Assembly: GCF_000495475.1 (NCBI RefSeq)
Contig: NZ_ASGZ01000005.1
Location: 62,001 to 126,000, forward strand
Source: Candidatus Halobonum tyrrellensis G22
Lineage (GTDB): Archaea; Halobacteriota; Halobacteria; Halobacteriales; Haloferacaceae
Length of the DNA stretch: 64,000 nt
Direction: 5' to 3'
Shown here: positions 1 through 64,000 of the stretch, in pieces
Layout of the letters: the number at the start of each line of letters is the position of its first letter
How positions within the stretch are numbered: position 1 is the stretch's first letter
Program-made: the position numbers and the translations under genes
The notes under the pieces: generated by a model
Databases searched by the model: none
The model's input: the letters and a program-made list of their open reading frames with translations, nothing else
Told to the model about the DNA's origin: nothing

Positions 1-94
1 TCGCGTTCACGCGAAGGCCGCCGGTTTCGAATGGCGGAGGCGATCCACTCTCGTCCAGCAATCCGACGAATTCGTCGTTGTACGGCGATTTCAT
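1..94 (-). CDS. Partial N-terminus of an unidentified protein running off the left edge
   Basis: On the minus strand an ATG at 94 opens a frame that stays open to the window edge (31 codons, beginning MKSPYNDEFVGLLDES). Composition is acidic and haloarchaeal. There is too little sequence to name a family. No clear TATA box lies 25-30 nt upstream, so the start is tentative. It is the only protein-like frame here; the others are arginine-rich. Confidence 0.4.
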   Translation of the reverse strand, partial: MKSPYNDEFVGLLDESGSPPPFETGGLRVNA

Positions 95-1163
95 ACGGAA
101 GAGGAGCGGGGAGATGGATCGATAGCGACCACCGCTACCCTCGGGAAATCGGGTTCGAACCCGAACTAACCGAGTGAGAGGGAGGGTTCCGAACGGGGAC
201 GGCGTGTCACGACCGAAGCGCTGTGAGTACGGCCAGACACCGCCCGAGGGGTGACACGCGGGCTGGTCGGGGTGAGCCGACGACTGTAGACAGTACGCAG
301 ACTGAAGGGGAGTTCCTTTCCGAGTCGGAGGCGGCAGCGACCAGCGACGTCAGCGACGCGGTCCGTACCGTCGAACGTCATCACTAGGTTCGTATATTTC
401 CATGAGTCTATCAAATATATTATATACGGTGGCTACGTGCGAGCGGATGCAGTCGAGGATCCCCCCGCGGCTTCGAGTAGAAGTCCCGTGTGGATCACGG
501 GTCGTCAGGGGGGCGAGACGTCGTCAGTCCCACGAGGACGACCCCGTCGAGGGCGGCGTCACTCACGTCCCCGTCGTCTCGTGCAGTCGCCCGCCCGTAG
601 GCGGACGGCGTCGAGGTGGACGCCGACGCTGGAAACACGTCGTGGAACTGGCCGATCGGTAGGACCCGTCACTCGGCGTCGAAGTCGTCGCAAGCGTGTT
701 CGAACGGGCCGTCGACCGGGTCCTGAGCCGTGCCCAACCGGCACGGATCCGCGGGGAAGATCGAAGCGTGCCATCGTCTTCACGACTCGTTCACTCGTAC
801 GACACGTATAACTAGATATCGAACATTTCTGATCCGACGAGAGCGAAAACCGCATCGGCTCCGAAGTGGCCTCTGGCGGAGCCGGGGTTCTCATGACTCG
901 GAACCCACGCGTACCGTGTCGGTCAGCGGATATAGTAGTATCGTTCGTGACGTTCGTACCGGTGAACGACCGGGAGACGGAGCGAAGACCGTCAACTCCT
1001 CCCGACCGTCGTATTTCCCCCTCGGCCCGGCAACCGAACGGCGGACGGGCCTTCGGCGCTCCGACTCTCCACTACAGCCGGTTCGTCGGACCTCGCTTTG
1101 CCGCTTGCGGGAGGAGAGGGCAATCGACGACGGACTCGTCTGTCGGGGCACGTCGAATCTCGT
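95..1163. other. Gene-poor region with decayed coding traces
   Basis: About 1.07 kb without a convincing gene. It holds a 16-bp perfect palindrome at 149-164 (TCGGGTTCGAACCCGA), an AT-rich promoter-like patch at 412-433, and on the minus strand around 669-740 a protein-like tail ending DPVDGPFEHACDDFDAE and then a stop, with no intact upstream frame. Long open frames here are arginine-rich and look like chance open frames in high-GC DNA. Confidence 0.5.
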
Positions 1164-1862
1164 TCACCCGTCGGCGGCGACCCACTCCACCGCGTTCGCG
1201 AGCGCCCGCCGGACCTCGTCGTGGTCGCGGTAGATCGGGAACTCCTCGTGGCCCGGACGGAGGTAGAAGCCGGCGCCCGCCCCGAACCGGAACGCGACGC
1301 CCGAGCGGAACCACCCGCCCTCGGAGAACTCGCTCTCGAAGACCACCGTCTCCGGGTCGGGGATGTCGTACGGTTCGCCGAACATCTCCACCCCGTCGAT
1401 CACGAAGTCGTCGACCCCGTCGGCGACCGGGTGGTCGGGCGCTTCGACGCCGACCCGTTCGCGCTCCCCGTCGACGAGTCGCACCTCGCCGAGGTCGCCC
1501 GAGGTTCCGATCAGTCGCTTGTAGGGCCGGGCGTAGTGCGCAGAGTGGAGGCTGACGAATCCGACGCCCTCCTCGGTGACGGCCTCCTCGATGCGGTCGA
1601 CCGTCCGGTCGGTCACGTCGTCGTGGCGGAGGTGCCCCCACCAGACCACGGCGTCCGCCCAGTCGAGGTCGGCGGCGCTCGCGCCTTGCCCCTCGTCGTC
1701 GAGCGACCGCGTCCGAGTTTCGATGCCGCCGCGGTCGGCGAGCGCCGAGGCGACGGCTCCGCGGATCCCGTCGGGGTAGATCTCTTCCGGTTCGGTGCCC
1801 TCCGACCACACGAGGGCGTTGATATCACTGGTTACCACGCCCGTCACCACGGATCCCTCCAC
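1164..1862 (-). CDS. ThuA-like domain protein (trehalose-utilisation family)
   Basis: A 232-residue protein with the class-I glutamine-amidotransferase-like fold of the ThuA family. Visible marks are a WWGHLRHDDV segment at about residues 74-83 and LHSAHYARPYKRLIG at 105-119, the usual ThuA loop pattern. It is close to the usual family length of 210-250 residues. ThuA proteins sit in sugar operons of many bacteria and haloarchaea and have been linked to oxidation of disaccharides to 3-keto sugars, but the exact reaction is unsettled. It lies 82 bp downstream of a Gfo/Idh/MocA oxidoreductase on the same strand, the standard pairing, so both probably act on the same sugar. Family assignment is firm; the substrate is unknown. 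Confidence 0.85.
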   Translation of the reverse strand: MEGSVVTGVVTSDINALVWSEGTEPEEIYPDGIRGAVASALADRGGIETRTRSLDDEGQGASAADLDWADAVVWWGHLRHDDVTDRTVDRIEEAVTEEGVGFVSLHSAHYARPYKRLIGTSGDLGEVRLVDGERERVGVEAPDHPVADGVDDFVIDGVEMFGEPYDIPDPETVVFESEFSEGGWFRSGVAFRFGAGAGFYLRPGHEEFPIYRDHDEVRRALANAVEWVAADG

Positions 1863-1944
1863 CTTGAATCCGATCGATTCTCCCTACGAGGGGAGTCCCG
1901 ACCGCGTCACGCCCAACGCCGGTCGAACGGCACGGTGATAGGCG

Positions 1945-2958
1945 TCACTCGAAGTCGCCGAGGTCGATGTCGACGCGCCGTCCGGTCGTCGCTGACTCGT
2001 AGGCCGCCTCGGTGACCGCGGTCACCTTGAGCGCGTCCCGAGGTTTCGCCGGCGGTTCGGCGTCGTCGCGGACGACCCGGACGAACGCCGCCGCCTTGGT
2101 GGGCGCGTCGTACGCGTCGAGTGGGGGCTCGGACTCCTCGCCGTCGGCGTCGATGTACGTGAGGTCTCGCGTGGACCAGTCGTCACCCTCGACGTAGAAC
2201 CCGCCCTCCGGCCCCCACACGTGGAAGTGCTCGCGGACCGTGGGTACGTCCCCGGAGACGGCGACGGTCGCGACCGCCCCGTTGTCGAACTGGATGTCGA
2301 GCGCCGCCTGTTTGTCGACGCGTCGCTCGTCGTCGGCGAACAGCATCTGCGCGTTGACCGACACGGGCACGAGGTTCGTGGTCCACAACACTACGTCGAG
2401 GAGGTGACTCCCGGTGTCGTACAGTTGCCCGCCTCCGGAGAGGTCGGGGTTCGACCGCCAACTCCCGCGCTGGTTGGCGATCCAGTCTTGGGTGACCTCG
2501 GCGGTGATGAACTGCGGGTCGCCGGTCTGGATTTCGAGTTCGTCGCGCGCGCGACGGTAGGCGGGCATGAGGTGGCGCTGGTACCCGACCATCAGGGTGG
2601 CGTCCGCCTCGTCGCTCCGCCGAACGAGGTCCCTCGCGCGGTCGAGATCGATACACAGCGGCTTCTCACACAGCGTGTCAACCCCGCGGTCGAGCGCCGC
2701 GACCGTCTGCTCGTAGTGGAGCGCGTGCGGCGTCGCGATCACCACCCCGTCGAGGTCCTCGGCGTCGAGCATCGCGACGTGGTCGTCGTAACAGTGGTCG
2801 TCGGCGACGCCGAACGTCTCGGCGGCGCGCGAGAGACTCTCGCGGCTGATGTCGGCCAGTGCGGCGATCTCGGCGCCGTCCACCTCGTCGAGTTCGCGCA
2901 GAACGTGCGTTCCGAGCCCACCGGTACCCGTCACACCGATCCGTACGGTTTCGACCAT
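1945..2958 (-). CDS. Gfo/Idh/MocA family NAD(P)-dependent sugar oxidoreductase
   Basis: A 337-residue cytoplasmic oxidoreductase. The N-terminal Rossmann fold shows GTGGLG at residues 11-16. The catalytic-lysine motif CEKP is at 97-100, and the DxxxH pair falls at D181/H185 (YDTGSHLLD). Members oxidise or reduce sugars, inositols or their acids with NAD(P). The ATG at 2958 is preferred because a TATA-like box (2982-2989) lies about 27 nt upstream, giving a leaderless message; the in-frame ATG at 2970 is the alternative. The ThuA-like gene follows on the same strand, and a sulfatase is divergent. The family is certain; the sugar cannot be read from sequence. Confidence 0.9.
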   Translation of the reverse strand: MVETVRIGVTGTGGLGTHVLRELDEVDGAEIAALADISRESLSRAAETFGVADDHCYDDHVAMLDAEDLDGVVIATPHALHYEQTVAALDRGVDTLCEKPLCIDLDRARDLVRRSDEADATLMVGYQRHLMPAYRRARDELEIQTGDPQFITAEVTQDWIANQRGSWRSNPDLSGGGQLYDTGSHLLDVVLWTTNLVPVSVNAQMLFADDERRVDKQAALDIQFDNGAVATVAVSGDVPTVREHFHVWGPEGGFYVEGDDWSTRDLTYIDADGEESEPPLDAYDAPTKAAAFVRVVRDDAEPPAKPRDALKVTAVTEAAYESATTGRRVDIDLGDFE

Positions 2959-2981
2959 ACGAGACGGCATGGCTCCGGTTA

Positions 2982-2989
2982 CATATAAC
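2982..2989 (-). promoter_or_regulatory. TATA box for the oxidoreductase gene
   Basis: The minus-strand sequence GTTATATG is centred about 27 nt before the ATG at 2958, the spacing of a leaderless haloarchaeal promoter. This decides the start codon of the downstream gene. Confidence 0.6.
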
Positions 2990-3155
2990 TTACCTCTCCT
3001 CCCACCGTCCACGTCGGCCGGTCGATTTCGTGCCACCACGCGACCTGGAACGACCTATTCCGTTGCTCGGTGGTGGCTCGTCTACAGCCACAGCGTCCCG
3101 AGCGATAGATATATCGTTCCGTTGGAAATCTGGACTGTATGGTCTCGACTGTGCG

Positions 3156-4967
3156 ATGGCGTACCAGATGGAGCCTCGATTCGGCGCCACGACCGGGAGG
3201 CCGTCGATGACGAACGGCACGCCGGAGACCGCGGACCAGACGTCGTCGCGCCCGTCGACCGGTGGCCGCGAACGACCGAACGTCCTCCTCGTACTCGTCG
3301 ACGACCTCGGCTACAGCGACCTCGGCTGTTACGGCGGCGAGATCGCGACGCCGAACGTGGACCGACTGGCCGAGTCGGGGGCTCGGTTCGACGAGTTCCA
3401 CGTCCAGCCCCGGTGTTCACCCACGCGGGCCTCGTTACTGACGGGACACACGAACCACCGGCTGGGGTTCGATGTGCTGACGGGCGACGACGAACTGCGG
3501 CGGAACCACGTCTTCCTGCCCGAACTCCTCGGGGAGAACGGGTATCGAACCTATCTCTCCGGGAAGTGGCACCTGGGGAGTACGGCGAACTTCGGCGCGT
3601 CCGACGTACCGCGCGACCCGCGCGTCCGCGGGTTCGACCACGCGTACCGGTTCACGGGGTACGCCGAGTCGCCCTGGGACCCCGATACCCGGCTCCTGTC
3701 TCACACCCCGGACACCTACCGCCTCCTCTCGGACGCCGTCGAGGAACGGACGTACGAACGCGCCTCCGACCCGGGGGAGTACGAACCCGGCGAGACGTTC
3801 TACCAGACCGACGCCATCACCGACTACGCGCTGGACTTCCTCGAACACGACCGGAACCGCGACGAGGCGGAGGGGCGACGGCCGTTCTTCATGTACCTCG
3901 CCTACGGGGCGCCGCACTTCCCGCTGGCGGCGCCGCAGTCGCTGGTCGACGAGTACGTCTCGGAGTACGAGGCGGGGTGGGACGCGGTACGCTCGGAACG
4001 CCTCCGACGGATGATCGAACGAGGGATCGTTCCCTCGGACGTGGTGTTGCCCCCGCGGAGCGACGTTCCCGCCCGCGAGGGGTGGGAGTGGGAGAGCCAC
4101 CGGATACGGGCGTGGGACTCCCTCTCCGAGGAGCGTCAGACCGACCTGGTTCGGCGCATGGCGGTGTTCGCGGCGATGGTCGAGATGGTCGACAGGAACG
4201 TGGGGCGCGTACTCGACGAGTTGGAGGAGCACGACCGGTTGGAGAACACCCTCGTGTTGTTCATGTCCGACAACGGCGCCTGCTACGAGTGGCACGAGTT
4301 CGGCCACTCCGCCGACGACGGGCCGCGGTCCGGCGACGCCCTGCGGAACATGGGAACCCCCGCGTCCGATCGGGGTCTCAAGTACGGTGCCGGGTGGGCC
4401 AACGTGGGCAGTACGCCGTACCGCCTCTACAAACACTTCGGCCACGAGGGCGGGATCCGGTCGCCGCTGGTCGTCCACTGGGAGGGGCTCGACGACGACC
4501 TCCGGGAGGGAACCGTCGGCGGGGTGGGGTGTTCCCGCGACGTCACGCCGACGATACTGGACCTGCTCGACGTCGACCTGCCCGACACGTGGACGGCCGA
4601 GAACGGCGAGACGTACGCCGTCGACGGGTTCGACGAGACGACCGAGAGCCTCCGCGACCTGCTGGTGGACGGCGACTCGCCCGGCGACCGCGACGTCGCC
4701 TGGGAACACGAGGGGAACGTCGCCTACCGAAGCGGGTCGTGGAAACTGGTCGGGAAGAACTTCGAGGGGACGGACGGGAAGCCCGCTCACGAGTGGGAAC
4801 TGTACGATCTCTCGTCGGACCCGACCGAGTCGGACGACCTGGCGGACGCTCGCCCAGACAGGGTGCGCGAACTCGCCGGTCGGTGGACGGCCTGGGCCGA
4901 CCGCAACGACGTTCCGGTCCCCGACGCGGTCACCGTTCCGTCGGGCTCCGACGACGGCGTGGAGTAG
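3156..4967 (+). CDS. Sulfatase (arylsulfatase/alkaline phosphatase superfamily)
   Basis: A protein of about 603 residues that hydrolyses sulfate esters. The active-site motif CSPTRASLLTG begins at C87; this Cys is normally converted to formylglycine. Metal ligands D49-D50 (LVDDLGYSD) precede it, and FMSDNGA carries the second Asp-Asn pair. The length is usual for family S1. A TATA-like run AGATATATCG (3107-3116) lies about 45 nt upstream of the ATG at 3156; the ATG at 3207 is also possible because residues 1-40 are not conserved. No signal peptide is visible, so it is probably cytoplasmic. It is divergent from the oxidoreductase and convergent with a second sulfatase inside an arabinan/galactoside island, which suggests desulfation of sulfated sugars. 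The natural substrate is unknown. Confidence 0.88.
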   Translation: MAYQMEPRFGATTGRPSMTNGTPETADQTSSRPSTGGRERPNVLLVLVDDLGYSDLGCYGGEIATPNVDRLAESGARFDEFHVQPRCSPTRASLLTGHTNHRLGFDVLTGDDELRRNHVFLPELLGENGYRTYLSGKWHLGSTANFGASDVPRDPRVRGFDHAYRFTGYAESPWDPDTRLLSHTPDTYRLLSDAVEERTYERASDPGEYEPGETFYQTDAITDYALDFLEHDRNRDEAEGRRPFFMYLAYGAPHFPLAAPQSLVDEYVSEYEAGWDAVRSERLRRMIERGIVPSDVVLPPRSDVPAREGWEWESHRIRAWDSLSEERQTDLVRRMAVFAAMVEMVDRNVGRVLDELEEHDRLENTLVLFMSDNGACYEWHEFGHSADDGPRSGDALRNMGTPASDRGLKYGAGWANVGSTPYRLYKHFGHEGGIRSPLVVHWEGLDDDLREGTVGGVGCSRDVTPTILDLLDVDLPDTWTAENGETYAVDGFDETTESLRDLLVDGDSPGDRDVAWEHEGNVAYRSGSWKLVGKNFEGTDGKPAHEWELYDLSSDPTESDDLADARPDRVRELAGRWTAWADRNDVPVPDAVTVPSGSDDGVE

Positions 4968-5012
4968 GGGAGCGCGTTCGCGCTCCCCGCGTGAGGGGTC
5001 CGGACGCGCCGC

Positions 5013-6452
5013 TCAGCGGGCGTCCGCGAACCGTCCGCTCGCGGTACTCTGCGACCGGATGCGCCAGTCGCGGAGGACGTCGAGGAGTTCGCGCTTCCGG
5101 TCGGCCACCTCGGGGTCGTCCCACCGGTTGTCGGTCTCGCCGGGGTCGGACGCCAGGTCGAACAGTTGCCCCTCGTCGCTGTCTACGAAGTGAACGAGTT
5201 TCCAGCGTTCGCCCCGCACCATGGTCATGAACGCCGTCTCGTCGAGGATACCGTCACGACGCTGCTCGGCGAACACGTGGTCACGCCCCTCCCACTCGCG
5301 GCCGGCTATCGCCGGGAGGAGCGACTCGGCTTGCATCCACTCCGGGCGTTCGACGCCCGCGAGTTCGAGTATCGTCGGCCCGAGGTCCATCAGCGAACAG
5401 AGCCCGTCGACCCGGCGTCCGGTGCCGAACCGTTCCCCGTCGGACGCCCAGACGAGTGCGGGAACCCGCGTCACCTCCTCGTACATCGTCCACTTCTGGC
5501 TGTGCCCGTGCTCGCAGAGCGCGTCGCCGTGGTCGGAGGTGAACACGACGATACAGTCGTCGAGGTAGCCGTTTCGGTCGAGCGCGTCGAGGAGCTTCCC
5601 TACCTGTTCGTCGATCATCGCCACGTTCGCCGTGTAGTACGCGCGCTGGCGGTGGAGCTGTTCGTCCGTCGGGTCCCGCTGGTGGACGACCGAGTCGTGG
5701 TCGACGTTCACGTGGTGTTGCCGGAGGGCGTCGAAGACGGACGGCTGGCCGGCGAGGTCCGCGTCGTCGATGTCGGGGAGGGGGAACTCCCGGTCCGCGT
5801 ACTCCTCGGCGTATCGAGGAATTGGGTCGTACGGGGGGTGCGGCCCCGGAAACCCCACCTGGAGGAACAGCGGCTGGTCGGTGTTCGGCTTGTCGTCGAG
5901 CCACCACTCGGCGGTGTCGCCCACGAACACGTCGGAGTGAGTCCGTTCGGGTAGCTCCCACTCGAACGCCCCGAGTCGGTCCTCGTAGTCGTCGTACTGC
6001 CGGTAGAGCTCCCGCTGTTGTTTCGTGATCCCCTGCGCTTTCAGCGCCTTGTCCCACTCGTCGAAGTAGTAGCGGTCGGAGAGATAGCGGTCCTTGTTCT
6101 CGACGACGTACCGTTCGTCGAACCCCATCGGCGTCTCGTACGGTTGGGTGTGCATCTTTCCGACGTTGATACAGTCGTACCCGCTCTCGGAGAGGTCCTC
6201 CACCCACGAGTGGCGCCACTCGTCGCCGTTCCTGTAGATCCCAGTCGTGTGCGGATAGAGGCCGGTGAACAGACTCGCGCGCGCGGGGGCGCACGACGGT
6301 GCCGTGACGTGGCAGTTCGTGAACGCCGTTCCCTCGTTGGCGAGTCGGTCGAGGTTCGGCGTGTCCATATACGATGCCCCGAGGGCGTCGATCGTATCGA
6401 ACCGCTGCTGGTCGGTCACGACGAAGACGATGTTCGGGCGGTCTGCTGGCAT
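5013..6452 (-). CDS. Sulfatase (arylsulfatase/choline-sulfatase-like)
   Basis: A 479-residue family S1 sulfatase. The motif CAPARASLFTG starts at C54, the formylglycine precursor. TDQQRFDT near residue 14 supplies metal ligands and FTSDHGD later supplies the second set. The ATG at 6452 is chosen because the domain starts at residue 5 and a TATA-like GTTATAC (6483-6489, minus strand) lies about 30 nt upstream. There is no export signal. It is convergent with the sulfatase ending at 4967 (45-bp gap). It differs enough from that one in length and motif to be non-redundant, so the two probably act on different sulfate positions. The family is certain, the substrate inferred only from context. Confidence 0.9.
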   Translation of the reverse strand: MPADRPNIVFVVTDQQRFDTIDALGASYMDTPNLDRLANEGTAFTNCHVTAPSCAPARASLFTGLYPHTTGIYRNGDEWRHSWVEDLSESGYDCINVGKMHTQPYETPMGFDERYVVENKDRYLSDRYYFDEWDKALKAQGITKQQRELYRQYDDYEDRLGAFEWELPERTHSDVFVGDTAEWWLDDKPNTDQPLFLQVGFPGPHPPYDPIPRYAEEYADREFPLPDIDDADLAGQPSVFDALRQHHVNVDHDSVVHQRDPTDEQLHRQRAYYTANVAMIDEQVGKLLDALDRNGYLDDCIVVFTSDHGDALCEHGHSQKWTMYEEVTRVPALVWASDGERFGTGRRVDGLCSLMDLGPTILELAGVERPEWMQAESLLPAIAGREWEGRDHVFAEQRRDGILDETAFMTMVRGERWKLVHFVDSDEGQLFDLASDPGETDNRWDDPEVADRKRELLDVLRDWRIRSQSTASGRFADAR

Positions 6453-6639
6453 ACGAACGATCGGCCGCTTCGAACGGGGAGAGTATAACTCATGGTGGGC
6501 GCGCCGACCATCTCTCGACGGTACCTCACCCGCTCCCCGCTGAGAGGGCTGCTCCCGCACTACCGACGAACCGAGACGCGGGTACCGATCTACGAAGCGC
6601 GTCTCGGACGCCTCACGCTCGGCGTCGGTCGCGGCCGAC

Positions 6640-8802
6640 TCACTCGAGTGGGACCGTCACACGGACCATCGAGTAGGGGTCGAGGGAGAGTTCGATCCCC
6701 CCGTCTTCGACGGGTATCGACGACGACTCGGGGACGACCCGGGTGGGGTCGTCGCGCGTGTTCTCGTCGGCCATCGACTCGCCCGACAGCACGGTCACCG
6801 TCCCCTCGGACCCCGTGTCGAACGCGCCGAGGTCGACCGCGAGGTCGGTCGACTCCGTGCGGCTCGCGCGATTGACGACGACGACGGCGAGTTCGTCGTC
6901 GCCGACCGCGGCCATCGCGTCGAGCGCCGGGACGCTATCGACGGGGTCGATCTCGCGGAACGTCGTCTCGGTCCCGATCGTATCGCAGGTCACCTCGACA
7001 CCGAGGGGGGTCTTGCCCGCGAGTTCCGACCCGATCGACCGCCCGTAGTGACACGGGTTCGCCCAGACGCGCTCCCCCTCCTTCCACAGCCCCCCACCGT
7101 GGTTGACCGTCGCGGAGTGGGTCAGCATCTCCACGAATCCGCCCATTCGAATGAAGGTGTGACGGACGACTGCGTCGTACAGCGCCTCGCTGATGGTCGT
7201 CGGCGTGGGCATCGTCTCGGGCGAGAGAGCGCCTCCTCGGCCGTCAGCTTCGGTATCGGAGGCGTGACGGCTCTCCCGTCCCGTTCCCTCGGCGTCCGGC
7301 TGGAAGCTGGCGAACAGTTGGAGTTCGGTCACGTCGAGTTTGGGGTCGTCGACGCCCGCGTCCTCCATCCGCCCGCGCAGGTCGTCGAACCGGGTGCGGA
7401 GTTGGTCGGGGAACCCCATGAACGCGTGGAACAGTTCGTCGGGGTCGGTGGTCGCGTCGACCTCGCCGCCCGCGAGGACGTGTTCGGAGACCGCGCGTAC
7501 GTCCTCGCCGCACTCCTCGAGTAGCGTGTCGTTCCACCGCCCGTCGCCGTTCACCTCCAACCCACAGGCCGTGACCGCGATGTCGGGGTCGGCGTCGAGC
7601 ATCGCCTCACGGAAGCGGGCGTAGCGGTCGGCGTTACCCGCCGGCGTGGTCCAGTTGACCTGCCACGGGCCGTAGAGTTCGTTGCCGATCTCCCAGTAGG
7701 TGACGTCGAACGGCTCCTCGTAACCGTGTTCGGCGCGGAGCGCGCCCATCTCCGTCTCCTCGGGGTCGCCGTTGCAGTACTCAACCCACGCCGCCGCCTC
7801 CGCGGGCATGCCGTCGCCGGCGTTGACGCAGATCGACGGTTCACAGCCGACGTTCTCGCAGAACTCGACGAACTCAGCGGTGCCGAACAGGTTGTACTCC
7901 AGTCCGCCCCACGCGGGGTTGATCCGCGTCGGTCGGTCGTCGACCGGCCCGACGCCGTCGCGCCAGTCGTACCCCGAGACGAAGTTGCCGCCCGGCCACC
8001 GGAGGAGGGGGAGGTCCGACTCGCGGAGGAGTCCGACCACGTCCGGGTCCGCGCCGTCGACGTGGTCGTCGGGGTAGAGGAGCACCCGGTCGACCACGAC
8101 GTTCGCGGGGTCGGCCGCCGTCAGGCGCACCTCGTACACCCCGTCGGGGTCGGCGTCCGACGGGAGCGCGAGCGTCCCCTCCGCCGTCGTCCACGCGCCG
8201 TCGACATCGGTCGACGCCTCGGCGACGGCCGCGCCACCTGTAGGCCCCACCGACAGGTCGAGCGTCGTCTCGTCGGACGCGCGCGCCCTGATGCGGAACT
8301 CGTAGCCGTCCGTCCGGTGGAGCGGCAGACGCGTCTCTTGGAACACCCCCTCGTCGTACGTGTCAGTCTCGATCCGCTGTGCGCGGGTCCCCGACGGGCC
8401 CGTGTCGGGGCTGGCGGTCACCGCGTCCGCGTCGGTGGGCTGCCACCCGAACGCGAGGCCGTCGCGGTACGCCTCTAAGAGCGCGTCGGAGTCCGTCTCC
8501 TCGGGGTACGCCAGCGGCCGGCCGTGCGCCTCCACCGTCTCGCGGACCCGACCTGGGTCGGTCTCGGCGTCGTACCCACCACTCTGGCGAACCTCGGGCG
8601 CGCGGAAGTGCCACTCGCCGAGTACCGGGTTGAACAGCACCTGCGCGTCCATCCCGTGGTAGATGTTGTTACCCAGGTGCTCGCAGAACTTCCCGAACAG
8701 CATCGGCTCGACCGGGTCCCCACGCGAGTCCGGGTCGATCCGCACGCTGGCTTCGCTCGGGTCACCGCTATCGACGTGTCTGAACAGTCGGTCGTCGGCC
8801 AT
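6640..8802 (-). CDS. Alpha-L-arabinofuranosidase, GH51
   Basis: A 720-residue retaining glycosidase releasing terminal alpha-L-arabinofuranosyl units from arabinan or arabinoside oligomers. MLFGKFCEHLGNNIYHG near residue 34 is the GH51 N-terminal signature. The acid/base is E375 in YWEIGNELYG and the nucleophile is E493 in DVTELQLFASF. A carbohydrate-binding-like insert spans roughly 120-245. GH51 enzymes are usually 500-820 residues, so it is complete. No signal peptide is seen, which fits action on imported oligosaccharides. The DUF624 gene and ABC importer genes lie upstream on the same strand, and a secreted GH43 arabinanase lies 6 kb away, supporting an arabinan route. The family call is strong. 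Confidence 0.93.
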   Translation of the reverse strand: MADDRLFRHVDSGDPSEASVRIDPDSRGDPVEPMLFGKFCEHLGNNIYHGMDAQVLFNPVLGEWHFRAPEVRQSGGYDAETDPGRVRETVEAHGRPLAYPEETDSDALLEAYRDGLAFGWQPTDADAVTASPDTGPSGTRAQRIETDTYDEGVFQETRLPLHRTDGYEFRIRARASDETTLDLSVGPTGGAAVAEASTDVDGAWTTAEGTLALPSDADPDGVYEVRLTAADPANVVVDRVLLYPDDHVDGADPDVVGLLRESDLPLLRWPGGNFVSGYDWRDGVGPVDDRPTRINPAWGGLEYNLFGTAEFVEFCENVGCEPSICVNAGDGMPAEAAAWVEYCNGDPEETEMGALRAEHGYEEPFDVTYWEIGNELYGPWQVNWTTPAGNADRYARFREAMLDADPDIAVTACGLEVNGDGRWNDTLLEECGEDVRAVSEHVLAGGEVDATTDPDELFHAFMGFPDQLRTRFDDLRGRMEDAGVDDPKLDVTELQLFASFQPDAEGTGRESRHASDTEADGRGGALSPETMPTPTTISEALYDAVVRHTFIRMGGFVEMLTHSATVNHGGGLWKEGERVWANPCHYGRSIGSELAGKTPLGVEVTCDTIGTETTFREIDPVDSVPALDAMAAVGDDELAVVVVNRASRTESTDLAVDLGAFDTGSEGTVTVLSGESMADENTRDDPTRVVPESSSIPVEDGGIELSLDPYSMVRVTVPLE

Positions 8803-8915
8803 CGGCAGGTGTTCAGCGGCATCCGCATTAGGGTTTGCGTGGGCCGGCGTGGCCGGCGGACACGGATGCGACCGTCGGCTGTGTCCCGTTCCCAGCCGCG
8901 CGTGCCGGCGGCCGG

Positions 8916-9602
8916 TTACGCCGCTGTCCTTTCCGCCCGCTCCGTTCGGTCCGGGCGGTCACGCTCGTCGCGCGCGAGCATCCGGTCGACCAAGAGGACG
9001 TGAAGCGAGAACGCGACGGTGGGGAACAGCAGGACGAACCCGGCGGTCAGCGCCGCGGTGCCGACCAGGAGGACCAGCGTGACCAGCACCGCCATCAGCA
9101 CCATCGTCACGTGGGTCACCGTCCAGAGGTACGCCGTCTTGAGGCTCTCGACGAGCGGCCGGTCCCGCGCGAGAAGCGCGAGCGTCAGGGCGGAGACGAT
9201 GGCGAGGTGAGTCGCGAGATACCCGCCCACGAGGCCGAACACGAGCGGGAAGCCGACCGTCGACGACGCGGCCCGTTGGACGTAGAGGAACGCCCCGCCC
9301 CCGAAGAGCACCGGGAGGAACCCCACCAGCGTGGCCTCGATGCCGTGGCGGCGAAGCACCCCGAGGAGGTACCCGCGGTCGATCCGTCCCTCGTCGTACA
9401 GCGAGTAGATGGCGGCGTACGCGCCGAGCGTCGTCACGCCGAGCGTGACCACCGGGAGCGACGCGAAGAACCACGCGACGCTGATCACGACCAGCCGTAA
9501 CAGGCGCTCGTAGACGAACGATTTCGCGTCGCGGAGCGTGACGCGGAACACCTCGACGTCGCCCGGTCGCGCCTCTCCGCTCTCGGTCGTCTCACCGGTC
9601 AT
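8916..9602 (-). CDS. DUF624 (YesL-like) integral membrane protein
   Basis: A 228-residue membrane protein with about five hydrophobic segments. The pattern ASLPVVTLGVTTLGAYAAIY at about 48-67 is typical of the DUF624/YesL family, usually encoded next to CUT1 sugar ABC transporters in Bacillus and in haloarchaea. Its role is unknown; assistance to transporter function has been proposed only from co-location. It lies between the GH51 gene and the MalG-type permease gene on the same strand. A second, more divergent DUF624-like protein (44808-45485) sits beside the other ABC importer in this window, so both islands keep the same association. Confidence 0.8.
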   Translation of the reverse strand: MTGETTESGEARPGDVEVFRVTLRDAKSFVYERLLRLVVISVAWFFASLPVVTLGVTTLGAYAAIYSLYDEGRIDRGYLLGVLRRHGIEATLVGFLPVLFGGGAFLYVQRAASSTVGFPLVFGLVGGYLATHLAIVSALTLALLARDRPLVESLKTAYLWTVTHVTMVLMAVLVTLVLLVGTAALTAGFVLLFPTVAFSLHVLLVDRMLARDERDRPDRTERAERTAA

Positions 9603-9761
9603 ACCCCTACTCGGACTGCCGGGTACTTGAACGTACCTCCGTACCCAGCGACCGTCCGCGTCCGCACCACGGACACCACAAGCACCACGACCGGCGCGCC
9701 CGCGGTTACGAATCTGCCCGCGGGGCGCAAAGCAGGGGGTGAGAGCGCCTGCTCCGCTACT

Positions 9762-10631
9762 TCACTCCACCGTCCCTTGCAGCTCGACCGCCCTGATCAG
9801 ATGCTTCTGGAGCGCCAAGAACAGAACCAACAGCGGGATCGACGCGGTGAGCGCCGACGCCATCACTAGCCCGGGCTGGCTCGTCGTCGCGTAGGCGTCG
9901 CGCACGGTGACGAGTCCGATGGGGAGGGTGTACATCGACTCGCTCTGGAGCAAGACGAGCGGTAACACGAACTGGTTCCACGTGCTGATGAACGTGAACA
10001 GCGCCAGCGCGGTCATCGCGGGCTTCATCATCGGCAGGATGAGCTTGGCGTATATCTGCACCGTCGAGAACCCGTCGAGTTGGGCGGCCTCCTCGAGTTC
10101 CTTCGGGAAGTCCTTGAAGAACTGCACCAGGAGGAAGACGCCGAGCGCGCCGCCCGACAGCGGGAGGATGACCCCGATGTACGTGTTGAGCAGCCCCAAA
10201 CTCGAGATGATGGTGTAGATGGGGATCAGGTTGACGACCGCCGGGATCATGAAGCTAGCGAGGATCGTCACGAACACCAGTCGGCGGCCTGGCCACTTTA
10301 GCCGCGTGAGCGCGAACGCGATCATCGAGTCGATGACGAGGACGACCACCGTCACCCCGCCCGCGAGGATGATCGTGTTGATGATCCACTGGACCATCGG
10401 GGCGGCGGCGAACAGTTGTTCGTACCAGGTCGTCGTCACCGCCGGCGGGATCAGGTGGGGGTTGCGGTCGAAGATCAGGTTCCGCGGGAGGATCGACTGG
10501 GTCGCCATGTACCAGTAGGGGAGGAAGAACAGGATGCCCGCGCCGTACATGGCGACGTACACCCCGAACTTCCGTAGCCGCGTCTCGTCGATGCCGATGG
10601 TCTCGTTGAGCGTCGAGCGGACGGTGCTCAC
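9762..10631 (-). CDS. Sugar ABC transporter permease, MalG type (CUT1)
   Basis: A 289-residue inner-membrane subunit of a CUT1 sugar importer with six predicted membrane spans. The cytoplasmic EAA loop EEAAQLDGFSTVQ...LILPMMKPA, which docks on the ATPase, is complete at about residues 190-220. The start overlaps the end of the MalF-type permease gene by 4 nt, so the two are translationally coupled. Gene order is binding protein, MalF-type, MalG-type, all on the minus strand. The matching ATPase gene is not in the operon; the ATPase at 17422-18552 is the likely partner. Confidence 0.92.
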   Translation of the reverse strand: MSTVRSTLNETIGIDETRLRKFGVYVAMYGAGILFFLPYWYMATQSILPRNLIFDRNPHLIPPAVTTTWYEQLFAAAPMVQWIINTIILAGGVTVVVLVIDSMIAFALTRLKWPGRRLVFVTILASFMIPAVVNLIPIYTIISSLGLLNTYIGVILPLSGGALGVFLLVQFFKDFPKELEEAAQLDGFSTVQIYAKLILPMMKPAMTALALFTFISTWNQFVLPLVLLQSESMYTLPIGLVTVRDAYATTSQPGLVMASALTASIPLLVLFLALQKHLIRAVELQGTVE

Positions 10632-11548
10632 GCGCTCGTCCCCCCGTCGTCCTGCAGGACGAAGTAGTTGACGAGCGAGACGGCCACCATCACCAAGAAG
10701 AGGACGTACCCGACCGCGGCGGCGTAACCGAACTCCCGGGCGGAGAACCCAGTGCGGTAGAGGTACATCACGATGGTCTCCGTCGCTCCGGCGGGACCGC
10801 CGTCGGTCATGATGTACGGTTGCCCGAACACCTGGAACGACGAGAGGAACGACGTGATGACCACGAACATCATCGGGTTACGCATCTGCGGGATGGTGAT
10901 GTCGACCATCGCGCGCCAACTGGTCGCGCCGTCGAGACGCGCCGCCTCGTACAACTGTTCGCCGACGTTCTGTCGGGCGGCGAGCAGGATGATGAAGTTG
11001 AACGCGATGGTCCACCAGATGGTCGCGATGGCCACGGCGGGCATCGCCAAGAGGGGGTCGATCAACCAGTTGACCGGTTCGGCGACGAAGCCGGTGAAGT
11101 ACGCGATGAGGCCGTTCGTCTCGAAGACGTCCTGCCAGAGCAGGCCGACAACCGAGACGGTGAGTACGTACGGACTGAAGAACAGCGTCCGCAGGACTCT
11201 CCGCCCCTTGATGCTCCGATTGACGCCCAACGCGAGCAGGAGCGAGAGGACGACCAAGAACGGGACCGTCAACACGACGAAGTAGACGGTGTTACCCAGC
11301 GCGTTCCAGAACTGCGGGTCGGCGAGCAACGTCTGGTAGTTCGCCAGCCCGACGAACTCGGTCCGGTCCGGGAACAGCGCGTTCCAGTCGTGGAGGCTCA
11401 TCCAGAACCCGTACGCGAGCGGGTAGACGAGGAAGGCGGCGAAGACCAGGAGGTACGGCACTGAGAACCCGTACCCCTCCAGCGTCTCCCGGAGCGAGTA
11501 CTCCTCGCGTACGGCTCGGATGCGCTGTTGGGGGGTAGAGATGCTCAC
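10628..11548 (-). CDS. Sugar ABC transporter permease, MalF type (CUT1)
   Basis: A 306-residue permease with a cytoplasmic N-terminus of about 30 residues and six membrane spans. The EAA loop YEAARLDGATSWRAM...ITIPQMRNP lies at about 205-235. It begins 3 nt after the binding-protein stop and overlaps the next permease by 4 nt, a tight operon. It forms the heterodimeric membrane channel with the MalG-type partner. The family is certain; the sugar is inferred to be arabino- or galacto-oligosaccharide from neighbouring glycosidases. Confidence 0.92.
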   Translation of the reverse strand: MSISTPQQRIRAVREEYSLRETLEGYGFSVPYLLVFAAFLVYPLAYGFWMSLHDWNALFPDRTEFVGLANYQTLLADPQFWNALGNTVYFVVLTVPFLVVLSLLLALGVNRSIKGRRVLRTLFFSPYVLTVSVVGLLWQDVFETNGLIAYFTGFVAEPVNWLIDPLLAMPAVAIATIWWTIAFNFIILLAARQNVGEQLYEAARLDGATSWRAMVDITIPQMRNPMMFVVITSFLSSFQVFGQPYIMTDGGPAGATETIVMYLYRTGFSAREFGYAAAVGYVLFLVMVAVSLVNYFVLQDDGGTSA

Positions 11549-11551
11549 GGG

Positions 11552-12931
11552 TTACTTCCAGACGGAATTGAGGTTCTGTTTGATCTTGTCGAGTGCCTGT
11601 TGCGGCTCCATGTTCCCCGTGCGGACGGCGGTGACCGGGTCGTAGATGGCCTGGTGGTACTGACCGTTCTTCCGCGTCCGGGGGACGTACATGAACTCGT
11701 CGTTTTCGAGCATCTCGAACCACGTCTCCATCGTCTTATTCCAGACGGGCGCCTCCCTGAGCTCCTGGCTCTCGCGCGCTTGAACCGCGTTGGGGATGTG
11801 ACCCGCGCTCGTCCCCCACAGCAGCCCGTAGTCCTGCGTGATCGTCTTGGCGGCCTGCTTGGCCGCGTCCGTCTTCTCCTTACTCCGGTTTTTACTCGTC
11901 GGCACGGCGATCGAGTGGCTGTTACTCCACGTCTTGTTCTCGTCGAGACCCATCCCGGGGGCCGGCGGGGCTTTCATGAAGCCCCACTCCAAGTCGAGTT
12001 CCTTGTACGCGTTGTACGTCCACGTGCCGTTGTTGAGCGCCGCGGTGCCGTTGTTCTGGAACTGCTCGAACGCGACCGCGGTGTCTTTCGGGAACCACTC
12101 CCAGTTCGCGCGCATGTCGTTGACCGTCTGGAGCACCTTCAGGCCGTCCTCGTTGTCGAACCCCATCTCCCACCCGTTGTCGGTCTCTTCGAGGATCACG
12201 TTCCCCATCTGGCGGAGCCACGGGTAGTAGACGCGGTTGCCGTGGAGAGCCCCGCCGGGGTCGTACCCCATCTTGTCGGTCTCGGAGACGACGGTATCGA
12301 TCTTCTCTTTGAACTCGCTCCACGACCCCATCGTCTGTTCGGGGTCGAGCCCCGCCTCCTCGAAGATCCCCTTGTTGTAGTACGTCCCCGTCCCGAGGAT
12401 GTCGAGCGGCGCGCTCCGCAGGTCGCCCGCGACGACCCCCTCGCCGTACGACGTGCTGTAGTAACTGCTCTCGTCGAGCGTGTCGGTCAGTGGCTCGAAC
12501 GCCTCGCCGAAGCGTTTGATCCGACTCAGGTGACAGATACACATGTCCGGCGGATTCCCGCCGCTGAGTGAGGTGTACAGTTTGGTGTAGTACTGGTCCC
12601 ACGGGATGCGCTGTCGCCTGATCTGGATGTTGCTGTTCTCCTCGTTGAACGTGTCGACGATCTCTTTCATCGTCGCTCCGTCGCCGCCGGCGAACAGCGT
12701 CCAGTAGTCGAGCGTGATCTGGTCGGGTGCCGCGGTCGCGGTGGGGGTTCCGGTCGGCGTCGACGACCCGGTGCCGGTCTCCGAGTCGGTCGGGGCGTCG
12801 CCCCCGCCACCCCCGCCGCTGGCACACCCTGCGAGCGCGATAAACCCGGACCCGCCGAGCGCCGACAGCACCTGTCGCCTCCGCGCGGTACGGGCTCCCG
12901 TATCCGTGTCTGTGGCTATCTTTCGGGACAC
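11552..12931 (-). CDS. Extracellular sugar-binding lipoprotein of the CUT1 ABC importer
   Basis: A 459-residue solute-binding protein (family 1). A Tat motif with RRR at 17-19 followed by QVLSALGG and a lipobox LAGC (Cys36) indicate Tat export and lipid anchoring, usual for haloarchaea. A Ser/Thr/Asp/Gly linker follows to about residue 70, then the bilobed binding domain starting TLDYWTLFAGGDG. A TATA box at 12952-12961 lies about 26 nt before the ATG. It is the first gene of the operon with the two permeases. The upstream region (12932-13361) is packed with palindromes that may control it, although their orientation matches the dehydratase relic better. Substrate specificity is not visible. 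Confidence 0.92.
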   Translation of the reverse strand: MSRKIATDTDTGARTARRRQVLSALGGSGFIALAGCASGGGGGGDAPTDSETGTGSSTPTGTPTATAAPDQITLDYWTLFAGGDGATMKEIVDTFNEENSNIQIRRQRIPWDQYYTKLYTSLSGGNPPDMCICHLSRIKRFGEAFEPLTDTLDESSYYSTSYGEGVVAGDLRSAPLDILGTGTYYNKGIFEEAGLDPEQTMGSWSEFKEKIDTVVSETDKMGYDPGGALHGNRVYYPWLRQMGNVILEETDNGWEMGFDNEDGLKVLQTVNDMRANWEWFPKDTAVAFEQFQNNGTAALNNGTWTYNAYKELDLEWGFMKAPPAPGMGLDENKTWSNSHSIAVPTSKNRSKEKTDAAKQAAKTITQDYGLLWGTSAGHIPNAVQARESQELREAPVWNKTMETWFEMLENDEFMYVPRTRKNGQYHQAIYDPVTAVRTGNMEPQQALDKIKQNLNSVWK

Positions 12932-12951
12932 ACCCCGGAGTTGATCGACCC

Positions 12952-12961
12952 GGTAATTAAG
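12952..12961 (-). promoter_or_regulatory. TATA box of the first ABC importer operon
   Basis: The minus-strand run CTTAATTACC is centred about 26 nt upstream of the ATG at 12931, matching a leaderless haloarchaeal promoter and supporting that start codon. Confidence 0.6.
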
Positions 12962-13044
12962 TGTTGTGCCGAGACGCGGCGCTCGGCAACGAGGTCGAGC
13001 CAGCCCTCAGAGCGCACAGTTACGGAGTCGAATCCCCGCACAAC

Positions 13045-13063
13045 CGTTTCTTCGGAGGAAACG
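13045..13063. promoter_or_regulatory. 19-bp palindrome CGTTTC-N7-GAAACG (operator-like, copy 1)
   Basis: Perfect 6-bp arms CGTTTC and GAAACG are separated by seven bases. On the minus strand the site and its flanks (TTCGTTTCCT..GAAGAAACG) closely match the site at 20737-20755. Dyads of this size are typical transcription-factor targets. Candidate binder: the IclR protein encoded at 20880-21698 (inference). Confidence 0.6.
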
Positions 13064-13127
13064 AATCCGTCGCCGATCTCCGCCTCGCCGCGTTCGACCA
13101 CTCCGACCCACCGAATTTCGTCGTGGG

Positions 13128-13149
13128 ATTACAGCGGTACTGTTGTAAC
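13128..13149. promoter_or_regulatory. 22-bp palindrome ATTACA-N10-TGTAAC (operator-like, copy 1)
   Basis: The arms TTACA and TGTAA flank ten bases with GTAC at the centre. Near-identical sites occur at 20659-20680 and 54234-54255. Read on the minus strand, its right half (CAGTACCGCTGTAATCC) is identical to the 54-kb copy. It lies between two copies of the 19-bp palindrome. Confidence 0.6.
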
Positions 13150-13251
13150 TGCTATCGACGTTCATGGCGATTATTCGCCGTATCGAGCGTGAAGTCGAAC
13201 GGGGATCCGACTGGATCGGGTATCGCGGGGGTTCGGCTCTCGGACCACAGC

Positions 13252-13270
13252 CGTTTCCCAGTGAGAAACA
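13252..13270. promoter_or_regulatory. GTTTC-N7-GAAAC palindrome (operator-like, copy 2)
   Basis: CGTTTC, seven bases, then GAAACA: the inner 5-bp arms are perfect. It lies 92 bp before the ATG of the dehydratase relic at 13362. On the minus strand it reads TGTTTCTC..GGGAAAC, matching the copy at 20527-20553. Confidence 0.55.
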
Positions 13271-13361
13271 TTCACACGCAGGGTGCGGCGTGGGACCGGC
13301 GTCACAACGGAGGTCGGCCTCGCTTCTGCGGACGAGCCCACCCGTACACGACCGTGTAACG

Positions 13362-13513
13362 ATGGCCCCACGACGAGTCCGTACCGCGGAGCCCACCGAC
13401 TCCGAACCGTTCGCGGTACCGCCGCGGTCGCTGTTCGTGAAGTTGGAGACGTCGGACGGCGCCGTCGGTTGGGGGGACCGGCCGTCGAGGGACGCGCGAA
13501 CACGCCGTCGTAG
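13362..13513 (+). pseudogene. Truncated, frameshifted N-terminus of a galactonate-dehydratase-like enolase-superfamily gene
   Basis: From the ATG at 13362 the translation reads FAVPPRSLFVKLETSDGAVGWG, the conserved N-terminal strand of D-galactonate dehydratase-like mandelate-racemase/enolase family proteins. After GWG (a run of six G at 13471-13476) the reading frame is lost. Restoring one base gives PAVEGRANT, which continues the family pattern (EPVVEGRA), and a stop follows at once. Only about 50 of roughly 380 codons remain. The 3' part was lost next to the convergent oxidoreductase gene ending at 13523. Its upstream region retains the same three operator-like palindromes as the GH2 gene at 18677-20413. 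The intact parent may have served oxidative galactose catabolism (inference). Confidence 0.75.
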
Positions 13514-13522
13514 TAGAGCGCG

Positions 13523-14599
13523 TTAGGAATCGACCGTAACCCGTTCGCCCGACTCGGCCGACCGGTGGATCGCTTCGAGCGCCCGCATATCCACGAGGCC
13601 GTGCCGCCCGTCGGGGCCCGGGTCGCGGTCGGTGAGGACGGCCTCCGCGAAGTAGTCGAACAGGTCGACCATCTGGTTCGCGTCGGGCGTCTCGACGTCG
13701 AGGCTCCGGTCGCCGACCGTCAGCCGGAGTCGAGTGTCCATGTGGTAGGCGGGGTCGAGTCGGAGGCTCCCCTCGGTCCCGACGACCTGGAGGTACGTCC
13801 GTTCGGCGGCGTTCTGACTCGCCACGCACGTCGAGTGAACGCCGCCCTCGAACTCAAGGAGGACCGACGCGAGTTCGTCGGGAACCCGGTCGAACGCCTC
13901 GTGGTCCGACCGCATCGACGCCTGAGCGGCGACGGGGTCGGCGTCGAGGAGGAACCGGGCCGTGTTGAGGTGGTAGATTCCCAGGTCCACGACCGAGGTT
14001 CCGTAGCCGGTCAGGTCGGGGTCGAGACGCCACTGGTCGTGGTCGGCGAACATGTCGAGCAGGCGCTGGCTGTTGACGCCGGTCACGAACCGGGGTTCGC
14101 CGATCACACCCTCGCGGACCAGTTCACGGGCGCGTCGGACGGCCGGAACGGTCTGCATCCGGTAGCCGACGATCAACTCGACGCCCGCCTCCTCGCATAC
14201 GTCGACCAGCCGCTCCGCGCGGCCGACGGTGGCCTCCATCGGCTTTTCACACAGGACAGCCTTCCCCAGACCGGCCGCCGTCTCGGCGTAATCGAGGTGA
14301 TAGGCGTTGGGCGTACAGACGTACACCGCGTCGTACCCCTCCCGTCCGACCCCGTCGTGGAACTCGTCGTAGTCGAGCACCCGTGACACCGTCTCGACGT
14401 CCGCGGCGACACGCTCGCCCTTCGCCCGCGACCCCGTCACGAGCGTCGTCGTCTCACACCGGTCCACCGCCTCGATGGCGGGCAGGACCCGCTCGGTCGT
14501 CCACCAGCCGAGACCGACGAGTGCCAATCGTACGGTGCCCTCGGCCCCCGTCCGCCAGTCGCGCTCGGCGAACTCGCCGAGACAGTTCGACAGTGACAT
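13523..14599 (-). CDS. Gfo/Idh/MocA family NAD(P)-dependent sugar oxidoreductase
   Basis: A 358-residue oxidoreductase. The Rossmann nucleotide site is LVGLGWWTTERVLPAI near residue 25, and the catalytic-lysine motif CEKPMEATV is near 125. A DxxxY/H-type pair occurs in VVDLGIYHLNTARF. The ATG at 14599 is chosen because a TATA-like TTTTTGTACT (14621-14630, minus strand) lies about 28 nt upstream; the open frame extends further but is not protein-like. It is divergent from the secreted GH43 gene. Only moderately similar by eye to the first oxidoreductase (1945-2958), it probably handles a different sugar. Function beyond the family is not visible. Confidence 0.9.
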   Translation of the reverse strand: MSLSNCLGEFAERDWRTGAEGTVRLALVGLGWWTTERVLPAIEAVDRCETTTLVTGSRAKGERVAADVETVSRVLDYDEFHDGVGREGYDAVYVCTPNAYHLDYAETAAGLGKAVLCEKPMEATVGRAERLVDVCEEAGVELIVGYRMQTVPAVRRARELVREGVIGEPRFVTGVNSQRLLDMFADHDQWRLDPDLTGYGTSVVDLGIYHLNTARFLLDADPVAAQASMRSDHEAFDRVPDELASVLLEFEGGVHSTCVASQNAAERTYLQVVGTEGSLRLDPAYHMDTRLRLTVGDRSLDVETPDANQMVDLFDYFAEAVLTDRDPGPDGRHGLVDMRALEAIHRSAESGERVTVDS

Positions 14600-14690
14600 C
14601 GAAGGGGGAATCGACGACCGAGTACAAAAATCGAGCGGGTGGGTGCCGGGGGTGACGAACCGACATGTAGTATCACGTACGGAAAGAACT

Positions 14691-17345
14691 ATGAAAAACA
14701 GTGACAATTTCGGGGCGGAGATGAATCGGAGAAGCCTCCTTCAGCGGATAGCGCTCGGAGCGGGCGCGCTCTCGACTGCGGCCACCGGAACGGCCGAGAC
14801 GCCCGCGGGCCCGGTCGACCGGTCGACGTATCGCAACCCGGTGTTCGAGCCGGTGTTCGCGGACCCGAGTACGGTCCGAACCGACGACGGGTGGTACTAC
14901 GCGTACGGCACCATGGACAGGTGGGGCGACGGCGAGGGGTTCCGGATCGTCCCGATCGTCCGGTCGACCAACCTCGTGGACTGGGAGTACGTGGGCGACG
15001 TGTTCGAGTCGGTTCCCGAGTGGCTCGAACGCGGCGACGCGGACTTCGTGTGGGCGCCCGACGTCGCGCAGTACCGCGGGAAGTACCACCTCTACTACTC
15101 GCTGGTCGACGCCGCGCCCGAGTACAACGACGACGCACAGGGGGTCGGCCTCGCCGTCGCCGACTCGCCCGCGGGACCGTTCACGGACCGCGGGAAGGTG
15201 TTACAGGGGTTCGAGGTCGGGGTACTCAACTCGATCGACCCGATGTTCTACGTCGACGACGGCACCCCTCACTTGATCTGGGGGAGTTTCAACGGCATCT
15301 ACCTGGTCGAGTTGACGCCCGACGGCACCGCACCCGCGGGCGACCCCGTCCAGATCGCCAGCGCCCGGTTCGAGGGGCCCTACGTGGAGGAGCGCGACGG
15401 AACGTACTACCTGTTCGTCTCGAGCGGGACGTGCTGTGACGGGCCGAGCAGTTCCTACCGGGTCGAGGTCGGTCGCGCCGACTCGCTCGACGGGCCGTAC
15501 CTGAACCGGGACGGCGAGTCGCTCCTCGACGCACCGGGGTCGGTCGTGGTCGACGACAGCGAGCAGTTCGGCGCGCCCGGTCACAACGGGCTCGCGTACG
15601 ACGACGCCGATCGGGCGTGGCTGGTGTACCACGGCTACGAGCGCGACGAACCGGGGTTCATCGCCGACGGCGCGGCGCCCCGCCGACCGCTGTTCGTCGA
15701 CCCTCTCCAGTGGGAGAGCGGGTGGCCCGCCGTCGAGGGCCGCGTCCCCAGCGTCACCCAGCGCCGCCCGTCGATCGAGACGGGCGAGCAGCCGCGGGTC
15801 GCCGTCCCGAACGTGTCGGCGTCCGTGACGAGCGTCACGCCGGACGAGCGGTTCTCGGTCACCGCGACGATACGGAACGAGGGGGCCGACGGGACGGCGT
15901 ACGTCAACCTCTACGACGGGTCGACCGTCGTCGACTCCGCGCCCGCGGTGCTGTCGGCGGGCGAGACCCAGGAGGTGTCGTTCGAGACCCGGCTGTACAC
16001 CGGCGGCGACCACGCCCTCTCGGTCGGCACGTCGGTGGATCGGGCCTCCGAGCCCGTCACCGTCACCGTCGACCCGCGGCCGGCGGAACTCGCGTTCGAC
16101 GACGTCGAGATGCCCGACGTGTTGAGCGCGGCCGAGGCCGGCGAGTTCTCGGCGACCGTCCGGAACGTCGGGAGCTACGAGGCGTCGGAGTCGGTCGACT
16201 TGGTCGTCGACGGGTCGGCCGTGATGTCGTCGCCGGTGGACCTCGACCCCGGCGAGTCGACCGCGCTCACCTTCCGGCGGGCGTTCACGGTCGCCGACGA
16301 CGGCTACCAGGTGGACCTCGTCGCCGGGAACGTCGAGGAGCGCCTCGGCGAGAGCGACGACGACTTCTACGGCCGTCAGGACCGACTGATCCAGTACGCG
16401 CACACCGACGGCGACGAGGTGACCGACCGTGACACGTGGATCAACTCGCTCGCACCCGAGACGCGGGCGCACGTCGACGCGGACCCGGTCGAGGTGGGCG
16501 ACGGCACCGCCTCGGTCGACGTCACCGTGACCGGCGAGACGGACCGCCCGCTCTCGCTGGCGGGGTACACGCTCCCCGGCGGGGAGTTCTCGTTCGACAC
16601 CGCCGACGAGCAGGACCTAGTCGCGGCCACGAGCCGGACACTCGACCCCGGCGAGCACACACTCGAGATCCCGCTGCCGGGCGAGGGGTCGCTCTCGACG
16701 CCCGAGTCGTACGGCACCCACGAGGTGACGTTCGACGGCGACGACTCGACGGCCGCCACGCTCACCGTGCTCGCGCCGCCGCCGGCGTCGTTCTCCACGT
16801 TCGCCAACACGACCGCCGACTTCGGCCAACTCGACGGCGACTACGCGGTCAACGCCGCCGGGACGGACACGTGGACGTTCGCGGACGAGTACGGCACCCT
16901 CTACCGGTCCGACGCCGCGGGCGAGCGGGTCGACGTCGAAGTGCGGGTGACGGGCCAAGAGGAGACCGACGCGTACGCCAAGGCCGGGATCATGGTCCGC
17001 AACGACCTGGCCGCGCCGGGCGAGTCGCTGGGCTACGTCCTGCTGACCGCGCTCGCGGGCACGGGCTACCAACTGTCGTGGGACGCTACCGACGACGGCT
17101 TCATCGACAGCGGACCGGTCGCGGGGAGCGAACCCGACTACCCGGTCCGCCTCCGGCTGGAGAAGCGGGGGAGTACGTTCCGCGGCTACTACAGCCCCGA
17201 CGACGGCGCGACGTGGGCGCAGGTCGGCTCCGCGGTGAGTGTCCCGTCAGCCGACGCCGTCCAGGACGCCGGGATGTTCGTCTGCGCGCTCGACGCCGAC
17301 CCGTCGCTGGTCACGTTCGACGAGTTCGCGATCCGGCCGCGGTAA
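14691..17345 (+). CDS. Secreted GH43 arabinanase-like enzyme with CARDB and concanavalin-like C-terminal domains
   Basis: An 884-residue exported protein. MNRRSLLQRIALGAGALSTA at 11-30 is a Tat signal lacking a lipobox Cys, so it is probably released. The GH43 five-blade propeller spans about 48-360: catalytic base D58 in FADPS, pKa modulator D183 in NSIDPMFYV and general acid E228 in FEGPYVEE, a pattern of arabinan endo-1,5-alpha-L-arabinosidases and arabinofuranosidases. Two CARDB-like beta domains follow (about 375-455 and 465-550), then a linker and a 190-residue concanavalin-A-like/DUF1349 domain with FANTTADFGQLDG and KAGIMVRND. The latter probably binds polysaccharide. The start at 14691 keeps the whole Tat signal; the ATG at 14721 is possible. 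It would cut the polymer outside the cell for the ABC importer. Confidence 0.88.
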   Translation: MKNSDNFGAEMNRRSLLQRIALGAGALSTAATGTAETPAGPVDRSTYRNPVFEPVFADPSTVRTDDGWYYAYGTMDRWGDGEGFRIVPIVRSTNLVDWEYVGDVFESVPEWLERGDADFVWAPDVAQYRGKYHLYYSLVDAAPEYNDDAQGVGLAVADSPAGPFTDRGKVLQGFEVGVLNSIDPMFYVDDGTPHLIWGSFNGIYLVELTPDGTAPAGDPVQIASARFEGPYVEERDGTYYLFVSSGTCCDGPSSSYRVEVGRADSLDGPYLNRDGESLLDAPGSVVVDDSEQFGAPGHNGLAYDDADRAWLVYHGYERDEPGFIADGAAPRRPLFVDPLQWESGWPAVEGRVPSVTQRRPSIETGEQPRVAVPNVSASVTSVTPDERFSVTATIRNEGADGTAYVNLYDGSTVVDSAPAVLSAGETQEVSFETRLYTGGDHALSVGTSVDRASEPVTVTVDPRPAELAFDDVEMPDVLSAAEAGEFSATVRNVGSYEASESVDLVVDGSAVMSSPVDLDPGESTALTFRRAFTVADDGYQVDLVAGNVEERLGESDDDFYGRQDRLIQYAHTDGDEVTDRDTWINSLAPETRAHVDADPVEVGDGTASVDVTVTGETDRPLSLAGYTLPGGEFSFDTADEQDLVAATSRTLDPGEHTLEIPLPGEGSLSTPESYGTHEVTFDGDDSTAATLTVLAPPPASFSTFANTTADFGQLDGDYAVNAAGTDTWTFADEYGTLYRSDAAGERVDVEVRVTGQEETDAYAKAGIMVRNDLAAPGESLGYVLLTALAGTGYQLSWDATDDGFIDSGPVAGSEPDYPVRLRLEKRGSTFRGYYSPDDGATWAQVGSAVSVPSADAVQDAGMFVCALDADPSLVTFDEFAIRPR

Positions 17346-17421
17346 ACCGAAGGGGGAGCCGCCGACCGGCACGGAACGGGCGCGGTGTCGTCGTCGACGA
17401 CCGAACCGGGGGCCGGGCGGC

Positions 17422-18552
17422 TCAGGCGCGGGAAGGCTGTGAGTCGGCCGCGACCCGCGACCGACCCTCGACGAGGACGTTTTCCTCCGTCTGCCCGTCG
17501 AAGAGGTGGACGTCCTCCTCGTCGAACGTGATGGACAGATGCTCCGACTCGGTGGGCTTGACGTCGGCCGAAACCCGGACAGTACACTCCTCGTCGCCGA
17601 CGAGCACGTAGAGGTAGTTGTCGCTCCCCACCGGTTCGACGACGTCGACCGTCGCTCGGACGCTCTGGTCGCCCTCCTCACCGATCCGCATGTTCTCCGG
17701 GCGGATCCCGAGCACGCCCGTCTCGCCCGTCATCCGCTCGCGGATGCGCTCGGCCAACTCCCGCGAGAGCGGGTAGTCGAACGCCCCGCCCGAGAGGACG
17801 GTTCCATCCAGTTGGACGTCGAAGAAGTTCATCGACGGCGAGCCGATGAAGTCGGCGACGAACTGGTTGGCGGGCCGGTGGTATATCTCGTCGGGCGCGC
17901 CGATCTGCTGGATCTCGCCGTGGTTGAGTATCACGACCCGGTCGGACATCGTGAGCGCCTCCTCCTGGTCGTGGGTGACGTACATCGTCGTCGTGTCGAG
18001 GTCCTCCTGGATCCGCTGGAGTTCCGTCCGCATGTGGAGGCGGAGTTTGGCGTCGAGGTTCGACAGCGGCTCGTCGAACAGGAACACCTCGGGCTCGCGG
18101 ACGATCGCACGCCCCGTCGCCACCCGCTGCTGCTGGCCACCCGACAGCTGTGCGGGCTTCTGGTCGAGCAGGCCCTCGATCCCCATCATCTCCGCCGCTT
18201 CGACCACCCGGCCGTCTATCTCGTCGTCCGAGAGGCTCGTGGTCTGTTTGAGCCCGTAGGACATGTTCTGGCGGACGCTCATGTGGGGGTAGAGCGCGTA
18301 GTTCTGAAACACCATCGCCACGCCGCGGTCTTGGGGCTGGACGTCGTTTATCTCCCGTCGGCCGATCTCGACCGTCCCCTCGGTGATGTCTTCGAGTCCC
18401 GCGACCATCCGGAGGAGGGTCGACTTCCCCGACCCCGAGGGGCCGACGATCGTCGTGAACTCGCCGTCCTCGATCCGGAAGTCCACATCGTCCACCGCCA
18501 AGATTTCCTCGTCGTACACCTTCGAAACGTGGTCGAAGTTCACTTCGCTCAT
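17422..18552 (-). CDS. Sugar ABC transporter ATPase, MalK/UgpC type (CUT1)
   Basis: A 376-residue ATP-binding subunit. Walker A is GPSGSGKST at 37-45, the signature LSGGQ at 136-140, Walker B FLFDEP with D160/E161, and a C-terminal OB/TOBE regulatory domain of about 130 residues ends with LSITFDEEDVHLFDG. It is the only ATPase near the binding protein and permeases at 9.8-12.9 kb, which lack their own, so it very likely powers that importer although transcribed separately. Such ATPases can serve several CUT1 importers. It lies between the GH43 and GH2 genes. Confidence 0.93.
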   Translation of the reverse strand: MSEVNFDHVSKVYDEEILAVDDVDFRIEDGEFTTIVGPSGSGKSTLLRMVAGLEDITEGTVEIGRREINDVQPQDRGVAMVFQNYALYPHMSVRQNMSYGLKQTTSLSDDEIDGRVVEAAEMMGIEGLLDQKPAQLSGGQQQRVATGRAIVREPEVFLFDEPLSNLDAKLRLHMRTELQRIQEDLDTTTMYVTHDQEEALTMSDRVVILNHGEIQQIGAPDEIYHRPANQFVADFIGSPSMNFFDVQLDGTVLSGGAFDYPLSRELAERIRERMTGETGVLGIRPENMRIGEEGDQSVRATVDVVEPVGSDNYLYVLVGDEECTVRVSADVKPTESEHLSITFDEEDVHLFDGQTEENVLVEGRSRVAADSQPSRA

Positions 18553-18676
18553 AATCGATTATCCAGTTACCGTTGGCCCACGTTACTACAAGAAGGTTTT
18601 GCCGCCCGGGTGACGCGAACGCGGCCGGCCGTTCGGGACCGCGTTGACCACCGGCGGTCGGTGGGATCGGGCGCCG

Positions 18677-20413
18677 TCAGTCGTTTCGCTCGACCGCCGC
18701 GGGCTGTCGCATGATATCGCGGAGTTCACGCTCGCGTTCGGGGTCGAACTTCGACTCGCGGTCGTAGGTGAACAGGCCGTTAGCCTCCTGCTCGATGTCG
18801 TACAGTTGGGTGTAACAGAGGAGCCCGATGGCCTCGTTGTCCAACAGCGCCTCGGTCAACCCGCGGTACCGGTCGACGAACTCGTCGACGCTCTCCGGGC
18901 GGTCGCCGTACCCCCACCCCTCCTCCGCACCGGGATTCCACCAGATGCCGCCGTACTCGCTGACGTAGCTGAGTTCGGGGCCGTACTCGCCGTCGCCGTA
19001 GTCGAGGGTGACCGACTCGCCGGCTTCGAGCGCGTCGTACCGCTCGCGGAACTCGTCGACGTCCTGCGTGTAGTCGTGAACGTCGAGGAGGTCGGTCTCG
19101 ACGTGGACGTAGCCGCTGGTGTCGACGACCGGCCGGGTGGGGTCGAGCGCTTTCGTGGTCCGGTAGACCGTCCGGAGCAGGTTGTCGTCCTGGTCAGACG
19201 TGGTCTCGTTGAACGGCGTCCACCCGACGAGCGAGGGGTGGTTGTAGTCGCGTTCGACCACCTCGATCCACTCTTGGAGGAACGGGGCGAGGTTCGACGG
19301 GTCGGAGTGGTCGAGCCCCCAGTTGGCGTGTTCACCCCAGACGAGGTAGCCCAACCGATCGGCGTGATAGAGGTACCGCGGCTCGAACACCTTCTCGTGG
19401 AGGCGGGCACCGTCGAACCCCATCTCCATCCCGAGTTCGATGTCGCGTCTGAGCGCGTCGTCGGACGGGGCCGTGTACAGTCCCTCGGGGTAGTACCCCT
19501 GGTCGAGGATCAGCCGCTGGAACCGCGGCTCGCCGTTGAGGAGGACCACGCCGTCCTCGACGGACACCGACCGGAGCCCGGTGTAGCTCTCCACCTCGTC
19601 CACTACCTCCCCGTCCCGGCGGAGAGTGACCGCGAGGTCGTACAGGTCGGGCGACTCGGGGGTCCACGGGTGGACCTCGTCGACGTCGACGACGCACCTG
19701 GCCGTCTCCCCCGCGACGGGCGTCGACACTTCGCCGACGGTGTCGCCGTCGAACGTCGCGGTGACCGTCAGTTCGGTCCCGCGGGGGTCGCCGCGGAGCG
19801 ACGCCGTGAGGTGAACCGTTCCGTCGGGGAGGTTCGGGTCGATACGGAGGTCCTCGACGGACGTTTCGGGAACCGGTTCGAGCCAGACGGGTTGCCAAAT
19901 GCCGGTGATTCGGGTGTAGACCGCCCCGTGAGAGTCGTACCGCTTGCTCTGTTTGCCCGCGGGCTGTGTCTCGGTGCGGACCTCGTCGCGCGCACAGACC
20001 GTGAGGACGTTGCTCCCCGTCTCGACGTGGTCGGTCACGTCGAAGGTGAACGGTGTGTACCCGCCGCGGTGAGTGCCGACCGACTCCCCGTTCAGCCACA
20101 CCTCGGCCTCGTAGTCGACCGCACCGAAGTGGAGGAGGAGACGTCCCGCCAGGTCCTCCTCGGTCACCTCTACCTCGCGTCGGTACCACACCGCGTCCAT
20201 GAAGTCGCGATGGTCGACGCCCGACAGTTCGCTCTCGGGGGGAAACGGGACAGTGATCGTGCGTTCGAGGTCGGCGGCCGTCGGGAGCCCTCGCGCGCGT
20301 CCCGTCCTCCCGTGGTCGATCTCGAACTCCCACTCGCCGTTGAGCGATCGCCAGTCGTCGCGCCGTAGCTGCGGCCGTGGATACTCCTGTCGCGGAGCGT
20401 CGTCGGTCACCAT
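18677..20413 (-). CDS. GH2 beta-galactosidase/beta-glucuronidase-like glycosidase
   Basis: A 578-residue GH2 enzyme with sugar-binding domain (about 1-180: LNGEWEF, VWLNGESVGTHRGGY), immunoglobulin-like domain (180-280) and TIM barrel (290-578). The acid/base is E403 in WTPFNET and the nucleophile E486 in VSEYGG. It is compact and lacks an export signal, so it acts on imported oligosaccharides. Exact specificity (galactoside, arabinoside or uronide) is not readable. Its upstream region (20414-20879) contains three operator-like palindromes and a TATA-like TAGATTTAGG near 20447. The same palindrome set lies before the galactonate-dehydratase relic, hinting that galactose metabolism is the shared theme. 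Confidence 0.88.
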   Translation of the reverse strand: MVTDDAPRQEYPRPQLRRDDWRSLNGEWEFEIDHGRTGRARGLPTAADLERTITVPFPPESELSGVDHRDFMDAVWYRREVEVTEEDLAGRLLLHFGAVDYEAEVWLNGESVGTHRGGYTPFTFDVTDHVETGSNVLTVCARDEVRTETQPAGKQSKRYDSHGAVYTRITGIWQPVWLEPVPETSVEDLRIDPNLPDGTVHLTASLRGDPRGTELTVTATFDGDTVGEVSTPVAGETARCVVDVDEVHPWTPESPDLYDLAVTLRRDGEVVDEVESYTGLRSVSVEDGVVLLNGEPRFQRLILDQGYYPEGLYTAPSDDALRRDIELGMEMGFDGARLHEKVFEPRYLYHADRLGYLVWGEHANWGLDHSDPSNLAPFLQEWIEVVERDYNHPSLVGWTPFNETTSDQDDNLLRTVYRTTKALDPTRPVVDTSGYVHVETDLLDVHDYTQDVDEFRERYDALEAGESVTLDYGDGEYGPELSYVSEYGGIWWNPGAEEGWGYGDRPESVDEFVDRYRGLTEALLDNEAIGLLCYTQLYDIEQEANGLFTYDRESKFDPERERELRDIMRQPAAVERND

Positions 20414-20526
20414 GCTCGGTCGTACTACCCCTCCCCGCCACCTAAATCTACCTGACGGGGAGCGGAACCCCCTCCTCCGGAGTGCGCTCGCTGGATATCC
20501 GACCGTTTCGGTCGGCGGATCACGCT

Positions 20527-20553
20527 CCGGTGTTTCTCGTCGGGAAACACCGG
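20527..20553. promoter_or_regulatory. 27-bp palindrome CCGGTGTTTC-N7-GAAACACCGG (operator-like)
   Basis: Perfect 10-bp arms around seven bases, the longest member of the GTTTC-N7-GAAAC set. It lies 114 bp upstream of the GH2 start codon (20413), and its counterpart is at 13252-13270. Confidence 0.65.
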
Positions 20554-20658
20554 GATCGAGTGTCGACGAAAAGGGGAACCGGACGGAGTGCGTCGTTCGG
20601 CCCTGTCGACTGGTACCAAGCGGGGAACCCCCTGTCAGTAACGCGCACGGGCAGAGAA

Positions 20659-20680
20659 ATTACACTGGTACTTCTGTAAC
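20659..20680. promoter_or_regulatory. 22-bp palindrome ATTACA-N10-TGTAAC (operator-like, copy 2)
   Basis: TTACA and TGTAA arms with central GGTAC. It lies between the two GTTTC-N7-GAAAC sites of the GH2 upstream region. See 13128-13149 and 54234-54255. Confidence 0.6.
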
Positions 20681-20736
20681 GATTCGCGGTCGAAGGGTGA
20701 AGTAGAGGGGGACGGCCCGAACCACGAACTGGCGTT

Positions 20737-20755
20737 CGTTTCCTGTGAAGAAACG
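20737..20755. promoter_or_regulatory. 19-bp palindrome CGTTTC-N7-GAAACG (operator-like, copy 4)
   Basis: Perfect 6-bp arms around CTGTGAA. Its flanks match the minus strand of the site at 13045-13063. It lies between the 3' end of the IclR gene (20880) and the GH2 promoter. Confidence 0.6.
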
Positions 20756-20879
20756 TCGACAGTCGACCGACGGACACGTCTCGGCGCCGGCGCGGCTGCT
20801 GTCGAGTAGTGGAGGACGGAACGGACGAGAAACGCACGGAGGGGATCGGAGCCGAAGCCGGCGGCGGTCGGAGGCGGGC

Positions 20880-21698
20880 TCAGTCGGACAAGCGGAGCAG
20901 GTTCGTCTCGACGGACTTCCCCGTCTCGACGAGGAGTCCCGCGATCTCCTCTTGGAGGCGGCGGCCGTAGAGGCTCGACTCCGCCCCGCTGACTTCGATC
21001 GCGGCGACGGCGTAGTTGTTCGCGTCGCGAATGGGGACGGCCACGCCGTTGAGGTCGTGGTACGGTTCGCCGTGGCCGACGACGTGTCGGTGTCCCTCGA
21101 ACGAGCCGGCGCTGAACACGCGCTCTTGGGGGTTCGAGCGCCCGACCACCAGCCGCTGGTCCCGGAGGGTGCGTAGCTCGGAGAGGAGTTTCTCCGTGTC
21201 GGTGTCGTCGTCGGTGTCGAGCGTCTCCAACAGCGCTCGTACCTCCTCGGTCGGTCTGTACGATAAGAGCGCCTTGCCACCGACCGAGATAGGCGCCGGG
21301 ATGCGCTCGCCCTCCTCGACCGGGGACAACGCCGGTTCGCGCTCGCTGCTCTGGAGGATGTACACCGCGTCCCCCGCCTCCTCGACCACCAGCGATACCG
21401 TCTCACCGGTCCGCCGCGCGAGGCTCTCCACTTCGTCCTTGGCGGCCTGAAACACCGGTCGGCGCTCGCGCACCCGCCTGCCGGCACCGAGCCACCGCAT
21501 CGACAGCGAGTACCGGGTCCCCTCTTTGCTCACGTATCCGAGTTCGAGGAGCGTGCTCAGGTGCTTGTGAACCGAACTCTTCACGATCCCCGTCTCCTGT
21601 GCGATCTCGGTGACGCCCATCTCTCCCCCCTGGTTCAACGCCTCGATGATCGTGAACGCGGTGACGTCGGACTTCACGCGGTGGGAGGTGGTTGCCAT
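20880..21698 (-). CDS. IclR-family transcriptional regulator
   Basis: A 272-residue regulator. The N-terminal winged helix (about 10-70: TIIEALNQGGEMGVTEIAQ, SSVHKHLSTL) binds DNA, and the C-terminal IclR effector domain (about 85-270) contains PAPISVGGKALLS. The ATG at 21698 is set by a TATA-like TTTTATTGAT (21721-21730, minus strand) about 29 nt upstream. IclR proteins control pentose and other sugar genes in haloarchaea (XacR in Haloferax is one). The gene lies between two GH2 genes, divergent from the larger one. The GTTTC-N7-GAAAC and TTACA-N10-TGTAA palindromes beside its 3' end are candidate targets (inference). Activator or repressor status is unknown. Confidence 0.9.
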   Translation of the reverse strand: MATTSHRVKSDVTAFTIIEALNQGGEMGVTEIAQETGIVKSSVHKHLSTLLELGYVSKEGTRYSLSMRWLGAGRRVRERRPVFQAAKDEVESLARRTGETVSLVVEEAGDAVYILQSSEREPALSPVEEGERIPAPISVGGKALLSYRPTEEVRALLETLDTDDDTDTEKLLSELRTLRDQRLVVGRSNPQERVFSAGSFEGHRHVVGHGEPYHDLNGVAVPIRDANNYAVAAIEVSGAESSLYGRRLQEEIAGLLVETGKSVETNLLRLSD

Positions 21699-21812
21699 CG
21701 TCCCCGTGGGTAACCGGGCGATCAATAAAACTATTTTCCCGGATCGATACCGCCGGGACGAGCGCACAGAACAGTTAACACGCTGGAGACGAGGGGAGAG
21801 TCCGAAACCAGT

Positions 21813-21944
21813 ATGACAGATCAGTCCCCGCGTTCGAGCAGTTCCGGTGTCCTCACCGGTAAGTACGCCCGTTCGACTGCCCGGTCGGAACTACCCGACC
21901 GAGCGCCGGCGAACGAGGCGCTCGGGAGTAGCGGACGTGAGTGA
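21813..21944 (+). CDS. Possible 43-residue upstream ORF overlapping the GH2 start
   Basis: The ATG at 21813 opens 43 codons (MTDQSPRSSSSGVLTGKYA...) ending in a TGA at 21942-21944 that overlaps the GTG at 21937 of the next gene (GTGAGTGA). A weak TATA-like CAGTTAAC near 21776 would place transcription start just before this ATG. The peptide has no recognisable domain. It could be a leader peptide coupling translation of the GH2 gene, or chance. Confidence 0.3.
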   Translation: MTDQSPRSSSSGVLTGKYARSTARSELPDRAPANEALGSSGRE

Positions 21945-24738
21945 ACGCGGATCGGACCACGTAGCCGGAGGGCCTGTCCCCGCCAGCGAGTCCCCTCGCC
22001 GGTCGGTCAGTCTCGACGGCCGGTGGTCGTTCGTTACCGACCCGGCCGGGGACGGCATCGACGCCGGGTGGTACGCCGCAGCCGCCGAGTGGCCGGTGAG
22101 ATCCCGGATAGTGTCGGTTCCACACACATGGCAGAATATGGACTCGTGTCACAACTACGTCGGGACCGTCTGGTACCGCCGGACCGTCGACGTCGATGCA
22201 GCCGACCTCCGTGGACGCGACGCCCTCCTTCGGTTCGGGGCAGTCGACTACGAGACGACCGTGTGGGTCAACGGGGTGGAGGTGGGGTACAACCGGGACG
22301 GCTACCTCCCGTTCGAATTCGACGCAAGCGAGGCGATCGAACCGGGCGAGAACACCGTCGTCGTCCGGGTCACCGACCCCGAGAACCTCGAAGAGATACC
22401 GCACGGGAAGCAGGGCGACCCGTGGTACACGCGGGTGAGCGGGATCTGGCAGTCCGTCGCGTTGGCGTTCGTCCCGCCCACCCGGACCGAGTCGGTCCGG
22501 GTGACGCCCGACCTCGATCGCGACGAGGCCTCGGTCGAAGTGACGACGCGCCTCGGTCCGGCCGCCGAGGCGGATCTGACGTGCGTGGTTCGCGCGACGC
22601 CGCGGGAGTCGCGGTCGGACGCGGGCAGGAACGACGGTGACGGGAGCGCTGATCGAACCGCTGTGACGGCCGAAACGACCGTCTCGGCCGCCGAAACCAC
22701 CGACGTCGTTCTCCCGTTCGACGATCCGGCGTACTGGCGGCCGGAGTCGCCCGCACTGTACGACGTGACGGTCGAACTGGTCGACGACGGGGACGTCGTC
22801 GACCGATACGCGGACTACTTCGGGATGCGGAGCTTCGGGTACGCGGACGGCCAGTTCCTGCTCAACGGCGAGGAGATCGAACTCCGGGGCGTCCTCGACC
22901 AGGGGTACTACCCGGAGACGCAGTACCGCCCTCCCACCGACGACGCGTTCGCCCGGGAGGTGACGGCCGCCAAGGGGTTGGGGTTCAACCTCATCAGGAA
23001 GCACGTCAAACCCGCACATCCCGAGTTCCTCCGGGAGGCCGACAAGCAGGGGATCTTAGTGTGGGAGGAACCGGCGAACCCGACCCGGTACACCGCACGC
23101 TCGCAGTCGGAGACCACCGCGCAGTTGGCTGGACTGGTCGAACGGGACTACAACCGACCGAGCGTCGTCGTCTGGTCGCTCTACAACGAGGAGTGGGGGG
23201 TCGGCCACCACGACGACGACGAGACGCTGTGGACTGACGCGGAGAAACAGCAGTTTCTCGCCGACGCGTACCGGTCGGTCCGGGAGCGCGACGCCACCCG
23301 CTTGGTGTGTGACAACTCCGGGTGGGCGCACGTCACCACCGACGTCAACGACTTTCACCGGTACTTCGCCAGTCCCGACCGTGCGGAGACGTGGGAGGAC
23401 GAACTCGACCACATGCGGTACTACGCCGCCGACAACTACGCGACGACGCGGTTCGTCGACGGCGACGTCTGCGACGTCCCGGTCGTCGCCTCGGAGCTCG
23501 GGACGTGGGGGATGGGCGACCTCTCACGCCTGCGCGACCGGTACGGCGGCGACCCCGAGTGGTTCTCACACGAGTTCCTGACGGAACCGCTCAAGCGTCC
23601 GGAGGGCGTCGACGAGCGGTTCGAGACGACCGAACTGTCCGAAGTGTTCGACGACTTCGCCGACCTGGAAGCGGCGTGGCAGCGCCGCGAGTTCGTCTCG
23701 ATCAAACACCTCGTCGAACAGATCCGCGTTCGCGACGGGGTCGCCGGATACGTTCTCACGCAACTGTCCGACATCGAGTGGGAGTTCAACGGGCTGTTCG
23801 ACTACCTCCGCGAGGAGAAGTCGTTCTGCGACGAGTTCGCGCGGGTGAACGCCCCGCTGTCGGTCGTCGCCGAACCCGACGTACACGCCGTGTCGGCGGG
23901 TGACTCCCTGTCGTTCGACCTGACCGTCGTCAACAGCACACGCGAGCCGGTGACCGGGACGCTCGGCTGGTCGTTCCTCGGCGAGTCAGGTCGAGAGACG
24001 GTGACCGTCGGGCCGAACGCGACCCACCGGGTCGGGCGGCGCGTCCCCGAGGTTTCGGGGACGAATCGAACGGTCGGAACCGACGACCTCAGCGCGGTCT
24101 TCGAACACTCGGGTGACGACGCCACGACGACGGAGCCGGTGACCGTCGTGGACTGCGGGCGGGACATGTCGTCGACCGGCGTCGTCTACGCCGGTGGGGC
24201 GTTCGCGTCGCGGCTGGCGAGCGAGGGGGTCGACGTCACCCACGAACTCACGGACGGGACGGATCTCGCGTTCGTGACTCGGATCGACGCCGCCGTCGAG
24301 CGGTACGCGGCGGAGGGAGGTACCGTCGTCCACCTCCCGACGAGCGACGGAACCATGACCGGCGGCGGCCCGTTCGTCTACCGTTCGCTCCCCAAGGAGG
24401 CGAGTTGGCTGGGCGCGACATCCTTCTTCTATCAGAACTCGCCGCTGTTGGCGGGCGTCTGCGACGGCCCGCGTCTCGGGTGGGAGTTCGAGGGACTCTA
24501 CCCGTACGCCGTCGCGACCGATCTCGACTCGGCAACCGACGACGTTCACGTCGGTTGCGTCGAAGGGTGGCTCGCGAACCCCGGGAGCCCGCTGGTCGTT
24601 CGGTCCCGCGACGGCGGCGGACCGTTCGTCGCACTGACGTTCCGTGTGCAGAACGCCTACGGCTCTCACCCGATCGCGACGCTCCTCTGCGACCGGCTGA
24701 TCGAAGAGTTCACCGCCCAAACTCGACCGAGAGGCTGA
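21937..24738 (+). CDS. Large GH2 glycosidase with C-terminal extension
   Basis: A protein of about 933 residues from the GTG at 21937 (a GTG at 21847 is in frame but adds only arginine-rich sequence). GH2 sugar-binding domain at about 20-170 (LDGRWSFVTDP, VWVNGVEVGYN), immunoglobulin-like domain, and TIM barrel. The acid/base is E418 in WSLYNEEWG and the nucleophile E520 in VASELGTWG. After the barrel (about 640) a 290-residue extension contains a beta-sandwich and a Rossmann-like region (VVDCGRDMSSTGV...) resembling C-terminal parts of large plant-polysaccharide GH2 enzymes. There is no signal peptide. It is divergent from the IclR gene. Specificity is unknown; beta-galactosidase is the commonest GH2 activity. 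It ends 60 bp before the AT-rich junction with integrase relics. Confidence 0.85.
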   Translation: MSERGSDHVAGGPVPASESPRRSVSLDGRWSFVTDPAGDGIDAGWYAAAAEWPVRSRIVSVPHTWQNMDSCHNYVGTVWYRRTVDVDAADLRGRDALLRFGAVDYETTVWVNGVEVGYNRDGYLPFEFDASEAIEPGENTVVVRVTDPENLEEIPHGKQGDPWYTRVSGIWQSVALAFVPPTRTESVRVTPDLDRDEASVEVTTRLGPAAEADLTCVVRATPRESRSDAGRNDGDGSADRTAVTAETTVSAAETTDVVLPFDDPAYWRPESPALYDVTVELVDDGDVVDRYADYFGMRSFGYADGQFLLNGEEIELRGVLDQGYYPETQYRPPTDDAFAREVTAAKGLGFNLIRKHVKPAHPEFLREADKQGILVWEEPANPTRYTARSQSETTAQLAGLVERDYNRPSVVVWSLYNEEWGVGHHDDDETLWTDAEKQQFLADAYRSVRERDATRLVCDNSGWAHVTTDVNDFHRYFASPDRAETWEDELDHMRYYAADNYATTRFVDGDVCDVPVVASELGTWGMGDLSRLRDRYGGDPEWFSHEFLTEPLKRPEGVDERFETTELSEVFDDFADLEAAWQRREFVSIKHLVEQIRVRDGVAGYVLTQLSDIEWEFNGLFDYLREEKSFCDEFARVNAPLSVVAEPDVHAVSAGDSLSFDLTVVNSTREPVTGTLGWSFLGESGRETVTVGPNATHRVGRRVPEVSGTNRTVGTDDLSAVFEHSGDDATTTEPVTVVDCGRDMSSTGVVYAGGAFASRLASEGVDVTHELTDGTDLAFVTRIDAAVERYAAEGGTVVHLPTSDGTMTGGGPFVYRSLPKEASWLGATSFFYQNSPLLAGVCDGPRLGWEFEGLYPYAVATDLDSATDDVHVGCVEGWLANPGSPLVVRSRDGGGPFVALTFRVQNAYGSHPIATLLCDRLIEEFTAQTRPRG

Positions 24739-24804
24739 GTGACGCCGGGTTTCTATTTCACTGATATCTACACTATCGTATAAATTTAATTATTATATCG
24801 TACC
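24739..24804. other. AT-rich junction between the sugar island and an integrase relic
   Basis: The 40 bases around 24762-24801 are almost entirely A/T (TATCGTATAAATTTAATTAT and onward) in otherwise GC-rich DNA. The glycosidase gene ends just before it, and similarity to the intact integrase at 58 kb begins abruptly after it. This looks like an insertion or recombination boundary. Confidence 0.5.
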
Positions 24805-24882
24805 TGCGAGCGCGCCTTCCGCGACCGCACCGTCGTCTACCTCCTCGGCCTCTCCGGCGTCAGTGGCGCGGAAGTGTTCGCG
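24805..24882 (+). pseudogene. Fragment of a tyrosine recombinase, catalytic Arg lost
   Basis: The translation RAFRDRTVVYLLGLSGVSGAEVFA matches residues 157-180 of the intact integrase encoded at 58133-59248, and the DNA matches 58595-58672 with about eight differences by eye. The catalytic arginine (R174 there, GVRGAE) is serine here (GVSGAE). Nothing before or after belongs to an integrase, so this is an internal fragment of a second, related element. Confidence 0.75.
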
Positions 24883-25453
24883 GGCTACGCCGTCGAGGAC
24901 TGTGGCGTGACCGGCATCGCCGTCGTCAACGAAGGCCCCGACGAAGAGCCGGTCGTCGTCCCCATCGCGCGCTTCTCGCTCGGCGAGGACGTCGAGACGC
25001 CCGACACCGACCTTGTGTGGGATCTAGTCGGCGAGTGCAATACAGGGACTGTTCGACGACGTGTTCGTGCGTCACTACGACATCCAATTCACGTTCGACG
25101 TTCGAAAATCGCAGAGTGATTTTCGAGCCAGTCAGAAACCTCTGATTTCTGACGGCGGCGACGAACTGTTCGAGGCCGAGGAGTACCGGCGCGTCCTGCT
25201 GACTGACGAGTTGGTCGACCGTTTCGCGACCGACGCTGGGTTCTCGCTCGCGGACCGCCGCGAGGCGGTCTTCGAGGCGGACGACATCGACGACGCGAGC
25301 GCGCCGGTCGCGTGGGGAGAGTGCCAAGGCTACAGTCGGACCGACGACGCGGCGATGGTGATGGGCGGGACGGCGGCCGCCGCCACAGCGAGTGTGGGCG
25401 CAGCCAGTTGTGCGGGTGCCGGGGCGGCGGCCGGAGGTGGCGGCGCCTGTTAG
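24874..25453 (+). pseudogene. Frame-broken hypothetical gene with Ala/Gly/Cys-rich tail
   Basis: An acidic protein-like frame runs from the ATG at 24874 (MFAGYAVEDCGVTGIAVVNE...) to about 25040, then shifts to the frame beginning LFDDVFVRHYDIQFTFDV and continuing to a stop at 25453. The final 45 residues are unusual: VMGGTAAAATASVGAASC followed by an Ala/Gly run with a terminal Cys. Two tandem hairpins (25102-25153) interrupt the middle. I do not recognise the family. The 5' end is fused to the integrase fragment. It may be a decayed cargo gene of the element. Confidence 0.45.
25102..25153. repeat. Two tandem hairpin palindromes, each with a 7-base loop
   Basis: The first (25102-25126) is TCGAAAATC-N7-GATTTTCGA with 9-bp perfect arms. 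The second (25131-25153) is GTCAGAAA-N7-TTTCTGAC with 8-bp perfect arms. They are four bases apart and lie inside a decayed coding frame. Tandem hairpins occur at ends of IS200/IS605-type elements and in REP-like repeats; no transposase is present, so the identity is open. Confidence 0.55.
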
Positions 25454-25581
25454 AGCACTCAAGTGGCGGCTAACTACATCAACTGATCTGCTGACGGACC
25501 CTCCTCTCGGAGGAGACCGATTTTCTGGCAGAGAACGTTGGAGTCACCCCTAAGTGAGAGACGCATCACGTATCGACACGA

Positions 25582-26250
25582 ATGGCACAGCGAACATCCC
25601 GGCTCCGTGAGAACGAGGGATTCCGTACACTCCTCTTGGCGGCTGCTGGCATGGGGGCGATGGTGTGGCTGTTCGACTTTCCTCTCAGGGCGGCGGGGGC
25701 GATATTCGTGCTGGCTGGGACGAGCGCCTTCCACGACCTACTCGACGAGCGCTACGGGCTTCCCGAGGGGGCCAACTGGTTGTTCTACGGTGTCAGTATG
25801 ATCGTCGTCGGCATCGGCGGTGTCGTCATCCATGGGTCGTGGTTCGTTCCGTTCGTGCTCGCTGGACTCTGGTTCGTCCTCGACGGCGCGGCGACAGTGC
25901 AGGCGGGTCCCGCCCAGAAGCCGCACAAGTACGTCGTAGGGCTGGATGACGAGGATAGCAGTGAGGTGATGCTCCGGATGCAGGTCCTCAGTTCGATTCA
26001 CGAGGAACTGCGAGAGGCGGAGCAGCCGCGGACACCGGGCGAGGTAGCGGATGCAGTTGGACTGACAGAGGAGCGCACTCTGGACGCGCTGGACTATCTC
26101 GTCAGCCGCGATCAGGTCGAACGAGTCGACGGCGACCGCTATCGAGCGGTCCCCTCCCGGTGGGGGAAGGCAACGCCGGCCGTACGCTTCGCTCGATGGC
26201 TCCCGGGACGTCTCCTGCGGCCGTTCCAGGTACTGCTCAGCGGGGTCTAA
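25582..26250 (+). CDS. Membrane protein with C-terminal winged-helix-like domain
   Basis: A 222-residue protein. The first 115 residues hold about four hydrophobic segments (TLLLAAAGMGAMVWLFDF, AGAIFVLAGTSAFHDLL, VSMIVVGIGGVVIHG, FVPFVLAGLWFVLDG). From about 130 to 190 there is a winged-helix-like region (IHEELREAEQPRTPGEVADA, DALDYLVSRDQVERV), the kind used to sense membrane state and bind DNA in haloarchaea. I cannot name the family. It is a single gene after the integrase relic region; a weak CTAAGTG TATA-like box lies about 30 nt upstream. Confidence 0.7.
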   Translation: MAQRTSRLRENEGFRTLLLAAAGMGAMVWLFDFPLRAAGAIFVLAGTSAFHDLLDERYGLPEGANWLFYGVSMIVVGIGGVVIHGSWFVPFVLAGLWFVLDGAATVQAGPAQKPHKYVVGLDDEDSSEVMLRMQVLSSIHEELREAEQPRTPGEVADAVGLTEERTLDALDYLVSRDQVERVDGDRYRAVPSRWGKATPAVRFARWLPGRLLRPFQVLLSGV

Positions 26251-26426
26251 CAGAGGGGATGCGAGGATCCACTTATTTACTGCATTCGAGTGATCCCCGG
26301 GTTAGCCGAGACGTGACTGCTGGTTCTTCCAGAAGCGAGTAATGTACGTATTAGATCCCTCGCTCGAAACTGGCCTGAGAGGTTCTCCGGCGGCTCGCTA
26401 TCGTTCTCCGATAATCGCTGGTGGAT

Positions 26427-26435
26427 CTTTTTAAT
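26427..26435 (+). promoter_or_regulatory. TATA box deciding the histidine-kinase start
   Basis: CTTTTTAAT is centred 27 nt before the ATG at 26458. The earlier in-frame ATG at 26434 overlaps the box itself and so cannot be in the transcript. Confidence 0.65.
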
Positions 26436-26457
26436 GTTCACGTTCGGTAGAGCCGAT

Positions 26458-27498
26458 ATGAGCTGCCGTCCGCTGAGCCAAAGACCGGATTTCCGCGCCC
26501 TCTTTGACCGTCTCGACGGTGTCGCGCTCTGGACGGCCTCGAGACCCGGTGAGTTCGACTACGTAAGTGACGGGGTGGAAGACATCTGGGGGGTCGACGC
26601 CGACGCCCTTCGGTCGGACGTCTCGCGGTTGATGGACGGGGTCCACTCCGAAGACCGTGACCGGGTTCTGCAAGCGATCGGAGGAGCCGCCGAGGATCGC
26701 ACCGACGCGTCGGTCGAACACCGGGTCGTCCGGCCCGACGGCGCGATACGGTGGGTGCACGCGCGGATCGTCTCGATGAGCGACGACGGGGACCAGATCG
26801 ACCTGGTTGGCGTCACCACCGACATCACCGATCAGAAGCGGCGCCAACAGGAGTGGGAGGTGCTCAACAGAATCGTTCGACACGATATCCGCAACGACAT
26901 GGCGGTCATCTTGGGGTGGGCGGAGATGCTCGACGGGTACGTCACCCCGGAGGGCGAGGAGTACCTCCGGAAGATCCTAACCAGTGGGGAGCACGTCGTC
27001 GAACTCACTGCAATCGCCCGTGACTACGTCGAGACGCTGAGTACGGACGGTGCGGTCGCGGTCGAACCTACGTCGCTCCGTTCGGTCGTAGAGACCGAAC
27101 TCTCGCTTCAGGAGGAGTCGTTCCCCAGAGCCGAGTTCCAGTGGGACGACCTCCCGGACGTCGCCGTCGCCGCGAATGGAATGCTGGGGTCGGTGTTTCG
27201 GAACCTCCTCGCCAACGCGGTCCGGCACAACGACCACGATACCCCTACCGTGAGGGTGAGATGCGACGTGAGCGACGATGACGTAGTGGTTCGTGTTGCC
27301 GACAACGGGCCTGGCGTCCCTGATAGCAGAACGGAGGAAGTATTCGGCCGGGGACAACACGGTCTCGATAGTTCGGGCACCGGCATCGGCCTGTACCTCG
27401 TCGAAACGCTGGTCGACCAGTACGGCGGCGAGGTTTGGATCGAGAACAACGACCTCGGGGGCGCGACGTTCGCCGTCCGCCTCCAGCGAGCGGACTGA
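26458..27498 (+). CDS. PAS-domain sensor histidine kinase
   Basis: A 346-residue soluble kinase with an N-terminal PAS domain (about 10-125: FDYVSDGVEDIWG, VHSEDRDRV, VVRPDGAIRWVHA), HisKA box with H142 in IVRHDIRNDM, then the HATPase domain with N-box NLLANAVRHN, G1 DNGPGVP and G2 GTGIGLYLVE. It has no membrane spans, so it senses an internal signal. No response regulator is adjacent, which is common in haloarchaea. The start is set by the TATA box. Confidence 0.92.
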   Translation: MSCRPLSQRPDFRALFDRLDGVALWTASRPGEFDYVSDGVEDIWGVDADALRSDVSRLMDGVHSEDRDRVLQAIGGAAEDRTDASVEHRVVRPDGAIRWVHARIVSMSDDGDQIDLVGVTTDITDQKRRQQEWEVLNRIVRHDIRNDMAVILGWAEMLDGYVTPEGEEYLRKILTSGEHVVELTAIARDYVETLSTDGAVAVEPTSLRSVVETELSLQEESFPRAEFQWDDLPDVAVAANGMLGSVFRNLLANAVRHNDHDTPTVRVRCDVSDDDVVVRVADNGPGVPDSRTEEVFGRGQHGLDSSGTGIGLYLVETLVDQYGGEVWIENNDLGGATFAVRLQRAD

Positions 27499-27836
27499 CC
27501 GCTCGCAGCAACTGCTCAGGCTGTCTCCGTAATTGTCGTACCCCTGTATCCCTTCGGCGACCACTCGAACTGGGAACGGAGAGTATCCGCCGTGGAGCAG
27601 TCGGTGGAGCGCCCGTGATTCCACGTGTACAACCTCCCGTCCGCTACCCGTGTTTGCTTCAACACTTGGTCCCCGTCTCCTCCGTACGCCCGCGCTCACC
27701 CGCATCTACGCTCGCATCTGTCGGACCGAACCCAGTATTATCGGTACGTACGTCAACGAGCCGAATATTTCGGGGCGGCGTGTGACCGCGTTCGGAAACC
27801 CGTATCGTCGGCGTGATCGAGAGGACCCGCGACCGA
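27499..27836. other. Intergenic region, no gene seen
   Basis: Overlapping open frames on both strands are arginine/serine-rich and cross the kinase gene in antisense. I see no convincing coding or structured feature. Confidence 0.4.
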
Positions 27837-28004
27837 TGCCCCTCACGAGACCTGTGGAGTGTTCGTCGGACCTCCTGGGGTTCGAACTCCTAGTCGAGTC
27901 GGAACTCGTCTTCTTCACGCACGTCAGCCGCGCTTCGAGCGGCTCATCCAACCGGACGGCAACGACCTGACCGTGGGAGTTCACGAATACGCTCAGTGGG
28001 CCAG
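27837..28004 (+). pseudogene. Frame-broken fragment of an unidentified gene
   Basis: From the ATG at 27837 the plus strand reads VECSSDLLGFELLVESELVF; in the next frame it continues RFERLIQPDGNDLTVGVHEY. Both halves look like haloarchaeal protein (acidic, hydrophobic rhythm) but no single frame joins them. No family is recognised. Confidence 0.35.
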
Positions 28005-28134
28005 TCCATCGAAATCGACGTCACTCGCAACCTCGATCTCCGAGTTCCCTTCATAGAGCGCGTAGACGGGAACGAGTAGCCCACGAGTTTCGTCGGATGC
28101 GCTCGATCGCCTCCGTATAGTGTCCGGGGTCCTC
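27993..28134 (-). pseudogene. Frame-broken C-terminal fragment of an unidentified gene
   Basis: The minus strand reads PGHYTEAIERIRR, then in another frame DETRGLLVPVYALYEGN...VASDVDFDGLAH and a stop at 27993-27995. The acidic tail and codon use are haloarchaeal. It starts directly after the stop of the lipoprotein gene (28135) and may be a lost downstream operon gene. Confidence 0.4.
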
Positions 28135-29088
28135 CTACGCACCGCGAGTCGAGGGTTGGACGATGTACAGTGAATAGCGGTACAACTGCTCGTTGTACCA
28201 CAGTAGCTGACCGTTCTTCGCCTGTTCTACATCGTGTAGCCCGAGTGCTCCGAGTGTCGCTTCGTAGGCGTCCGAGAGTGGTGGTGTCTCGGCGTACATC
28301 TCCGCGGAGACTGCCTCCTCGATGATCGATCGAACGTCGGCCGAGAGGCTGTCTGCTGTCAGTTCTGCGTCGACCCGGGAGCCGAGGACGACTTCTCGGA
28401 AGACATCACGTGAGCCTGCTACCTCGGCCGCGAACGCCGTGTATGCGGGCTCGACGATCCGTTCGGTCGTCACAGTGACTCGGTAGGCCCACGCCCCACT
28501 CTCGGTCATCGTGACGACCCGGTTGTCGAGATCGCCCGTCCCGAGACGGCTCTCCAACTCGGCAGGTCGACGCAGTACGTACGCGTCGTCGCGAAGGAGA
28601 TCCGCCGCCGAACTCTTGCCCTCCGACTGTGTGTAGGTGTGGAGGATCTTCAGAGTCCGCGCACTGGGTCGCTCGAGATTGTCGACGAGAAGGGCGCTAT
28701 CGGGCACCTCGTCGTCGGCAACAGTGTCGACACGAACGAGTGAGCGTTCCGTTCGCTCGCGTCCCGTGACGATATGTTTCGTCTGATAGTACGCCCCCTC
28801 GTATCCGACGTAGGCATCGGTCGGGAGCGGTTTGTACCCGTACGTCGTGTACCGGCCCTCGGGGAGAATCGCATCGAGTGCGGTCCGTGCAGGCGCACCA
28901 AACAACGCCCCGTCGTCGGGTTCGTACAGCGCATGTTCGGTTAGTGATGTCTCGACCGGTTCGATACGGAGTCGATACTCGGGTTCTGACGACTCGGAGC
29001 CGAGGGAGTTCAACTCCGAACAGCCTGCTAATGCGGCGACGCTAGCCGTGCCAACTGTGTGGAGGAGACGCCGACGGGGAAGGACCAT
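28135..29088 (-). CDS. Tat lipoprotein of unknown function
   Basis: A 317-residue protein. RRRLLHTVGTASVAALAGC carries a twin-arginine motif (R5-R7) and lipobox with Cys23, so it is exported by Tat and lipid anchored. The rest is soluble alpha/beta sequence with no enzyme motif that I recognise (segments AYVGYEGAYYQTKHIVTG and GAWAYRVTVTTERI). It lies upstream of the decayed fragment and downstream of a membrane-protein gene, all on the minus strand. Probably a haloarchaea-specific surface protein. Confidence 0.75.
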   Translation of the reverse strand: MVLPRRRLLHTVGTASVAALAGCSELNSLGSESSEPEYRLRIEPVETSLTEHALYEPDDGALFGAPARTALDAILPEGRYTTYGYKPLPTDAYVGYEGAYYQTKHIVTGRERTERSLVRVDTVADDEVPDSALLVDNLERPSARTLKILHTYTQSEGKSSAADLLRDDAYVLRRPAELESRLGTGDLDNRVVTMTESGAWAYRVTVTTERIVEPAYTAFAAEVAGSRDVFREVVLGSRVDAELTADSLSADVRSIIEEAVSAEMYAETPPLSDAYEATLGALGLHDVEQAKNGQLLWYNEQLYRYSLYIVQPSTRGA

Positions 29089-29298
29089 ACGCTATCCTCG
29101 ATAGTAGCCTGGCAAATATCTTGTCGTAGCGACCGCACCTCTCGCCGCCGGTCTCCGGGGCACAGAACAGGTATGACTCGATAGAGGGTCCTCGGGATGG
29201 TCGCGCGGACCGCACTCTATCAGTACGCGACCGACGACCGCCGTGTCGGCCCCTTCGCCGAGCGTAATCCGGAGACCGGTTTCCCGTCGGACTGAGCC

Positions 29299-29316
29299 GT
29301 TTCTCGTTCGAGAAAC
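29299..29316. terminator. Hairpin after the membrane-protein gene
   Basis: GTTTCTCG-TT-CGAGAAAC: 8-bp arms and a 2-base centre, 35-52 bp beyond the stop codon at 29351. No long T-run follows on the minus strand, so a terminator role is tentative. Confidence 0.3.
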
Positions 29317-29350
29317 CTGCTTCTGCTCGAAATGGTCCCTGTCTCACCCG

Positions 29351-30202
29351 CTAAATACGGACGTTTTCTCTCCCCTTCAGCTGAACGTACGCGCGGGCCA
29401 TGATCCCGATTACGACGACGGTGACGACGGTCGTTTCGAGAAGCGACACTACTTGAGCGGCGAGCGGCGGCAAGAGGGCGAACATCCCGTACGAGACTAT
29501 CGCCTGCGGCACCATCGGAATCAAGACGAGCAGGAGCAACGGCAGTCGATTTCCACGCACCAAGCGCCAGCTCTCGGCGAACGCGCCGAGGAAACTCTTG
29601 TCTTGGACGGCGATCTCCTGGCCGGCGAATAGAAGATTGATCCCGAGGAACACGCTTGGGAGGAACAGTACGAGCCCGAGGACGCCCAACAGAACCCACC
29701 CGATCTGGCTACTTGCGAGAAAGGCGCTCGTCTCGGAATCGATCACGCGAAAGAGCCCCCAAAAGCCGGCTCCAACGAAGAGAAGTGAGACGAGGAGGAA
29801 GGAGAGACTCAGTACCCAACTTCCGACGAACGAGTTGAGACTCGCCCAGCCGAGTCGGTGGAAGACGAACTCGTCCGGAATACGCTCCGTCCGGTCGCTC
29901 ACGAGGACTCGCTGGACGATGACTCGAACCGGGACCGTGAGAACCCCACCAGCGACGCTTGCGAGAAACGCTGCCTGTAACGACACGAGTGCCGGCAGTT
30001 GCGATCCGGGAGACGGCCCGGTCGCCGCAGGAGCTCCGGGCGTGGCGACGGGTCCGAGCGGAACGACCGTCGTCGTTACCGCGTAGACGAGACCTGCCTG
30101 AAAGACGGTCACGAGCAGGAAGACGCCCATCAACACGATCCCGTTACGCGTGAAAGCGCGTCGGGTTCCATCGCCGAGTGCCGTTCGTATCTGGAGGGTC
30201 AT
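29351..30202 (-). CDS. Polytopic membrane protein, haloarchaeal, function unknown
   Basis: A 283-residue integral membrane protein with about six hydrophobic segments in three pairs and the loop QDKSFLGAFAESWRLVRGNRL, a pattern of the glycerophosphodiester-phosphodiesterase-membrane/DUF7847-like proteins of haloarchaea. A TATA-like GATTAAGA (minus strand, near 30234) lies about 30 nt before the ATG. A GTTTCTCG-TT-CGAGAAAC hairpin at 29299-29316, 35 bp past its stop, could help end transcription. It is divergent from the HTH/ABC cassette. Confidence 0.7.
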   Translation of the reverse strand: MTLQIRTALGDGTRRAFTRNGIVLMGVFLLVTVFQAGLVYAVTTTVVPLGPVATPGAPAATGPSPGSQLPALVSLQAAFLASVAGGVLTVPVRVIVQRVLVSDRTERIPDEFVFHRLGWASLNSFVGSWVLSLSFLLVSLLFVGAGFWGLFRVIDSETSAFLASSQIGWVLLGVLGLVLFLPSVFLGINLLFAGQEIAVQDKSFLGAFAESWRLVRGNRLPLLLLVLIPMVPQAIVSYGMFALLPPLAAQVVSLLETTVVTVVVIGIMARAYVQLKGRENVRI

Positions 30203-30426
30203 CGTCTACGGCCTGCCACTCGTGAAGCCGTCTTAATCGTCATGGTATCGATAAGATGAGTCATCTCGTCCTTTGAAGAAAGCGTGCCGGGAGTGGAGGG
30301 CCGCAGCCAGCGGGGGTGCTGACGGCACCCGAGGTGATGGGACCACTCACCGTATAGTGGGACGCCGTTTTTCCGACTCGGAAAGTCGAGCGTGTATTTT
30401 ACCGGATAGAGAAGAGACGGATACCC

Positions 30427-30774
30427 GTGGGTGGGGATGAGTCTCCGACCGAACTGTTCGCGCTGCTCGACGACGCGTATGCGCGGGCGATCCTCACTGC
30501 AACGAGTTCCCAACCGATGTCCGCAAAAACACTCAGCGAGGAATGTGACGCCTCCCTCCCGACGGTCTACCGACGTGTCGACCGCCTCATCGACTGCGGA
30601 CTCCTCGCCGAACAGACCGAGGTCGCCGAGGACGGCCACCACTACAGCGTCTACAGTGCTCGGCTCGAACGTCTCACCGTCGAACTCGAAGACGGCGACC
30701 TTCAGGTCACCCTCGAACAGGCTCCCGCCGACGACGTCGCGGACCGGTTCACCGACCTCTGGGAGGGGATCTGA
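30427..30774 (+). CDS. ArsR-like winged helix-turn-helix regulator
   Basis: A 115-residue regulator. The winged helix covers about 8-80 (LLDDAYARAILTATSSQPMS, LSEECDASLPTVYRRVDRL). The GTG start is supported by a TATA-like GTGTATTTTA (30392-30401) about 30 nt upstream. It is the first gene of a likely operon: the DUF7521-like gene follows after 3 nt, then an ABC ATPase and permease. In haloarchaea this small HTH plus DUF7521 pair is recurrent. It probably controls its own operon. Confidence 0.85.
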   Translation: MGGDESPTELFALLDDAYARAILTATSSQPMSAKTLSEECDASLPTVYRRVDRLIDCGLLAEQTEVAEDGHHYSVYSARLERLTVELEDGDLQVTLEQAPADDVADRFTDLWEGI

Positions 30775-30777
30775 TCG

Positions 30778-31110
30778 ATGGCTCCGCTTCAGTTCGCCGT
30801 CGAACAGGCGTACACCGACTATCTGATCCATCTCGCGGTCACGCTAGTCGCGATGGTCTTGGGACTGTACATCGTGTTTCAGGCGTTCCGCGGCTACCGG
30901 CGCAACGAGAGCCGACGGATGTTGTTCCTCGCGCTCGGCCTCGCGTTGGTCACGGTCGCCCCATTCGCGCTGTCGATCGCCGCAGCCTCACTCGGGAACG
31001 CGCTCGCTCTCGGCTCCCGCCTCTACTCGTTCTACCTGCCGGTGACGAGCCGGTTGATCGAGGTCTGTGGACTCCTCTGTATCCTCTACTCGCTGTTCAC
31101 CCGCCGCTGA
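30778..31110 (+). CDS. Small membrane protein, DUF7521-like
   Basis: A 110-residue protein with three hydrophobic segments (LAVTLVAMVLGLYIVFQAF, MLFLALGLALVTVAPFALSI, LIEVCGLLCILYSLF). Haloarchaeal DUF7521 proteins have this size and are encoded directly after a winged-helix regulator, as here. They have been suggested to pass a membrane signal to the regulator, without direct proof. Three nucleotides separate it from the upstream stop. Confidence 0.7.
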   Translation: MAPLQFAVEQAYTDYLIHLAVTLVAMVLGLYIVFQAFRGYRRNESRRMLFLALGLALVTVAPFALSIAAASLGNALALGSRLYSFYLPVTSRLIEVCGLLCILYSLFTRR

Positions 31111-31129
31111 CACCCACTCCAGACACACC

Positions 31130-31921
31130 ATGACCGCAATCGAGACGACCGCGCTGACGAAACGCTACGGAGACACCCTGGCGGTAGACGACCTCGCCCT
31201 CTCGATTTCCGAGGGGGTCGTCTACGGCTTCCTCGGTCCCAACGGGGCCGGAAAGACGACGACGATGCGTATGTTGACCGGTCTCGTTCGCCCGACGAGC
31301 GGGTCGGGCACGGTCGTCGGTGCCGACATCACCGACCGCGATGGGCTTCGCCCGCACATCGGCTACCTGCCCGAGGAGCCGCCGCTGTACGATCACGCGA
31401 CGGCCTACGAACAGTTGGAGTACGCCGCTGGGTTGCGTGACCTTCCGTCGGCGCCCGCTCGCGAGCGCATCGACTCCCTACTCGATCGGCTCGGTCTCTC
31501 GTCCGACGACGCCGCAACTCGGATCGAGGACTACTCGAAGGGGATGCGTCAGAAGGTCGCGTTCGTGCAAGCGGTCCTCCACGAACCGGACGTGATCTTC
31601 CTCGACGAGCCCACCTCCGGACTCGACCCGCGTGCCGCCCGGACGCTCCGGGAACTCGTCGTCGAACTCGCGACCGAGGGAACGACCGTCTTCCTCTCGA
31701 CACATATCCTCCCAGTCGTCGAGGAGGTCGCCGATACGGTGGGCATCCTCTACGATGGGGAACTCGTCGCGGAAGGAACGCCCACTGACCTTCAACAGCG
31801 TGCGGAGACCGGCGAGACGCGCTCGCTGGAAGACGCGTTCCTCGAACTCACAACCGACACTGACGAGCAGTCGACGAATTCCACCGACTCCGCTATCGGT
31901 GAGGAGAAGACCGATGGCTGA
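31130..31921 (+). CDS. ABC exporter-type ATP-binding protein
   Basis: A 263-residue ATPase of the CcmA/NatA/DrrA type. Walker A GPNGAGKTTT near 36-45, signature YSKGMRQK, and Walker B VIFLDEPTSGLDP. The ATG at 31130 is 19 nt after the DUF7521-like stop. The gene overlaps the permease gene by 8 nt. It drives export or another membrane task of the two-component transporter; the substrate is unknown. Confidence 0.92.
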   Translation: MTAIETTALTKRYGDTLAVDDLALSISEGVVYGFLGPNGAGKTTTMRMLTGLVRPTSGSGTVVGADITDRDGLRPHIGYLPEEPPLYDHATAYEQLEYAAGLRDLPSAPARERIDSLLDRLGLSSDDAATRIEDYSKGMRQKVAFVQAVLHEPDVIFLDEPTSGLDPRAARTLRELVVELATEGTTVFLSTHILPVVEEVADTVGILYDGELVAEGTPTDLQQRAETGETRSLEDAFLELTTDTDEQSTNSTDSAIGEEKTDG

Positions 31922-33656
31922 GGCCGGGTGGCTTGGCCACGCCGCTCGGATGGGGTGGTTCGACTACCGACGGTCGGTCCGAGCGATTCGTGACGATACA
32001 GGTCGATTCCTCCTCTTGGCCGGCGGAGTGCTCGTCCCGACGCTACTCGTGACGGGATTCGCATTCCTGTTCGCCCCCGAGGTTCGGGGAGCTGACTTGG
32101 ACGTCTCGATGAACGCAACGATACGCGGGTTCGTCGCGATGTTCTGGTTCTTCGCGGTGTTCATGCTCGCTCAGCGAACGACGGCGGCTCACAGCGAACC
32201 CGTCGCCGAATCGTTCGCGCTGACGACGGTGTCGGCTCGAACTGCCGTCGTCGGGGGCATCATCGCCGAGAGCCTGCGGGTGTTCTCCTACGCCCTTCCG
32301 ATCGGACTCCTCGGTACGCTCGGTACTGCCTACGCGTTCAACTCGGTAGTGAGCCTCCTTCTGATACCTCTAATCGGGGGCCTGTACGTCGTCAGTGCAG
32401 TCGTCGCTGGCCGCGTGGTCGGGTACGTCGCCGCGTGGCTCGTCGCCCGAGTCCCGTTTTTCGCCCGTCACGAGACTGCCTTAGGGGTCATCATCGTCGC
32501 GTTGTTCTTCGGCGTCTACTTCCTGTTTCAGATGCCGATGCTCCCGATTTCGCTCAGTACCGCTCTACTCGGAGTCGTTCCACTCGGCTGGGTTGCGGAC
32601 CTCCTCGTGATAGGGACGCCTATCGAGTGGTCGGTCACGTACGCTACCGGGGGCCTGATCGCGGCTGTCGCCGTGGTGGTCGGTGGAGGATGGTTCGCCG
32701 AGCGCATCGCTACCTCGCTGTGGTTCGACGAGCCGGTTGATGTCTCGACGGATAGTGACGAGCGGAAGTCGGTGCGCGCGGAAGGCCGAGGTGCGCTTGC
32801 GGGCGCTATCAGCCCCCTCGGGGTGCCAGTCGTAACCGGCCCGACACGAACCGTCGCGGAATGGGCCTTGCTTCGGGCGCGACGAGAGCCACAGCGGCTC
32901 AACTTCCTGCTGATCCCGGTCTTCGGGATCGGATCTGCAGTGGTGAATCTGGTGTTGCAGGGTGACGGGTCGGTAGCGGTGGTCGGTCCTGCTGTCGCTG
33001 TGGCCGGGGGCTGGATCGCCTCGGCAGCGTTCGGTCTCAACCCGCTCGGTGACGAGGGCTCCGTCTTGCCGATCACACTGACGACCGTTTCCGGCCGCGC
33101 GTTCGTCCGGGGCCTGATCACGCCGAGTCTGCTCTTCCTCCCGGTCGTCGCGACCGTGACACTCGGGGCAGCTATCGGCGGTGGATATGCCTGGCTTCCG
33201 GCGGTCGGGGTAGCGCTGGCTAGCTGTTTCCTCTCGATAGTTGGGGCGGTGGTAGCACCGCTGATAGGGATGCGATTTCCCCGGTTCAGTGCGATCCGAA
33301 TCGGGAATAGTGACGAGGTACGACCGCCCGGACTACTCGCTGGAATTCTCCACGTCCTGTTGGTCTGGGTCCCCGGAGTCGCGTTGGTTGGACTCATCGC
33401 GGCACCACAACTGGTTCAGCTAGCCGTTTCGGGAGCGGGCTATGTCCCTGGGTTCGCGATCAGTCTCGTCGCGAGTGGCGGGGGGCTTGCGGATCTCGCC
33501 GAACTGCTGAGCGATGGGGGTGCCGCGATTCAAGCGATACCTCTCGCTACGTTCCGCCTCGGATTTGGGGGGCTACTGATCGGTGGCGGTGTCTTGGTTG
33601 CTTGGAGCGCCTATCGTCGTGCCGTTCACCAATTCGACGCCTACGAGCCCTATTGA
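31914..33656 (+). CDS. ABC transporter permease (export type)
   Basis: A 580-residue membrane protein with about twelve hydrophobic segments, resembling two fused six-span ABC-2-like halves. A hydrophilic link lies near 275-320 (SERKSVRAEGRGALAGAISP in the corrected frame region). It overlaps the ATPase gene, so the two form one transporter. The start at 31914 (MAEAGWLGHAARMGW) is fixed by that coupling. The substrate is not evident. Codon use after about 32900 shows slightly more A/T third positions than the neighbours. Confidence 0.82.
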   Translation: MAEAGWLGHAARMGWFDYRRSVRAIRDDTGRFLLLAGGVLVPTLLVTGFAFLFAPEVRGADLDVSMNATIRGFVAMFWFFAVFMLAQRTTAAHSEPVAESFALTTVSARTAVVGGIIAESLRVFSYALPIGLLGTLGTAYAFNSVVSLLLIPLIGGLYVVSAVVAGRVVGYVAAWLVARVPFFARHETALGVIIVALFFGVYFLFQMPMLPISLSTALLGVVPLGWVADLLVIGTPIEWSVTYATGGLIAAVAVVVGGGWFAERIATSLWFDEPVDVSTDSDERKSVRAEGRGALAGAISPLGVPVVTGPTRTVAEWALLRARREPQRLNFLLIPVFGIGSAVVNLVLQGDGSVAVVGPAVAVAGGWIASAAFGLNPLGDEGSVLPITLTTVSGRAFVRGLITPSLLFLPVVATVTLGAAIGGGYAWLPAVGVALASCFLSIVGAVVAPLIGMRFPRFSAIRIGNSDEVRPPGLLAGILHVLLVWVPGVALVGLIAAPQLVQLAVSGAGYVPGFAISLVASGGGLADLAELLSDGGAAIQAIPLATFRLGFGGLLIGGGVLVAWSAYRRAVHQFDAYEPY

Positions 33657-34070
33657 GGGGGATGCCATCTGTGGACTGTACCGATCCGATACGCACGCAC
33701 AGGGCATCGGAGGGGTTTTGTAGCCACAGCGGGGAGTAGGAGACGGACGGCACGGTCGGACAGTCACCTTTCAACTCACGTGGTTTCCACGTGTAGTTGC
33801 CGCTGCCCGACCTACCCCGTCACTCTACCACCGACGAGCGACGGCTACTGTCCGAGCGCCACGGTGACCACGACCGCCAACTCCGGTCGTTCGAGGCGCG
33901 CGAAGCGCTGTTCTCGTTCGTCGACAACCCCGCCCACGACGCGCTCTACGGGTCGACGAGGATGGCGATGCTTCACGGGCCTCTTTTCGGCCGCTAGGGG
34001 GAGACCAACATCCGAGTCGGCCACCACTCGCGTCGACACACGAACGGCCAGCGCCGACGAACAGGTACGG
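33657..34070. other. Gene-poor stretch with a decayed coding fragment
   Basis: At 33797-33997 (plus strand) a TTG-started open frame reads RRLLSERHGDHDRQLRSFEA...FSFVDNPAHDALYG and then stops. It is protein-like but lacks a proper start and family match, so it is probably a relic. A TNIRVG segment follows around 34009. Confidence 0.35.
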
Positions 34071-34236
34071 ATGAGCGGCGCAGTGAAGACGAAACTCGAC
34101 CGCCGTCGGCGTGAGCGAGAGTTACGACGCCATCCTCCGACGGGTTCTCGACGACGACCGCGACCCCCTCGCCGGGTTCGGCCGCTGGTCCGGCGACCAC
34201 GCGGATCGCATTCGCGAGGCTCGTCAATCGGTGTAG
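34071..34236 (+). pseudogene. Frame-broken VapB-type (DUF217-like) antitoxin relic
   Basis: The ATG at 34071 reads MSGAVKTKLDRRRRERE; after a one-base shift the frame at 34111 reads ESYDAILRRVLDDDRDPLAG followed by FGRWSGDHADRIREARQSV and a stop at 34234-34236. Joined, this is the layout of haloarchaeal VapB antitoxins (KxxLxxRKREGESYDxVIRRLL...DPLAGFG). No PIN-domain toxin follows, so the pair is dead here. Confidence 0.5.
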
Positions 34237-34286
34237 TACTCGCCGTATCGCGTGGAGATGAGTGGCCTCGTCGAAACCCTCTGTCG

Positions 34287-34427
34287 ATGATGGGTTTGTG
34301 TGAGTCTGCTGAAAAACACGGTGCGTATCGGCTACACCATTCGCTTTACTCTATCGATCCGTACAAGCGTCGTAGGTACTGTCAAGAGCAGGTATTTACG
34401 CGTATCGTGGAACAGTTATCCGCCTGA
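34287..34427 (+). CDS. 46-residue basic protein of unknown function
   Basis: ATG-ATG at 34287/34290 opens MMGLCESAEKHGAYRLHHSL... ending VEQLSA with TGA at 34425-34427. The TGA overlaps the ATG of the next small gene (TGATG), a mark of coupled translation. GC content is clearly lower than neighbouring genes. No family is recognised. It may be viral or plasmid borne. Confidence 0.4.
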   Translation: MMGLCESAEKHGAYRLHHSLYSIDPYKRRRYCQEQVFTRIVEQLSA

Positions 34428-34600
34428 TGGATAACGGAGGACTCAGCATCTGTACCTGTGGCAGTTTGCTGATACTCTCGAATCCAGCCGTTTCAGAGTC
34501 TGTAGCTACGGTTCAACTCCAGACAGTGGTACTGTTGATAGGTGGTTCACTATCCGTAGTTGGGTCTTCGATTATGCTTTCGGCCTATTTCGGCGACTGA
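34427..34600 (+). CDS. 57-residue small membrane protein
   Basis: An ATG at 34427 overlaps the upstream stop. The product begins MDNGGLSICTCGSLLILSNP, with a CxC pair at 9-11, and has a hydrophobic stretch QTVVLLIGGSLSVVGSSIML at about 32-51 that could span the membrane. It ends SAYFGD. Low GC like its partner. Function unknown. Confidence 0.45.
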   Translation: MDNGGLSICTCGSLLILSNPAVSESVATVQLQTVVLLIGGSLSVVGSSIMLSAYFGD

Positions 34601-34795
34601 GGCCGTCGATACTAGTGGCTGACTGCGGACGGTCGCACGCTGTGAGTACGCACATTCGTGAGAGCGTGCGAGATTCGTCGCGGACTCGAATCGCCACCCA
34701 GTCGGGACGACCCGACGCCGTCCCCTCGTCGACCGATCGCCGTTCGGTATGTTCCAACCGAGCGTTCATACCCGTTGGCGCCCGACGAGGAGGGA

Positions 34796-35554
34796 ATGCG
34801 CGAGTTCGAGTTCGTCGTCACGTACGACGAGGGCGCGGACGACCTGATGGACGTCTACATCGACAACCCGAGTCTCTCGTCGCACACGCGTTCGTGTCAC
34901 GTCACCGGGAACACGATGTGGCGAGTCGACGAGGTTACCGGACCCCGTGAGGCGCTCGGGGCGTACGACCGGGCGCTGGAGGGGCTCTCGCGGTGTTCGA
35001 GCCTCCGAGGGATGGGCGGCTGCGAGGTCGACTGGGAGTACGAGGTGCTCGGGTCGTACCCGACCGGCCGGGTAGTGTACTCGCGGCAGTCGGAGGGCCG
35101 GGGCTGTCGGTCCATCCCGTACCTCGCGGCGGAATACCTCGGCGACGGCCTGCTCCTCCGGGCGCGACAGCGGCACGGGGAGTACCGGTGGCAGATTCTC
35201 GCGGCCGACGACGCGGCGATGAGCGACGTGTACGACGAACTCGACCGCAACCTCCGCGAGGGGCTCACGCTGGAGTTCGACCGCGTCGAACACGCGTCCG
35301 ACTGGCACGATCGCCGGCCGGCGGCGCCGGCGCTGTCGGTCGAACAGCGCGAGGCGATCGAACTCGCGGTCGCGTACGGCTACTACGAACGGCCCCGGCG
35401 CGCCTCGCTCCAAGAGATCGCGGACTCCGAGGGGCTCCCGACGTCGACACTCCAGTACCGGGTCACGCGGGCGGAAGCGGGGCTCGCACGGGCGTTTCTC
35501 GCCGACGAGGCGGGCGCCCCCGCCCGGTCGCCGGCGGCCACGGGATCCGACTGA
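34796..35554 (+). CDS. HTH-10 (Bat-type) transcriptional regulator
   Basis: A 252-residue regulator. The N-terminal haloarchaeal sensory domain begins REFEFVVTYDEGADDLMD and contains SCHVTGNTMWRVDEVTG. The HTH-10 domain is at about 185-240 (LSVEQREAIELAVAYGYYER, SLQEIADSEGLPTSTLQYRV). The ATG at 34796 is used because the domain begins directly there; the preceding open frame is arginine/proline-rich. The amidohydrolase at 35682 follows in the same direction and may be its target. Confidence 0.88.
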   Translation: MREFEFVVTYDEGADDLMDVYIDNPSLSSHTRSCHVTGNTMWRVDEVTGPREALGAYDRALEGLSRCSSLRGMGGCEVDWEYEVLGSYPTGRVVYSRQSEGRGCRSIPYLAAEYLGDGLLLRARQRHGEYRWQILAADDAAMSDVYDELDRNLREGLTLEFDRVEHASDWHDRRPAAPALSVEQREAIELAVAYGYYERPRRASLQEIADSEGLPTSTLQYRVTRAEAGLARAFLADEAGAPARSPAATGSD

Positions 35555-35681
35555 CGCCGCCGGTCGTAACCCGATCGTGCATCGCACGCTTCGTCCCCGC
35601 ACTCGTGTTATTTCTACTATACGTCGGTTGGAACATTCCGAACGCGGATGTACCTCCGTCCACCCCCGAGGGCCGACTGCA

Positions 35682-37178
35682 ATGACAGAGGACGAAGCCG
35701 CAGGCGGAACCGGATCGGACGTCTCCCGACGGGACTATGTCAAACTCGGCGGCGCTGCGCTCGCGGGCCTCTCGTTCGCGTCGCTCGGCGGCGCGGTGTC
35801 CGGCGACGACGGCGGCGCCGACGCGGGGGCCGGGGAGGGTGACGGCTCGGGGAACCCACTCCTGATCGAGGACGGCACTGTCGTCACGGTCGACCCCGAC
35901 TACGGGATCCTCCACGACGCCGACGTGTTCGTTCGCGATGGCCGGATCGAACTGATCGGCGAGAGCGTCGACGCCCCGGCGGCGGACGTCGTTGACGCGA
36001 GCGACTCGATCGTCGTCCCGGGGTTCGTCAACGCCCACCTCCACACGTGGGAGTCGAGCGTCCGCGGGATCGCCGGTGACTGGACGTTCCAAGAGTACCT
36101 CGTGAAGATGCTCGGTGAGATCAGTAGCCACTACCGGCCCGAGGACGCGTACCTCGGCAACCTCTTCGGCGCCGTCCAGCAGCTCAATGCCGGCACGACG
36201 ACGGTGCTCGACTGGTTCCACATCGCCAACACGCCCGAACACACCGACCGCGCCATCGACGGACTCCGCGATGCCGGCATCCGGTCGCTGTTCGCACACG
36301 GCCCGCCCGGCGACGATAGCGCGCGGTGGTGGGAGAACAGTAGCGTCACCCACCCCGACGACGTCCGGCGGCTCGCGACGGAGCGCTTCCCGAGCGACGA
36401 CGGCCTGCGCACGCTCGCGATGGGGATCCGCGGGCCCGACTACTCGACCGACGAGGTGGTCGCGTCGGACATCGAACTCGCGCGCGAACTCGGCGTCCCG
36501 GCGTCGATGCACGTCGGCTCGCTAGGCTCCGGCGGCGTCGCGAAACTGGACGAACTCGGCCTGCTCGGTGACGACCTCAACTACGTCCACGGCAACCGGC
36601 TGACGGACGAGGAGTTCCGGCTCATCGGCGAGTCGGGCGGGTCGGTGTCGACGACCCCGGAGGTCGAACTCCAGATGGGGATGGGGATGCCGGCGCTCGG
36701 TGACGCACTCGAGGCGGGCGCGGTCCCGTCGGTCGGCGTCGACGTCGTTTCGAACGTGAGCGACGATATGTTCACGCAGACGCGGATGGCGCTGCAGGTC
36801 CAGCGCGGGCTCGCCAACCAGCCGGTCGTCGAGCGTGGCGAGCAGATCCAGTCGGTGTCACCGACCGTCCACCGCGCGCTGGAGTTCGCGACCATCGAAG
36901 GCGCGCGCGCGCTGGGGCTCGCGGACGAGATCGGGTCACTGACGCCCGGCAAGCGCGCCGACATCACCCTGATCGACACGGACGACCTCAACACCGCACC
37001 GGTCCACGACCCCGTCGAGACGGTCGTCCTCCAGTCCGGCATCGGCAACGTCGACACCGTCATCGTCGACGGGACCGTCGTCAAGCGGAACGGGCTGATC
37101 CACAACCCGACTGCGGCGAACCACCTCGACCGGCTGGAGGCGTCCGGCCGGCGGATCCTCCGCCGGAGCGACCTGTAG
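35682..37178 (+). CDS. Tat-exported amidohydrolase (cytosine-deaminase/chlorohydrolase-like)
   Basis: A 498-residue metal-dependent hydrolase. SRRDYVKLGGAALAGLSFAS at 15-34 is a Tat signal without a lipobox, followed by an acidic linker to about 57. Metal-binding HxH is H119/H121 in VNAHLHTWES; later ligands lie in SMHVGS, YVHGN and GVDVVSN. The C-terminal ALGLADEIGSLTPGKRADI is typical of the family. Export is unusual for such deaminase/dechlorinase-like enzymes, which are mostly cytoplasmic. A TATA-like TTATTTCTACTATA lies around 35608-35621. The substrate is unknown. It is related to the amidohydrolase at 42491-43945. Confidence 0.88.
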   Translation: MTEDEAAGGTGSDVSRRDYVKLGGAALAGLSFASLGGAVSGDDGGADAGAGEGDGSGNPLLIEDGTVVTVDPDYGILHDADVFVRDGRIELIGESVDAPAADVVDASDSIVVPGFVNAHLHTWESSVRGIAGDWTFQEYLVKMLGEISSHYRPEDAYLGNLFGAVQQLNAGTTTVLDWFHIANTPEHTDRAIDGLRDAGIRSLFAHGPPGDDSARWWENSSVTHPDDVRRLATERFPSDDGLRTLAMGIRGPDYSTDEVVASDIELARELGVPASMHVGSLGSGGVAKLDELGLLGDDLNYVHGNRLTDEEFRLIGESGGSVSTTPEVELQMGMGMPALGDALEAGAVPSVGVDVVSNVSDDMFTQTRMALQVQRGLANQPVVERGEQIQSVSPTVHRALEFATIEGARALGLADEIGSLTPGKRADITLIDTDDLNTAPVHDPVETVVLQSGIGNVDTVIVDGTVVKRNGLIHNPTAANHLDRLEASGRRILRRSDL

Positions 37179-37257
37179 GGCGGCCCCGGGACGAGCCGGT
37201 CCACCGCTCCGCCCCGCCGATCCGAACGGCCGGTCGCCTCGAATCCGAACGGTCCGT

Positions 37258-37460
37258 TCACGACTCCACTACGAGGGCGGCAGGCAGGCCGCCGGGGCGA
37301 ACACGAGCGGCAGGTACAACCCGGCGCCCGCGCTGTCGCTGCCGGCTACGGTCGGCAAGTGGGAGGAGAAGGAACGGCATCCGATCCCGGTTACCCGTCG
37401 ACGACGACACCGTCACGTTCTGCCTCCTTGCTGATCTGCACACGCGTGTTTCGACGAAAC
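37258..37460 (+). pseudogene. Frame-broken fragment of an unidentified gene
   Basis: The plus strand reads HYEGGRQAAGANTSGRYNPA...LSLPATVGKWEEKERHPIP, then in another frame VDDDTVTFCLLADLHTRV, then FDETAHSAAYLPR. Each piece looks coding but the frame changes twice. No family is recognised. From 37461 to 37625 I see nothing further. Confidence 0.35.
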
Positions 37461-37625
37461 GGCCCACTCGGCGGCGTACTTGCCGAGAGGAGTGTGGTGA
37501 TGTCGTATCCCGAAATCGAATGAAGGACGGCGCCGACCGGGTCCCGGTCGTACAACACGTTCGCTTGTGCCCGAGTCGTGGCGTTTCGGCCTCTTCAAGT
37601 ACACGTCACGAGTGCGTGATCGTCG

Positions 37626-38537
37626 TTACGAGAGATGCCGGCATAGCGCCTCACTAACCTCGTCACGTTCGTGATGTACCCAATGGGACGCGTCAGGGAA
37701 CGTCCGTAGCCGGCCGTCTTCGCAGTAGTCGACGCTTCGTTCGGCCATCGAGGGACGGAGCGCTATGTCGTCTTCACCCCAACAGATCAGCGTCGGCCGA
37801 GTAACGGTGTCGCGCGGTGGACCGTCCGACCGACGGAATCCGCGATACCAGTTGATTCTCGGTGTGACTCCAGTGTGGCGCCAAGCGGCCTTGTAGCAGG
37901 CGATCGTCTCGTCGTCGAACGTTCCGGGGTTGGACGTTATCTCGAGCGAATCGACCAGATTGGCCATATCGTTCCGAGCCAACAGCCACTCGGGGAGCCT
38001 CGGCACCTGGTAGAACCAGACGTACCAACTCCGTGCGATCTGCTCGGGACTGAACCGTAACGTCTCCCGATACACGGTCGGATGTGGGACGTTGAGTATC
38101 CCGAGTCGATCGACCACGGAGGGGTGTCGGAGTGCGACGTTCCACGCGACGAACCCACCGAAGTCGTGGCCGACGACGTGAGCCGACTCGCGTCCCTCAC
38201 TCCGGATCAGTTCGCGCACGTCAGCGACGAGTTCCGACTGTCGATAGGCGTCGATCCCGTCGGGTGCGTCGCTCAGGTTACAGCCCCGCTGGTCGGGGAC
38301 GACCACGCGGAAATCGGCCTCGACGAGCGAACGGATCTGATCGCGCCAGCCGTACCAGAAATCGGGATGTCCGTGCAGGAGGACGACCAGTGGCGCGTCG
38401 GGGTCGCCGGCGGCGACGACGTGTAACTGCACGTCGTTGATGTCGCGATAGGTGGACTCGACGCCCTGGTCGGTGAGTAGCGATGCATCCGTGTCCGGAA
38501 CCGTCTCCGTGGTCGTGGGTGGTTTCGTTGTCGACAT
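37626..38537 (-). CDS. Alpha/beta hydrolase, epoxide-hydrolase/haloalkane-dehalogenase-like
   Basis: A 303-residue hydrolase. The oxyanion motif HGHPDFWYGWR is at 55-65, the nucleophile Asp125 in GHDFGG (the pattern of epoxide hydrolases and dehalogenases), and the catalytic His in DASHWVHHE near 284-286. A cap-domain Tyr is in SWYVWFYQVP. It is cytoplasmic and of usual length. The ATG at 38537 is chosen because upstream codons are not protein-like. It is convergent with the amidohydrolase relic region and follows the HTH-10 gene on the same strand. The epoxide or halide substrate is unknown. Confidence 0.88.
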   Translation of the reverse strand: MSTTKPPTTTETVPDTDASLLTDQGVESTYRDINDVQLHVVAAGDPDAPLVVLLHGHPDFWYGWRDQIRSLVEADFRVVVPDQRGCNLSDAPDGIDAYRQSELVADVRELIRSEGRESAHVVGHDFGGFVAWNVALRHPSVVDRLGILNVPHPTVYRETLRFSPEQIARSWYVWFYQVPRLPEWLLARNDMANLVDSLEITSNPGTFDDETIACYKAAWRHTGVTPRINWYRGFRRSDGPPRDTVTRPTLICWGEDDIALRPSMAERSVDYCEDGRLRTFPDASHWVHHERDEVSEALCRHLS

Positions 38538-38674
38538 CGTGGTAGCCGTGGGTGAAGATGCGAGACGGAGTTGAATACGAGAACTGCCACATCGGTGTGG
38601 CTCCTTTTGAATCCTCGATCGCAACCGCGGTCTGGTGGGGTCAGTGCGTCGCCACGGCAGGTGAGAAGCGGGAG

Positions 38675-39331
38675 TCAGTGAACGAGTTCGGTGAACACGC
38701 GTTCTTCGGCTTTCCGAAGGTGTTCCCCGACCGTTCCGGGGGAGATACCGATAGCCTCGCCGATCTCTTCGAGAGACGATTGGCGGGGGTCACTGTAGTA
38801 CCCCAGATCGACTGCCGTCTCGAGCACCTCCTCTTGTCTCGATGTGATCACCCTGTTGACCGACGATGCGTCGGCTTCGTAATCACCCATCTTGAGAACG
38901 TCGAACGTGAGTTGGTCCATCTCGTCGGCGTACTCGTACAGTTTGCTGAACGTCTCGTCGGTTCCGATGTACGTGACTTTAAGCTGGTTATCGGACGTGA
39001 AGCGAATAGGAGTCTCGACCACCAGAAGCGTCTCCCGTTGTAGTTCGAGCGACCGGCGAACCGCGTCCGTCGGTTCGAACTGACTCACGGCCATCCACCG
39101 GGTATCGCCGGCGGTGAGATAGCTGACGACGTGCGGAGACCCCTCCATGATCTGTTCGTATCGGTCCTTACTGCCGCTCGCCTCGGCAAACAGGAGGACG
39201 GTGTCGTCATCGAGCAGTTCGATATGGTGAATGGCTCTTCGATTAATAGACGGGTCGTCCGCCAGTTCTCTCCCGAGCGGATGGAACGCCCTCCCTCCAT
39301 CTGGTTTGACCAGCACTGTGAGATATCGCAT
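38675..39331 (-). CDS. HTH-10 (Bat-type) transcriptional regulator
   Basis: A 218-residue regulator. The N-terminal sensory domain starts MRYLTVLVKPDGGRAFHPLG. The HTH-10 domain is at about 155-212 (ITSRQEEVLETAVDLGYYSD, SLEEIGEAIGISPGTVGEHL). The start at 39331 is taken from family homology. It is divergent from the NuoCD paralogue gene with 113 bp between starts and upstream of the epoxide-hydrolase-like gene, either of which could be its target. Confidence 0.88.
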   Translation of the reverse strand: MRYLTVLVKPDGGRAFHPLGRELADDPSINRRAIHHIELLDDDTVLLFAEASGSKDRYEQIMEGSPHVVSYLTAGDTRWMAVSQFEPTDAVRRSLELQRETLLVVETPIRFTSDNQLKVTYIGTDETFSKLYEYADEMDQLTFDVLKMGDYEADASSVNRVITSRQEEVLETAVDLGYYSDPRQSSLEEIGEAIGISPGTVGEHLRKAEERVFTELVH

Positions 39332-39444
39332 ACAGCGACCAGGTGTGCGCGGAGGTAAACAGCTACGGCTTCTACCACATAAACGACACCACGGATGAGG
39401 CAGCGTGCCTACTGAGCCACGCCGGAAACCGATACCCGTCGACA

Positions 39445-41085
39445 ATGCAACGGCAGAGACGCTCGACCACCGACCAGTTCGTAAACGAGGTGGTCACAGC
39501 CCTCCCGGACGACGCCATCGTCAGCCGTGAGTCCCACGGGAACGCTCCCGCACTCGTGATTCGGGCCGACCACGTTCGGAAGGTCCTCTCGACAGTTCGC
39601 TCCGAGGCAGGACTCGACCACTGCTCGTGTGTGACCGCCCAGGAGTACGACGACCGCTTCGAGACGGTGTATCACCTCACCAGCTACGACGACCGGACGC
39701 GCGAGCTGTCGGTCGTCGTCCCGACGACAAACGACGATCCGGTCAGCGAGTCGGCCGCCCCGGTGTACCGGACGGCCGAGTGGCACGAACGGGAGGCGTA
39801 CGACCTCGTGGGCATCGAGTACGAGGACCACCCCGACCTCCGGCGCATTCTGCTTCCGGAGACGTGGCAGGGCCACCCGCTCCGGACGGAGTACGACCAG
39901 GACCAGCCTCAGGTCGTGACGCTCCGCGAGCACGCCAACCCCGTCCGGAACGACAGTCGGCAAGGCGATACGATGTTCCTCAACATCGGGCCGCACCATC
40001 CGTCGACCCACGGTGTGCTCCACCTGGAGGCGGTCCTCGACGGCGAACGGGTGGCGGACGTCGAACCGGACATCGGCTACATCCACCGGTGTGAGGAACA
40101 GATGTGCCAGCGGGGCACCTACCGCCACCAGATCATGCCCTATCCCGACCGCTGGGATTGGGGTGGCGCGGGGCTGCTCAACGAGTGGGCCTACGCCCGC
40201 GTCATCGAGGACCTCGCGGATATCGACGTTCCGGAGTACGCCAAGGTCATCCGGACGATGAGCGCCGAACTGTCGCGCATCCTCTCGCACCTGCTAGCCA
40301 CTGCCATGTACGCTCTGGACGTCAGCGGCGAGTTCACTGCCGCCTTCATGTACGGTTTCCGGGACCGGGAGGTCGTCCAAGACCTCCTAGAGGATCTGAC
40401 CGGCCAGCGGATGATGTTTAACTACTTCCGGGTCGGCGGCGTCGTCTGGGACCTCCCCGAACCTCGCGAGGAGTTCTTCGAGGACGTGCGTGCGTTCACG
40501 GACGTCCTCCCACGGAAGCTAGAGGAGTATCACAACTTGCTTACGAGCAACGAAGTCTTCCAGGTTCGCTGTGTCGACACCGGTGAACTGCCGCCGGAAG
40601 TCGCCAAACAGTACGGCTGTACGGGGCCGGTCGCCCGCGGCTCCGGCATCGACTACGACCTCCGGCGGGACGACTCCTACGGCTACTACGACCGCTTGGA
40701 GTGGGATGTCGTCACCGAAGACGGATGTGACAACTTCGCCCGCGTACTCGTCCGCTTACGGGAGATCGAGGAGTCGGCAGCCATCGTGGAACAGTGCGTA
40801 GACCTGCTCGAAGACTGGCCGACCGAGGAGCGGGTCTGTCAGGCCAACGTCCCGCGGACGCTGAAGCCCTCGGGCGAGTGTTACAGAGCCGTCGAGGGTG
40901 CCAAGGGCGAACTCGGGATCTACATCCGTGCCGACGGCACCGAGACCCCCGCCCGGTTCAAGATCCGCGGGCCGTCGTTCTCGAATCTGTCGGCGCTGCC
41001 GGCGATGGCGGAGGGGGAGTACGTCCCCGACCTCGTCGCGACCCTCGGGAGCCTCGACACCATCATGGGGGAGGTGGACCGGTGA
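39445..41085 (+). CDS. NuoCD-like fused NADH-quinone oxidoreductase subunit, stand-alone paralogue
   Basis: A 546-residue fusion. NuoC part (about 1-165): EREAYDLVGIEYEDHPDLRR and ILLPETWQGHPLR. NuoD part (about 175-546): NIGPHHPSTHGVLH, GYIHRCEEQM, RVGGVVWDLPEP, and the C-terminal SLDTIMGEVDR. It lacks the flanking nuoA, B, H-N genes that form complex I operons, so it is an extra copy. The next gene, a zinc-finger protein, overlaps by 4 nt. In complex I this subunit forms the quinone pocket with NuoB; a lone copy might swap into the complex under some condition or be a leftover. The ATG at 39445 is chosen from NuoC homology; earlier in-frame codons overlap the HTH-10 promoter. Confidence 0.9.
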   Translation: MQRQRRSTTDQFVNEVVTALPDDAIVSRESHGNAPALVIRADHVRKVLSTVRSEAGLDHCSCVTAQEYDDRFETVYHLTSYDDRTRELSVVVPTTNDDPVSESAAPVYRTAEWHEREAYDLVGIEYEDHPDLRRILLPETWQGHPLRTEYDQDQPQVVTLREHANPVRNDSRQGDTMFLNIGPHHPSTHGVLHLEAVLDGERVADVEPDIGYIHRCEEQMCQRGTYRHQIMPYPDRWDWGGAGLLNEWAYARVIEDLADIDVPEYAKVIRTMSAELSRILSHLLATAMYALDVSGEFTAAFMYGFRDREVVQDLLEDLTGQRMMFNYFRVGGVVWDLPEPREEFFEDVRAFTDVLPRKLEEYHNLLTSNEVFQVRCVDTGELPPEVAKQYGCTGPVARGSGIDYDLRRDDSYGYYDRLEWDVVTEDGCDNFARVLVRLREIEESAAIVEQCVDLLEDWPTEERVCQANVPRTLKPSGECYRAVEGAKGELGIYIRADGTETPARFKIRGPSFSNLSALPAMAEGEYVPDLVATLGSLDTIMGEVDR

Positions 41086-41381
41086 CGACGCCCTCCTCGA
41101 CGCTGCGGGGGAGCGACGCCGGCCAGCGGGTGACCTGCATCGCCTGCGGCGAGACGCTCGACCGCGGGGACGCCCGCGAGTACGACAAACACGGTGATCG
41201 CTGGGACCGCGAGGGCAAGCAGTTCGAGTACCTCTGTAAGCCCTGTCACCGCGAGTGCTGTCATCGGAACCGCGAGGGACTCGAGGAGGCGCTCGTGGCG
41301 GCCGGCGCCGGCCGAACCGACCGTAAGACGTTCCTCGAACGGTTCTGCGAGGTATCGACCGACGACGAGACCATCGACTGA
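41082..41381 (+). CDS. Small zinc-ribbon protein (DUF7562-like)
   Basis: A 99-residue protein from a GTG that overlaps the NuoCD stop (GTGA). CIACGE and CKPCHRECC give two CxxC knuckles for one zinc site, with the strongly conserved YDKHGDRWDREGKQFEYLC between them. Haloarchaeal proteins of this type are known only as a domain of unknown function. Tight coupling to the NuoCD paralogue suggests a joint role, for example in assembly. Confidence 0.75.
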   Translation: MTTPSSTLRGSDAGQRVTCIACGETLDRGDAREYDKHGDRWDREGKQFEYLCKPCHRECCHRNREGLEEALVAAGAGRTDRKTFLERFCEVSTDDETID

Positions 41382-41394
41382 GAAACCCGATCAG

Positions 41395-42069
41395 ATGAAC
41401 CCCAACCACGACCGAAACGATGCCGACGCGGCCGCGAACCGGCCGATGTCGGTTTCGGAGATCAAGGACTCGTACGCCGAATACGCGGACCGGATGCGCC
41501 GCTTCGAATGGATCGACCGTATCGTCGTAGGTCGCTATCGTCGGGATCGATTCGGAGACGTCGAAGGGAGAGTGTTGGACGTCGCCTGTGGGACGGGAAC
41601 GAACTTTCGGTATCTCCCCGACACGGTCGACCTCGTCGGTATCGACGTCAGTCCGGAGATGCTGGCGAACGCCGAGGACCACCTCGCCGAGCTAGCGATC
41701 GAAGGGTCCCTCCGGGAGATGGACGCACAGGAACTCGAATTCGCCGACGACAGCTTCGACGCGGTGATATCCGCGCTGTCGACCTGTACGTTCCCCGATC
41801 CCGTCGCTGCGCTGCGTGAGATGGGCCGTGTCTGCAAGCCCGAGGGAACGATTCGCTTGGTCGAACACGGACACAGTGACGTGAGACCGATCGCGAGGTA
41901 CCAGGAGTGGCGTGCCGACGCCCACTACGCCGAGACCGGCTGTCGGTGGACCCAAGAACCGCGCGAACTCGTCTCCGAGGCGGGCCTCGAAGTGCGGGAC
42001 ACCACCACCGCGCTGTTCGGCACGATCACCACGTTCGAGCTAGCCCCGAACCGGTGTGAGCGACGATGA
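41395..42069 (+). CDS. SAM-dependent class I methyltransferase
   Basis: A 224-residue methyltransferase. Motif I is VLDVACGTGTNF near 63-74, an acidic post-I residue in LVGIDVSPEML, and motif IV-like DSFDAVISALSTC. It resembles the UbiE/phosphatidylethanolamine-N-methyltransferase type, acting perhaps on a quinone or small molecule. The ATG at 41395 is 13 nt after the zinc-finger stop, and its end overlaps the next gene by 4 nt, so it is in the operon with NuoCD. Co-location with a complex I subunit makes a quinone substrate an attractive but unproven guess. Confidence 0.85.
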   Translation: MNPNHDRNDADAAANRPMSVSEIKDSYAEYADRMRRFEWIDRIVVGRYRRDRFGDVEGRVLDVACGTGTNFRYLPDTVDLVGIDVSPEMLANAEDHLAELAIEGSLREMDAQELEFADDSFDAVISALSTCTFPDPVAALREMGRVCKPEGTIRLVEHGHSDVRPIARYQEWRADAHYAETGCRWTQEPRELVSEAGLEVRDTTTALFGTITTFELAPNRCERR

Positions 42070-42386
42070 TCGAACCGACGTCGGGGTCGCTGGAGTGGCT
42101 GGCCGTCGGGTGCCTCCTGACGATCGCGGGAGCGCTGATCAGGTTCCGCGGGTGGACGTTCCTCCTCGCGGGCTACGACGAGACTGCGCCCGTTCCGGAG
42201 AGCGTGGTGCAGAACGTGGCGGGGAACACCGTCCTCCGTGTCGGCATCGCCGTCCTCGTGGTCGGCGTACTCGAAACCGTGACGACTCCGCCGTCGTCTC
42301 TCGGCGTCCTGGTCGGAGCCGCGATCGGACTGGACGTGCTGCGACTCATCTACCGACTGAACACGTGGTCGTCACGGACGACCTGA
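42066..42386 (+). CDS. Small membrane protein (DUF3784-like)
   Basis: A 106-residue protein with three hydrophobic segments (WLAVGCLLTIAGALIRF, TVLRVGIAVLVVGVLETV, LGVLVGAAIGLDVLRLIY) and a polar loop FRGWTFLLAGYDETAPVPES, reminiscent of DUF3784-type proteins. The start overlaps the methyltransferase stop (ATGA). It is the last gene of the nuoCD operon. Function unknown. Confidence 0.7.
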   Translation: MIEPTSGSLEWLAVGCLLTIAGALIRFRGWTFLLAGYDETAPVPESVVQNVAGNTVLRVGIAVLVVGVLETVTTPPSSLGVLVGAAIGLDVLRLIYRLNTWSSRTT

Positions 42387-42490
42387 AGCGATGCTGACGA
42401 CCGCACCGACGGCCAGGTCTCCGCGCTACCCGTCCGTCGAGGATCCCCCTCCCGAACTGCTTTCACAGTTCGACCGGTGTGCGTCGAACG

Positions 42491-43945
42491 ATGACTGACC
42501 TCCTGATTCACGATGCGGTCGTCGTTACGCTGAATCGAGAGGATCAGATCCTGAAAGACGGCTCCGTTCGAGTCACGGATGGAACCATCTCGTCGGTCGC
42601 ACCGACCGAGCCTGGTGACCGAGACTCGACCGCGGAGCACGTGATCGACGCCAGCGGCAAGGTCGTGATTCCCGGCCTCATCGACGCCCATCGCCACACG
42701 GATTTCACGCTCGTCCAAGGCCTCTTCAGCGAACTCGGCGGCGGTGAGTTGCTCGAAGAAGCCCTCGCGTTGTACCACACCGCCGAATCGACCCTGGGTG
42801 ACTCGTTCTTCGAAGCGGCGTGGCAACTCGCCTGCCTGCGGCAACTCACGCACGGGGTCACGACCGTCAACGCGATGGATTTCACCCCGGCACTCGGGGC
42901 GGAAGCGATCGGCGAGTCCGGGTTACGCGGCGTGATCGGACCGGAGCTCGCGGACTTTCTCACGCCCGCATCCGCGGACGACCAACTCACGGCCGCCCGT
43001 CGATTCATCGAAACCCACCACGACACCTACGAGGGACGTGTCACCGCGAGTATCGCGCCGGGCGGTGAAGCCGGCTGTTCACGGCGACTCTGGGAGGGGG
43101 TGGCCGAGCTTCGAGCCGACTACCCCGAACTGCGGCTTCACACGCACCTGTACGACTCCGCCGAAGCCGATACGATGGCCGCGGGGAGCGGCGCTGACGA
43201 CCCACTCGACTTGCTCGACCGGTACGGCCTCCTCGACGAGCGGACGCTGCTCACCCACCTGTTGCACGCGGACCGGGACGATGCGCGGCGGATCGCCGAC
43301 GCGGGTGCACACGTGCTTCACTGCCCGACCGTCTACAGTTACTTCCAAGCCGGAGAGCGAACCTGGTTCCCGCTCCCGGCGCTCCAACGGTTCGGTGCGA
43401 ACGTCGTTATCGGCCTCGACGACCCGTTCTGGTTCGACTCCTGGGACCTCGTGCAGGAAGCCAAACACGCCCGGCTGTTGTCGAACTTCGAGTACGGAGC
43501 CCAGCGATGGTCCTCGTACGATCTGCTCAGAATGCTCACCATCGACGCCGCACGCGCACTCGGACTCGACGACCGGGTCGGCAGCGTCGAACCCGGAAAA
43601 CGCGCCGACCTCGTCGTTATCGACGTCGATACCCCACGCCACCAGCCGTACAGCAATCTTCCATCGGTACTGACGAACACGGTAACGGCGGGGGATATCG
43701 AGACGGTCGTCGTCGACGGTGAGGTCCTCGTGGAGGACCGCGCGGTCGAATCGATGGACGTAGAGCGCGTGCGCGAAGCCGCGACGCGACAGCGCGAACG
43801 ACTCCAGGCGCACACCGGTTGGGAGACGTCACTCGGCGGCAGTACACCGCCGGACGGATCGATACTCCGGCGTGTCTCCGCACGACCCCTGCTGAGAGCG
43901 ATGAAGCAGTACGGCCGCGGAGTCGTCACCCGACACACGTGGTGA
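42491..43945 (+). CDS. Cytoplasmic amidohydrolase (cytosine-deaminase/chlorohydrolase-like)
   Basis: A 484-residue metal-dependent hydrolase. HxH is H67/H69 in LIDAHRHTDF; further ligands lie in LHTHLYDS, LTHLLHAD and IGLDDPFW. The C-terminal composite domain RVGSVEPGKRADLVVID is diagnostic for the family. It lacks the Tat signal of the relative at 35682-37178. Substrates of this family include guanine, cytosine, S-adenosylhomocysteine and triazines; none is indicated here. It is separated from the NuoCD operon by 104 bp. Confidence 0.88.
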   Translation: MTDLLIHDAVVVTLNREDQILKDGSVRVTDGTISSVAPTEPGDRDSTAEHVIDASGKVVIPGLIDAHRHTDFTLVQGLFSELGGGELLEEALALYHTAESTLGDSFFEAAWQLACLRQLTHGVTTVNAMDFTPALGAEAIGESGLRGVIGPELADFLTPASADDQLTAARRFIETHHDTYEGRVTASIAPGGEAGCSRRLWEGVAELRADYPELRLHTHLYDSAEADTMAAGSGADDPLDLLDRYGLLDERTLLTHLLHADRDDARRIADAGAHVLHCPTVYSYFQAGERTWFPLPALQRFGANVVIGLDDPFWFDSWDLVQEAKHARLLSNFEYGAQRWSSYDLLRMLTIDAARALGLDDRVGSVEPGKRADLVVIDVDTPRHQPYSNLPSVLTNTVTAGDIETVVVDGEVLVEDRAVESMDVERVREAATRQRERLQAHTGWETSLGGSTPPDGSILRRVSARPLLRAMKQYGRGVVTRHTW

Positions 43946-44807
43946 CCGGAACCGCGTACGAACGGAGGGGCTCACCCCGACGGCGAAACCCGCGGTCCGT
44001 CGAGAGCAGGTCCCCATTCCGACATCGCGGTAGGTACGGCGGAGGCGTCGCGACGCTCCCACTCCGGAGTTCGTGAGCGCGTAGAGGTGGGAACGATTTC
44101 CCGCTCATTCTATATTATACCGTAGTTGATACGATCGGTTCAGAGGCAAGCTCCAGGAGACTGTCGGGAACGCGGCCCGAACGAGACTCGTCGAAACGTA
44201 GCACGCGGGCGTCACCGTCCCGTGTGACCCGGATCGGGGTCTCTCTCCGCGACAGCGGGGACGGAGTAGACCCAGCCGATCGAGCGATCCCCGACGAAGC
44301 CGTGCCGATCGTAGAGCGCGTCGGTCACGTCGCCTTCCCCGTGTTCTCCCTAGACCGGGCGACGGTCGTGAGATCCACGAAACGCCTACTCGAGCGTACA
44401 GACCTATCTCGGACTACGTGAGAACGTGATCGGTAACGAGGGTGTTCGTAGAGTTATTCACAACTTGATACGAATCGAGATGTAACTATGTGTCCCGAGT
44501 TGGTCTACTAACTGGAACGGGTGTTCCGACCCATTCGGCGAGCGGGTCGAGTTCGGTCGGTCGGCCGAAATCGTCCGTCCCGGCGGCTCTCTAGCCCGTG
44601 TAGCCGTCCCTTACTCACGCCGACGACCGAGCCGCTCACGGCCTAGCGACGCGGAGGCGCCAGCGACCCGAACTCGCTCGTCCGGTTTCGGACCGCGGCC
44701 GCCGGACCGAAGCGGGACGGGTCCGCCCGTCACCGGTGGGTGAGACGGCGGGCGTGTCGACCGGTCACCGGTCTCTTTATCTCGGGCGCCGGCGACGGTT
44801 GGAAGAG
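43946..44807. other. Gene-poor region before the second sugar island
   Basis: About 860 bp. It contains an AT-rich patch at 44107-44120 (ATTCTATATTATAC) that could be a promoter, and a 65-codon GTG-started open frame at 44224-44421 (AIPDEAVPIVERVGHVAF inside) that is weakly protein-like. No family match is seen for it, and I regard it as a relic or chance. Confidence 0.4.
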
Positions 44808-45485
44808 ATGGCAGAACGGTGGCCGAGCCCCATCGCGACGGCGACGACGGTACTCCGCATCACGTACGCGGAACTCGTCACGGTCGTCGTCACGAGCCTC
44901 CTGGCGACAGTCGCCTCGCTCCCGCTCGTGACCGTCGGCCCGGCGATACTGGCCGCCGTCGACGTGGTGACGACCGTCGTCACCCGTCGCGATACCGGCG
45001 CTCCACCGACGGAGCGCGAGCGCGCGCGCCTGTTCGCTCGGGCCTTCCGTCGGAACGTTCGGGCCGGCCTCCCGTTCGGCCTGCTCGTGGTTGCCGTCGG
45101 CGGGCTGACGGCGTTCTACTACGTCGTCGGTGTGACTCGCGAACGGGGCGGGGTCCTGCTGCTCTCGCTCGTCGGCGGGTACGGCGTGGTGTGTGCGCTC
45201 GCGGTGACGTACCGGGTCGGGAGCGTCCGGGCGCGCGTCTCCCCGCCGCCGTCGACGGTGGACGCGCTCCGGATGGCCGGGCGGTCGTTCACCGCGTACA
45301 CGTCGTACACGATACTGTGGCTCTGTGCCGTCGCCGCGCTTCTCGTCACGGCGAGCGTCGTTCCGGTGGCGAGTCCCGCCTTGTTCGGCGTGCTCGCGGT
45401 CGGAGAGGTGGTGACGTTCGAGGCGGTGATGGGCGACGGCGCGGCGGCCGTCGCGCCGTCGACGGGGGTGGACGGGGAGCCGTAA
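44808..45485 (+). CDS. DUF624-like (YesL-like) membrane protein
   Basis: A 225-residue membrane protein with five to six hydrophobic segments. TSLLATVASLPLVTVGPAIL matches the DUF624 pattern seen in the protein at 8916-9602 (FASLPVVTLGVTTLGA). The ATG at 44808 is set by a TATA-like TCTTTATC about 30 nt upstream; an in-frame GTG at 44736 precedes that box. It is convergent with the MalG-type permease gene (4-bp gap). The recurrent link with CUT1 importers suggests a transporter-associated role. Confidence 0.75.
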   Translation: MAERWPSPIATATTVLRITYAELVTVVVTSLLATVASLPLVTVGPAILAAVDVVTTVVTRRDTGAPPTERERARLFARAFRRNVRAGLPFGLLVVAVGGLTAFYYVVGVTRERGGVLLLSLVGGYGVVCALAVTYRVGSVRARVSPPPSTVDALRMAGRSFTAYTSYTILWLCAVAALLVTASVVPVASPALFGVLAVGEVVTFEAVMGDGAAAVAPSTGVDGEP

Positions 45486-45489
45486 CGGC

Positions 45490-46350
45490 CTACCCCTTCA
45501 TGCCGCTGAGGGTCATCCCCCGGATGAAGTACCGCTGAGCGGATATGAACACGACGATGACGGGCACGACGATGACCGCCGCCGCAGCCATCACCAGTCC
45601 CCACTCGGTGAAGTACTGGTTCCGAACGGCGAACAGCGCCACCGGAAGCGTGTACATCGACTTGTCGCTCGCGATGATCAGCGGCCACTCGAAGTTCTTC
45701 CACGTCATCACGAACGTGTAGATACCGAGCGTCGCAAGCGCCGGCTTGGCCAGCGGGAGGTACACCTTGTAGAACGTCTGGAACTCGTTGCAGCCGTCGA
45801 TCTTCGCCGCGTCGCCGAGCGCCGACGGGAGGTTCCTGAAGTGCTGTCGGAGGAGGAAGATCCCGATGGGGTTCGCGATCATGGGTGCGATCAGCCCCTG
45901 GTACGTGTTCACCCACCCGAGGTTCGACAGGAGGATGTACACCGGGATCAGCGTCACCATCGCGGGGACCATGATCGTCGCGACGAACAGCAAGAACAGT
46001 TCGTCGCGACCGACGAACTCGATCTTGGCCAGCGCGTAGCCCGCGAGGCTGTCGAAGACGAGGTTGAACGCGGTGACGCTGCCCGCGAACACGAGGGTGT
46101 TGAAGAACCACCGCCCGACGGGCTGGGTCGCGAACAGTTCCTCGAAGTTGGCGAGCGTCACCTGCTGGGGGATGAGCGACACGCCGCCGGCCGTCGGGTC
46201 CGCGCTCAGCGCCGTCGAGAGCATCCACCAGAACGGGAGCGACCACAGCAGCGCGCCGAACGTGATGCCAGCGTACATGAGCGTGGTCTTCGACCAGTAG
46301 CGGGCGCCCGACCGTTCGTATCCGGGGTAGTCGTAGTTCGACTTGGGCAT
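45490..46350 (-). CDS. Sugar ABC transporter permease, MalG type (CUT1)
   Basis: A 286-residue permease with six membrane spans. The EAA-type loop ALGDAAKIDGCNEFQTFYKV...LPLAKPA lies at about 185-212. The ATG at 46350 overlaps the last base of the MalF-type permease stop. It is the last gene of the four-gene importer operon: binding protein, ATPase, MalF-type, MalG-type. The much longer open frame that continues upstream is not protein-like. Confidence 0.92.
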   Translation of the reverse strand: MPKSNYDYPGYERSGARYWSKTTLMYAGITFGALLWSLPFWWMLSTALSADPTAGGVSLIPQQVTLANFEELFATQPVGRWFFNTLVFAGSVTAFNLVFDSLAGYALAKIEFVGRDELFLLFVATIMVPAMVTLIPVYILLSNLGWVNTYQGLIAPMIANPIGIFLLRQHFRNLPSALGDAAKIDGCNEFQTFYKVYLPLAKPALATLGIYTFVMTWKNFEWPLIIASDKSMYTLPVALFAVRNQYFTEWGLVMAAAAVIVVPVIVVFISAQRYFIRGMTLSGMKG

Positions 46351-47375
46351 CAGTATCCGACCTCCTCCTGTTGTTCGATCCGGTAGCGGTAGTAACTGAA
46401 CACGAACACGACGGCGAACAGGAGGAACGCCATCGCGGTGGCTCGACCGAAACTGCTCCGGGCGAACGCCGTCTCGTAGATGAGGACGACGATGGTGGTG
46501 GTGGCGCGGGCGGGACCGCCCTCGGCGAACGCGAGGGCGATCCCGAACACCTGGAAGGTGCCGATGATGGCGAGCACCGTGACGAAGAAGTGCGTGTTGC
46601 GCAGGTTCGGCCACGTCACGTGCCGGATGCGGTTCAGCCCGTCCGCGCCGTCGATCCGGGCCGCCTCGTACAGTTCGTCCGGGATGTTCTGGAGACCGGC
46701 GAGATAGAGGATCATGTTGAAGCCGATACCGCCCCACAGCCCGATGAGCATCAGCGCGCCGAGGGCGGTATCGGGGCTGTTGGCCCAGCCGTACGCCAGC
46801 CCAACCGGGCGGAGGAACTCGTTGAGGACGCCGTTCTTCGAGAGCACCCACCGCCAGATGACGCCGCTTGCGGCGGCCGACAGCATGACCGGGAGGAAGT
46901 AGGCGGCGCGGTACACCTTCTTGCCGCGGATGCGACCGTCGAGCGCGAGCGCGACGAGGAACCCGCCGACGATCTGAACCGGGACCACGACCGCCGTGTA
47001 CAGGACCGTGTTCCGCACGGCGAACCACCAGAGGTTGAACGAGGGGCTCCGCAGCGACGCCCAGTTGTTCTCCCACGGCCACGGTTGGAGGATGTCGACG
47101 TAGTTGGCGACCGGGAGCGAGACCCCGAACAGCTCCGTCCAGGCCGGCTCGCCGGTTCCGAGGAACAGGTTCCACTCCTGAAACGAGAGGACGAACGCGT
47201 ACAGTATCGGACCGAGCAGGAACACGGAGAACACGACGACGTTGGGGACGACGAAGAGGATTCCGGCGAGGTTGTTCTCCTCGCTGGGCCTGTCGACGAC
47301 GCGGCTCGCCGTCGACCGGAGCGCCGACCCGGCTCGTCGGAACGACGCCCGGACGGATCCGTCCGGCGTGCTCAC
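46350..47375 (-). CDS. Sugar ABC transporter permease, MalF type (CUT1)
   Basis: A 341-residue permease with a cytoplasmic N-terminal tail of about 38 residues and six membrane spans. The EAA loop YEAARIDGADGLNRIRHV...WPNLRNTHF lies at about 240-268. Its first four bases overlap the ATPase stop and its last base the next gene, so translation is coupled along the operon. Longer than its counterpart at 10628-11548 because of an enlarged first external loop (EWNLFLGTGEPAWTELFG). Confidence 0.92.
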   Translation of the reverse strand: MSTPDGSVRASFRRAGSALRSTASRVVDRPSEENNLAGILFVVPNVVVFSVFLLGPILYAFVLSFQEWNLFLGTGEPAWTELFGVSLPVANYVDILQPWPWENNWASLRSPSFNLWWFAVRNTVLYTAVVVPVQIVGGFLVALALDGRIRGKKVYRAAYFLPVMLSAAASGVIWRWVLSKNGVLNEFLRPVGLAYGWANSPDTALGALMLIGLWGGIGFNMILYLAGLQNIPDELYEAARIDGADGLNRIRHVTWPNLRNTHFFVTVLAIIGTFQVFGIALAFAEGGPARATTTIVVLIYETAFARSSFGRATAMAFLLFAVVFVFSYYRYRIEQQEEVGY

Positions 47376-48568
47376 GGCCGATCACCGGGGTCCGACCCGC
47401 CGGCGAGCGTGTCGCCGTCCCGGCCGGCCGACGTCCCGACGACGCCCGTGGCCGGCTCGTCGGTCCGGGTCCGGTTGAACACCGCCTCGCCCGTCTCGCC
47501 GTCGAACGCGTGGACGTGGTCGGCCGGGAACCGCGCGCGGACGCGGTCGCCCTCGCGGACGCGCTGACCGCCCGCGACGGTCGCGACGACCTCACCCAAC
47601 TCGTGGCGGAGGTGGAGGACGTTCTCGCCTCCCATCGGTTCGACGATGGTGGCGACGAACTCCGTGGTTCGCGGCCCGGGTTCGTCGGCGAGAACGACGT
47701 CCTCGGGGCGGATACCCACCGTCACCGAGTCGCCACCGAGGCCGTCGGCCAGCGCGTCACGCTGGGCGGCGGTCGGCTCGTAGGTGAACCCCGGGAACAG
47801 CACGTCGTCGCCGTCGAACGTCGCCGCGAGCGTGTTCATCGACGGGGAGCCGATGAACGTCGCCACGAACTCGTTGGCGGGCTCGTAGTACATCTCCATC
47901 GGCGTGCCGACCTGCTGGAGGCGGCCGTCGTCGAGCACGGCGATGCGGTCGCCCATCGTCATCGCCTCCGTCTGGTCGTGCGTGACGTAGACGGTGGTCG
48001 CCCCGAGTTCGTCGTGGAGCTGCTGCAACTCGGTCCGCATCTGCGTGCGGAGTTTGGCGTCGAGGTTACTCAGCGGCTCGTCCATCAGGAACACCGCCGG
48101 ATCGCGAACGATGGCGCGGCCGAGCGCGACGCGCTGCTGTTGGCCGCCCGAGAGTGCCCGCGGCCGGCGGTCGAGCAGTTCGGTAATGTCGAGGAGTCGG
48201 GCCGCGTCCTCGACCCGACCGGCGATAGCCGACTCGTCGAGGTCGGTCGTCATCTCCAGCCCGAAGCGCATGTTCCCCGCGACCGTCTTCTGGGGGTACA
48301 GCGCGTAGTTCTGGAACACCATCGCGATGTCGCGGTCCTTCGGCTTCACGTCGGTGACGTCCCGGTCGCCGATGCGGATCGTCCCCTCGCTCACGGTTTC
48401 GAGTCCGGCGATGGCGCGGAGCGTCGTCGACTTCCCACAGCCCGACGGCCCGACGAGCACGAGGAACTCGCCGTCCCGGATGTCGAGCGAGAGGTCGTCG
48501 ACCGCGAGGACGTCGCCGTCGTCGCTCTCGTAGCGCTTCGTCATCTCGTCGATGCTCATCCGTGCCAT
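47372..48568 (-). CDS. Sugar ABC transporter ATPase, MalK/UgpC type (CUT1)
   Basis: A 398-residue ATPase. Walker A GPSGCGKST at 40-48, signature LSGGQQQR, Walker B FLMDEPLSNLDAKLR and a C-terminal OB/TOBE regulatory domain. It follows the binding-protein gene after 2 nt and overlaps the permease by 4 nt, so here, unlike the first island, the ATPase belongs to the operon. The last 25 residues (GTSAGRDGDTLAGGSDPGDR) form a low-complexity tail. Confidence 0.93.
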   Translation of the reverse strand: MARMSIDEMTKRYESDDGDVLAVDDLSLDIRDGEFLVLVGPSGCGKSTTLRAIAGLETVSEGTIRIGDRDVTDVKPKDRDIAMVFQNYALYPQKTVAGNMRFGLEMTTDLDESAIAGRVEDAARLLDITELLDRRPRALSGGQQQRVALGRAIVRDPAVFLMDEPLSNLDAKLRTQMRTELQQLHDELGATTVYVTHDQTEAMTMGDRIAVLDDGRLQQVGTPMEMYYEPANEFVATFIGSPSMNTLAATFDGDDVLFPGFTYEPTAAQRDALADGLGGDSVTVGIRPEDVVLADEPGPRTTEFVATIVEPMGGENVLHLRHELGEVVATVAGGQRVREGDRVRARFPADHVHAFDGETGEAVFNRTRTDEPATGVVGTSAGRDGDTLAGGSDPGDRP

Positions 48569-48570
48569 CG

Positions 48571-49923
48571 CTACAGTTCCGAGTTGATCTGGCGCTCGGC
48601 GTTGGTCATGGCGGTCTCCGGCGACTTGCTGCCGGTCAGGACGGCCTCCGCCTCGTTCATGATGATGTCGAGGATGGTCGACGTCTGCGGGCCGAACACC
48701 ATCGGGTGGGCGACTTCCGCGAGATCACCCAGCCCGGAGAGCAGCGGGCGGTCGTCGTAGAAGTCGCGCTCCAACAGCGACTGCCGCGCGGGGAGCGCGG
48801 TCCCGGTGCTGACCCACTCCCACATCCCCTCGGCGTTCGTCAGCGACTGGATCAGTTCGACCGACGCGTCCGGGGCGTCCGTGTTCGCGGATGCGGCCCA
48901 CGCCGTGGTGAACGAGATGGTCGCCTCCTCGCCGCCCTCCGGGATCGGCAACCCGACCTCGGTCGCCTCGTAGACGTCGGCGTAGTCCTGTTCGAGCGTG
49001 GAGACCGACCACGCACCCGTCATCGACATGCTGATCGTCCCCGGCCCCATCGCCGGCGGGGCCCACGTCGCGTCGATGTCGTTGCCGTAGATGCCCGCGA
49101 GGTCGTCCTCGACGAGTCCGTCGAGGAACTCCATCGCCTCGACCGCCTCGGGCGAGCCGATCACCGCCTCGCTCCCGTCCTCCGAGAGCACGTCGCCGCC
49201 GTTCTGCCAGACCAACGCCAGCAGCGTGTTCCGCGGCTGACTTCCGACGGCCATCGGGTAGTCGACGTCGGTCGACTCGGCTATCGCCTCGAGGACGCTC
49301 CGGAGTTCGCTCCACGTCGTGGGGGCGGAGACGCCGGCGGCGTCGAGGTGGTCGCTGTTGTAGAAGAGCCCGACCGGCGTGAAGTCCTTCGGGACGCCGT
49401 AGACGGTCCCCTCGTAGGTGAACGGTTCGACCAGGTTGTCGAGGAGGTCCTCGAAGTCGTACTCCTCGGCGTCCCGCAGGTCGGAGCCGATGCCGAGGAG
49501 CGCGCTGTTTCGCATGAACGTGGGCGCCTCGTCGGCGATCAGGTAGAAGACGTCCGGCTCCTCGCCGCCGGCGAACTGCGTCTGGAGGTTCTGCGAGTAC
49601 TGCTCGTTGGGGGTGTTCTGATAGTCGACTTCGACGCCCTGCTTCGAACTCTCGTAGTTGGTCAGAATCTCCTCGACGATCTCCCGTTCGAGCCCCTCGC
49701 CCCAACTCGCGACGTTCAGCGTCGTCGTCTCCCCGGACCCGCTGTCGGTGCCGGACGAACCGTCGGCGGCGGTGGACTCGCCACCGGCGGTGGTGTCAGT
49801 GTCGGCTCCCTCGCTACTGCCGCCACCGCCGCCGCTACAGCCGGCGAGTCCGAGGGCGGTGCCGACGCCGAGTGACTTCACGAGCGCACGTCTGCTGGGA
49901 CCGGACCGATTTGTGTCTACCAT
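48571..49923 (-). CDS. Extracellular sugar-binding lipoprotein of the second CUT1 importer
   Basis: A 450-residue solute-binding protein. Tat motif SRRALVKSLG (R11-R12) and lipobox LAGC (Cys29), then a long Gly/Ser/Thr/Asp linker to about 70 and the bilobed domain (TLNVASWGEGLE, EPDVFYLIADEAP). The ATG at 49923 starts the Tat signal correctly. A TATA-like AAATTATAAAT (about 49958-49968, minus strand) gives a short leader. It is divergent from the GH4 gene with 113 bp between starts, so one control region may serve both. The ligand may be an alpha-galactoside or alpha-glucoside (inference). Confidence 0.92.
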   Translation of the reverse strand: MVDTNRSGPSRRALVKSLGVGTALGLAGCSGGGGGSSEGADTDTTAGGESTAADGSSGTDSGSGETTTLNVASWGEGLEREIVEEILTNYESSKQGVEVDYQNTPNEQYSQNLQTQFAGGEEPDVFYLIADEAPTFMRNSALLGIGSDLRDAEEYDFEDLLDNLVEPFTYEGTVYGVPKDFTPVGLFYNSDHLDAAGVSAPTTWSELRSVLEAIAESTDVDYPMAVGSQPRNTLLALVWQNGGDVLSEDGSEAVIGSPEAVEAMEFLDGLVEDDLAGIYGNDIDATWAPPAMGPGTISMSMTGAWSVSTLEQDYADVYEATEVGLPIPEGGEEATISFTTAWAASANTDAPDASVELIQSLTNAEGMWEWVSTGTALPARQSLLERDFYDDRPLLSGLGDLAEVAHPMVFGPQTSTILDIIMNEAEAVLTGSKSPETAMTNAERQINSEL

Positions 49924-50002
49924 GGATCGAGCCTTGGTGTGGGATCGATCGTTCCCCATTTATAATTTACTCTACTGCGACGCGGACCGCGGGTCGACAC
50001 GG

Positions 50003-50011
50003 GTTTTATTA
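50003..50011 (+). promoter_or_regulatory. TATA box of the GH4 gene
   Basis: GTTTTATTA is centred about 30 nt upstream of the ATG at 50037, consistent with a leaderless transcript. The opposing TATA of the binding-protein gene lies about 45 bp away. Confidence 0.6.
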
Positions 50012-50036
50012 GGAGTTCCGTCCGACAGGAGAGCGA

Positions 50037-51344
50037 ATGGCGAAGATCACCTTCATCGGAGCGGGGAGTATGGTGTTTTCCGTGAAACTCGTCGGCGACA
50101 TCCTGTCGTTCCCGGCGCTTGACGACAGCACCGTCGCGCTGATGGACATCGACGAGTCGCGGCTGGAGAAGACGACGCGGGTGGCCGAGGCGATGGTGGA
50201 CAACGAGGGGCTCGACGCGACGATCCAGTCGACGACCGATCGGCGGGAGGCGCTCGACGGTGCCGACTACGTCCTGAACATGATCAACGTCGGCGGCACG
50301 GAGCCGTTCGAAAACGAGATCCGGATCCCCGAGCGGTACGGTGTCGAGCAGGCCATCGGCGACACCATCGGTCCGGGCGGCATCTTCCGGGGGCTCCGAA
50401 CCATCCCGACGATGCTCGACATCGCGAGCGACATCGCGGAGGTCTGCTCCGACGCGCTCCTGCTCAACTACACCAACCCGATGTCCATCCTCTGTCAGAC
50501 GATGTTCGAGGCGACGGACGTCGAGACGGTCGGACTCTGTCACAGCGTCCCCCACACCGCGGCGGCCATCGCCGACTACGTCGGCGTCCCCGAGGAGGAA
50601 CTCGACTACTGGGTCGCCGGGATCAACCACGTCGCGTGGTTCCTCGAAGCCAGCCACGACGGCGAGAGCGTCTACCCGGCGCTCCACGACGCGATGGACG
50701 ACCCCGAGACGTACGAACGCGACACGGTCCGGTTCGAGATGATGCGGCACTTCGGCTACTTCCCGACCGAGTCCTCCCACCACATGTCGGAGTACGTCCC
50801 GTACTTCCGGACCGACGAGGCGACTATCGAGGAGATGACGGGGACGGACTACGCCGAACGCATGCCCACGGCGACCTACCTCGAAGGCTGGCGGGAACGC
50901 TCCGACAGCCGCGACGACCCGGAACTCGACGTCGACCTCGGCGAGGTGACGGTCGACCGCTCCGAGGAGTACGCCTCCCGGCTCATCCACTCCGTCGAGA
51001 CGGACACGCGCCGGCGACTCAACCTCAACGTCAGCAACGAGACGGACGCCATCACCAGCCTCCCGTCGGACGCGTGCGTCGAGGTTCCCGTCCTCGTCGA
51101 CGGCGCGGGCCTACACCCGTGTTCGGTCGGCGAGTTGCCGTCGTCCATCGGCACGTTCCCACAGCAGCACGCCGCCGTCAACCGACTCGTCGTCGAGGGT
51201 GCCCTCGAGAACGACCGGGCGAAGGTCCACCGCGCGGTCAAGCAGGACCCGCTCACGGCCGCCGCGCTCGAACTCGACGAGATACACGAGATGACGGAGG
51301 AGTTGCTCGACGCGAACGCGGCGTACCTGCCGGATCTGAACTGA
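50037..51344 (+). CDS. GH4 glycosidase (alpha-galactosidase/alpha-glucosidase/galacturonidase family)
   Basis: A 435-residue cytoplasmic enzyme of the NAD- and Mn-dependent family GH4. The dinucleotide fold begins KITFIGAGSMVFS, with the metal-binding CHS at C168-H169 (GLCHSVPHT), GINHVAWF carrying the second metal His, and the NYTNPM loop. GH4 members hydrolyse alpha- or beta-glycosides by a redox mechanism; the CHSV pattern is commonest in alpha-galactosidases and galacturonidases. It is divergent from the importer operon and upstream of the IclR gene, so it probably hydrolyses the imported sugar. Exact specificity is uncertain. Confidence 0.9.
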   Translation: MAKITFIGAGSMVFSVKLVGDILSFPALDDSTVALMDIDESRLEKTTRVAEAMVDNEGLDATIQSTTDRREALDGADYVLNMINVGGTEPFENEIRIPERYGVEQAIGDTIGPGGIFRGLRTIPTMLDIASDIAEVCSDALLLNYTNPMSILCQTMFEATDVETVGLCHSVPHTAAAIADYVGVPEEELDYWVAGINHVAWFLEASHDGESVYPALHDAMDDPETYERDTVRFEMMRHFGYFPTESSHHMSEYVPYFRTDEATIEEMTGTDYAERMPTATYLEGWRERSDSRDDPELDVDLGEVTVDRSEEYASRLIHSVETDTRRRLNLNVSNETDAITSLPSDACVEVPVLVDGAGLHPCSVGELPSSIGTFPQQHAAVNRLVVEGALENDRAKVHRAVKQDPLTAAALELDEIHEMTEELLDANAAYLPDLN

Positions 51345-51400
51345 CCCCGTCGGGACCGACGGGACCGCCGTTCGCCGCGAAGCGGTGGTGCCGTCCGGTC

Positions 51401-51417
51401 GTTCACGTATCGTGAAC
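51401..51417. promoter_or_regulatory. 17-bp palindrome GTTCACG-TAT-CGTGAAC (operator-like, copy 1)
   Basis: Perfect 7-bp arms with a 3-bp centre, 57 bp after the GH4 stop. Two related sites follow at 51574 and 51830, all upstream of the IclR gene. Confidence 0.65.
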
Positions 51418-51573
51418 ACTCTCGGCGCCACCCACCCGGTCGACTCCTCCTCGGCTAGCCTGCTCAGTCGACCGAACGGTCCCGCTCGATCGTACGACTC
51501 CCCATCGGTCGATAGGGGCCCCCGTCCGTCGGTCAGTCGGACGGACGCCGTCGCCGAAACGGTCCGCCGGTCT

Positions 51574-51590
51574 GTTCACGATGTATGAAC
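51574..51590. promoter_or_regulatory. 17-bp palindrome GTTCACG-ATG-TATGAAC (operator-like, copy 2, degenerate)
   Basis: The same layout as copies 1 and 3 but the right arm has two changes; the 5-bp outer arms GTTCA/TGAAC are kept. Confidence 0.5.
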
Positions 51591-51829
51591 GGTCGGCAGG
51601 TGCCCCACTACGACTACGAGAGGCGACGTCGTTTCGCTCCGACCGTATTGGAACCCGCGGTATCTGCGTATCGGTCAGTCCCCGTTGGTGATACTGGACA
51701 CTGACCACCGTTCGCGTTCGTTCGTGAAATATTTGTACAGTTCATCCGCGGTTCGCCGCTCCCGGCGGAGTCGGTGGGACCGTTGCGGCCAGTTCGGAGT
51801 CGAGTCGGACGGGGGAGTCGTCGGATCCC

Positions 51830-51846
51830 GTTCACGATACGTGAAC
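51830..51846. promoter_or_regulatory. 17-bp palindrome GTTCACG-ATA-CGTGAAC (operator-like, copy 3)
   Basis: Exact reverse complement of copy 1. It ends 30 bp before the ATG of the IclR gene (51877), where bound protein would block or recruit transcription, so autoregulation by the IclR protein is likely. Confidence 0.65.
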
Positions 51847-51876
51847 AGTTATGTGGATTGCCGGCACAGGAGGCGT

Positions 51877-52707
51877 ATGGACGACCGCCCGCTCCCGCCG
51901 GCCGAGGCGTTCGACAGTCGCGTCGCGCGGACGACGGTGACGAGCTTCCGGATGATCGAGGCGCTCGAGGGCGGCGGATACGCGGGCGTCAGCCAACTCG
52001 CGGCGGACCTGTCGCTCAGCAAGGGGACGGTCCACAAACACCTCACCACGCTCCGCGAACTCGGCTACGTGGTTCGCGAGGACGGTCAGTACCGGCTGAG
52101 CCTCGCGTTCCTCGGACTCGGGACGAGCGTCCGGGGGCGGACCGAACTGTACGAGGTGTCGCGGGACCACCTCGCGAACCTCGCGGAGGCGACCGAGGAG
52201 GTGGCGAGCGTGATGGTTCCCGAACGACACTGGGGGGTGTACCTGTCCCACACCCGCAGCGCGGGGGTCGAGTCGGCCACTCGCCGCGAGGGCGAGCGGG
52301 TGCCGCTGACGGCCACCGCGGGCGGCAAAGTGATCCTCGCACACCTCCCGGACGACGAGCGCGACCGCATCCTCGACGAGCGAGGGCTGCCGGCGCTGAC
52401 CGAGAACACGGTGACCGACCGCGACGAACTGCTGGCGGAGCTCCGTACCGCGCGCGACAACCGGTTCGCCCACGACCGGGGCGAACTCGAACCCGACCGG
52501 CACTGCGTGGCCGCACCGATCACCGGTCCGGACGGGACTGCCGTCGCGGCAGTGACGGTGTCCGGTCCGGCCGAGCGGATGACGGAGAAGGCGACTCGTC
52601 TCGACTTCCCGAGCATCGTCGGGAGCACGGCGACCGCCATCCAGAACCGACTCGGGCGCGAGCGGTCCGACGACGGCCCAGCCGACTCCGGCGAAGGACA
52701 GCTATAA
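51877..52707 (+). CDS. IclR-family transcriptional regulator
   Basis: A 276-residue regulator. Winged helix at about 15-75 (SFRMIEALEGGGYAGVSQLA, LSKGTVHKHLTTLRELGYVV) and IclR effector domain at about 90-265 (GERVPLTATAGGKVILAHLP, HCVAAPITGPDGT). The ATG at 51877 is preferred over upstream codons that are arginine-rich. The three 17-bp palindromes upstream are its likely sites. It probably controls the second sugar island: importer, GH4 enzyme and the sulfatase that follows. Confidence 0.9.
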   Translation: MDDRPLPPAEAFDSRVARTTVTSFRMIEALEGGGYAGVSQLAADLSLSKGTVHKHLTTLRELGYVVREDGQYRLSLAFLGLGTSVRGRTELYEVSRDHLANLAEATEEVASVMVPERHWGVYLSHTRSAGVESATRREGERVPLTATAGGKVILAHLPDDERDRILDERGLPALTENTVTDRDELLAELRTARDNRFAHDRGELEPDRHCVAAPITGPDGTAVAAVTVSGPAERMTEKATRLDFPSIVGSTATAIQNRLGRERSDDGPADSGEGQL

Positions 52708-52708
52708 A
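52703..52708 (+). promoter_or_regulatory. TATA box deciding the GTG start of the third sulfatase
   Basis: TATAAA is centred 27 nt upstream of the GTG at 52733 and overlaps the IclR stop codon. It supports a leaderless message beginning at the GTG. Confidence 0.65.
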
Positions 52709-52732
52709 CGAACCTACCGAGACGATCCCACT

Positions 52733-54076
52733 GTGACCCCGAACCCAACGTCGCCGAACGTGCTGGTCGTGACGACGGATCAGCAGCGGTGGGACACGGT
52801 CGGGGCGTACGGCAACCCGATGGGGCTCACGCCGACGCTCGACTCGCTGGCGCGCTGCGGGACCCGCGTCGACCGGGCGATCACACCGCAACCCGGCTGT
52901 GCGCCGTTCCGGGCCGCCTTCCAGACGGGCCGGTTCGCGACGGAGACGGGCGTGTGGCGCGAGTCGTTCGCGCTCGACGAGTCGACGACCACGCTCGCAC
53001 ACCGGTTCGCCGACGCCGGCTACGACGTCGGCTTCGTCGGGAACTGGCACGTCGGCGGGACGTTCGACGAACCGGTTCCCGAACGCTTGCGCGGCGGGTA
53101 CGACGACTTCTGGCTCGCCGCGGACGTCCCGGAGTTCACCTCCAAACCCGACCACGGCCACCTGTTCGACGAGTCGGGCGCCGAAGTCGCCTTCGACGAG
53201 TACCGCGCGGACGCGTTCACCCGGTTCGGCGAACGGGCGCTCGACTCGCTCTCGGAGCCGTTCTTCCTGGTCGTCTCCTACCTCGAACCCCACCACCAGA
53301 ACGACATGTGGACGTTCGTCGCCCCCGACGGGTACGCCGAACGGTACCGGACCGACCCGTACGTCCCGGCGGACCTGGTCGACGGGTTCGGCGACTGGTA
53401 CGGCGAACTGCCCGACTACTACGGCATGGTCGAGCGACTCGACGAGTGCGTCGACGACCTGCTGTCGACTCTCACCCGGCGGGGCGTCCGCGACGACACC
53501 CTCGTCGCGTACACCGCCGACCACGGCTGTCACTTCCGGACCCGCCCCGGCGAGTACAAACGGACGCCACACGACGCCGCGGTCCGCGTGCCGCTGATCC
53601 TCGCCGGTCCGGGGTTCGACGACGGCCGGAACGTCGAACGCGTGACGAGCGTCATCGACCTGCCGCCGACGCTCCTCGACGTCGCCGGCATCGAGATCCC
53701 CGACGAGATGCACGGCGAGAGCCTGCTCCCGGTCGTCCGGGGAGAGCGCCCGGACGAGGACGGCGACGCGTTCATCCAGATCAGCGAGTCCCAGGTCGGG
53801 CGGGCGATCCGGACGGCGGACTGGAAGTACGCCGTCGCGGCGCCGAAACTCACCGGCTGGCGGGGCGGCAACGGCCAGCCTTCGAGCGACCGCTACCTCG
53901 AACGGTACCTCTACGACCTCCGGCGCGACCCGAACGAACGGGTGAACCTCGCCGGTCGCTCCAACTACCGGGACGTCGCGGACGACCTCCGCGACCGACT
54001 GCTGGAGTACATCTCCGCGGTCGAGGGTGAGACCCCGGACGTCAAGCCCATCGAGAAAGGGTACAAGGAGTACTGA
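52733..54076 (+). CDS. Sulfatase (arylsulfatase family)
   Basis: A 447-residue sulfatase. TTDQQRWDTVG near 14-24 supplies metal ligands. The active-site motif CAPFRAAFQTG begins at C56 (CxPxR, formylglycine precursor). YTADHGCHF carries the second Asp-His pair. The GTG start at 52733 is supported by the TATA box. There is no signal peptide. It is directly downstream of the IclR gene, so probably in the same regulon as the GH4 enzyme. With the two sulfatases at 3-6.5 kb, this makes three in the window. Substrate unknown. Confidence 0.88.
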   Translation: MTPNPTSPNVLVVTTDQQRWDTVGAYGNPMGLTPTLDSLARCGTRVDRAITPQPGCAPFRAAFQTGRFATETGVWRESFALDESTTTLAHRFADAGYDVGFVGNWHVGGTFDEPVPERLRGGYDDFWLAADVPEFTSKPDHGHLFDESGAEVAFDEYRADAFTRFGERALDSLSEPFFLVVSYLEPHHQNDMWTFVAPDGYAERYRTDPYVPADLVDGFGDWYGELPDYYGMVERLDECVDDLLSTLTRRGVRDDTLVAYTADHGCHFRTRPGEYKRTPHDAAVRVPLILAGPGFDDGRNVERVTSVIDLPPTLLDVAGIEIPDEMHGESLLPVVRGERPDEDGDAFIQISESQVGRAIRTADWKYAVAAPKLTGWRGGNGQPSSDRYLERYLYDLRRDPNERVNLAGRSNYRDVADDLRDRLLEYISAVEGETPDVKPIEKGYKEY

Positions 54077-54233
54077 GGTGGATCGCGGCGGAGGCCCAGT
54101 TCGGACTGTACTCGTCGGTTCCCTCCGGTGGACTACCGGAGTGAGACCCGTTCGAGACGCCTACCCGAACGGTGAGATCGGGGAGTGACCAGTACGAACG
54201 GTACGGATAGAACGCGTTCCTGCTCATGAGGTC

Positions 54234-54255
54234 ATTACACCAGTACCGCTGTAAT
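54234..54255. promoter_or_regulatory. 22-bp palindrome ATTACA-N10-TGTAAT (operator-like, copy 3, orphan)
   Basis: The most symmetric of the three copies, with ATTACA and TGTAAT arms and GTAC at the centre. No gene starts within several hundred bases, so it may have served a gene since lost. Confidence 0.55.
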
Positions 54256-54443
54256 CCTCAGCGCCGACCGCTCTGGCTTCACTTCCGGCGTGGCCGGGAA
54301 GTACGGGGGGGACCGTGGCGGAACCGACAGTCGTCGACCCGTTCGATCGCTATCGGAGTGCCACCGGCCGGTAGCCTCAGGCGAAACCGTGGATAACTCG
54401 GGAGCGCTCCGCTCGCGGACTCGTGAGTTCCCCCGACAGACGT

Positions 54444-54459
54444 CACGGGCTAGCCCGTG
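54444..54459. repeat. 16-bp perfect palindrome CACGGGCTAGCCCGTG
   Basis: A perfect dyad beside the low-GC relic. Similar CACGGG..CCCGTG hairpins occur at the ends of IS200/IS605-type elements, but no transposase trace is seen here. Confidence 0.35.
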
Positions 54460-54528
54460 CTGGTCCATCAGGTGCTCCCTGTCCGTCGACGGTCAGCACG
54501 TGCCCCACGTAGCCGGTTTACGGAGCGG

Positions 54529-54741
54529 TCATCTCTCCGATCGGTCTAATCTATCAAATGTGACTTTTCCTTCTTTGATTCTCTTTCCGCCTTTGGCCTC
54601 CTTAGTATATTTTCTGTCTTTGCCATCATTGCTCGATGATCCGCCTAACTGATCTAATTCGTATTTGACGGTCGGGACAGCAGTACCGCGTCTGATCGCT
54701 CGACGCTCGGGATTTCGTTGGCCCCCGCTTGTCGGTGCCGT
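54529..54741 (-). pseudogene. Low-GC, lysine-rich open frame without a start codon
   Basis: Seventy codons on the minus strand between a TAG (54742-54744) and a TGA (54529-54531). The last 45 read VKYELDQLGGSSSNDGKDRK, then YTKEAKGGKRIKEGKVTFDR and LDRSER. GC content over 54540-54665 is far below the surrounding DNA, and lysine is rare in haloarchaeal proteins. There is no ATG, GTG or TTG in frame. It may be the 3' end of a foreign gene cut by recombination. Confidence 0.4.
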
Positions 54742-55319
54742 CTACCGGACTATTCTCGCCAGCCTGACGGAGTCACACGGACGCGGTCGCAGGGTGGCGA
54801 ACGCACCACGGCGACGATTCGAGACCACAGATAGTGGCCGAGACGGACACCATCGCTGCTGACGCAGGTATCGGTGAAGTCGGAGGAACAGTACACACAA
54901 CCGGAAGTATCGACGGCCAGTACGGATCAATCCGGTTGGGATACTACTCGACGGTCCCTGTTCTCGGTAGACGCAGGACTGAATCTCTGGTGGTGGTACC
55001 GAGTGGACGTGACCCCTAGTGGCGAAGCGATGGTGGCTCATCGCGGTACTGGGCCGCTCGCACTCCTATGGACGATCCACGGCGCGCGGACGGGCACGAC
55101 GGCACCATTCGTGGGCGAGCGTGAGGAGCAGACTCACTCGGGGAACGGGACGAAAGTCGCTACTAGGATGGCTCTACCTCCGACCTCACGGGGCATCGTC
55201 TACAAGGAGGGCGAGTGACGCCTCGTACTCTCGGTGCCGAATCGTACCCCGATGGGGCTGTCACATCTCGGAGGCGACCGTGGACTCCCGTTCGAGTTGG
55301 GAATAACAGCTGTGAGACA

Positions 55320-56294
55320 TTACCGCAGTTCCCAGTTACTGTACCCGTAGTTTTCGATCCCGTCGAGTCGTTCGCGTTCCGCGTCGGTGAACGTCACCGC
55401 CGACGCCGCGAGGTTCGCCTCGAGTTGCTCGGGCGTACTACAGCCCACGATGGGGACCGTCGGGTACTCCCGGTCGAGCATCCACGCCAGGACGATCGCG
55501 TTCCCGTCGACGTCGTGCCGTTCGGCGAGTTCCTCGACCACCTCCATCTTGAGCCCGTTCTCCGTCCGAACGTAACTCTCGGGGATCGGCCGGTCGTCTC
55601 GACCGTAACACCCGCCGAGTGTCGGCGAGAACGGGAGTACCGTCAGGTCGGCTTCGGTGCAGTAGTCGACCAGTTCGTCGGTCATCGGCAACTGTGCAGC
55701 CGCGTCGAACTCCGGATTACGCTCCGGGATGAGATAGGAGAATCGCGGTTGGACGCACTCGAACCGGGACCAGTCGCGCTCTTCGGAGATGCGGTTCGCC
55801 CGGGCGACCCGCCACGCCGGCACGTTACTCGCACCGAGGTAGTCGACGTTTCCCGCCGTGACCACCTCGTCGAGGGCCCGCATCGTGTCGACCTGTGGCG
55901 TCTCCGGGTCGTCGACGTGGACGTACAGCAGGTCGACCGTGTCGATTCCGAGTCGGTCGAGGCTCCTGTCCACTTCCCGTGATATCACCTCGGGGTCGAG
56001 ACTGCGGGGCACGTCGCCGTACCCGAAGCCGACTTTCGTCGCGATGGTCATCTCCTCCCGGACGCCCCGTTCTTCGAGCCACTCACCGAGCAGTGGCTCG
56101 CTCTCGGGCGTCTCGTGGCCGTCGACCCACGTCGCGTAGATGTTCGCGGTGTCGATGAACCGCCCCCCGGCGTCGTAGTAGCGGTCCAGCAGTTCGTACG
56201 ACGTGTCTCGGTCGATCCGGCTTCCGAAGTACATCGCCCCGAGACAGAGTTCGCTCACGGATTCTCCCGTCGTGCCGAGAGTCGTCGTCTCCAT
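55320..56294 (-). CDS. Aldo/keto reductase
   Basis: A 324-residue NAD(P)H-dependent reductase with a TIM barrel. The catalytic tetrad is D48, Y53 (FIDTANIYATW), K87 (IATKVGFG) and H126 (LLYVHVDDP). The nucleotide-binding end is VPIVGCSTPEQLEANLAA. Such enzymes act on sugar aldehydes or ketones, and a role in the second sugar island is plausible but unproven. It is separated from the sulfatase by the 1.2-kb relic region and convergent with it. Confidence 0.9.
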   Translation of the reverse strand: METTTLGTTGESVSELCLGAMYFGSRIDRDTSYELLDRYYDAGGRFIDTANIYATWVDGHETPESEPLLGEWLEERGVREEMTIATKVGFGYGDVPRSLDPEVISREVDRSLDRLGIDTVDLLYVHVDDPETPQVDTMRALDEVVTAGNVDYLGASNVPAWRVARANRISEERDWSRFECVQPRFSYLIPERNPEFDAAAQLPMTDELVDYCTEADLTVLPFSPTLGGCYGRDDRPIPESYVRTENGLKMEVVEELAERHDVDGNAIVLAWMLDREYPTVPIVGCSTPEQLEANLAASAVTFTDAERERLDGIENYGYSNWELR

Positions 56295-56468
56295 GGCCGG
56301 GGCTAGTGGACCGTCGGCTTAACGATTCTGTCACCCCTACGCTCACCGCCGACCGACGCGTCGGTCGTGTTCGTGACGGGACTCCCCGCGGGTATCGCCC
56401 GCTCGACCGACACCCCCGAACTCGGCACGGATCTCCCTAGCTCTCCGGCATCGACTCCGGAGTGGGGG

Positions 56469-57764
56469 CTACTGAGCCGCCTCGATGGCGCGTTCCAGAT
56501 CCGCGATGATGTTCGCGGGGTCTTCGATCCCGACGGACAGGCGGACCAGATCGTCGGTGACGCCGGACGCCTCCTTCTCCGCGTCAGTCAACTGCTGGTG
56601 TGTCGTGCTCGCGGGGTGGATGATGAGCGTCTTCGCGTCGCCGACGTTGGCGAGCATACTCGCGAGTTCGGTCGACTCGACGGTCTTCCTCGCCGCCTCG
56701 TAGCCGCCTTCGAGCCCGAACGTGATCATCCCGCCGTAGCCGCCGTCGAGATACTCACTGGCGGTCTCGTGGGTCGGGTGCGATTCGAGCCCGGGGTACG
56801 TGATCCACGAGACCGCCTCGTGGTCTTCGAGGTACTCCGCGACGGCCATCGCGTTCTCACAGTGGCGGTCCATCCGGAGCGGGAGCGTCTCGAGCCCCTG
56901 AATCGTCTGCCACGCGTCGAACGGCGACTGCTGGTTGCCGAGGTCGCGTAGACCGCGGGCGATCGCGGCGTACGTGAACGCCGCCTCGCCGAACGTCTCG
57001 GCGAAGTTCACGCCGTGATACGCCGGGTTGTCCCGTGCGATCTCGGAGTACTTCTCGGCGTGGTCCGCCCACGGGAACGACCCGCCGTCGACGACGACGC
57101 CGCCGACGGTCGTCCCCGAGCCGTGGAGCCACTTCGTCGTGGAGTTCCAGACCAAGTCCGCACCGTGTTCGAGGGGACGGCAGAGGTACGGCGTCGCGAA
57201 CGTGTTGTCGACGAACAACGGCACCCCGTTGTCGTGGGCGATGTCCGCCACCCGCTGAATATCGGGCGTGTCGAGAGCCGGATTGCCGATCGTCTCGAGG
57301 TGGACGTACGCCGTGTCGTCGTCGATGGCCTCCTCGTACGCGTCGTAGTTCAGCGTCTCGACGAAACGCGTCGAGATGCCCCGGCGCTCGACCGAGTGCG
57401 TGAGATACGTGTAGGTTCCTCCGTAGAGCGAGGACGCCGAGACGATGTTGTCACCGGCCTCGGCGAGGACGAACGTCGTGAGGTCCAGCGCGGCCATTCC
57501 GGAGCCGGTAGCGACCGCACCGACGCCGCCTTCGAGCGTCGCCATGCGCTCTTGAAGCGTCTCTACCGTCGGGTTCATCAGTCGCGAGTAGATGTACCCC
57601 GGCTCCTCGAGTGCGAACTGTGCGGCCGCGTCCTCCGAATCCTCGAACACGTACGAGGTAGTCTGGTACAGGGGCGGCGCACGTGCGCCGGTAGCCGGGT
57701 CCGGCTCCTGTCCAGCGTGAAGCGAGTCGGTTGCGATCGAACGGTCGGTCGGATCGTCGCTCAT
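56469..57764 (-). CDS. O-acetylhomoserine sulfhydrylase/cystathionine gamma-synthase-like PLP enzyme
   Basis: A 431-residue enzyme of the Cys/Met-metabolism PLP family. The PLP lysine is K211 in NSTTKWLHGSG. ATGSGMAAL near 85-93 binds the phosphate, YSRLMNPTVETLQERM lies near 59-74, and the C-terminal RLSVGIEDPANIIADLE is typical. Length and SRLMNPT fit O-acetylhomoserine sulfhydrylase (sulfide to homocysteine). The ATG at 57764 is preceded by a GGAGGAA at about 18 nt. In a window with three sulfatases, a sulfur-assimilation enzyme may be more than coincidence, but sulfate would first have to be reduced. Confidence 0.88.
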   Translation of the reverse strand: MSDDPTDRSIATDSLHAGQEPDPATGARAPPLYQTTSYVFEDSEDAAAQFALEEPGYIYSRLMNPTVETLQERMATLEGGVGAVATGSGMAALDLTTFVLAEAGDNIVSASSLYGGTYTYLTHSVERRGISTRFVETLNYDAYEEAIDDDTAYVHLETIGNPALDTPDIQRVADIAHDNGVPLFVDNTFATPYLCRPLEHGADLVWNSTTKWLHGSGTTVGGVVVDGGSFPWADHAEKYSEIARDNPAYHGVNFAETFGEAAFTYAAIARGLRDLGNQQSPFDAWQTIQGLETLPLRMDRHCENAMAVAEYLEDHEAVSWITYPGLESHPTHETASEYLDGGYGGMITFGLEGGYEAARKTVESTELASMLANVGDAKTLIIHPASTTHQQLTDAEKEASGVTDDLVRLSVGIEDPANIIADLERAIEAAQ

Positions 57765-58132
57765 AGTTGTCCGTACCAATTCCTCCGTATTACCGTATGG
57801 TTCGTGACTGAATCTTGCCTGTGGGGGAGACGTCGGGTACGGGGTGACGAACGCGGCGAACGAGCGTTCGAACCACGGCGCCAACCGACCGACCGCCGCG
57901 CCGACCCGGAACGGCCGCGCGCGGACGGACGCTCGTCAACGGGGGCACCTTCCGTCGTCGACCCAGACACGCACTACGCCGGAATGTGGGGTCGGGGTTC
58001 CGGGTGCGTGGACGGTCAGTTCCCGTTCGACGGCGGTGAAGAGTCGGTCTGGGACCGTGACGAGGTCGGAGGGAGCGAGCTCTTGTACACAGTAGATTTA
58101 GGTGCCCGCTCGCGGTCTGACGTACACGAGCC
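57765..58132. other. Divergent intergenic region upstream of the integrase
   Basis: 368 bp between divergent starts. A TATA-like GTAGATTTAGG (58091-58101) lies upstream of the integrase ATG. In one plus-strand frame (57955-58110) the translation VVDPDTHYAGMWGRGSGCVD and ESVWDRDEVGGSELLYTVDL is protein-like, so a decayed gene is possible. No tRNA gene or clear attachment core was found. Confidence 0.4.
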
Positions 58133-59248
58133 ATGGGACCCGTCGACAACAACGCTCCGATCACGGTCGAGACAGCCATCGAACAGTATATCGACAGCGT
58201 CGAGGCCGGCAACTCCCGGAAGAACTTCCGGTCGGCGCTCGCGCGGTGGCGCGCCTGGCTCGAGGACGAACGCGGCGTGACCGCGCTCGACGACCTCGAG
58301 GTTCTCGACTGTCGGCGGTACGCCCGTCACCTCAAGCGACGCACTCGCGACGGCGAACTCAAAGCCGGCACCGCGACCACCTACTACGCGTACGTCCGCG
58401 CGTTCCTCACCTTCTGTGTCGCAGACGAGTTCCTCGACGCCAACCCCGCGAAGGCGAAGCGCGCGACCGACGAACTCCCCGAGGACCTCGGCGACGCCGA
58501 CCGGCAGTTCTGGCGTGAAGAGGAGCGCCGGGCGATCCTCCGGTTCGTCGACGACCGCGCCGACCGAGCCCTCGATGGGGAGGCGGACGTCGACCGCGAG
58601 CGAGCGTTCCGCGACCGCGCCGTCGTCTACCTCCTCGGTCTCTCCGGCGTTCGCGGCGCGGAGGTGTTCGCGGCGCCGGCCGACGACAAGCGGACCGGCA
58701 TCGCGTGGGGCGACGTTCGACTCGACGACGGCGCGGTCCGCGTCCTCGGGAAGTCCCGGGAGTACGAGTACGCCCAACTTCCAGCGCGTGCTGGGACGGC
58801 GCTCGAACGGTACAAGCGCGTCCTCGACCCGCCGACCGACGAGTGGCCTGTGTTCCCCAGCGCCCACGCGCCGTCGAAGTACCGCGCCGTCCGCGAGCAA
58901 CTGGCGGAGCGAGACGTGCCGGACGACGAGGTCGAGGCTATACTCGACGGCCACGCGATCGACGCCGTGCTTCGCGAGTACGAGGTCGTTCCGCCGGCGC
59001 TCTCGACGAACGGCGCCCGCAACCTCATGAAGCGGCTGTGCGAGGAGGCCGACGTCGGCGTCGACGGGGACTACCTGAAGCCGCACGGCGCCCGTCGCGG
59101 CCTCGGGCACGAACTCTACGCGAACGGTCACGCCGAACTCGCTCAGTCGGCGCTCAGACACGCGAGCATCGAAACGACGCACAAGTCCTACTCGGACATC
59201 CAAGCGGCGGAGACGGCCAAGCAGGTCGACGATATACTCGACGAGTAG
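58133..59248 (+). CDS. Tyrosine recombinase/integrase (XerC/D-like)
   Basis: A 371-residue site-specific recombinase. N-terminal SAM-like core-binding domain at about 10-105 (TVETAIEQYIDSVEAGNSRK), catalytic domain at about 125-370. Catalytic set: R174 (LSGVRGAEV), K207 (LGKSREYEY), H318-R321 (KPHGARRGLG), H343 and nucleophile Y353 (THKSYSDI), all present, so it is probably active. It probably integrates or resolves a haloarchaeal plasmid or virus. A dead fragment of a close relative is at 24805-24882, 33 kb away. Confidence 0.92.
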   Translation: MGPVDNNAPITVETAIEQYIDSVEAGNSRKNFRSALARWRAWLEDERGVTALDDLEVLDCRRYARHLKRRTRDGELKAGTATTYYAYVRAFLTFCVADEFLDANPAKAKRATDELPEDLGDADRQFWREEERRAILRFVDDRADRALDGEADVDRERAFRDRAVVYLLGLSGVRGAEVFAAPADDKRTGIAWGDVRLDDGAVRVLGKSREYEYAQLPARAGTALERYKRVLDPPTDEWPVFPSAHAPSKYRAVREQLAERDVPDDEVEAILDGHAIDAVLREYEVVPPALSTNGARNLMKRLCEEADVGVDGDYLKPHGARRGLGHELYANGHAELAQSALRHASIETTHKSYSDIQAAETAKQVDDILDE

Positions 59249-59371
59249 CCGACGTCACCGACCGGATGACTCCCGACGGTGGGTCGGACGGGTACGGAGC
59301 GCCGAGCAGTCTGAGCGACTCCAAGGACGGGTCACTCCTCGGACGCCGGGGCGACAGCCCGGAAAGTCGGG

Positions 59372-60808
59372 CTAGGTCGGCACCTCGGAGCGATACCCGC
59401 GGCTGACCTCCTTCCACTTGTCGGTGCTGAACCGATAGTAGTTGAGCACGGCCGGAACGGTGGTCTCGGCGAGGAACGCGAGGTACAGCCCGTAGAGGCC
59501 GAGACCGGTCGTCGCGCCGAGGTACGCCAGCGGGATCGCGACGCCGAAGACGCCGAGCGCCTGGCTGTAGAACGGCCACCGCGTGTCGCCGCTCGCGTCG
59601 AGCGGCCCGGTCGCACCGCCCGCGACGCCCTGGAGGACGATGGCGACGCACGCCGCCGAGACGAGCGACACCGCGACCGGGACAGTAGAGCCGGACGCGT
59701 CACCGACGAACGCGGCGACGATCGGGTCGGCGAACAGGAACACGATCCCCGCCGACACGACGTACACGGCGACGGCGAACCGGACGATCTCACGGCCGTA
59801 CGCCTCGGCGGTCTCCTCGTCGCCGCTCCCCAACTCGCGACCCACGAGACTGCTCGACGCCAGTCCGAAGCCCCAGCCGGGGGTGTTCATCAGCCCCCAG
59901 ATCCGACGGGCGATGACGTAGGCGGCGACGACCTCGCGGCCGAACAGCGCGACGATCGCGAGCATCGGGAACTCCGCGACCGTCCAGACGAGGTTGCGTC
60001 CGATCACGGGGACGCCGATACTGACGAGCTGTCGAACGTCGGAGTCGACGTACGCTCCACGCAGGTCGATCTGCACCGGAAGCGCGCCGAGTCCGGGGAG
60101 CCGACCGGCGACGAGTGCGACCGCGAAGACGCCCGTGACGAGCGCGTTCGAGAGGACGGTGCCGAGAGCGGCGCCGGCGACCCCCCAATCGAGACCGAAG
60201 ACGAACACGGCGTTGAGGACCATGTTCCCGACCGCGCCGCCGCTCCGGAGGACCATCGGTGTCGACGCGTCGTCGACGCCGACGAACACGCGGCTCCCGA
60301 TGAGGTTCAGCGCGGCGAAGGGAACGCCGAGGGCGACGACGCGGAGATACGACGCCCCGAGCGCGACCGCCTCGGCGTCGCTGCTGAGAACGGACACGAG
60401 CGGCGTCGCGAACAGCCAGAAGACGGCGACGAGCGGGAGCGTCCCGACGACCACGAGCGCTGCGCTCGACCGGACGGCCTGGTCGACGGCACCGAACCGC
60501 TCGGCGCCGTACCGCTGAGAGACGAGCGCGATCGTACCGGCGGCGATCCCGCCGCCGACGGAGAACGCGAGCCCCCAGTAGGGACTCGCGAAGCCGACGC
60601 CCGCGATCGCGGCGGGACCGACGGCGAGACCGACCATCGCGATGTCGACGGCGCTCTTGGACATGCGTGCGATGCCGGTGATGATACGGGGCCAGGCGAG
60701 ATTCGTCGTCCGACGGGCGCGTTCAGAGTCGACGAGACCGACGCGAACCAGCGCGAGACCGATATACAGGACGAGTAACCGAACGGGGTTTGGAAGGCGA
60801 GTTGACAA
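59372..60808 (-). CDS. MATE-family multidrug/sodium antiporter
   Basis: A 478-residue efflux protein with twelve predicted spans in two related halves. AWPRIITGIARMSKSAVDIA and MVGLAVGPAAIAGVGFASPY are the MATE N-terminal signature. A TATA-like AGTATTTACT (60831-60840, minus strand) lies about 28 nt upstream of the ATG, so the message is leaderless. MATE proteins export cationic drugs or metabolites using Na+ or H+. It is convergent with the integrase. The substrate is unknown. Confidence 0.9.
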   Translation of the reverse strand: MSTRLPNPVRLLVLYIGLALVRVGLVDSERARRTTNLAWPRIITGIARMSKSAVDIAMVGLAVGPAAIAGVGFASPYWGLAFSVGGGIAAGTIALVSQRYGAERFGAVDQAVRSSAALVVVGTLPLVAVFWLFATPLVSVLSSDAEAVALGASYLRVVALGVPFAALNLIGSRVFVGVDDASTPMVLRSGGAVGNMVLNAVFVFGLDWGVAGAALGTVLSNALVTGVFAVALVAGRLPGLGALPVQIDLRGAYVDSDVRQLVSIGVPVIGRNLVWTVAEFPMLAIVALFGREVVAAYVIARRIWGLMNTPGWGFGLASSSLVGRELGSGDEETAEAYGREIVRFAVAVYVVSAGIVFLFADPIVAAFVGDASGSTVPVAVSLVSAACVAIVLQGVAGGATGPLDASGDTRWPFYSQALGVFGVAIPLAYLGATTGLGLYGLYLAFLAETTVPAVLNYYRFSTDKWKEVSRGYRSEVPT

Positions 60809-61147
60809 CGGAATGTGTTCGTCGTCGACGAGTAAATACTTTCTTTTCTGACTCTCAAGATTGATGCTAACGACCGTGAGGAACCGTTCGCTCGAACCAC
60901 GCCGACGTACGGCGGGTTCACCGAAGGGGAGCGGAACGGCGCGTCGGTTCGCCGAGAGCGACTTCGAGTCCGCTCCCGATCTGTCGTCACATCCGTCCCC
61001 CTCTCGCGGGAGCGGTCCCCCGCCACCGTTTCGGGAACTCGTCCACCCGTCACGAGTTAGTCACGGGGCTCGGCGGGCGCGTACGATCTACGGGGACCGG
61101 CATCGCTTGCCTCCCCCCGGGCGGCCCGCAGTGCGGTAAAATCTAGT
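60809..61147. other. Intergenic region, no gene seen
   Basis: 340 bp between the MATE start and the stop of the ParA partner gene. Apart from the MATE promoter I see no coding, repeat or structured element. Confidence 0.5.
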
Positions 61148-61525
61148 TCAGTCTTCTAACCGCTCCAATCTATCTTTGACCTCTTTGCTATCTAAGTCGT
61201 CCAACTGTTCTAAGCCGAGTTCGACGATCAGGGGGTAGTAGTGGCGCGTCTTCTTGATCGACAGCCCGTACTCCTCGTCGAGATCCAAGTCGAGACGCTT
61301 GTAGCTTCGACTCAGCGACGAGGCCAGGTCGTCGCTCAGGTACACCGAGTGGTTGGTCCAATCGTTCTTCGGGCTGATCTCCGTCCGATCCGTCTTTGAA
61401 GTGTTTTCCGTCTTTGAACTCTGATCTCGGTTCTCGGTCGTCTCCCGTTCGGCGCTCTGCTCCGTCTCGTCTTCGAACCGTTTCGCGAACCGGTCTTTGA
61501 CGGAGTCGCCGGTTTCGTTCGCCAT
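61148..61525 (-). CDS. Small ParA-partner protein (putative DNA-binding partition adaptor)
   Basis: A 125-residue protein. The first 60 residues are charged and low-complexity (KDRFAKRFEDETEQSAERET, SSKTENTSKTDRTEISPKN). The second half is compact: NHSVYLSDDLASSLSRSYKR and YGLSIKKTRHYYPLIVELGL, a ribbon-helix-helix-like layout. It overlaps the ParA stop by 1 nt, the standard operon of plasmid partition systems. It probably binds the centromere-like site and recruits ParA. Confidence 0.65.
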   Translation of the reverse strand: MANETGDSVKDRFAKRFEDETEQSAERETTENRDQSSKTENTSKTDRTEISPKNDWTNHSVYLSDDLASSLSRSYKRLDLDLDEEYGLSIKKTRHYYPLIVELGLEQLDDLDSKEVKDRLERLED

Positions 61526-62313
61526 CAGGGCGTCACCTCGGCTGGTTCCTCGAGATCGGTGGCGAGTCGCAGGTAGTTCTCGGTCATGTCGGTCTCCTCG
61601 GCGTCTTCGCCGAAGATGGAGCCGCCGGCGCTGAGGCTGCGCTTGATAGCCGCTCGGTGTCGGATCTCGTGGACGGGACAGCGGCCGTCGAAGGTGTCGT
61701 GGAAGAACTGGATGTTCTCCTTCTGGTCGTTGTCGAGGGGGTAGTGAACGTTCGAGATCACGACCGCGGACTGTTCGATTTCGACGCCGTATCGCTCCTC
61801 TAGGGTCTCGATCTGGTTGAGGAGGATGTCGAGCGCGTGGATGCTGGAGTCCATCGGTTCGACCGGGATCACCATGTTCTGGCAGGCCAGCAGGACGTTG
61901 TCGTTGATGACGCCGAGCGACGGCGGGGCGTCGACGACGATGTAGTCGTACTCCCCCTCGAACTGTTCGAACAGCATCGAGAGCCGTTCGCGCGGCTTCC
62001 AGCCGGCGGCGATCAGGTCCTGTTGCAGCGAGAACATCGCCACGTTCGAGGGGAGGATATCGAACTCGGCGTGTCGCAGGATGATGTCGGCGAGGTCGTA
62101 CTCCGTCGGTTCGTTGAACGCATCCGCGAGGTTCGGCGACTGGGTGTTGTACTGGTCGGTGAACCCGAGCGTCCGAGTGCTGTACCCCTGGGGGTCGGCA
62201 TCCACCAACAGGACGTCGTAGCCTCTGGACGCGAACGCCCCCGCGAGGTTCACCGAGTTCGACGACTTCCCGACGCCGCCCTTCTGGTTCGTCGAAGCTA
62301 TCTTGACTGTCAT
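61525..62313 (-). CDS. parA: ParA-type partition ATPase
   Basis: A 262-residue ATPase of the ParA/MinD superfamily. Deviant Walker A KGGVGKSS with K11 and K16, switch region VDADPQGYSTRTLGF, and Walker B-like YDYIVVDAPPSLG. It segregates low-copy replicons. The ATG at 62313 matches the family start; a TATA box at 62384-62392 would place transcription near 62362, so the in-frame ATG at 62364 (adding 17 residues) is a serious alternative. No replication initiator is in the window. The presence of ParA suggests a plasmid or secondary chromosome. Confidence 0.9.
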   Translation of the reverse strand: MTVKIASTNQKGGVGKSSNSVNLAGAFASRGYDVLLVDADPQGYSTRTLGFTDQYNTQSPNLADAFNEPTEYDLADIILRHAEFDILPSNVAMFSLQQDLIAAGWKPRERLSMLFEQFEGEYDYIVVDAPPSLGVINDNVLLACQNMVIPVEPMDSSIHALDILLNQIETLEERYGVEIEQSAVVISNVHYPLDNDQKENIQFFHDTFDGRCPVHEIRHRAAIKRSLSAGGSIFGEDAEETDMTENYLRLATDLEEPAEVTP

Positions 62314-62383
62314 CTCTCTATTTGACGCAGTACTCTTCTTTTCATGTAAACCTGCGTCAGACATCTTTGCTCTCAAAGAGGAC

Positions 62384-62392
62384 AAATATATT
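62384..62392 (-). promoter_or_regulatory. TATA box of the parA operon
   Basis: The minus-strand sequence AATATATTT is centred 24 nt before the ATG at 62364 and 75 nt before that at 62313. It leaves the start codon undecided. Confidence 0.55.
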
Positions 62393-63180
62393 GGGCCGGT
62401 GTGCTGAGACGATAGCGAGTCGACGGTGACCACGAACACAACCCCCTCCGCGTCCCTCGACGGAGAAGCCTCCCCACCGGCGGAACGTTCGACCGGGGCC
62501 GACCGAACCATTCGCTCGGCCTCACGGGTGCTGTCGGCTTTTCGACGCACCAACAGACCGCTCTCCGGGCGAGGGGTCGTTTGGGGTCCGCGGTACGGAG
62601 CCGATTCGCGCTCTCACCGACACGGACTGTCCGACCACCGAATCACAACCGAACGCACACCTCGTAAATCCCATGACGCGATATACCACGTTTACACCAA
62701 GGGGGATGAGACGCCAGTAGGGGGGTAGATCGTGCTGCGTCGATTCGGGCGAGTCGACGAGTGGAACCCGCTTCGGATCGCTCTCCACACGGGCTAACTC
62801 GGTGTACTGTCGACGGTATAGCCGAATGTGGCGACGTCTAAGGACACGCTTTCAACCGACTCGTGCCGGCCGTCTCCGAGCCAGGTCCGCGGGCTTGAAC
62901 TAAGTCTGCGAGACGGGCCGGATATCGGACACCGACCCTCGTGCGACTTCGGTCGTACGAGGGTGGTACGTACACACTGGTCAGTCAGCGTGTGGTCGGT
63001 GAGCTATCTCCCGAAAGACCGTTTGGCGATGTTCACGAGTCGAAACCACTCGGACGCCGAACTCGACAGGGCGAAGAACTCGGGGTCGTCGCGATACACG
63101 GACGATGTCGCCTCCCCGCGTCGGTGTTCGGACCGTCCCGCGTGGGTCGATTCGACACCCGTTATCGGGGCTTGGGGGCA
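62393..63180. other. Intergenic region between parA and the PAS sensor, with a strong hairpin
   Basis: About 790 bp with no convincing gene. It holds a 13-bp-stem hairpin (62935-62964). No iterated repeats typical of an origin or centromere are obvious by eye, although this is where a partition site could lie. Confidence 0.5.
62935..62964. other. 13-bp-stem hairpin with TTCG tetraloop
   Basis: ACCCTCGTGCGAC-TTCG-GTCGTACGAGGGT: eight paired bases, one G-T wobble, four more pairs and a C(TTCG)G loop, among the most stable RNA tetraloops. No T-run follows on either strand. It could belong to a small structured RNA, a leader or a protein-binding site. Confidence 0.5.
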
Positions 63181-63190
63181 TTTTTGTATA
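63181..63190 (+). promoter_or_regulatory. TATA box of the PAS sensor gene
   Basis: TTTTTGTATA is centred about 25 nt upstream of the ATG at 63211, giving a leaderless start. Confidence 0.65.
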
Positions 63191-63210
63191 CACTGTGCAT
63201 ACCAGAGTCA

Positions 63211-64000
63211 ATGGAAGACAGTGGGACTCCCGAGAGGGATGATAAAAGGGGAGCTGACTGGTATCGGACGCTCGTCGAGGGAGTCAACGATCTTGTAACG
63301 GTCATCGACGCCGACGGGACGATAACCTACGTTAGCCCGGCCGTCACGCGCGTTCTTGGCTACGACCCCGAGGAGTTGATTGGCCAGGAGGGATACGAGT
63401 TCGTCCACCCCGACGACCGACACCGAAACGCCGAGGCGGTGGAGGCCGTCCTCTCGAACCCCTCCGAATCCGAGACTGTCGCCGTCCGGTTCCGGCACGC
63501 TGACGGGTCGTGGTACTGGCTCGAGGCCACGATGCGGAATCGACTCGACGACGACATCGTCGACGGGATCCTCCTGAGCAGTCGAGACGTCACCGAGCGA
63601 AAGGAGTACGAGGTCGAAACGCGCAGACTCGCCGAGGAGTACGAAGCCCTTTTGAACAACGTGGAGGACGCGATCTTTCTCATCGACGTCGAAGGGGTGG
63701 ACGACGACGCCAGATTCGAGTTCGAACGGCTCAGTCCGTCCTACGAGCGACAGACCGGCATCACGACCGAAGAAGTGCGGGGACGGACACCGCGAGACGT
63801 GTTCGGCGACGAGGAGGGCGCCGAACTCGACGCGAACTACCACCGCTGTCTCAACGCCGGTGAACCGATTTCGTATCAAGAGGAGTTGTGGGTCAGAGAG
63901 GACGCCTGGATCTGGGAGACCAAGCTAGCGCCGGTCGTCAGCGGCGGTGAGATAACTCGCCTCGTCGGGATCACCCGGAACGTGACTGAACGTGTCGAAC
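63211..64000 (+). CDS. Multi-PAS sensor protein (partial, runs off the right edge)
   Basis: The frame opens at ATG 63211 and is still open at 64000 (263 codons). PAS 1 at about 17-135: YRTLVEGVNDLVTVIDADGT, YVSPAVTRVLGYDPEELIG, FVHPDDRHRN, DVTERKEYE. PAS 2 at about 140-263: YEALLNNVEDAIFLIDVEGV, ERQTGITTEEVRGRTPRDVF, GITRNVTERVE. No membrane span is seen in this part. A histidine-kinase or HTH output module probably follows outside the window. It is divergent from parA. Confidence 0.85.
   Translation, partial: MEDSGTPERDDKRGADWYRTLVEGVNDLVTVIDADGTITYVSPAVTRVLGYDPEELIGQEGYEFVHPDDRHRNAEAVEAVLSNPSESETVAVRFRHADGSWYWLEATMRNRLDDDIVDGILLSSRDVTERKEYEVETRRLAEEYEALLNNVEDAIFLIDVEGVDDDARFEFERLSPSYERQTGITTEEVRGRTPRDVFGDEEGAELDANYHRCLNAGEPISYQEELWVREDAWIWETKLAPVVSGGEITRLVGITRNVTERVE

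Follow-up and report, generated by a model that had tools for sequence, protein, structure and literature searches.

Operators of bacterial IclR-family regulators have been sorted into groups, of which group 1 follows the consensus GKTYCRYW3-4RYGRAMC (PMC8222616). In the haloarchaea, genes for the IclR activators XacR, RhcR, GacR, and MscR stand beside oxidative sugar pathways with ABC transporters (PMC11519228), and a palindrome is reported to lie at the xacR operator (Johnsen 2015). At the H. volcanii xacEA promoter, expression from the first 250 bp is constitutive, and control by xylose requires sequence as far as 750 bp (PMC10448506). Genome-wide palindromic motifs are also described in haloarchaea for TrmB, which likewise acts on carbon metabolism, and for CsmR (PMC10817205, PMC13286277). 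RdfA and Sph3 have a role in rod shape by a mechanism that is not known (PMC10869688); adjacent rdfA–sph pairs are conserved in Halobacteria, and the relevant sections of the papers on these proteins and on coalescin-type SMC-related proteins describe no DNA site for RdfA/Sph (PMC10869688, PMC9389158). In bacterial CRP-type promoters, one global site is combined with the site of a local, pathway-specific regulator.

Two DNA elements were found in the 64,000-nt stretch of DNA analyzed here (the window), in which IclR genes likewise lie near sugar genes and an ABC transporter. The first, a set of GTTTC-N7-GAAAC boxes, shares with the group 1 operators the 17-bp layout and the outer letters. The second, a palindrome referred to below as the common site, shares with the group 2 operators only the inward-facing polarity ACA...TGT; its arms are 10 bp apart around a central TA rather than 1–2 bp, its letters follow the organism and not the IclR protein, and it accompanies many unrelated IclR clades. 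Its letters fit no published IclR consensus tested (GKTYC-N7-GRAMC or TGRAACA-N1-2-TGTTYCA; PMC8222616). The CsmR motif, TATCA-N4-TGATA, differs from it in sequence and was rejected as an identity for it (PMC13286277). No identity of the reported xacR palindrome with either the common site or the boxes is implied, and the resemblance to CRP-type promoters is one of working only, with no relation of sequence, fold, or family claimed. No published description of the motif was found in the open-access literature searched.

Common sites and paired boxes in the window

A preliminary description had noted a 22-bp TTACA-N10-TGTAA palindrome with central GTAC in three places, had found 17 consecutive bases common to the first (minus strand) and the third copy, and had placed each of the first two between two GTTTC-type sites. 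All of this held. The core is 20 bp, TTACA-N3-GTAC-N3-TGTAA, the 22 bp being this core with one flanking base on each side, and the window has three perfect matches, listed here without strand: site 1 at 13129–13148 (TTACAGCGGTACTGTTGTAA), site 2 at 20660–20679 (TTACACTGGTACTTCTGTAA), and site 3 at 54235–54254 (TTACACCAGTACCGCTGTAA). The bases common to sites 1 and 3 are CAGTACCGCTGTAATCC. By chance, a mean of 0.30 matches would be expected in the window even with three mismatches permitted, and none of 100 shuffles reached three. No Rfam family and no tRNA was found in the window. The possibility that the palindromes are chance occurrences, RNA hairpins, or terminators has nothing beyond their palindromic form in its favor and can practically be ruled out: controls are near zero, and the inner N3 triplets are barely complementary (0.28–0.34 versus 0.26–0.28 expected), so that a selected RNA stem was rejected.

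Site 1 lies upstream of a leftward sugar ABC transporter operon, whose solute-binding protein (SBP) gene (11552–12931, minus strand; GTG start at 12931, read from the sequence) is its presumed target; permease genes follow at 10628 and 9762. After these permease genes is a 228-aa gene (8916–9602, minus strand) with no Pfam family match; a gene in the same position is kept in another locus (L339) at 38% identity. Site 2 lies between an IclR gene (20880–21698, minus strand; Pfam IclR_C and HTH_IclR) and its presumed target, a leftward gene for a glycoside hydrolase of family 2 (GH2; 18677–20413, minus strand), and the same sugar cluster includes a MalK-type ABC ATPase gene (17422–18552, minus strand). 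Site 3 is found 3′ of a gene pair consisting of a second IclR gene (51877–52707, plus strand) and a sulfatase gene (52733–54076, plus strand).

The boxes flanking sites 1 and 2 are exact GTTTC-N7-GAAAC palindromes, again listed without strand. At site 1, the promoter-proximal box (13046–13062) is centered ∼123 bp before the SBP start and the distal box is at 13253–13269; at site 2, the promoter-proximal box (20532–20548) is centered ∼127 bp upstream of the GH2 start (20413) and the distal box is at 20738–20754. Center-to-center distances within the two pairs are 207 and 206 bp. Only five exact copies occur in the whole genome, and four of them are those that flank sites 1 and 2. The fifth (C13:153198–153214, in locus L346) has no exact common site noted beside it.

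Distribution of the common site

An absence of further sites close to promoters, here or in related genomes, would have refuted the preliminary description. Over the full 3.68 Mb of the genome, the core motif occurs in nine exact places and in 30 with up to two mismatches, versus none for a reversed control pattern. By the gene calls made in this analysis, all 30 are intergenic, and their neighbors are mostly genes for transporters, glycosidases, dehydrogenases, dehydratases, and IclR-type regulators. Among 148 genomes of the family, 49 have exact copies; these too lie between genes, mostly next to IclR genes or genes of carbohydrate catabolism. The claim of a shared regulatory site near sugar genes was therefore not refuted and is supported, with two corrections: the neighbors are not sugar genes only, but include rdfA/sph, nucleobase, and other catabolic genes, and many sites are 3′ of IclR genes and not in promoters. 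We regard the palindromes as members of a large and apparently undescribed set of putative protein-binding sites beside sugar-use and IclR genes in Halobacteria, for which there are no binding data.

Association with IclR genes

To guard against circularity, IclR loci were chosen by Pfam hit alone, blind to the motif. From these loci a relaxed form of the site emerged, TNACA-N3-NTAN-N3-TGTNA, with 47 of 60 loci exceeding column-permuted weight matrices (95th percentile). A perfect relaxed site was found within 700 bp of the IclR gene at 28 of 61 blind loci in the genome's own family, where 127 letter-permuted palindromes gave a mean of 0.03 and a maximum of 1, and at 16 of 41 in other families of the class (control mean 0.06, maximum 1). 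Combined, 44 of 102 blind loci had a perfect site versus 0–1 for shuffled palindromes. TrmB was rejected as a partner, as TrmB-centered loci of the same family gave no perfect site in 30 and two near matches.

In this genome, a site lies no more than 2 kb from eight of the 11 IclR genes (chance 5e-10). A variant, TGACA-N3-GTAT-N3-TGTCA (C64:18711–18730; L148:3012–3031), is located upstream of a further IclR gene in the same genome. A second genome (G111, which we take to be Haloferax denitrificans; contigs C4 and C8) has 22 perfect relaxed sites in several central contexts (GTAC, ATAT, TTAG, and CTAT). The usual position is 16–600 bp 3′ of the IclR gene or 180–500 bp 5′ of it; many sites follow IclR genes on the 3′ side or separate convergent genes, which is odd for a plain promoter operator.

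Conservation at pentose-type promoters

At a pentose-type cluster, the site lies in the divergent promoter between genes for an enolase-superfamily dehydratase and an FAH-family enzyme. It is present there in this genome, in two Haladaptatus species, and in Halobacterium sp. KA-4, with the arms kept and the spacer letters changed. In this genome and the two Haladaptatus species the site ends 104 bp before the FAH gene and is 36.5 bp from an IclR-type box. A site is also found ∼480–565 bp before an xacE-like gene in Haloferax denitrificans, H. massiliensis, and H. gibbonsii, so that the distant control region of the H. volcanii xacEA promoter (−250 to −750; PMC10448506) holds a site in related species; this may be a functional hint.

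Box letters follow the IclR clade

Orthologues of the window IclR (20880–21698) that are 41–65% identical to it in other families retain a box–site or box–site–box layout, including the GTTTC/TTACA/GTTTC order seen here; in one such genome the arms are TAACA...TGTTA and the box is still GTTTC. De novo palindrome searches near sites recovered further boxes with this 17-bp arrangement, prominent among them TTCCG-N7-CGGAA, which occurs near the xacR-like (pentose-type) clade. At sites of the xacR-like clade, TTCCG boxes outnumber GTTTC boxes by 20 to 4, as against 1 to 10 for the clade of the window IclR (Fisher 5e-5). The criterion that box letters should follow the IclR clade across genera was thus met for both kinds of box. 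Compared with the group 1 consensus (PMC8222616), the outer pentamers and spacing of GTTTC boxes match; the agreement does not extend fully to the inner RY positions, nor to the letters of the TTCCG boxes. Distances between site and box cluster near 36–40, 65–85, and 122–137 bp, but the tests are weak and the distances are not independent, so helical phasing is not claimed. A second factor at the GTTTC boxes, as the preliminary description had proposed, is therefore supported to the extent that the boxes are a separate element following the IclR clade. That there are two elements, one common and one IclR-specific, with a different factor on each, is read from sequence alone, and the pairing of factor with element is an inference.

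Arm letters follow the organism

Halobellus genomes have as many as 11 exact copies of TAACA-N3-GTAC-N3-TGTTA each, most of these genomes having six or more, and the TTACA form is nearly absent there. In Haloferax, a further genus (g27), and this genome the reverse holds, with TTACA in place of TAACA. Among IclR relatives across genera, agreement in arm letter is 0.57, no better than chance; IclRs that are 68–75% identical across genera can differ in it, and two IclRs with the identical recognition helix NKSTVHNHLSTL, one from Halobellus and one from Haloferax, adjoin TAACA and TTACA sites, respectively.

These results bear on the initial working hypothesis, that the palindrome is an IclR operator common to haloarchaea and is bound by the IclR proteins themselves, with each paralogue recognizing the copy by its own gene. 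In its favor are the very strong association in position with IclR genes from many deep clades, by which the site meets the criterion of adjoining IclR genes above chance, and a widely kept recognition helix, K-S-T-V-H-x-H-L. Against it, site letters did not follow the regulator's clade, as would be required, but switched genus by genus, with one and the same helix beside both forms. Furthermore, it is the separate clade-specific boxes that resemble IclR operators, and eight genomes with IclR but without RdfA have no sites. The hypothesis was demoted on account of the letter switch, and we now consider it unlikely. Since the letters change by genus and not by IclR orthology, one factor per genome, or a few, would be a better reader than many local IclRs, although this too is inferred only from the sequences.

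RdfA and Sph as candidate readers

Sites recur in the promoters of rdfA and the adjacent SMC-like sph, sometimes twice per cassette with the same unusual letters. In this genome, the single rdfA gene (C68:110508), with an SMC-like gene downstream, has the variant TTACGGCCGTACGTGCGTAA 59 bp upstream, at C68:110382–110401 (L028:3883–3902). Among 30 rdfA loci chosen blind, 11 have a perfect site (control mean 0.02, range 0–1), and many have none. At rdfA/sph sites the arm letters agree with those of the nearest RdfA relative in 94–97% of cases (chance 47%), an agreement that is partly shared ancestry. When 59 exact sites were taken, one per genome, an IclR gene was within 1.5 kb of 29 and rdfA/sph within 1.5 kb of 10.

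The presence of sites depends on that of RdfA. Across the 148 genomes of the family, RdfA is encoded in all 74 with at least one exact site of either arm form, TTACA or TAACA, and the 26 genomes that lack RdfA have no such site (2e-9). Among IclR-positive genomes, sites are found in 73 of 117 with RdfA versus none of eight without (6e-4), and among genomes with only one or two IclR genes in 15 of 28 versus none of eight. The presence of RdfA and that of IclR are correlated across genomes, which is a caveat on this dependence. Two criteria, that sites should occur only where RdfA does and that a site should lie in the rdfA or sph promoter, were met.

RdfA has no annotated or recognized DNA-binding domain. 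The predicted structure (mean pLDDT 83.7) shows helices and a cysteine-rich tail, and a fold search returned no solved relative (no PDB match), the rows being unrelated helical proteins. A further difficulty comes from one genus (g11; genomes G079, G054, G010, and G035) with two site classes per genome: rdfA promoters and a small number of other positions carry TAACA, IclR genes have TTACA, and none of the TTACA sites was seen to have an rdfA gene next to it. Two letter classes call for a second reader for TTACA; either there is a second RdfA copy, or RdfA is not the reader. With no binding data, RdfA, probably with its SMC-like partner Sph, is the best candidate for the common reader within an overall explanation that may as readily prove wrong as right.

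Two further arrangements were observed. In Haloferax, a second rdfA–sph pair (L255:12305–15167 and the same region in loci L252, L253, L256–L258, and L271) lies between two IclR genes and contains two asymmetric sites, TTACA-N3-TTAG-N3-TGTCA. In another locus, a site (L103:4110–4129) lies 68 bp before a gene for an AsnC-type regulator inserted between sph and a second rdfA gene.

It remains possible that all sites are read by a global regulator that is neither RdfA nor IclR, for example an undetected winged-helix protein acting as a catabolite-regulator analogue like CRP. The same data that favor one common factor favor this, as does the position of sites beside many kinds of catabolic genes; such a regulator must, however, be distributed among genomes as RdfA is, and its site must occur in rdfA/sph promoters with letters that vary in step with RdfA. 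An alternative that we consider very doubtful is a chromosome-organization element, at which Sph would be loaded or anchored via RdfA and proximity to IclR genes would reflect the organization of compartments or replicons and not promoter control. The rdfA/sph association, the many sites 3′ of genes or in convergent regions, and the fact that Sph is in one family with Sulfolobus coalescin, a protein that establishes compartments of low transcription (PMC9389158), speak for it. Against it, the conserved spacings to IclR-type boxes and gene starts at the pentose-type promoters point to promoter control, and there are no contact data.

Discussion

The motif, its association with IclR and with rdfA/sph, the switch of letters by genus, the box letters by IclR clade, and the dependence on RdfA are shown by computation. 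Our preferred reading, for which we would claim no better than an equal chance of being correct, is that a common dimeric factor, with RdfA, alone or with Sph, as the best candidate, occupies the palindrome and the local IclR its own boxes. Each genome would have a single dimeric DNA-binding factor that reads its copies of the palindrome, and across Halobacteria those copies would stand next to IclR genes and to catabolic promoters under IclR control. The local IclR, responding to its sugar, would occupy the pathway-specific 17-bp boxes (here GTTTC-N7-GAAAC), and the common factor between or beside them would contribute an input shared across the genome, comparable, by analogy only, to that of CRP alongside local regulators in bacteria. 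Each promoter would thus combine a pathway-specific regulator with the common factor. RdfA as binder, IclR on the boxes, and transcriptional control by the assembly are all inferred from sequence alone, with no binding or expression data.

If the factor is RdfA, its SMC-like partner, a relative of coalescin (PMC9389158), could fold or silence the locus. A bolder reading, offered as a possibility, is that site-specific RdfA recruits the SMC-family ATPase Sph to dispersed palindromes at catabolic loci in cooperation with IclRs, control of cell shape then being one output of an archaeal gene-control system that is based on SMC proteins and directed by sequence.

The common site provides a searchable common operator, still putative, for the carbohydrate and other catabolic regulons of Halobacteria, and its separation from the IclR-specific boxes may make pathway regulons readable from sequence. 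For RdfA and Sph, whose mechanism in shape control is unexplained, it also suggests a molecular role that can be tested. Should RdfA bind the site, archaea would have an SMC-family system directed to its targets by sequence.

Follow-up and report, generated by a model that had tools for sequence, protein, structure and literature searches.

Group 1 of the bacterial IclR operators includes a subgroup of the layout GTT-11-AAC, with the consensus GTTYCRYW3RYGRAAC (PMC8222616), in which the interior R-Y-WWW-R-Y is a preference of the consensus from which some published members differ (PMC8222616). Among haloarchaea, the IclR-family proteins XacR, GacR, RhcR and MscR have been reported as activators (PMC11519228), and MscR of Haloarcula hispanica is a genetically proven one, being needed for growth on mannitol and sorbitol (PMC11519228). 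The literature that we searched contained no published haloarchaeal IclR operator, the XacR, GacR and RhcR papers lying outside that search.

Here we analyse a 64-kb window, by which we mean the whole stretch of DNA under study, in which an IclR-family regulator gene adjoins a sugar ABC transporter and catabolic genes. This arrangement is that of XacR, GacR, RhcR and MscR, although the sugars and the gene sets differ. Four exact copies of the palindrome GTTTC-N7-GAAAC lie around the gene, and we consider it very probable, judging from sequence comparison, that they are the operators of its product. A sequence-only reading of the same DNA knew of no published haloarchaeal operator with this layout; taken broadly, the layout has been published, being the bacterial GTT-11-AAC one. 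It is thus a kind already known from bacteria, to which the haloarchaeal site set adds. What looks new here is a paralog-specific IclR operator code in haloarchaea, together with a shared partner palindrome, TTACA-N10-TGTAA.

Palindromes around an IclR-family gene

The protein encoded at 20880-21698 scores above the cut-off for both IclR-family domains in Pfam (PF09339, 50.1 bits; PF01614, 80.5 bits). The genes and sites of its neighbourhood are the following.

9762-10631 and 10628-11548, minus strand (leftward): permeases of the sugar ABC transporter operon (whole transporter 9762-12931)
11552-12931, minus strand: sugar ABC transporter solute-binding protein (Pfam SBP_bac_8), first gene of the proposed target operon
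13046-13062, unstranded: putative operator 1, GTTTC-TTCGGAG-GAAAC, 115 bp before the GTG (12931) that starts the solute-binding-protein gene
13129-13148, unstranded: partner palindrome TTACA-GCG-GTAC-TGT-TGTAA, between operators 1 and 2
13253-13269, unstranded: putative operator 2, GTTTC-CCAGTGA-GAAAC, about 117 bp ahead of where the decayed plus-strand dehydratase gene presumably started
13395-13478, plus strand: dehydratase remnant of the enolase superfamily (MR/MLE), residues 4-31, 68% identical to the intact gene of related clusters, E about 3e-7
13523-14599, minus strand: cluster oxidoreductase of the Gfo/Idh/MocA type; may start at an in-frame codon further upstream
14691-17345, plus strand: glycoside hydrolase family 43 (GH43) with CARDB domain (Pfam)
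17422-18552, minus strand: transporter ATPase, downstream of GH2 on its strand
18677-20413, minus strand: glycoside hydrolase family 2 (GH2; Pfam), proposed target
20532-20548, unstranded: putative operator 3, GTTTC-TCGTCGG-GAAAC, 119 bp before the start codon of GH2 (20413)
20660-20679, unstranded: partner palindrome TTACA-CTG-GTAC-TTC-TGTAA, between operators 3 and 4
20738-20754, unstranded: putative operator 4, GTTTC-CTGTGAA-GAAAC, 325 bp before the GH2 start, 126 bp past the 3' end of iclR
20880-21698, minus strand: IclR-family regulator, 272 aa, HTH_IclR and IclR_C (Pfam), proposed reader of GTTTC-N7-GAAAC
21734-21750, minus strand: putative degenerate operator 5, GTATC-GATCCGG-GAAAA, two mismatches, ending 35 bp upstream of the iclR ATG
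21943-24738, plus strand: second GH2, divergent from iclR; start uncertain, in-frame starts existing upstream and downstream

Further left of the cluster are sulfatases and an arabinofuranosidase-like enzyme. Related clusters have an intact copy of the dehydratase gene, whose remnant here follows the 13253 site on its right. TATA-like elements, read from the sequence about 24-36 bp before the transporter and GH2 starts, make leaderless transcripts likely for both.

The four palindromes had been proposed in the sequence-only reading, with arms of 6 bp in two copies and 10 bp in one. All four cores were recovered as exact matches, against 0.04 copies expected in the window, and none of 100 dinucleotide shuffles gave four. 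Re-measurement returned the same arm lengths, the two 6-bp copies being those at 13046 and 20738 and the 10-bp copy that at 20532, and gave 5 bp for 13253. The 10-bp arms, CCGGTGTTTC and GAAACACCGG, form an inverted repeat of 27 bp (20527-20553); a further short inverted repeat, CCGACC-GAAAC-GGTCGG on the minus strand (20500-20516), adjoins operator 3 on its GH2 side. Each of the four sites is intergenic, and a scan of the whole window found no fifth exact copy. The earlier statement that the gaps between genes hold no other copy is correct for exact copies, but it missed the degenerate copy at 21734-21750. Also overlooked were the nearly equal distances within the two pairs, 207 and 206 bp, and a second palindrome, TTACA-N3-GTAC-N3-TGTAA.

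Scanning of the full genome (3.68 Mb, 72 contigs) showed that the motif is not at chance frequency: it occurs five times, four of the copies are confined to 7.7 kb around this one IclR gene, and the reversed control pattern has no match in the whole genome. The fifth copy (C13:153198) straddles a start codon and is without the YYNNNRR interior; it looks like chance and was set aside as a further operator.

Layout of the probable operators and paralog-specific inner bases

The four exact sites fit the palindrome GTTYC-N7-GRAAC. They share with the bacterial GTT-11-AAC operators a 17-bp palindrome with GTT and AAC ends 11 bp apart and the half-sites GTTYC/GRAAC (PMC8222616), and, as in bacteria, there is a site near the regulator's own gene and there are several sites per control region (PMC8222616). 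The motif also goes with an IclR-family gene, whose own control region or those of its neighbours contain the sites. The interior, in contrast, departs from the bacterial RY-WWW-RY, the count matrix showing a preference for YY-NNN-RR, and the host is an archaeon with TATA/TFB promoters. We take the interior to consist of regulator-specific inner bases, so that the claim is one of membership in a layout class and not of identity with the bacterial consensus. Pair spacing differs as well, being 18-22 bp in bacterial group 1 and mostly 124-223 bp in related haloarchaeal loci. Operators of the KdgR and AllR type (IclR group 2, TGRAACAN1-2TGTTYCA) have similar half-site letters, GAAAC and GTTTC, but in the opposite arrangement and with a spacer of 1-2 bp, whereas the half-sites described here stand in group 1 order around a 7-bp spacer.

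Among the 11 IclR genes of the window's genome (Pfam), five are preceded at -30 to -35 by a perfect GTT-11-AAC palindrome, the inner bases of which differ: GTTCCCCCCTCGGGAAC, GTTCCCGTAGCGGGAAC, GTTCTGGTCTCCAGAAC, GTTCACGATACGTGAAC and GTTCACTATCGGTGAAC. The palindrome GTTCACGATACGTGAAC is that of the window's second IclR gene, which serves as an internal control and has a putative operator set of its own in the same layout.

51401-51417, unstranded: GTTCA-CGTATCG-TGAAC, copy 1 of the private palindrome of the second IclR
51574-51590, unstranded: GTTCA-CGATGTA-TGAAC, copy 2
51830-51846, unstranded: GTTCA-CGATACG-TGAAC, copy 3, some 30 bp before the second iclR begins
51877-52707, plus strand: second IclR gene

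All three copies lie in the gap before this gene (51344-51877), and GTTCA-N7-TGAAC occurs nowhere else in the window. The evidence from paralogs comes from these 11 genes of a single genome, as a larger set of 51 IclR genes is biased by loci that had been chosen by motif, and its control genes are likewise contaminated.

The msc locus of H. hispanica also has GTT-11-AAC palindromes, although the half-sites of MscR are GTTCT/AGAAC. Copies of GTTCT-N7-AGAAC are found upstream and downstream of mscR (L172:9821, 10555 and 11004), and the near-palindrome GTTCTGCTCTAGTGAAC ends about 34 bp upstream of the gene (position taken from the sequence as printed). Most simply, the frame GTT-11-AAC would be common to the IclR paralogs, each of which would recognize inner bases of its own, and the inner letters of GTTTC-N7-GAAAC appear to be private to the 20880-21698 regulator.

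Conservation and a partner palindrome in other haloarchaea

Whole-genome searches identified orthologs of the IclR protein at 49-65% identity in nine other genomes of the order, in neighbourhoods that carry the same gene set as the cluster of the window. The motif GTTTC-N7-GAAAC clusters around these orthologs and is kept in the orthologous control regions. Its extended form, GTTTCYYNNNRRGAAAC, has 15 sites in 13 genomes with IclR orthologs or close homologs, 12 of which lie within about 28 kb of iclR (8 of 11 without the window's own genome); of the 392 genomes of the order, no more than 64 have any such site. Related clusters, in which genic DNA is 3.7 times longer than intergenic DNA, have intergenic and genic sites in a ratio of 9:0 for exact copies and 29:11 for copies with one mismatch, while with two mismatches the ratio falls to background (34:95). 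Enumeration of all 5-bp dyads with spacers of 3-12 in the non-coding DNA of 12 other clusters, performed blind to the motif, ranked it first, with 12 sites in 9 clusters in the shifted register TTTCT-N5-AGAAA and 9 sites in 5 clusters as GTTTC-N7-GAAAC; TTACA-N10-TGTAA came next. The earlier suggestion that the palindromes form an operator family of the adjacent IclR gene finds strong support in this comparative genomics, the binding itself being predicted.

The core alone does not identify one regulator, as it also occurs near other, distant IclR genes. When 29 loci of the same family were sampled on the core motif only, not one was within 1.5 kb of an IclR gene, and many of the copies elsewhere are therefore unrelated. 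Several site pairs (L074, L084 and L085) are flanked by convergent gene pairs, and a plain promoter-operator model does not explain such pairs unless a target gene has decayed. The gap at L074 (8300-9390), a locus of lower GC for which, as for L075, genes were called with a locus-trained model, holds a PfkB sugar kinase remnant (Pfam, 43.7 bits) and a GTTTC pair; those at L084 (7371-8145) and L085 (8876-9419) hold GTTTC pairs, but no gene start or remnant was found in them. A hidden small protein gene was also considered, and no convincing ORF was seen in the convergent gaps of L074, L084, L085 or L082.

Other features were observed at these loci. In one genome GTTTCCCACATAGAAAC stands in three tandem copies about 70 bp apart (G461 C2:476779, 476848 and 476918), and elsewhere a single 393-kb replicon carries the whole glycan cluster twice, nearly identical (L076 and L077; G412 contig C2, 5-25 kb and 362-382 kb). 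At L086 (8221-10326), L087 (9332-11446) and L088 (10417-12582) an open frame of about 700 aa has the IclR regulator as its C-terminal end; the N-terminal part of the L086 and L087 frames matches a BNR-repeat (sialidase-like) domain, possibly indicating a fused enzyme-regulator.

The window sequence at 21734-21750, GTATCGATCCGGGAAAA, neighbours the TATA-like TTTTATTG and is probably the autoregulatory site of iclR. Most ortholog genomes have, at the corresponding place before iclR, GTRTC-N7-GAAAC or something close to it, with its end 30-35 bp from the ATG. Six of the nine other ortholog genomes carry a copy there with one mismatch at most, a seventh (G346) has a copy with two mismatches, as in the window, and the iclR promoters of G452 and G461 show no clear copy. 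Distant IclR genes in Natrialba and Natrinema have an exact GTTTC-N7-GAAAC about 31 bp upstream of their starts.

The second palindrome, TTACA-N3-GTAC-N3-TGTAA, has nine exact sites in the genome, three of them in the window (13129-13148, 20660-20679 and 54235-54254), and is found between genes, beside sugar and IclR genes, across haloarchaea. Exact or one-mismatch copies of TTACA-N10-TGTAA lie between the paired GTTTC sites in L075, L084, L085, L087 and L088. The order TTACA-N10-TGTAA then GTTTC-N7-GAAAC at 45-75 bp has 30 matches in public genomes, of which 11 are haloarchaeal, and most of these 11 adjoin IclR and sugar genes. Strict helical phasing between the two elements (83, 42 and 124 bp in the first loci) was dropped given a spacing of 66-77 bp in Natrialba and Natrinema; the spacing varies, and fixed phasing is therefore not supported. 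No known factor in the literature searched matched the TTACA palindrome. The regulator TrmB, which in Halobacterium and Haloarcula responds to sugars and has a 19-bp site that is palindromic in part (PMC10817205), was weighed as a candidate reader of this element and not assigned.

Tentatively, we suggest that haloarchaeal sugar regulons might contain a composite module, in which two paralog-specific GTT-11-AAC sites flank a common TTACA-N10-TGTAA read by a second, broadly acting factor. If this is true, two-site IclR binding and the shared factor would make a combinatorial switch, and we know of no description of such a switch in archaea.

Predicted regulation of the glycan-use genes

Presence, rarity, position, conservation and co-distribution of the sites with the regulator were computed directly, while binding, dimer use, ligand and activation are what we infer. 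We propose that an IclR dimer would occupy each 17-bp site, its two winged helices reading the half-sites GTTTC/GAAAC of the extended motif. The regulator would govern a glycan-use regulon made up of the sugar ABC transporter (9762-12931) and of GH2 with the transporter ATPase (17422-20413), and the dehydratase gene with its remnant at 13395 may be a former member. At the target genes the proximal site would act from about 115-119 bp upstream of an apparently leaderless start and the second site from 206-207 bp further upstream, with the TTACA-N10-TGTAA element between them possibly serving the second factor. Control of iclR over its own gene would be exerted through the degenerate 21734-21750 site, which abuts the TATA/BRE region.

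Most likely, by analogy with the described haloarchaeal sugar regulators, the IclR protein activates the transporter and GH2 genes when a glycan-derived sugar is bound, a proposal that is less firm than the assignment of the operators. Against it counts that, for an activator in haloarchaea, a site about 115 bp ahead of a leaderless start is distant, and against the operator reading that the window's own iclR-promoter copy is degenerate and that three of the nine ortholog genomes are without a clear copy. The same protein could instead act on these sites as a sugar-relieved repressor of its targets and its own gene, which we regard as rather unlikely. The autoregulatory site reaches to 30-35 bp before the start and touches or overlaps BRE/TATA, where binding can block TFB/TBP, and the bacterial IclR members include repressors (PMC8222616). 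However, all four sugar IclR regulators of haloarchaea for which genetic data exist have been described as activating (PMC11519228), and simple blocking of RNA polymerase is unlikely from target sites about 115 bp upstream of starts.

It is improbable that a different transcription factor, encoded elsewhere, reads the palindromes and that the IclR neighbourhood is incidental. The presence of a second, widely distributed palindrome, TTACA-N10-TGTAA, shows that these regions may also be used by another factor, and the core motif occurs near other IclR genes too, but the copies track the iclR ortholog across genera, hold a fixed place before iclR and match the known operator class of the family. 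The inverted repeats might also be taken for RNA hairpins or terminators, given that the 27-bp repeat at 20527 follows iclR on the strand of that gene and has 10-bp arms that would form a stable stem. This is very improbable: the remaining copies have arms of 5-6 bp, the 17-bp core alone is conserved, related copies stand upstream of start codons at fixed distances, and haloarchaeal termination is attributed mainly to U-tracts. As for chance, or a recently duplicated control region, the near-equal spacing of the two pairs would fit duplication, yet the copies far exceed the expected number and are conserved in other genera. Alignment of the control regions at 13 kb and 20 kb finds the palindromes in common and no likeness in the flanks, so a single duplicated segment did not give rise to both pairs; duplication of the whole region was rejected, and we give hardly any credence to either chance or duplication.

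If the operator reading is right, the operator of an archaeal IclR protein could often be read from the 30-50 bp upstream of its gene and then be used to list its targets, which would give every haloarchaeon, for its set of IclR genes (11 in the genome of the window), a specificity code that can be tested. It would also fit a bacterial origin of these regulators, here along with their operator layout, and TTACA-N10-TGTAA would mark a second factor in the same sugar regulons.

Follow-up and report, generated by a model that had tools for sequence, protein, structure and literature searches.

The window, a stretch of 64,000 nucleotides from Candidatus Halobonum tyrrellensis G22, contains the remnant of a gene for an uncharacterised haloarchaeal protein, and a short element composed of two hairpins lies inside this remnant. 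The features at the locus are as follows (positions are those of the window):

24884..25453, + strand: remnant of the host gene, uncharacterised haloarchaeal protein (similarity to relatives, open frame; 5′ end lost)
25097..25100, + strand: target tetranucleotide GACG, left flank of the element (also in the empty genes, which read TTCGACG up to the site and G... after it; 22 of 23 rows empty; paralogue L005 empty)
25101..25157, + strand: inserted double-hairpin element, 57 bp or 19 codons (its 57 columns in the alignment are occupied in the window and L007 alone)
25102..25126, + strand: hairpin 1, H1 (inverted repeat, DNA and RNA folds, covariation across copies)
25127..25130, + strand: linker GCCA between the hairpins (near-invariant in aligned copies)
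25131..25153, + strand: hairpin 2, H2 (inverted repeat, DNA and RNA folds, covariation across copies)
25154..25157, + strand: 3′ terminus GGCG (one-base variant of the family GACG, with which 91 of 106 copies end; L007 has GACG)

As the original prediction described, two inverted repeats lie four bases apart at this position. The first has 9-nt arms (25102–25110 and 25118–25126) and the second 8-nt arms (25131–25138 and 25146–25153), in both cases 100% complementary and with 7 nt between them. According to the alignment with relatives, the proposed 52-bp unit has to be enlarged to 57 bp (25101–25157), and what had been taken for just two palindromes is a fixed architecture, CG^-H1-GCCA-H2-GACG. 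When folded as RNA, hairpin 1 has a stem that reaches further inwards and leaves a 3-nt loop. Folding of the double-hairpin stretch gave −17.9 kcal/mol (z −5.0) as DNA and −26.2 (z −4.5) as RNA, and none of 200 dinucleotide shuffles was as good in either case. A generic pattern search for two stacked hairpins around GCC[AC] returned one match in 198,762 triplet-shuffled bases. The element translates in the host frame as (V)RKSQSDFRASQKPLISDG, and this copy scores 76.2 bits with covariance model R1, to whose training set it belongs.

The host gene and its empty relatives

The host gene is decayed, as had been suspected: similarity to relatives starts only near 24884, and 8 nt are missing after 25035. 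Its frame is open from 25061 to 25453. The hairpins do lie inside a decayed gene, but the element cannot be blamed for breaking it, the breaks being located 5′ of the element; the gene has decayed by 5′ loss and deletion, and the window copy has outlived its gene. No Pfam family matched the pieces of the host gene, and Rfam returned for the window stretch only a sub-threshold match (17.5 bits versus a gathering threshold of 96) that falls outside the element.

Relatives of the host gene are present in 30 of 197 genomes, the window's own genome counted. The alignment comprised 23 relatives plus the window gene; L001, L003 and L006 (self), L002 (chance) and L004 (duplicate of L005) were left out, as were the partial matches L029, L031, L032, L033 and L035, and L030 and L034, for which there was no blastn match. 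Comparison at the DNA level bears out the proposal that the hairpins were inserted, with 22 of the 23 aligned relatives empty at exactly the 57 columns. Among these is a paralogue in the same genome (L005), which reads TTCGACG followed directly by GTGACGAG across the insertion site. This paralogue is truncated upstream, with a transposase-like frame before it and an in-frame TAG (L005 474–1028 and 820–1126).

The one filled row is L007 (Salinigranum salinum, matched to YJ-50-S2), an intact frame of 257 residues with a 57-bp insertion at the same site, whose element was matched to that of the window by an independent DNA search (E 7.8e-11). The observation that the prediction had named as speaking against it, namely the same hairpins in an intact orthologue, was thus made in a single row. 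We read the L007 hairpins as a shared insertion and not as original coding sequence, because the other 22 rows are empty.

Copies in other genomes and their insertion sites

Double-hairpin units of the same kind are dispersed in other genomes, in agreement with the suggestion of a small non-autonomous palindromic element. Their common architecture is CG, hairpin 1, GCCA (or cAGCCC), hairpin 2 and GACG. The search for the unit in the window's own genome had a divided outcome. By plain DNA comparison no second copy was found in the rest of the genome, where the only match was 26 bp long and lay outside the hairpins, whereas a covariance model built from 17 copies detected two strong, diverged copies and one weak copy besides that of the window, making three strong and one weak in all. 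Two loci of this genome, L067 and L068 (contigs C28 and C60), represent a related subtype with the linker CGCT and the ending AACGG, not the GCCA type. A DNA search with a 62-bp stretch (E ≤ 1) recovered the copy in L007 along with others from different genera; many of its matches were weak chance hits, and no counts were based on it.

With the covariance model, at least 153 of 197 related genomes carry the element at E ≤ 1e-6, the best 26 candidates per genome having been scored. When the best 150 candidates were scored in seven genomes (E ≤ 1e-5), copy numbers were 60, 51, 42, 35, 32, 26 and 21, the highest being those of G076 (60), G128 (51) and G029 (42). Among 294 genomes drawn from the phylum, 50 had matches, and all 50 belong to the same order or closer; the listing omitted 224 genomes that had no match. 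A pattern scan of public genomes yielded 20 stretches, 19 archaeal and one in a Prevotellaceae MAG, the last of which was taken as a chance match. The double-hairpin family is apparently restricted to haloarchaea. H1 is found directly upstream of 106 of 113 H2-type ends, indicating that the hairpins travel together; the remaining seven have no recognised H1, and some of them show a degenerate one. Rfam returned only tRNA matches for 20 loci. One tRNA match lies near three double hairpins in genome G128 (L164, 1120–1319); it spans 200 nt and therefore probably contains a long intron.

The window copy is one member of a dispersed, probably mobile haloarchaeal family of about 57 bases, scattered over most of the haloarchaea examined, that resides in genes usually without breaking the frame. 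Exact empty sites were identified at further loci. In the kae1-bud32 DNA, genome G059 is filled with 57 bp, and the insertion is missing from all 29 others, two of which belong to the same genus as G059. Two tnpB genes with about 90% identity differ at two sites in opposite ways, L048 being filled after CCCCGACG and L166 after TTCGGCG and each lacking the element where the other has it; L165 is empty at both.

At its sites the element sits 3′ of NRCG and ends in GACG, a terminus present in 91 of 106 copies. CG is the last dinucleotide of the left flank in 104 and of the right end in 98 of 106 copies, so a 2-bp CG duplication at insertion is possible. A 4-bp target duplication was rejected for most copies, because a left GGCG (39 copies) is paired with a right GACG in 32 and with GGCG in only one. 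The tetramers at the two ends are identical in no more than 38 of 106 copies, 36 of which have GACG on both sides.

Copies recur in IS605-type elements (L048, L052, L053, L098, L122, L144, L165 and L166), where they lie next to tnpB or within its 3′ part, in the left end ahead of tnpA, or inside tnpB. It may be conjectured that such copies affect the guide RNA, which overlaps the end of tnpB.

In genome G099, intergenic copies sit in a larger repeated element of about 150–235 bp, AAAGGGGCAG...GGGGCTTTGG (L105, L117, L123, L129, L131, L132, L135, L136, L137, L140, L142 and L143). Its outer stem differs between copies with the pairing largely kept, and Rfam gave no match for three of these loci. 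A second kind of double hairpin, with a linker of about TCATC, occurs in some copies of the larger element and is cleanly absent from others, as judged by comparing L105, L129, L131, L137 and L140 with L117, L123, L135 and L137 (columns 140–200 of alignment A5). This pattern in the aligned sequences suggests that the second kind might be a second mobile subtype.

Residence in reading frames and maintenance of pairing

Copies were classified as intragenic when both flanks showed period-3 signal, without demanding an open frame; one of 106 copies was dropped because of a short flank. By this test coding DNA lies on both sides of 28 of 105 copies. Of these, 26 are in frame, their lengths being multiples of 3 (57 bp in 21), and two (L095 and L097) break the frame. 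Under stricter criteria, an earlier test counted 33 copies as intragenic, of which 31 have a length divisible by 3. An intron or another sequence excised from RNA was considered and thought unlikely, the intragenic lengths being divisible by 3 in 26 of 28 cases.

Lengths divisible by 3 are found in 26 of 28 intragenic versus 38 of 77 other copies (Fisher p 2.9e-5), and 26 of the 28 score as sense in phase 1, with the codon split after its first base, which exceeds the 38% expected from 814 of 2141 GRCG sites in the host frames (p 1.8e-9, copies treated as independent); these p-values overstate significance because the copies are related. The sense phase is open in 34 of 35 elements tested and one antisense phase in all 35, and therefore openness alone does not explain the bias in sense and phase. 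The GC test placed L092 and L174 on the antisense strand; a Pfam HHH_5 match in the sense frame shows L092 to be sense, and for L174 there was no Pfam match to fix its strand.

The encoded peptide has about 19 residues and is hydrophilic, typically ESRSDSLANQNASRSGD. Its hosts are unrelated proteins, including Kae1-Bud32, TruA, TruD, TrpC, Nif3 and archaeal phosphoglucosamine mutase, as well as an aldo-keto reductase, an aldehyde dehydrogenase, Usp, an M32 carboxypeptidase, QPRTase and NUDIX proteins. When Kae1 was aligned with a PDB chain, a clean gap of 19 residues appeared at the insert, and in the aldo-keto reductase 19 residues remained unaligned between adjacent residues of the chain; the gap in Nif3 was less clean. 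In two pairs the unit occupies apparently the same place, namely the HHH_5 proteins L088 and L092 from two genomes and the two universal stress proteins L147 and L152 of G076, either as a shared insertion or at a repeatedly hit site.

Base pairing is maintained across the family. In 96 distinct copies, 95.7% of cells are paired versus 78.1 in shuffles, and 369 cells are changed on both sides versus 96.8 in shuffles, a number that none of 500 shuffles reached; the copy alignments were fitted to the model, which biases them towards the structure. Controls with slid partners paired in at most 40.1%, and a looser, larger set (137 distinct rows) gave the same picture. In the model the stems comprise 11 and 9 pairs, and many copies have additional inner pairs in H2. 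The covariation is located in hairpins 1 and 2; the outer CG/CG pairs are uninformative in this respect because they are nearly invariant. An SDR gene pair (L046 and L078) shares a common insertion site with 78% flank identity and 81% element identity, and by eye the differences between the two elements lie in loops or in pairs altered on both sides. In the L007 copy, by contrast, mismatched stem positions were seen by eye, so pairing can decay after insertion.

Proposed mode of movement and relation to known elements

We regard it as likely that these loci belong to a family of non-autonomous mobile elements of haloarchaea, very short in length and built as 5′-NRCG^[H1]GCCA[H2]GACG-3′, with two different hairpins and a fixed 4-nt linker. 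Precise insertion, dispersal, maintained pairing and in-frame residence in unrelated genes are shown by the sequence comparisons. In the route that we favour, a putative trans-acting enzyme would recognise both hairpins on single-stranded DNA and join the unit immediately 3′ of an NRCG tetranucleotide, and the second cleavage would take place at the 3′ GACG that the element itself carries. A hairpin-guided single-strand route of this kind is also assumed for IS200/IS605 and REP elements. Insertion after GAC-G or GGC-G would bring the 57-bp unit into a stop-free codon phase, so that the host protein would gain a hydrophilic peptide of about 19 residues, and insertions of another phase or length would tend to break genes and be lost. 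Genes for Y1 transposases (PF01797) are missing from 76 genomes, 55 of which still carry copies, and where such genes are present copies occur in 98 of 121 genomes. Copy number and Y1 number show a weak positive correlation (rho 0.21, p 0.0025; counts from the best 26 candidates per genome). A genome can carry copies without any Y1 transposase gene.

The intact gene of Salinigranum salinum, which holds the hairpins in frame, would also suit a history in which they were an original coding part of the host gene and were deleted in most relatives. Such a history is extremely improbable: the identical 57 columns are unfilled in 22 of 23 rows, all 29 other genomes lack the unit in kae1-bud32, and the dispersal of the unit in many unrelated genes and intergenic places refutes it. 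The unit might instead be a terminal-only remnant of IS605 (PATE), with H1 and H2 as the hairpins of the left and right ends, brought together when the core was lost. An insertion site following a short tetranucleotide, with no long duplication, suits IS605, copies are slightly more numerous where Y1 genes exist, and terminal-only PATEs of 52 bp are described from Haloquadratum in the accessible text of one paper (PMC3119063). However, the 52-bp forms described there keep one palindrome and not two different ones (PMC3119063, same text), H1 lies directly upstream of 106 of 113 H2 ends, and no H1...H2 pair was found flanking a gene in the fetched loci. The IS605 elements L165 and L166, which have tnpA, hold the unit as an insertion in the left end or in tnpB and not as their own ends. 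We consider this origin unlikely.

A conventional double-strand transposase that makes a 2-bp CG duplication, acting on a miniature element without long inverted repeats, would account for CG at the end of the left flank in 104 of 106 copies and at the right end in 98. Its probability appears slightly lower still, as aligned copies show no inverted-repeat relationship between their two ends, what is maintained is the pair of internal hairpins, and no partner transposon was found. Strong covariation could also reflect a structured RNA domain that is not mobile and is under selection for a host function such as mRNA stability or regulation, and the intergenic copies of G099, embedded in a larger repeat whose outer stem varies with pairing kept, point the same way. 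This explanation, to which we give little credence, has to be set against presence and absence of the unit at unrelated sites, within a genus and between paralogues. In addition, no Rfam family matches the unit in the window stretch or in 20 loci, the sets of host genes look random, and few sites (those of the window gene, the SDR pair L046/L078 and L088/L092) keep their position within the same gene.

Coding mobile palindromes are best known from Rickettsia. Building on the reading as a mobile double-hairpin family, we lean somewhat towards the view that haloarchaea own a class of mobile element that is translated, consisting of two different hairpins in fixed combination and having no inverted termini, which would be moved by a putative hairpin-reading enzyme and would repeatedly have entered housekeeping proteins, Kae1-Bud32 among them, in frame and in a single codon phase. 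If true, this would be an archaeal case, separate from Rickettsia, of a selfish element that adds a peptide to proteins, and one in which the structure of the element is renewed by compensatory change even within coding sequence. For CGTC-type repeats no mobilising enzyme is known according to the consulted text of one paper (PMC3733652), and a high-copy family with exact empty sites and a defined target would offer a free-living group in which to seek the mobilising enzyme. The family also opens the question of how essential proteins accommodate a preformed stretch of about 19 extra residues. In annotation, it would account for puzzling hydrophilic insertions in haloarchaeal proteins.

Two adjacent hairpins also form the mobile unit in the double-hairpin elements of fungal mitochondria, which are likened to the haloarchaeal unit by description only; these elements are organellar and are not known for in-frame residence in protein genes. 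A paper on double-hairpin elements reportedly concerns Allomyces, palindromic elements of Methanocaldococcus are said to be the subject of a paper by Suyama, and the first paper on RPEs in Rickettsia is reportedly that of Ogata. GTAG REP/REPIN elements with RAYT do not match the unit, the conserved terminus of which is GACG and copies of which occur in 55 of 76 genomes without a Y1_Tnp match. MITEs of DDE transposons do not match either, the ends of the unit being TTC... and ...GACG and not inverted repeats with a target duplication.

A literature search, with most subscription papers outside its reach, found no report of such a haloarchaeal element. RepRanger surveys archaea for REPs, and "halo" is absent from the part of its text that was available (PMC12306157). 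In being haloarchaeal, transposase-free and palindromic, the unit resembles the 52-bp terminal-only PATEs of Haloquadratum walsbyi, which are described as making no target duplication (PMC3119063); for the unit, a 2-bp CG duplication is possible. PATEs keep the near-terminal palindromes of IS605 (PMC3119063, in part), whereas in the fetched loci no IS605 ends made up of the double-hairpin unit were found. The small mobile repeats of the same species described there, 80–110 bp long with inverted terminal repeats (PMC3119063, in part), are likewise unlike the unit.

Likenesses are also seen with two bacterial groups. RPEs are short palindromic units that reside in frame in many unrelated protein genes and are tolerated as an extra peptide, as stated in the accessible portions of two papers (PMC10969869; Di Nocera 2013, PMC3733652), and in-frame residence in varied hosts is likewise found for 26 of 28 intragenic haloarchaeal copies. 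RPEs measure about 150 bp in the text available (PMC10969869), whereas the haloarchaeal unit is 57 bp in 21 of 28 intragenic copies, a difference in length; the haloarchaeal unit further differs in consisting of two separate hairpins and a fixed linker. The CGTC-tagged REP super-family includes RPE-4, RPE-6 and Neisseria dRS3, and the paper lists bacterial phyla, with "halo" absent from its accessible text (PMC3733652). Two features are partly reminiscent of these REPs: the other strand of the haloarchaeal unit starts with CGTC directly before a hairpin, and the H1 side ends in a CCA-like tail, GCCA, although this tail is shared between two hairpins; at its other end the H1 side has only CG or CGT, and that CG is host flank. 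Both groups are dispersed and often intragenic, with no dedicated transposase known, as far as the available text goes (PMC3733652). Stems of 8–9 bp and loops of 4–5 nt given in that text (PMC3733652) differ from the haloarchaeal stems of 10–11 bp (9–12 bp across the hairpin listing) and loops of mostly 3 nt, and the haloarchaeal unit has two different hairpins arranged tail to tail around one shared 4-nt linker. We assign the element to none of RPEs, CGTC-tagged REPs and PATEs, because its stem and loop sizes depart from those of the REPs, it is shorter than RPEs and it is not shown to be a PATE. By analogy, it appears to work like RPEs and CGTC-tagged REPs while lacking defining features of each.
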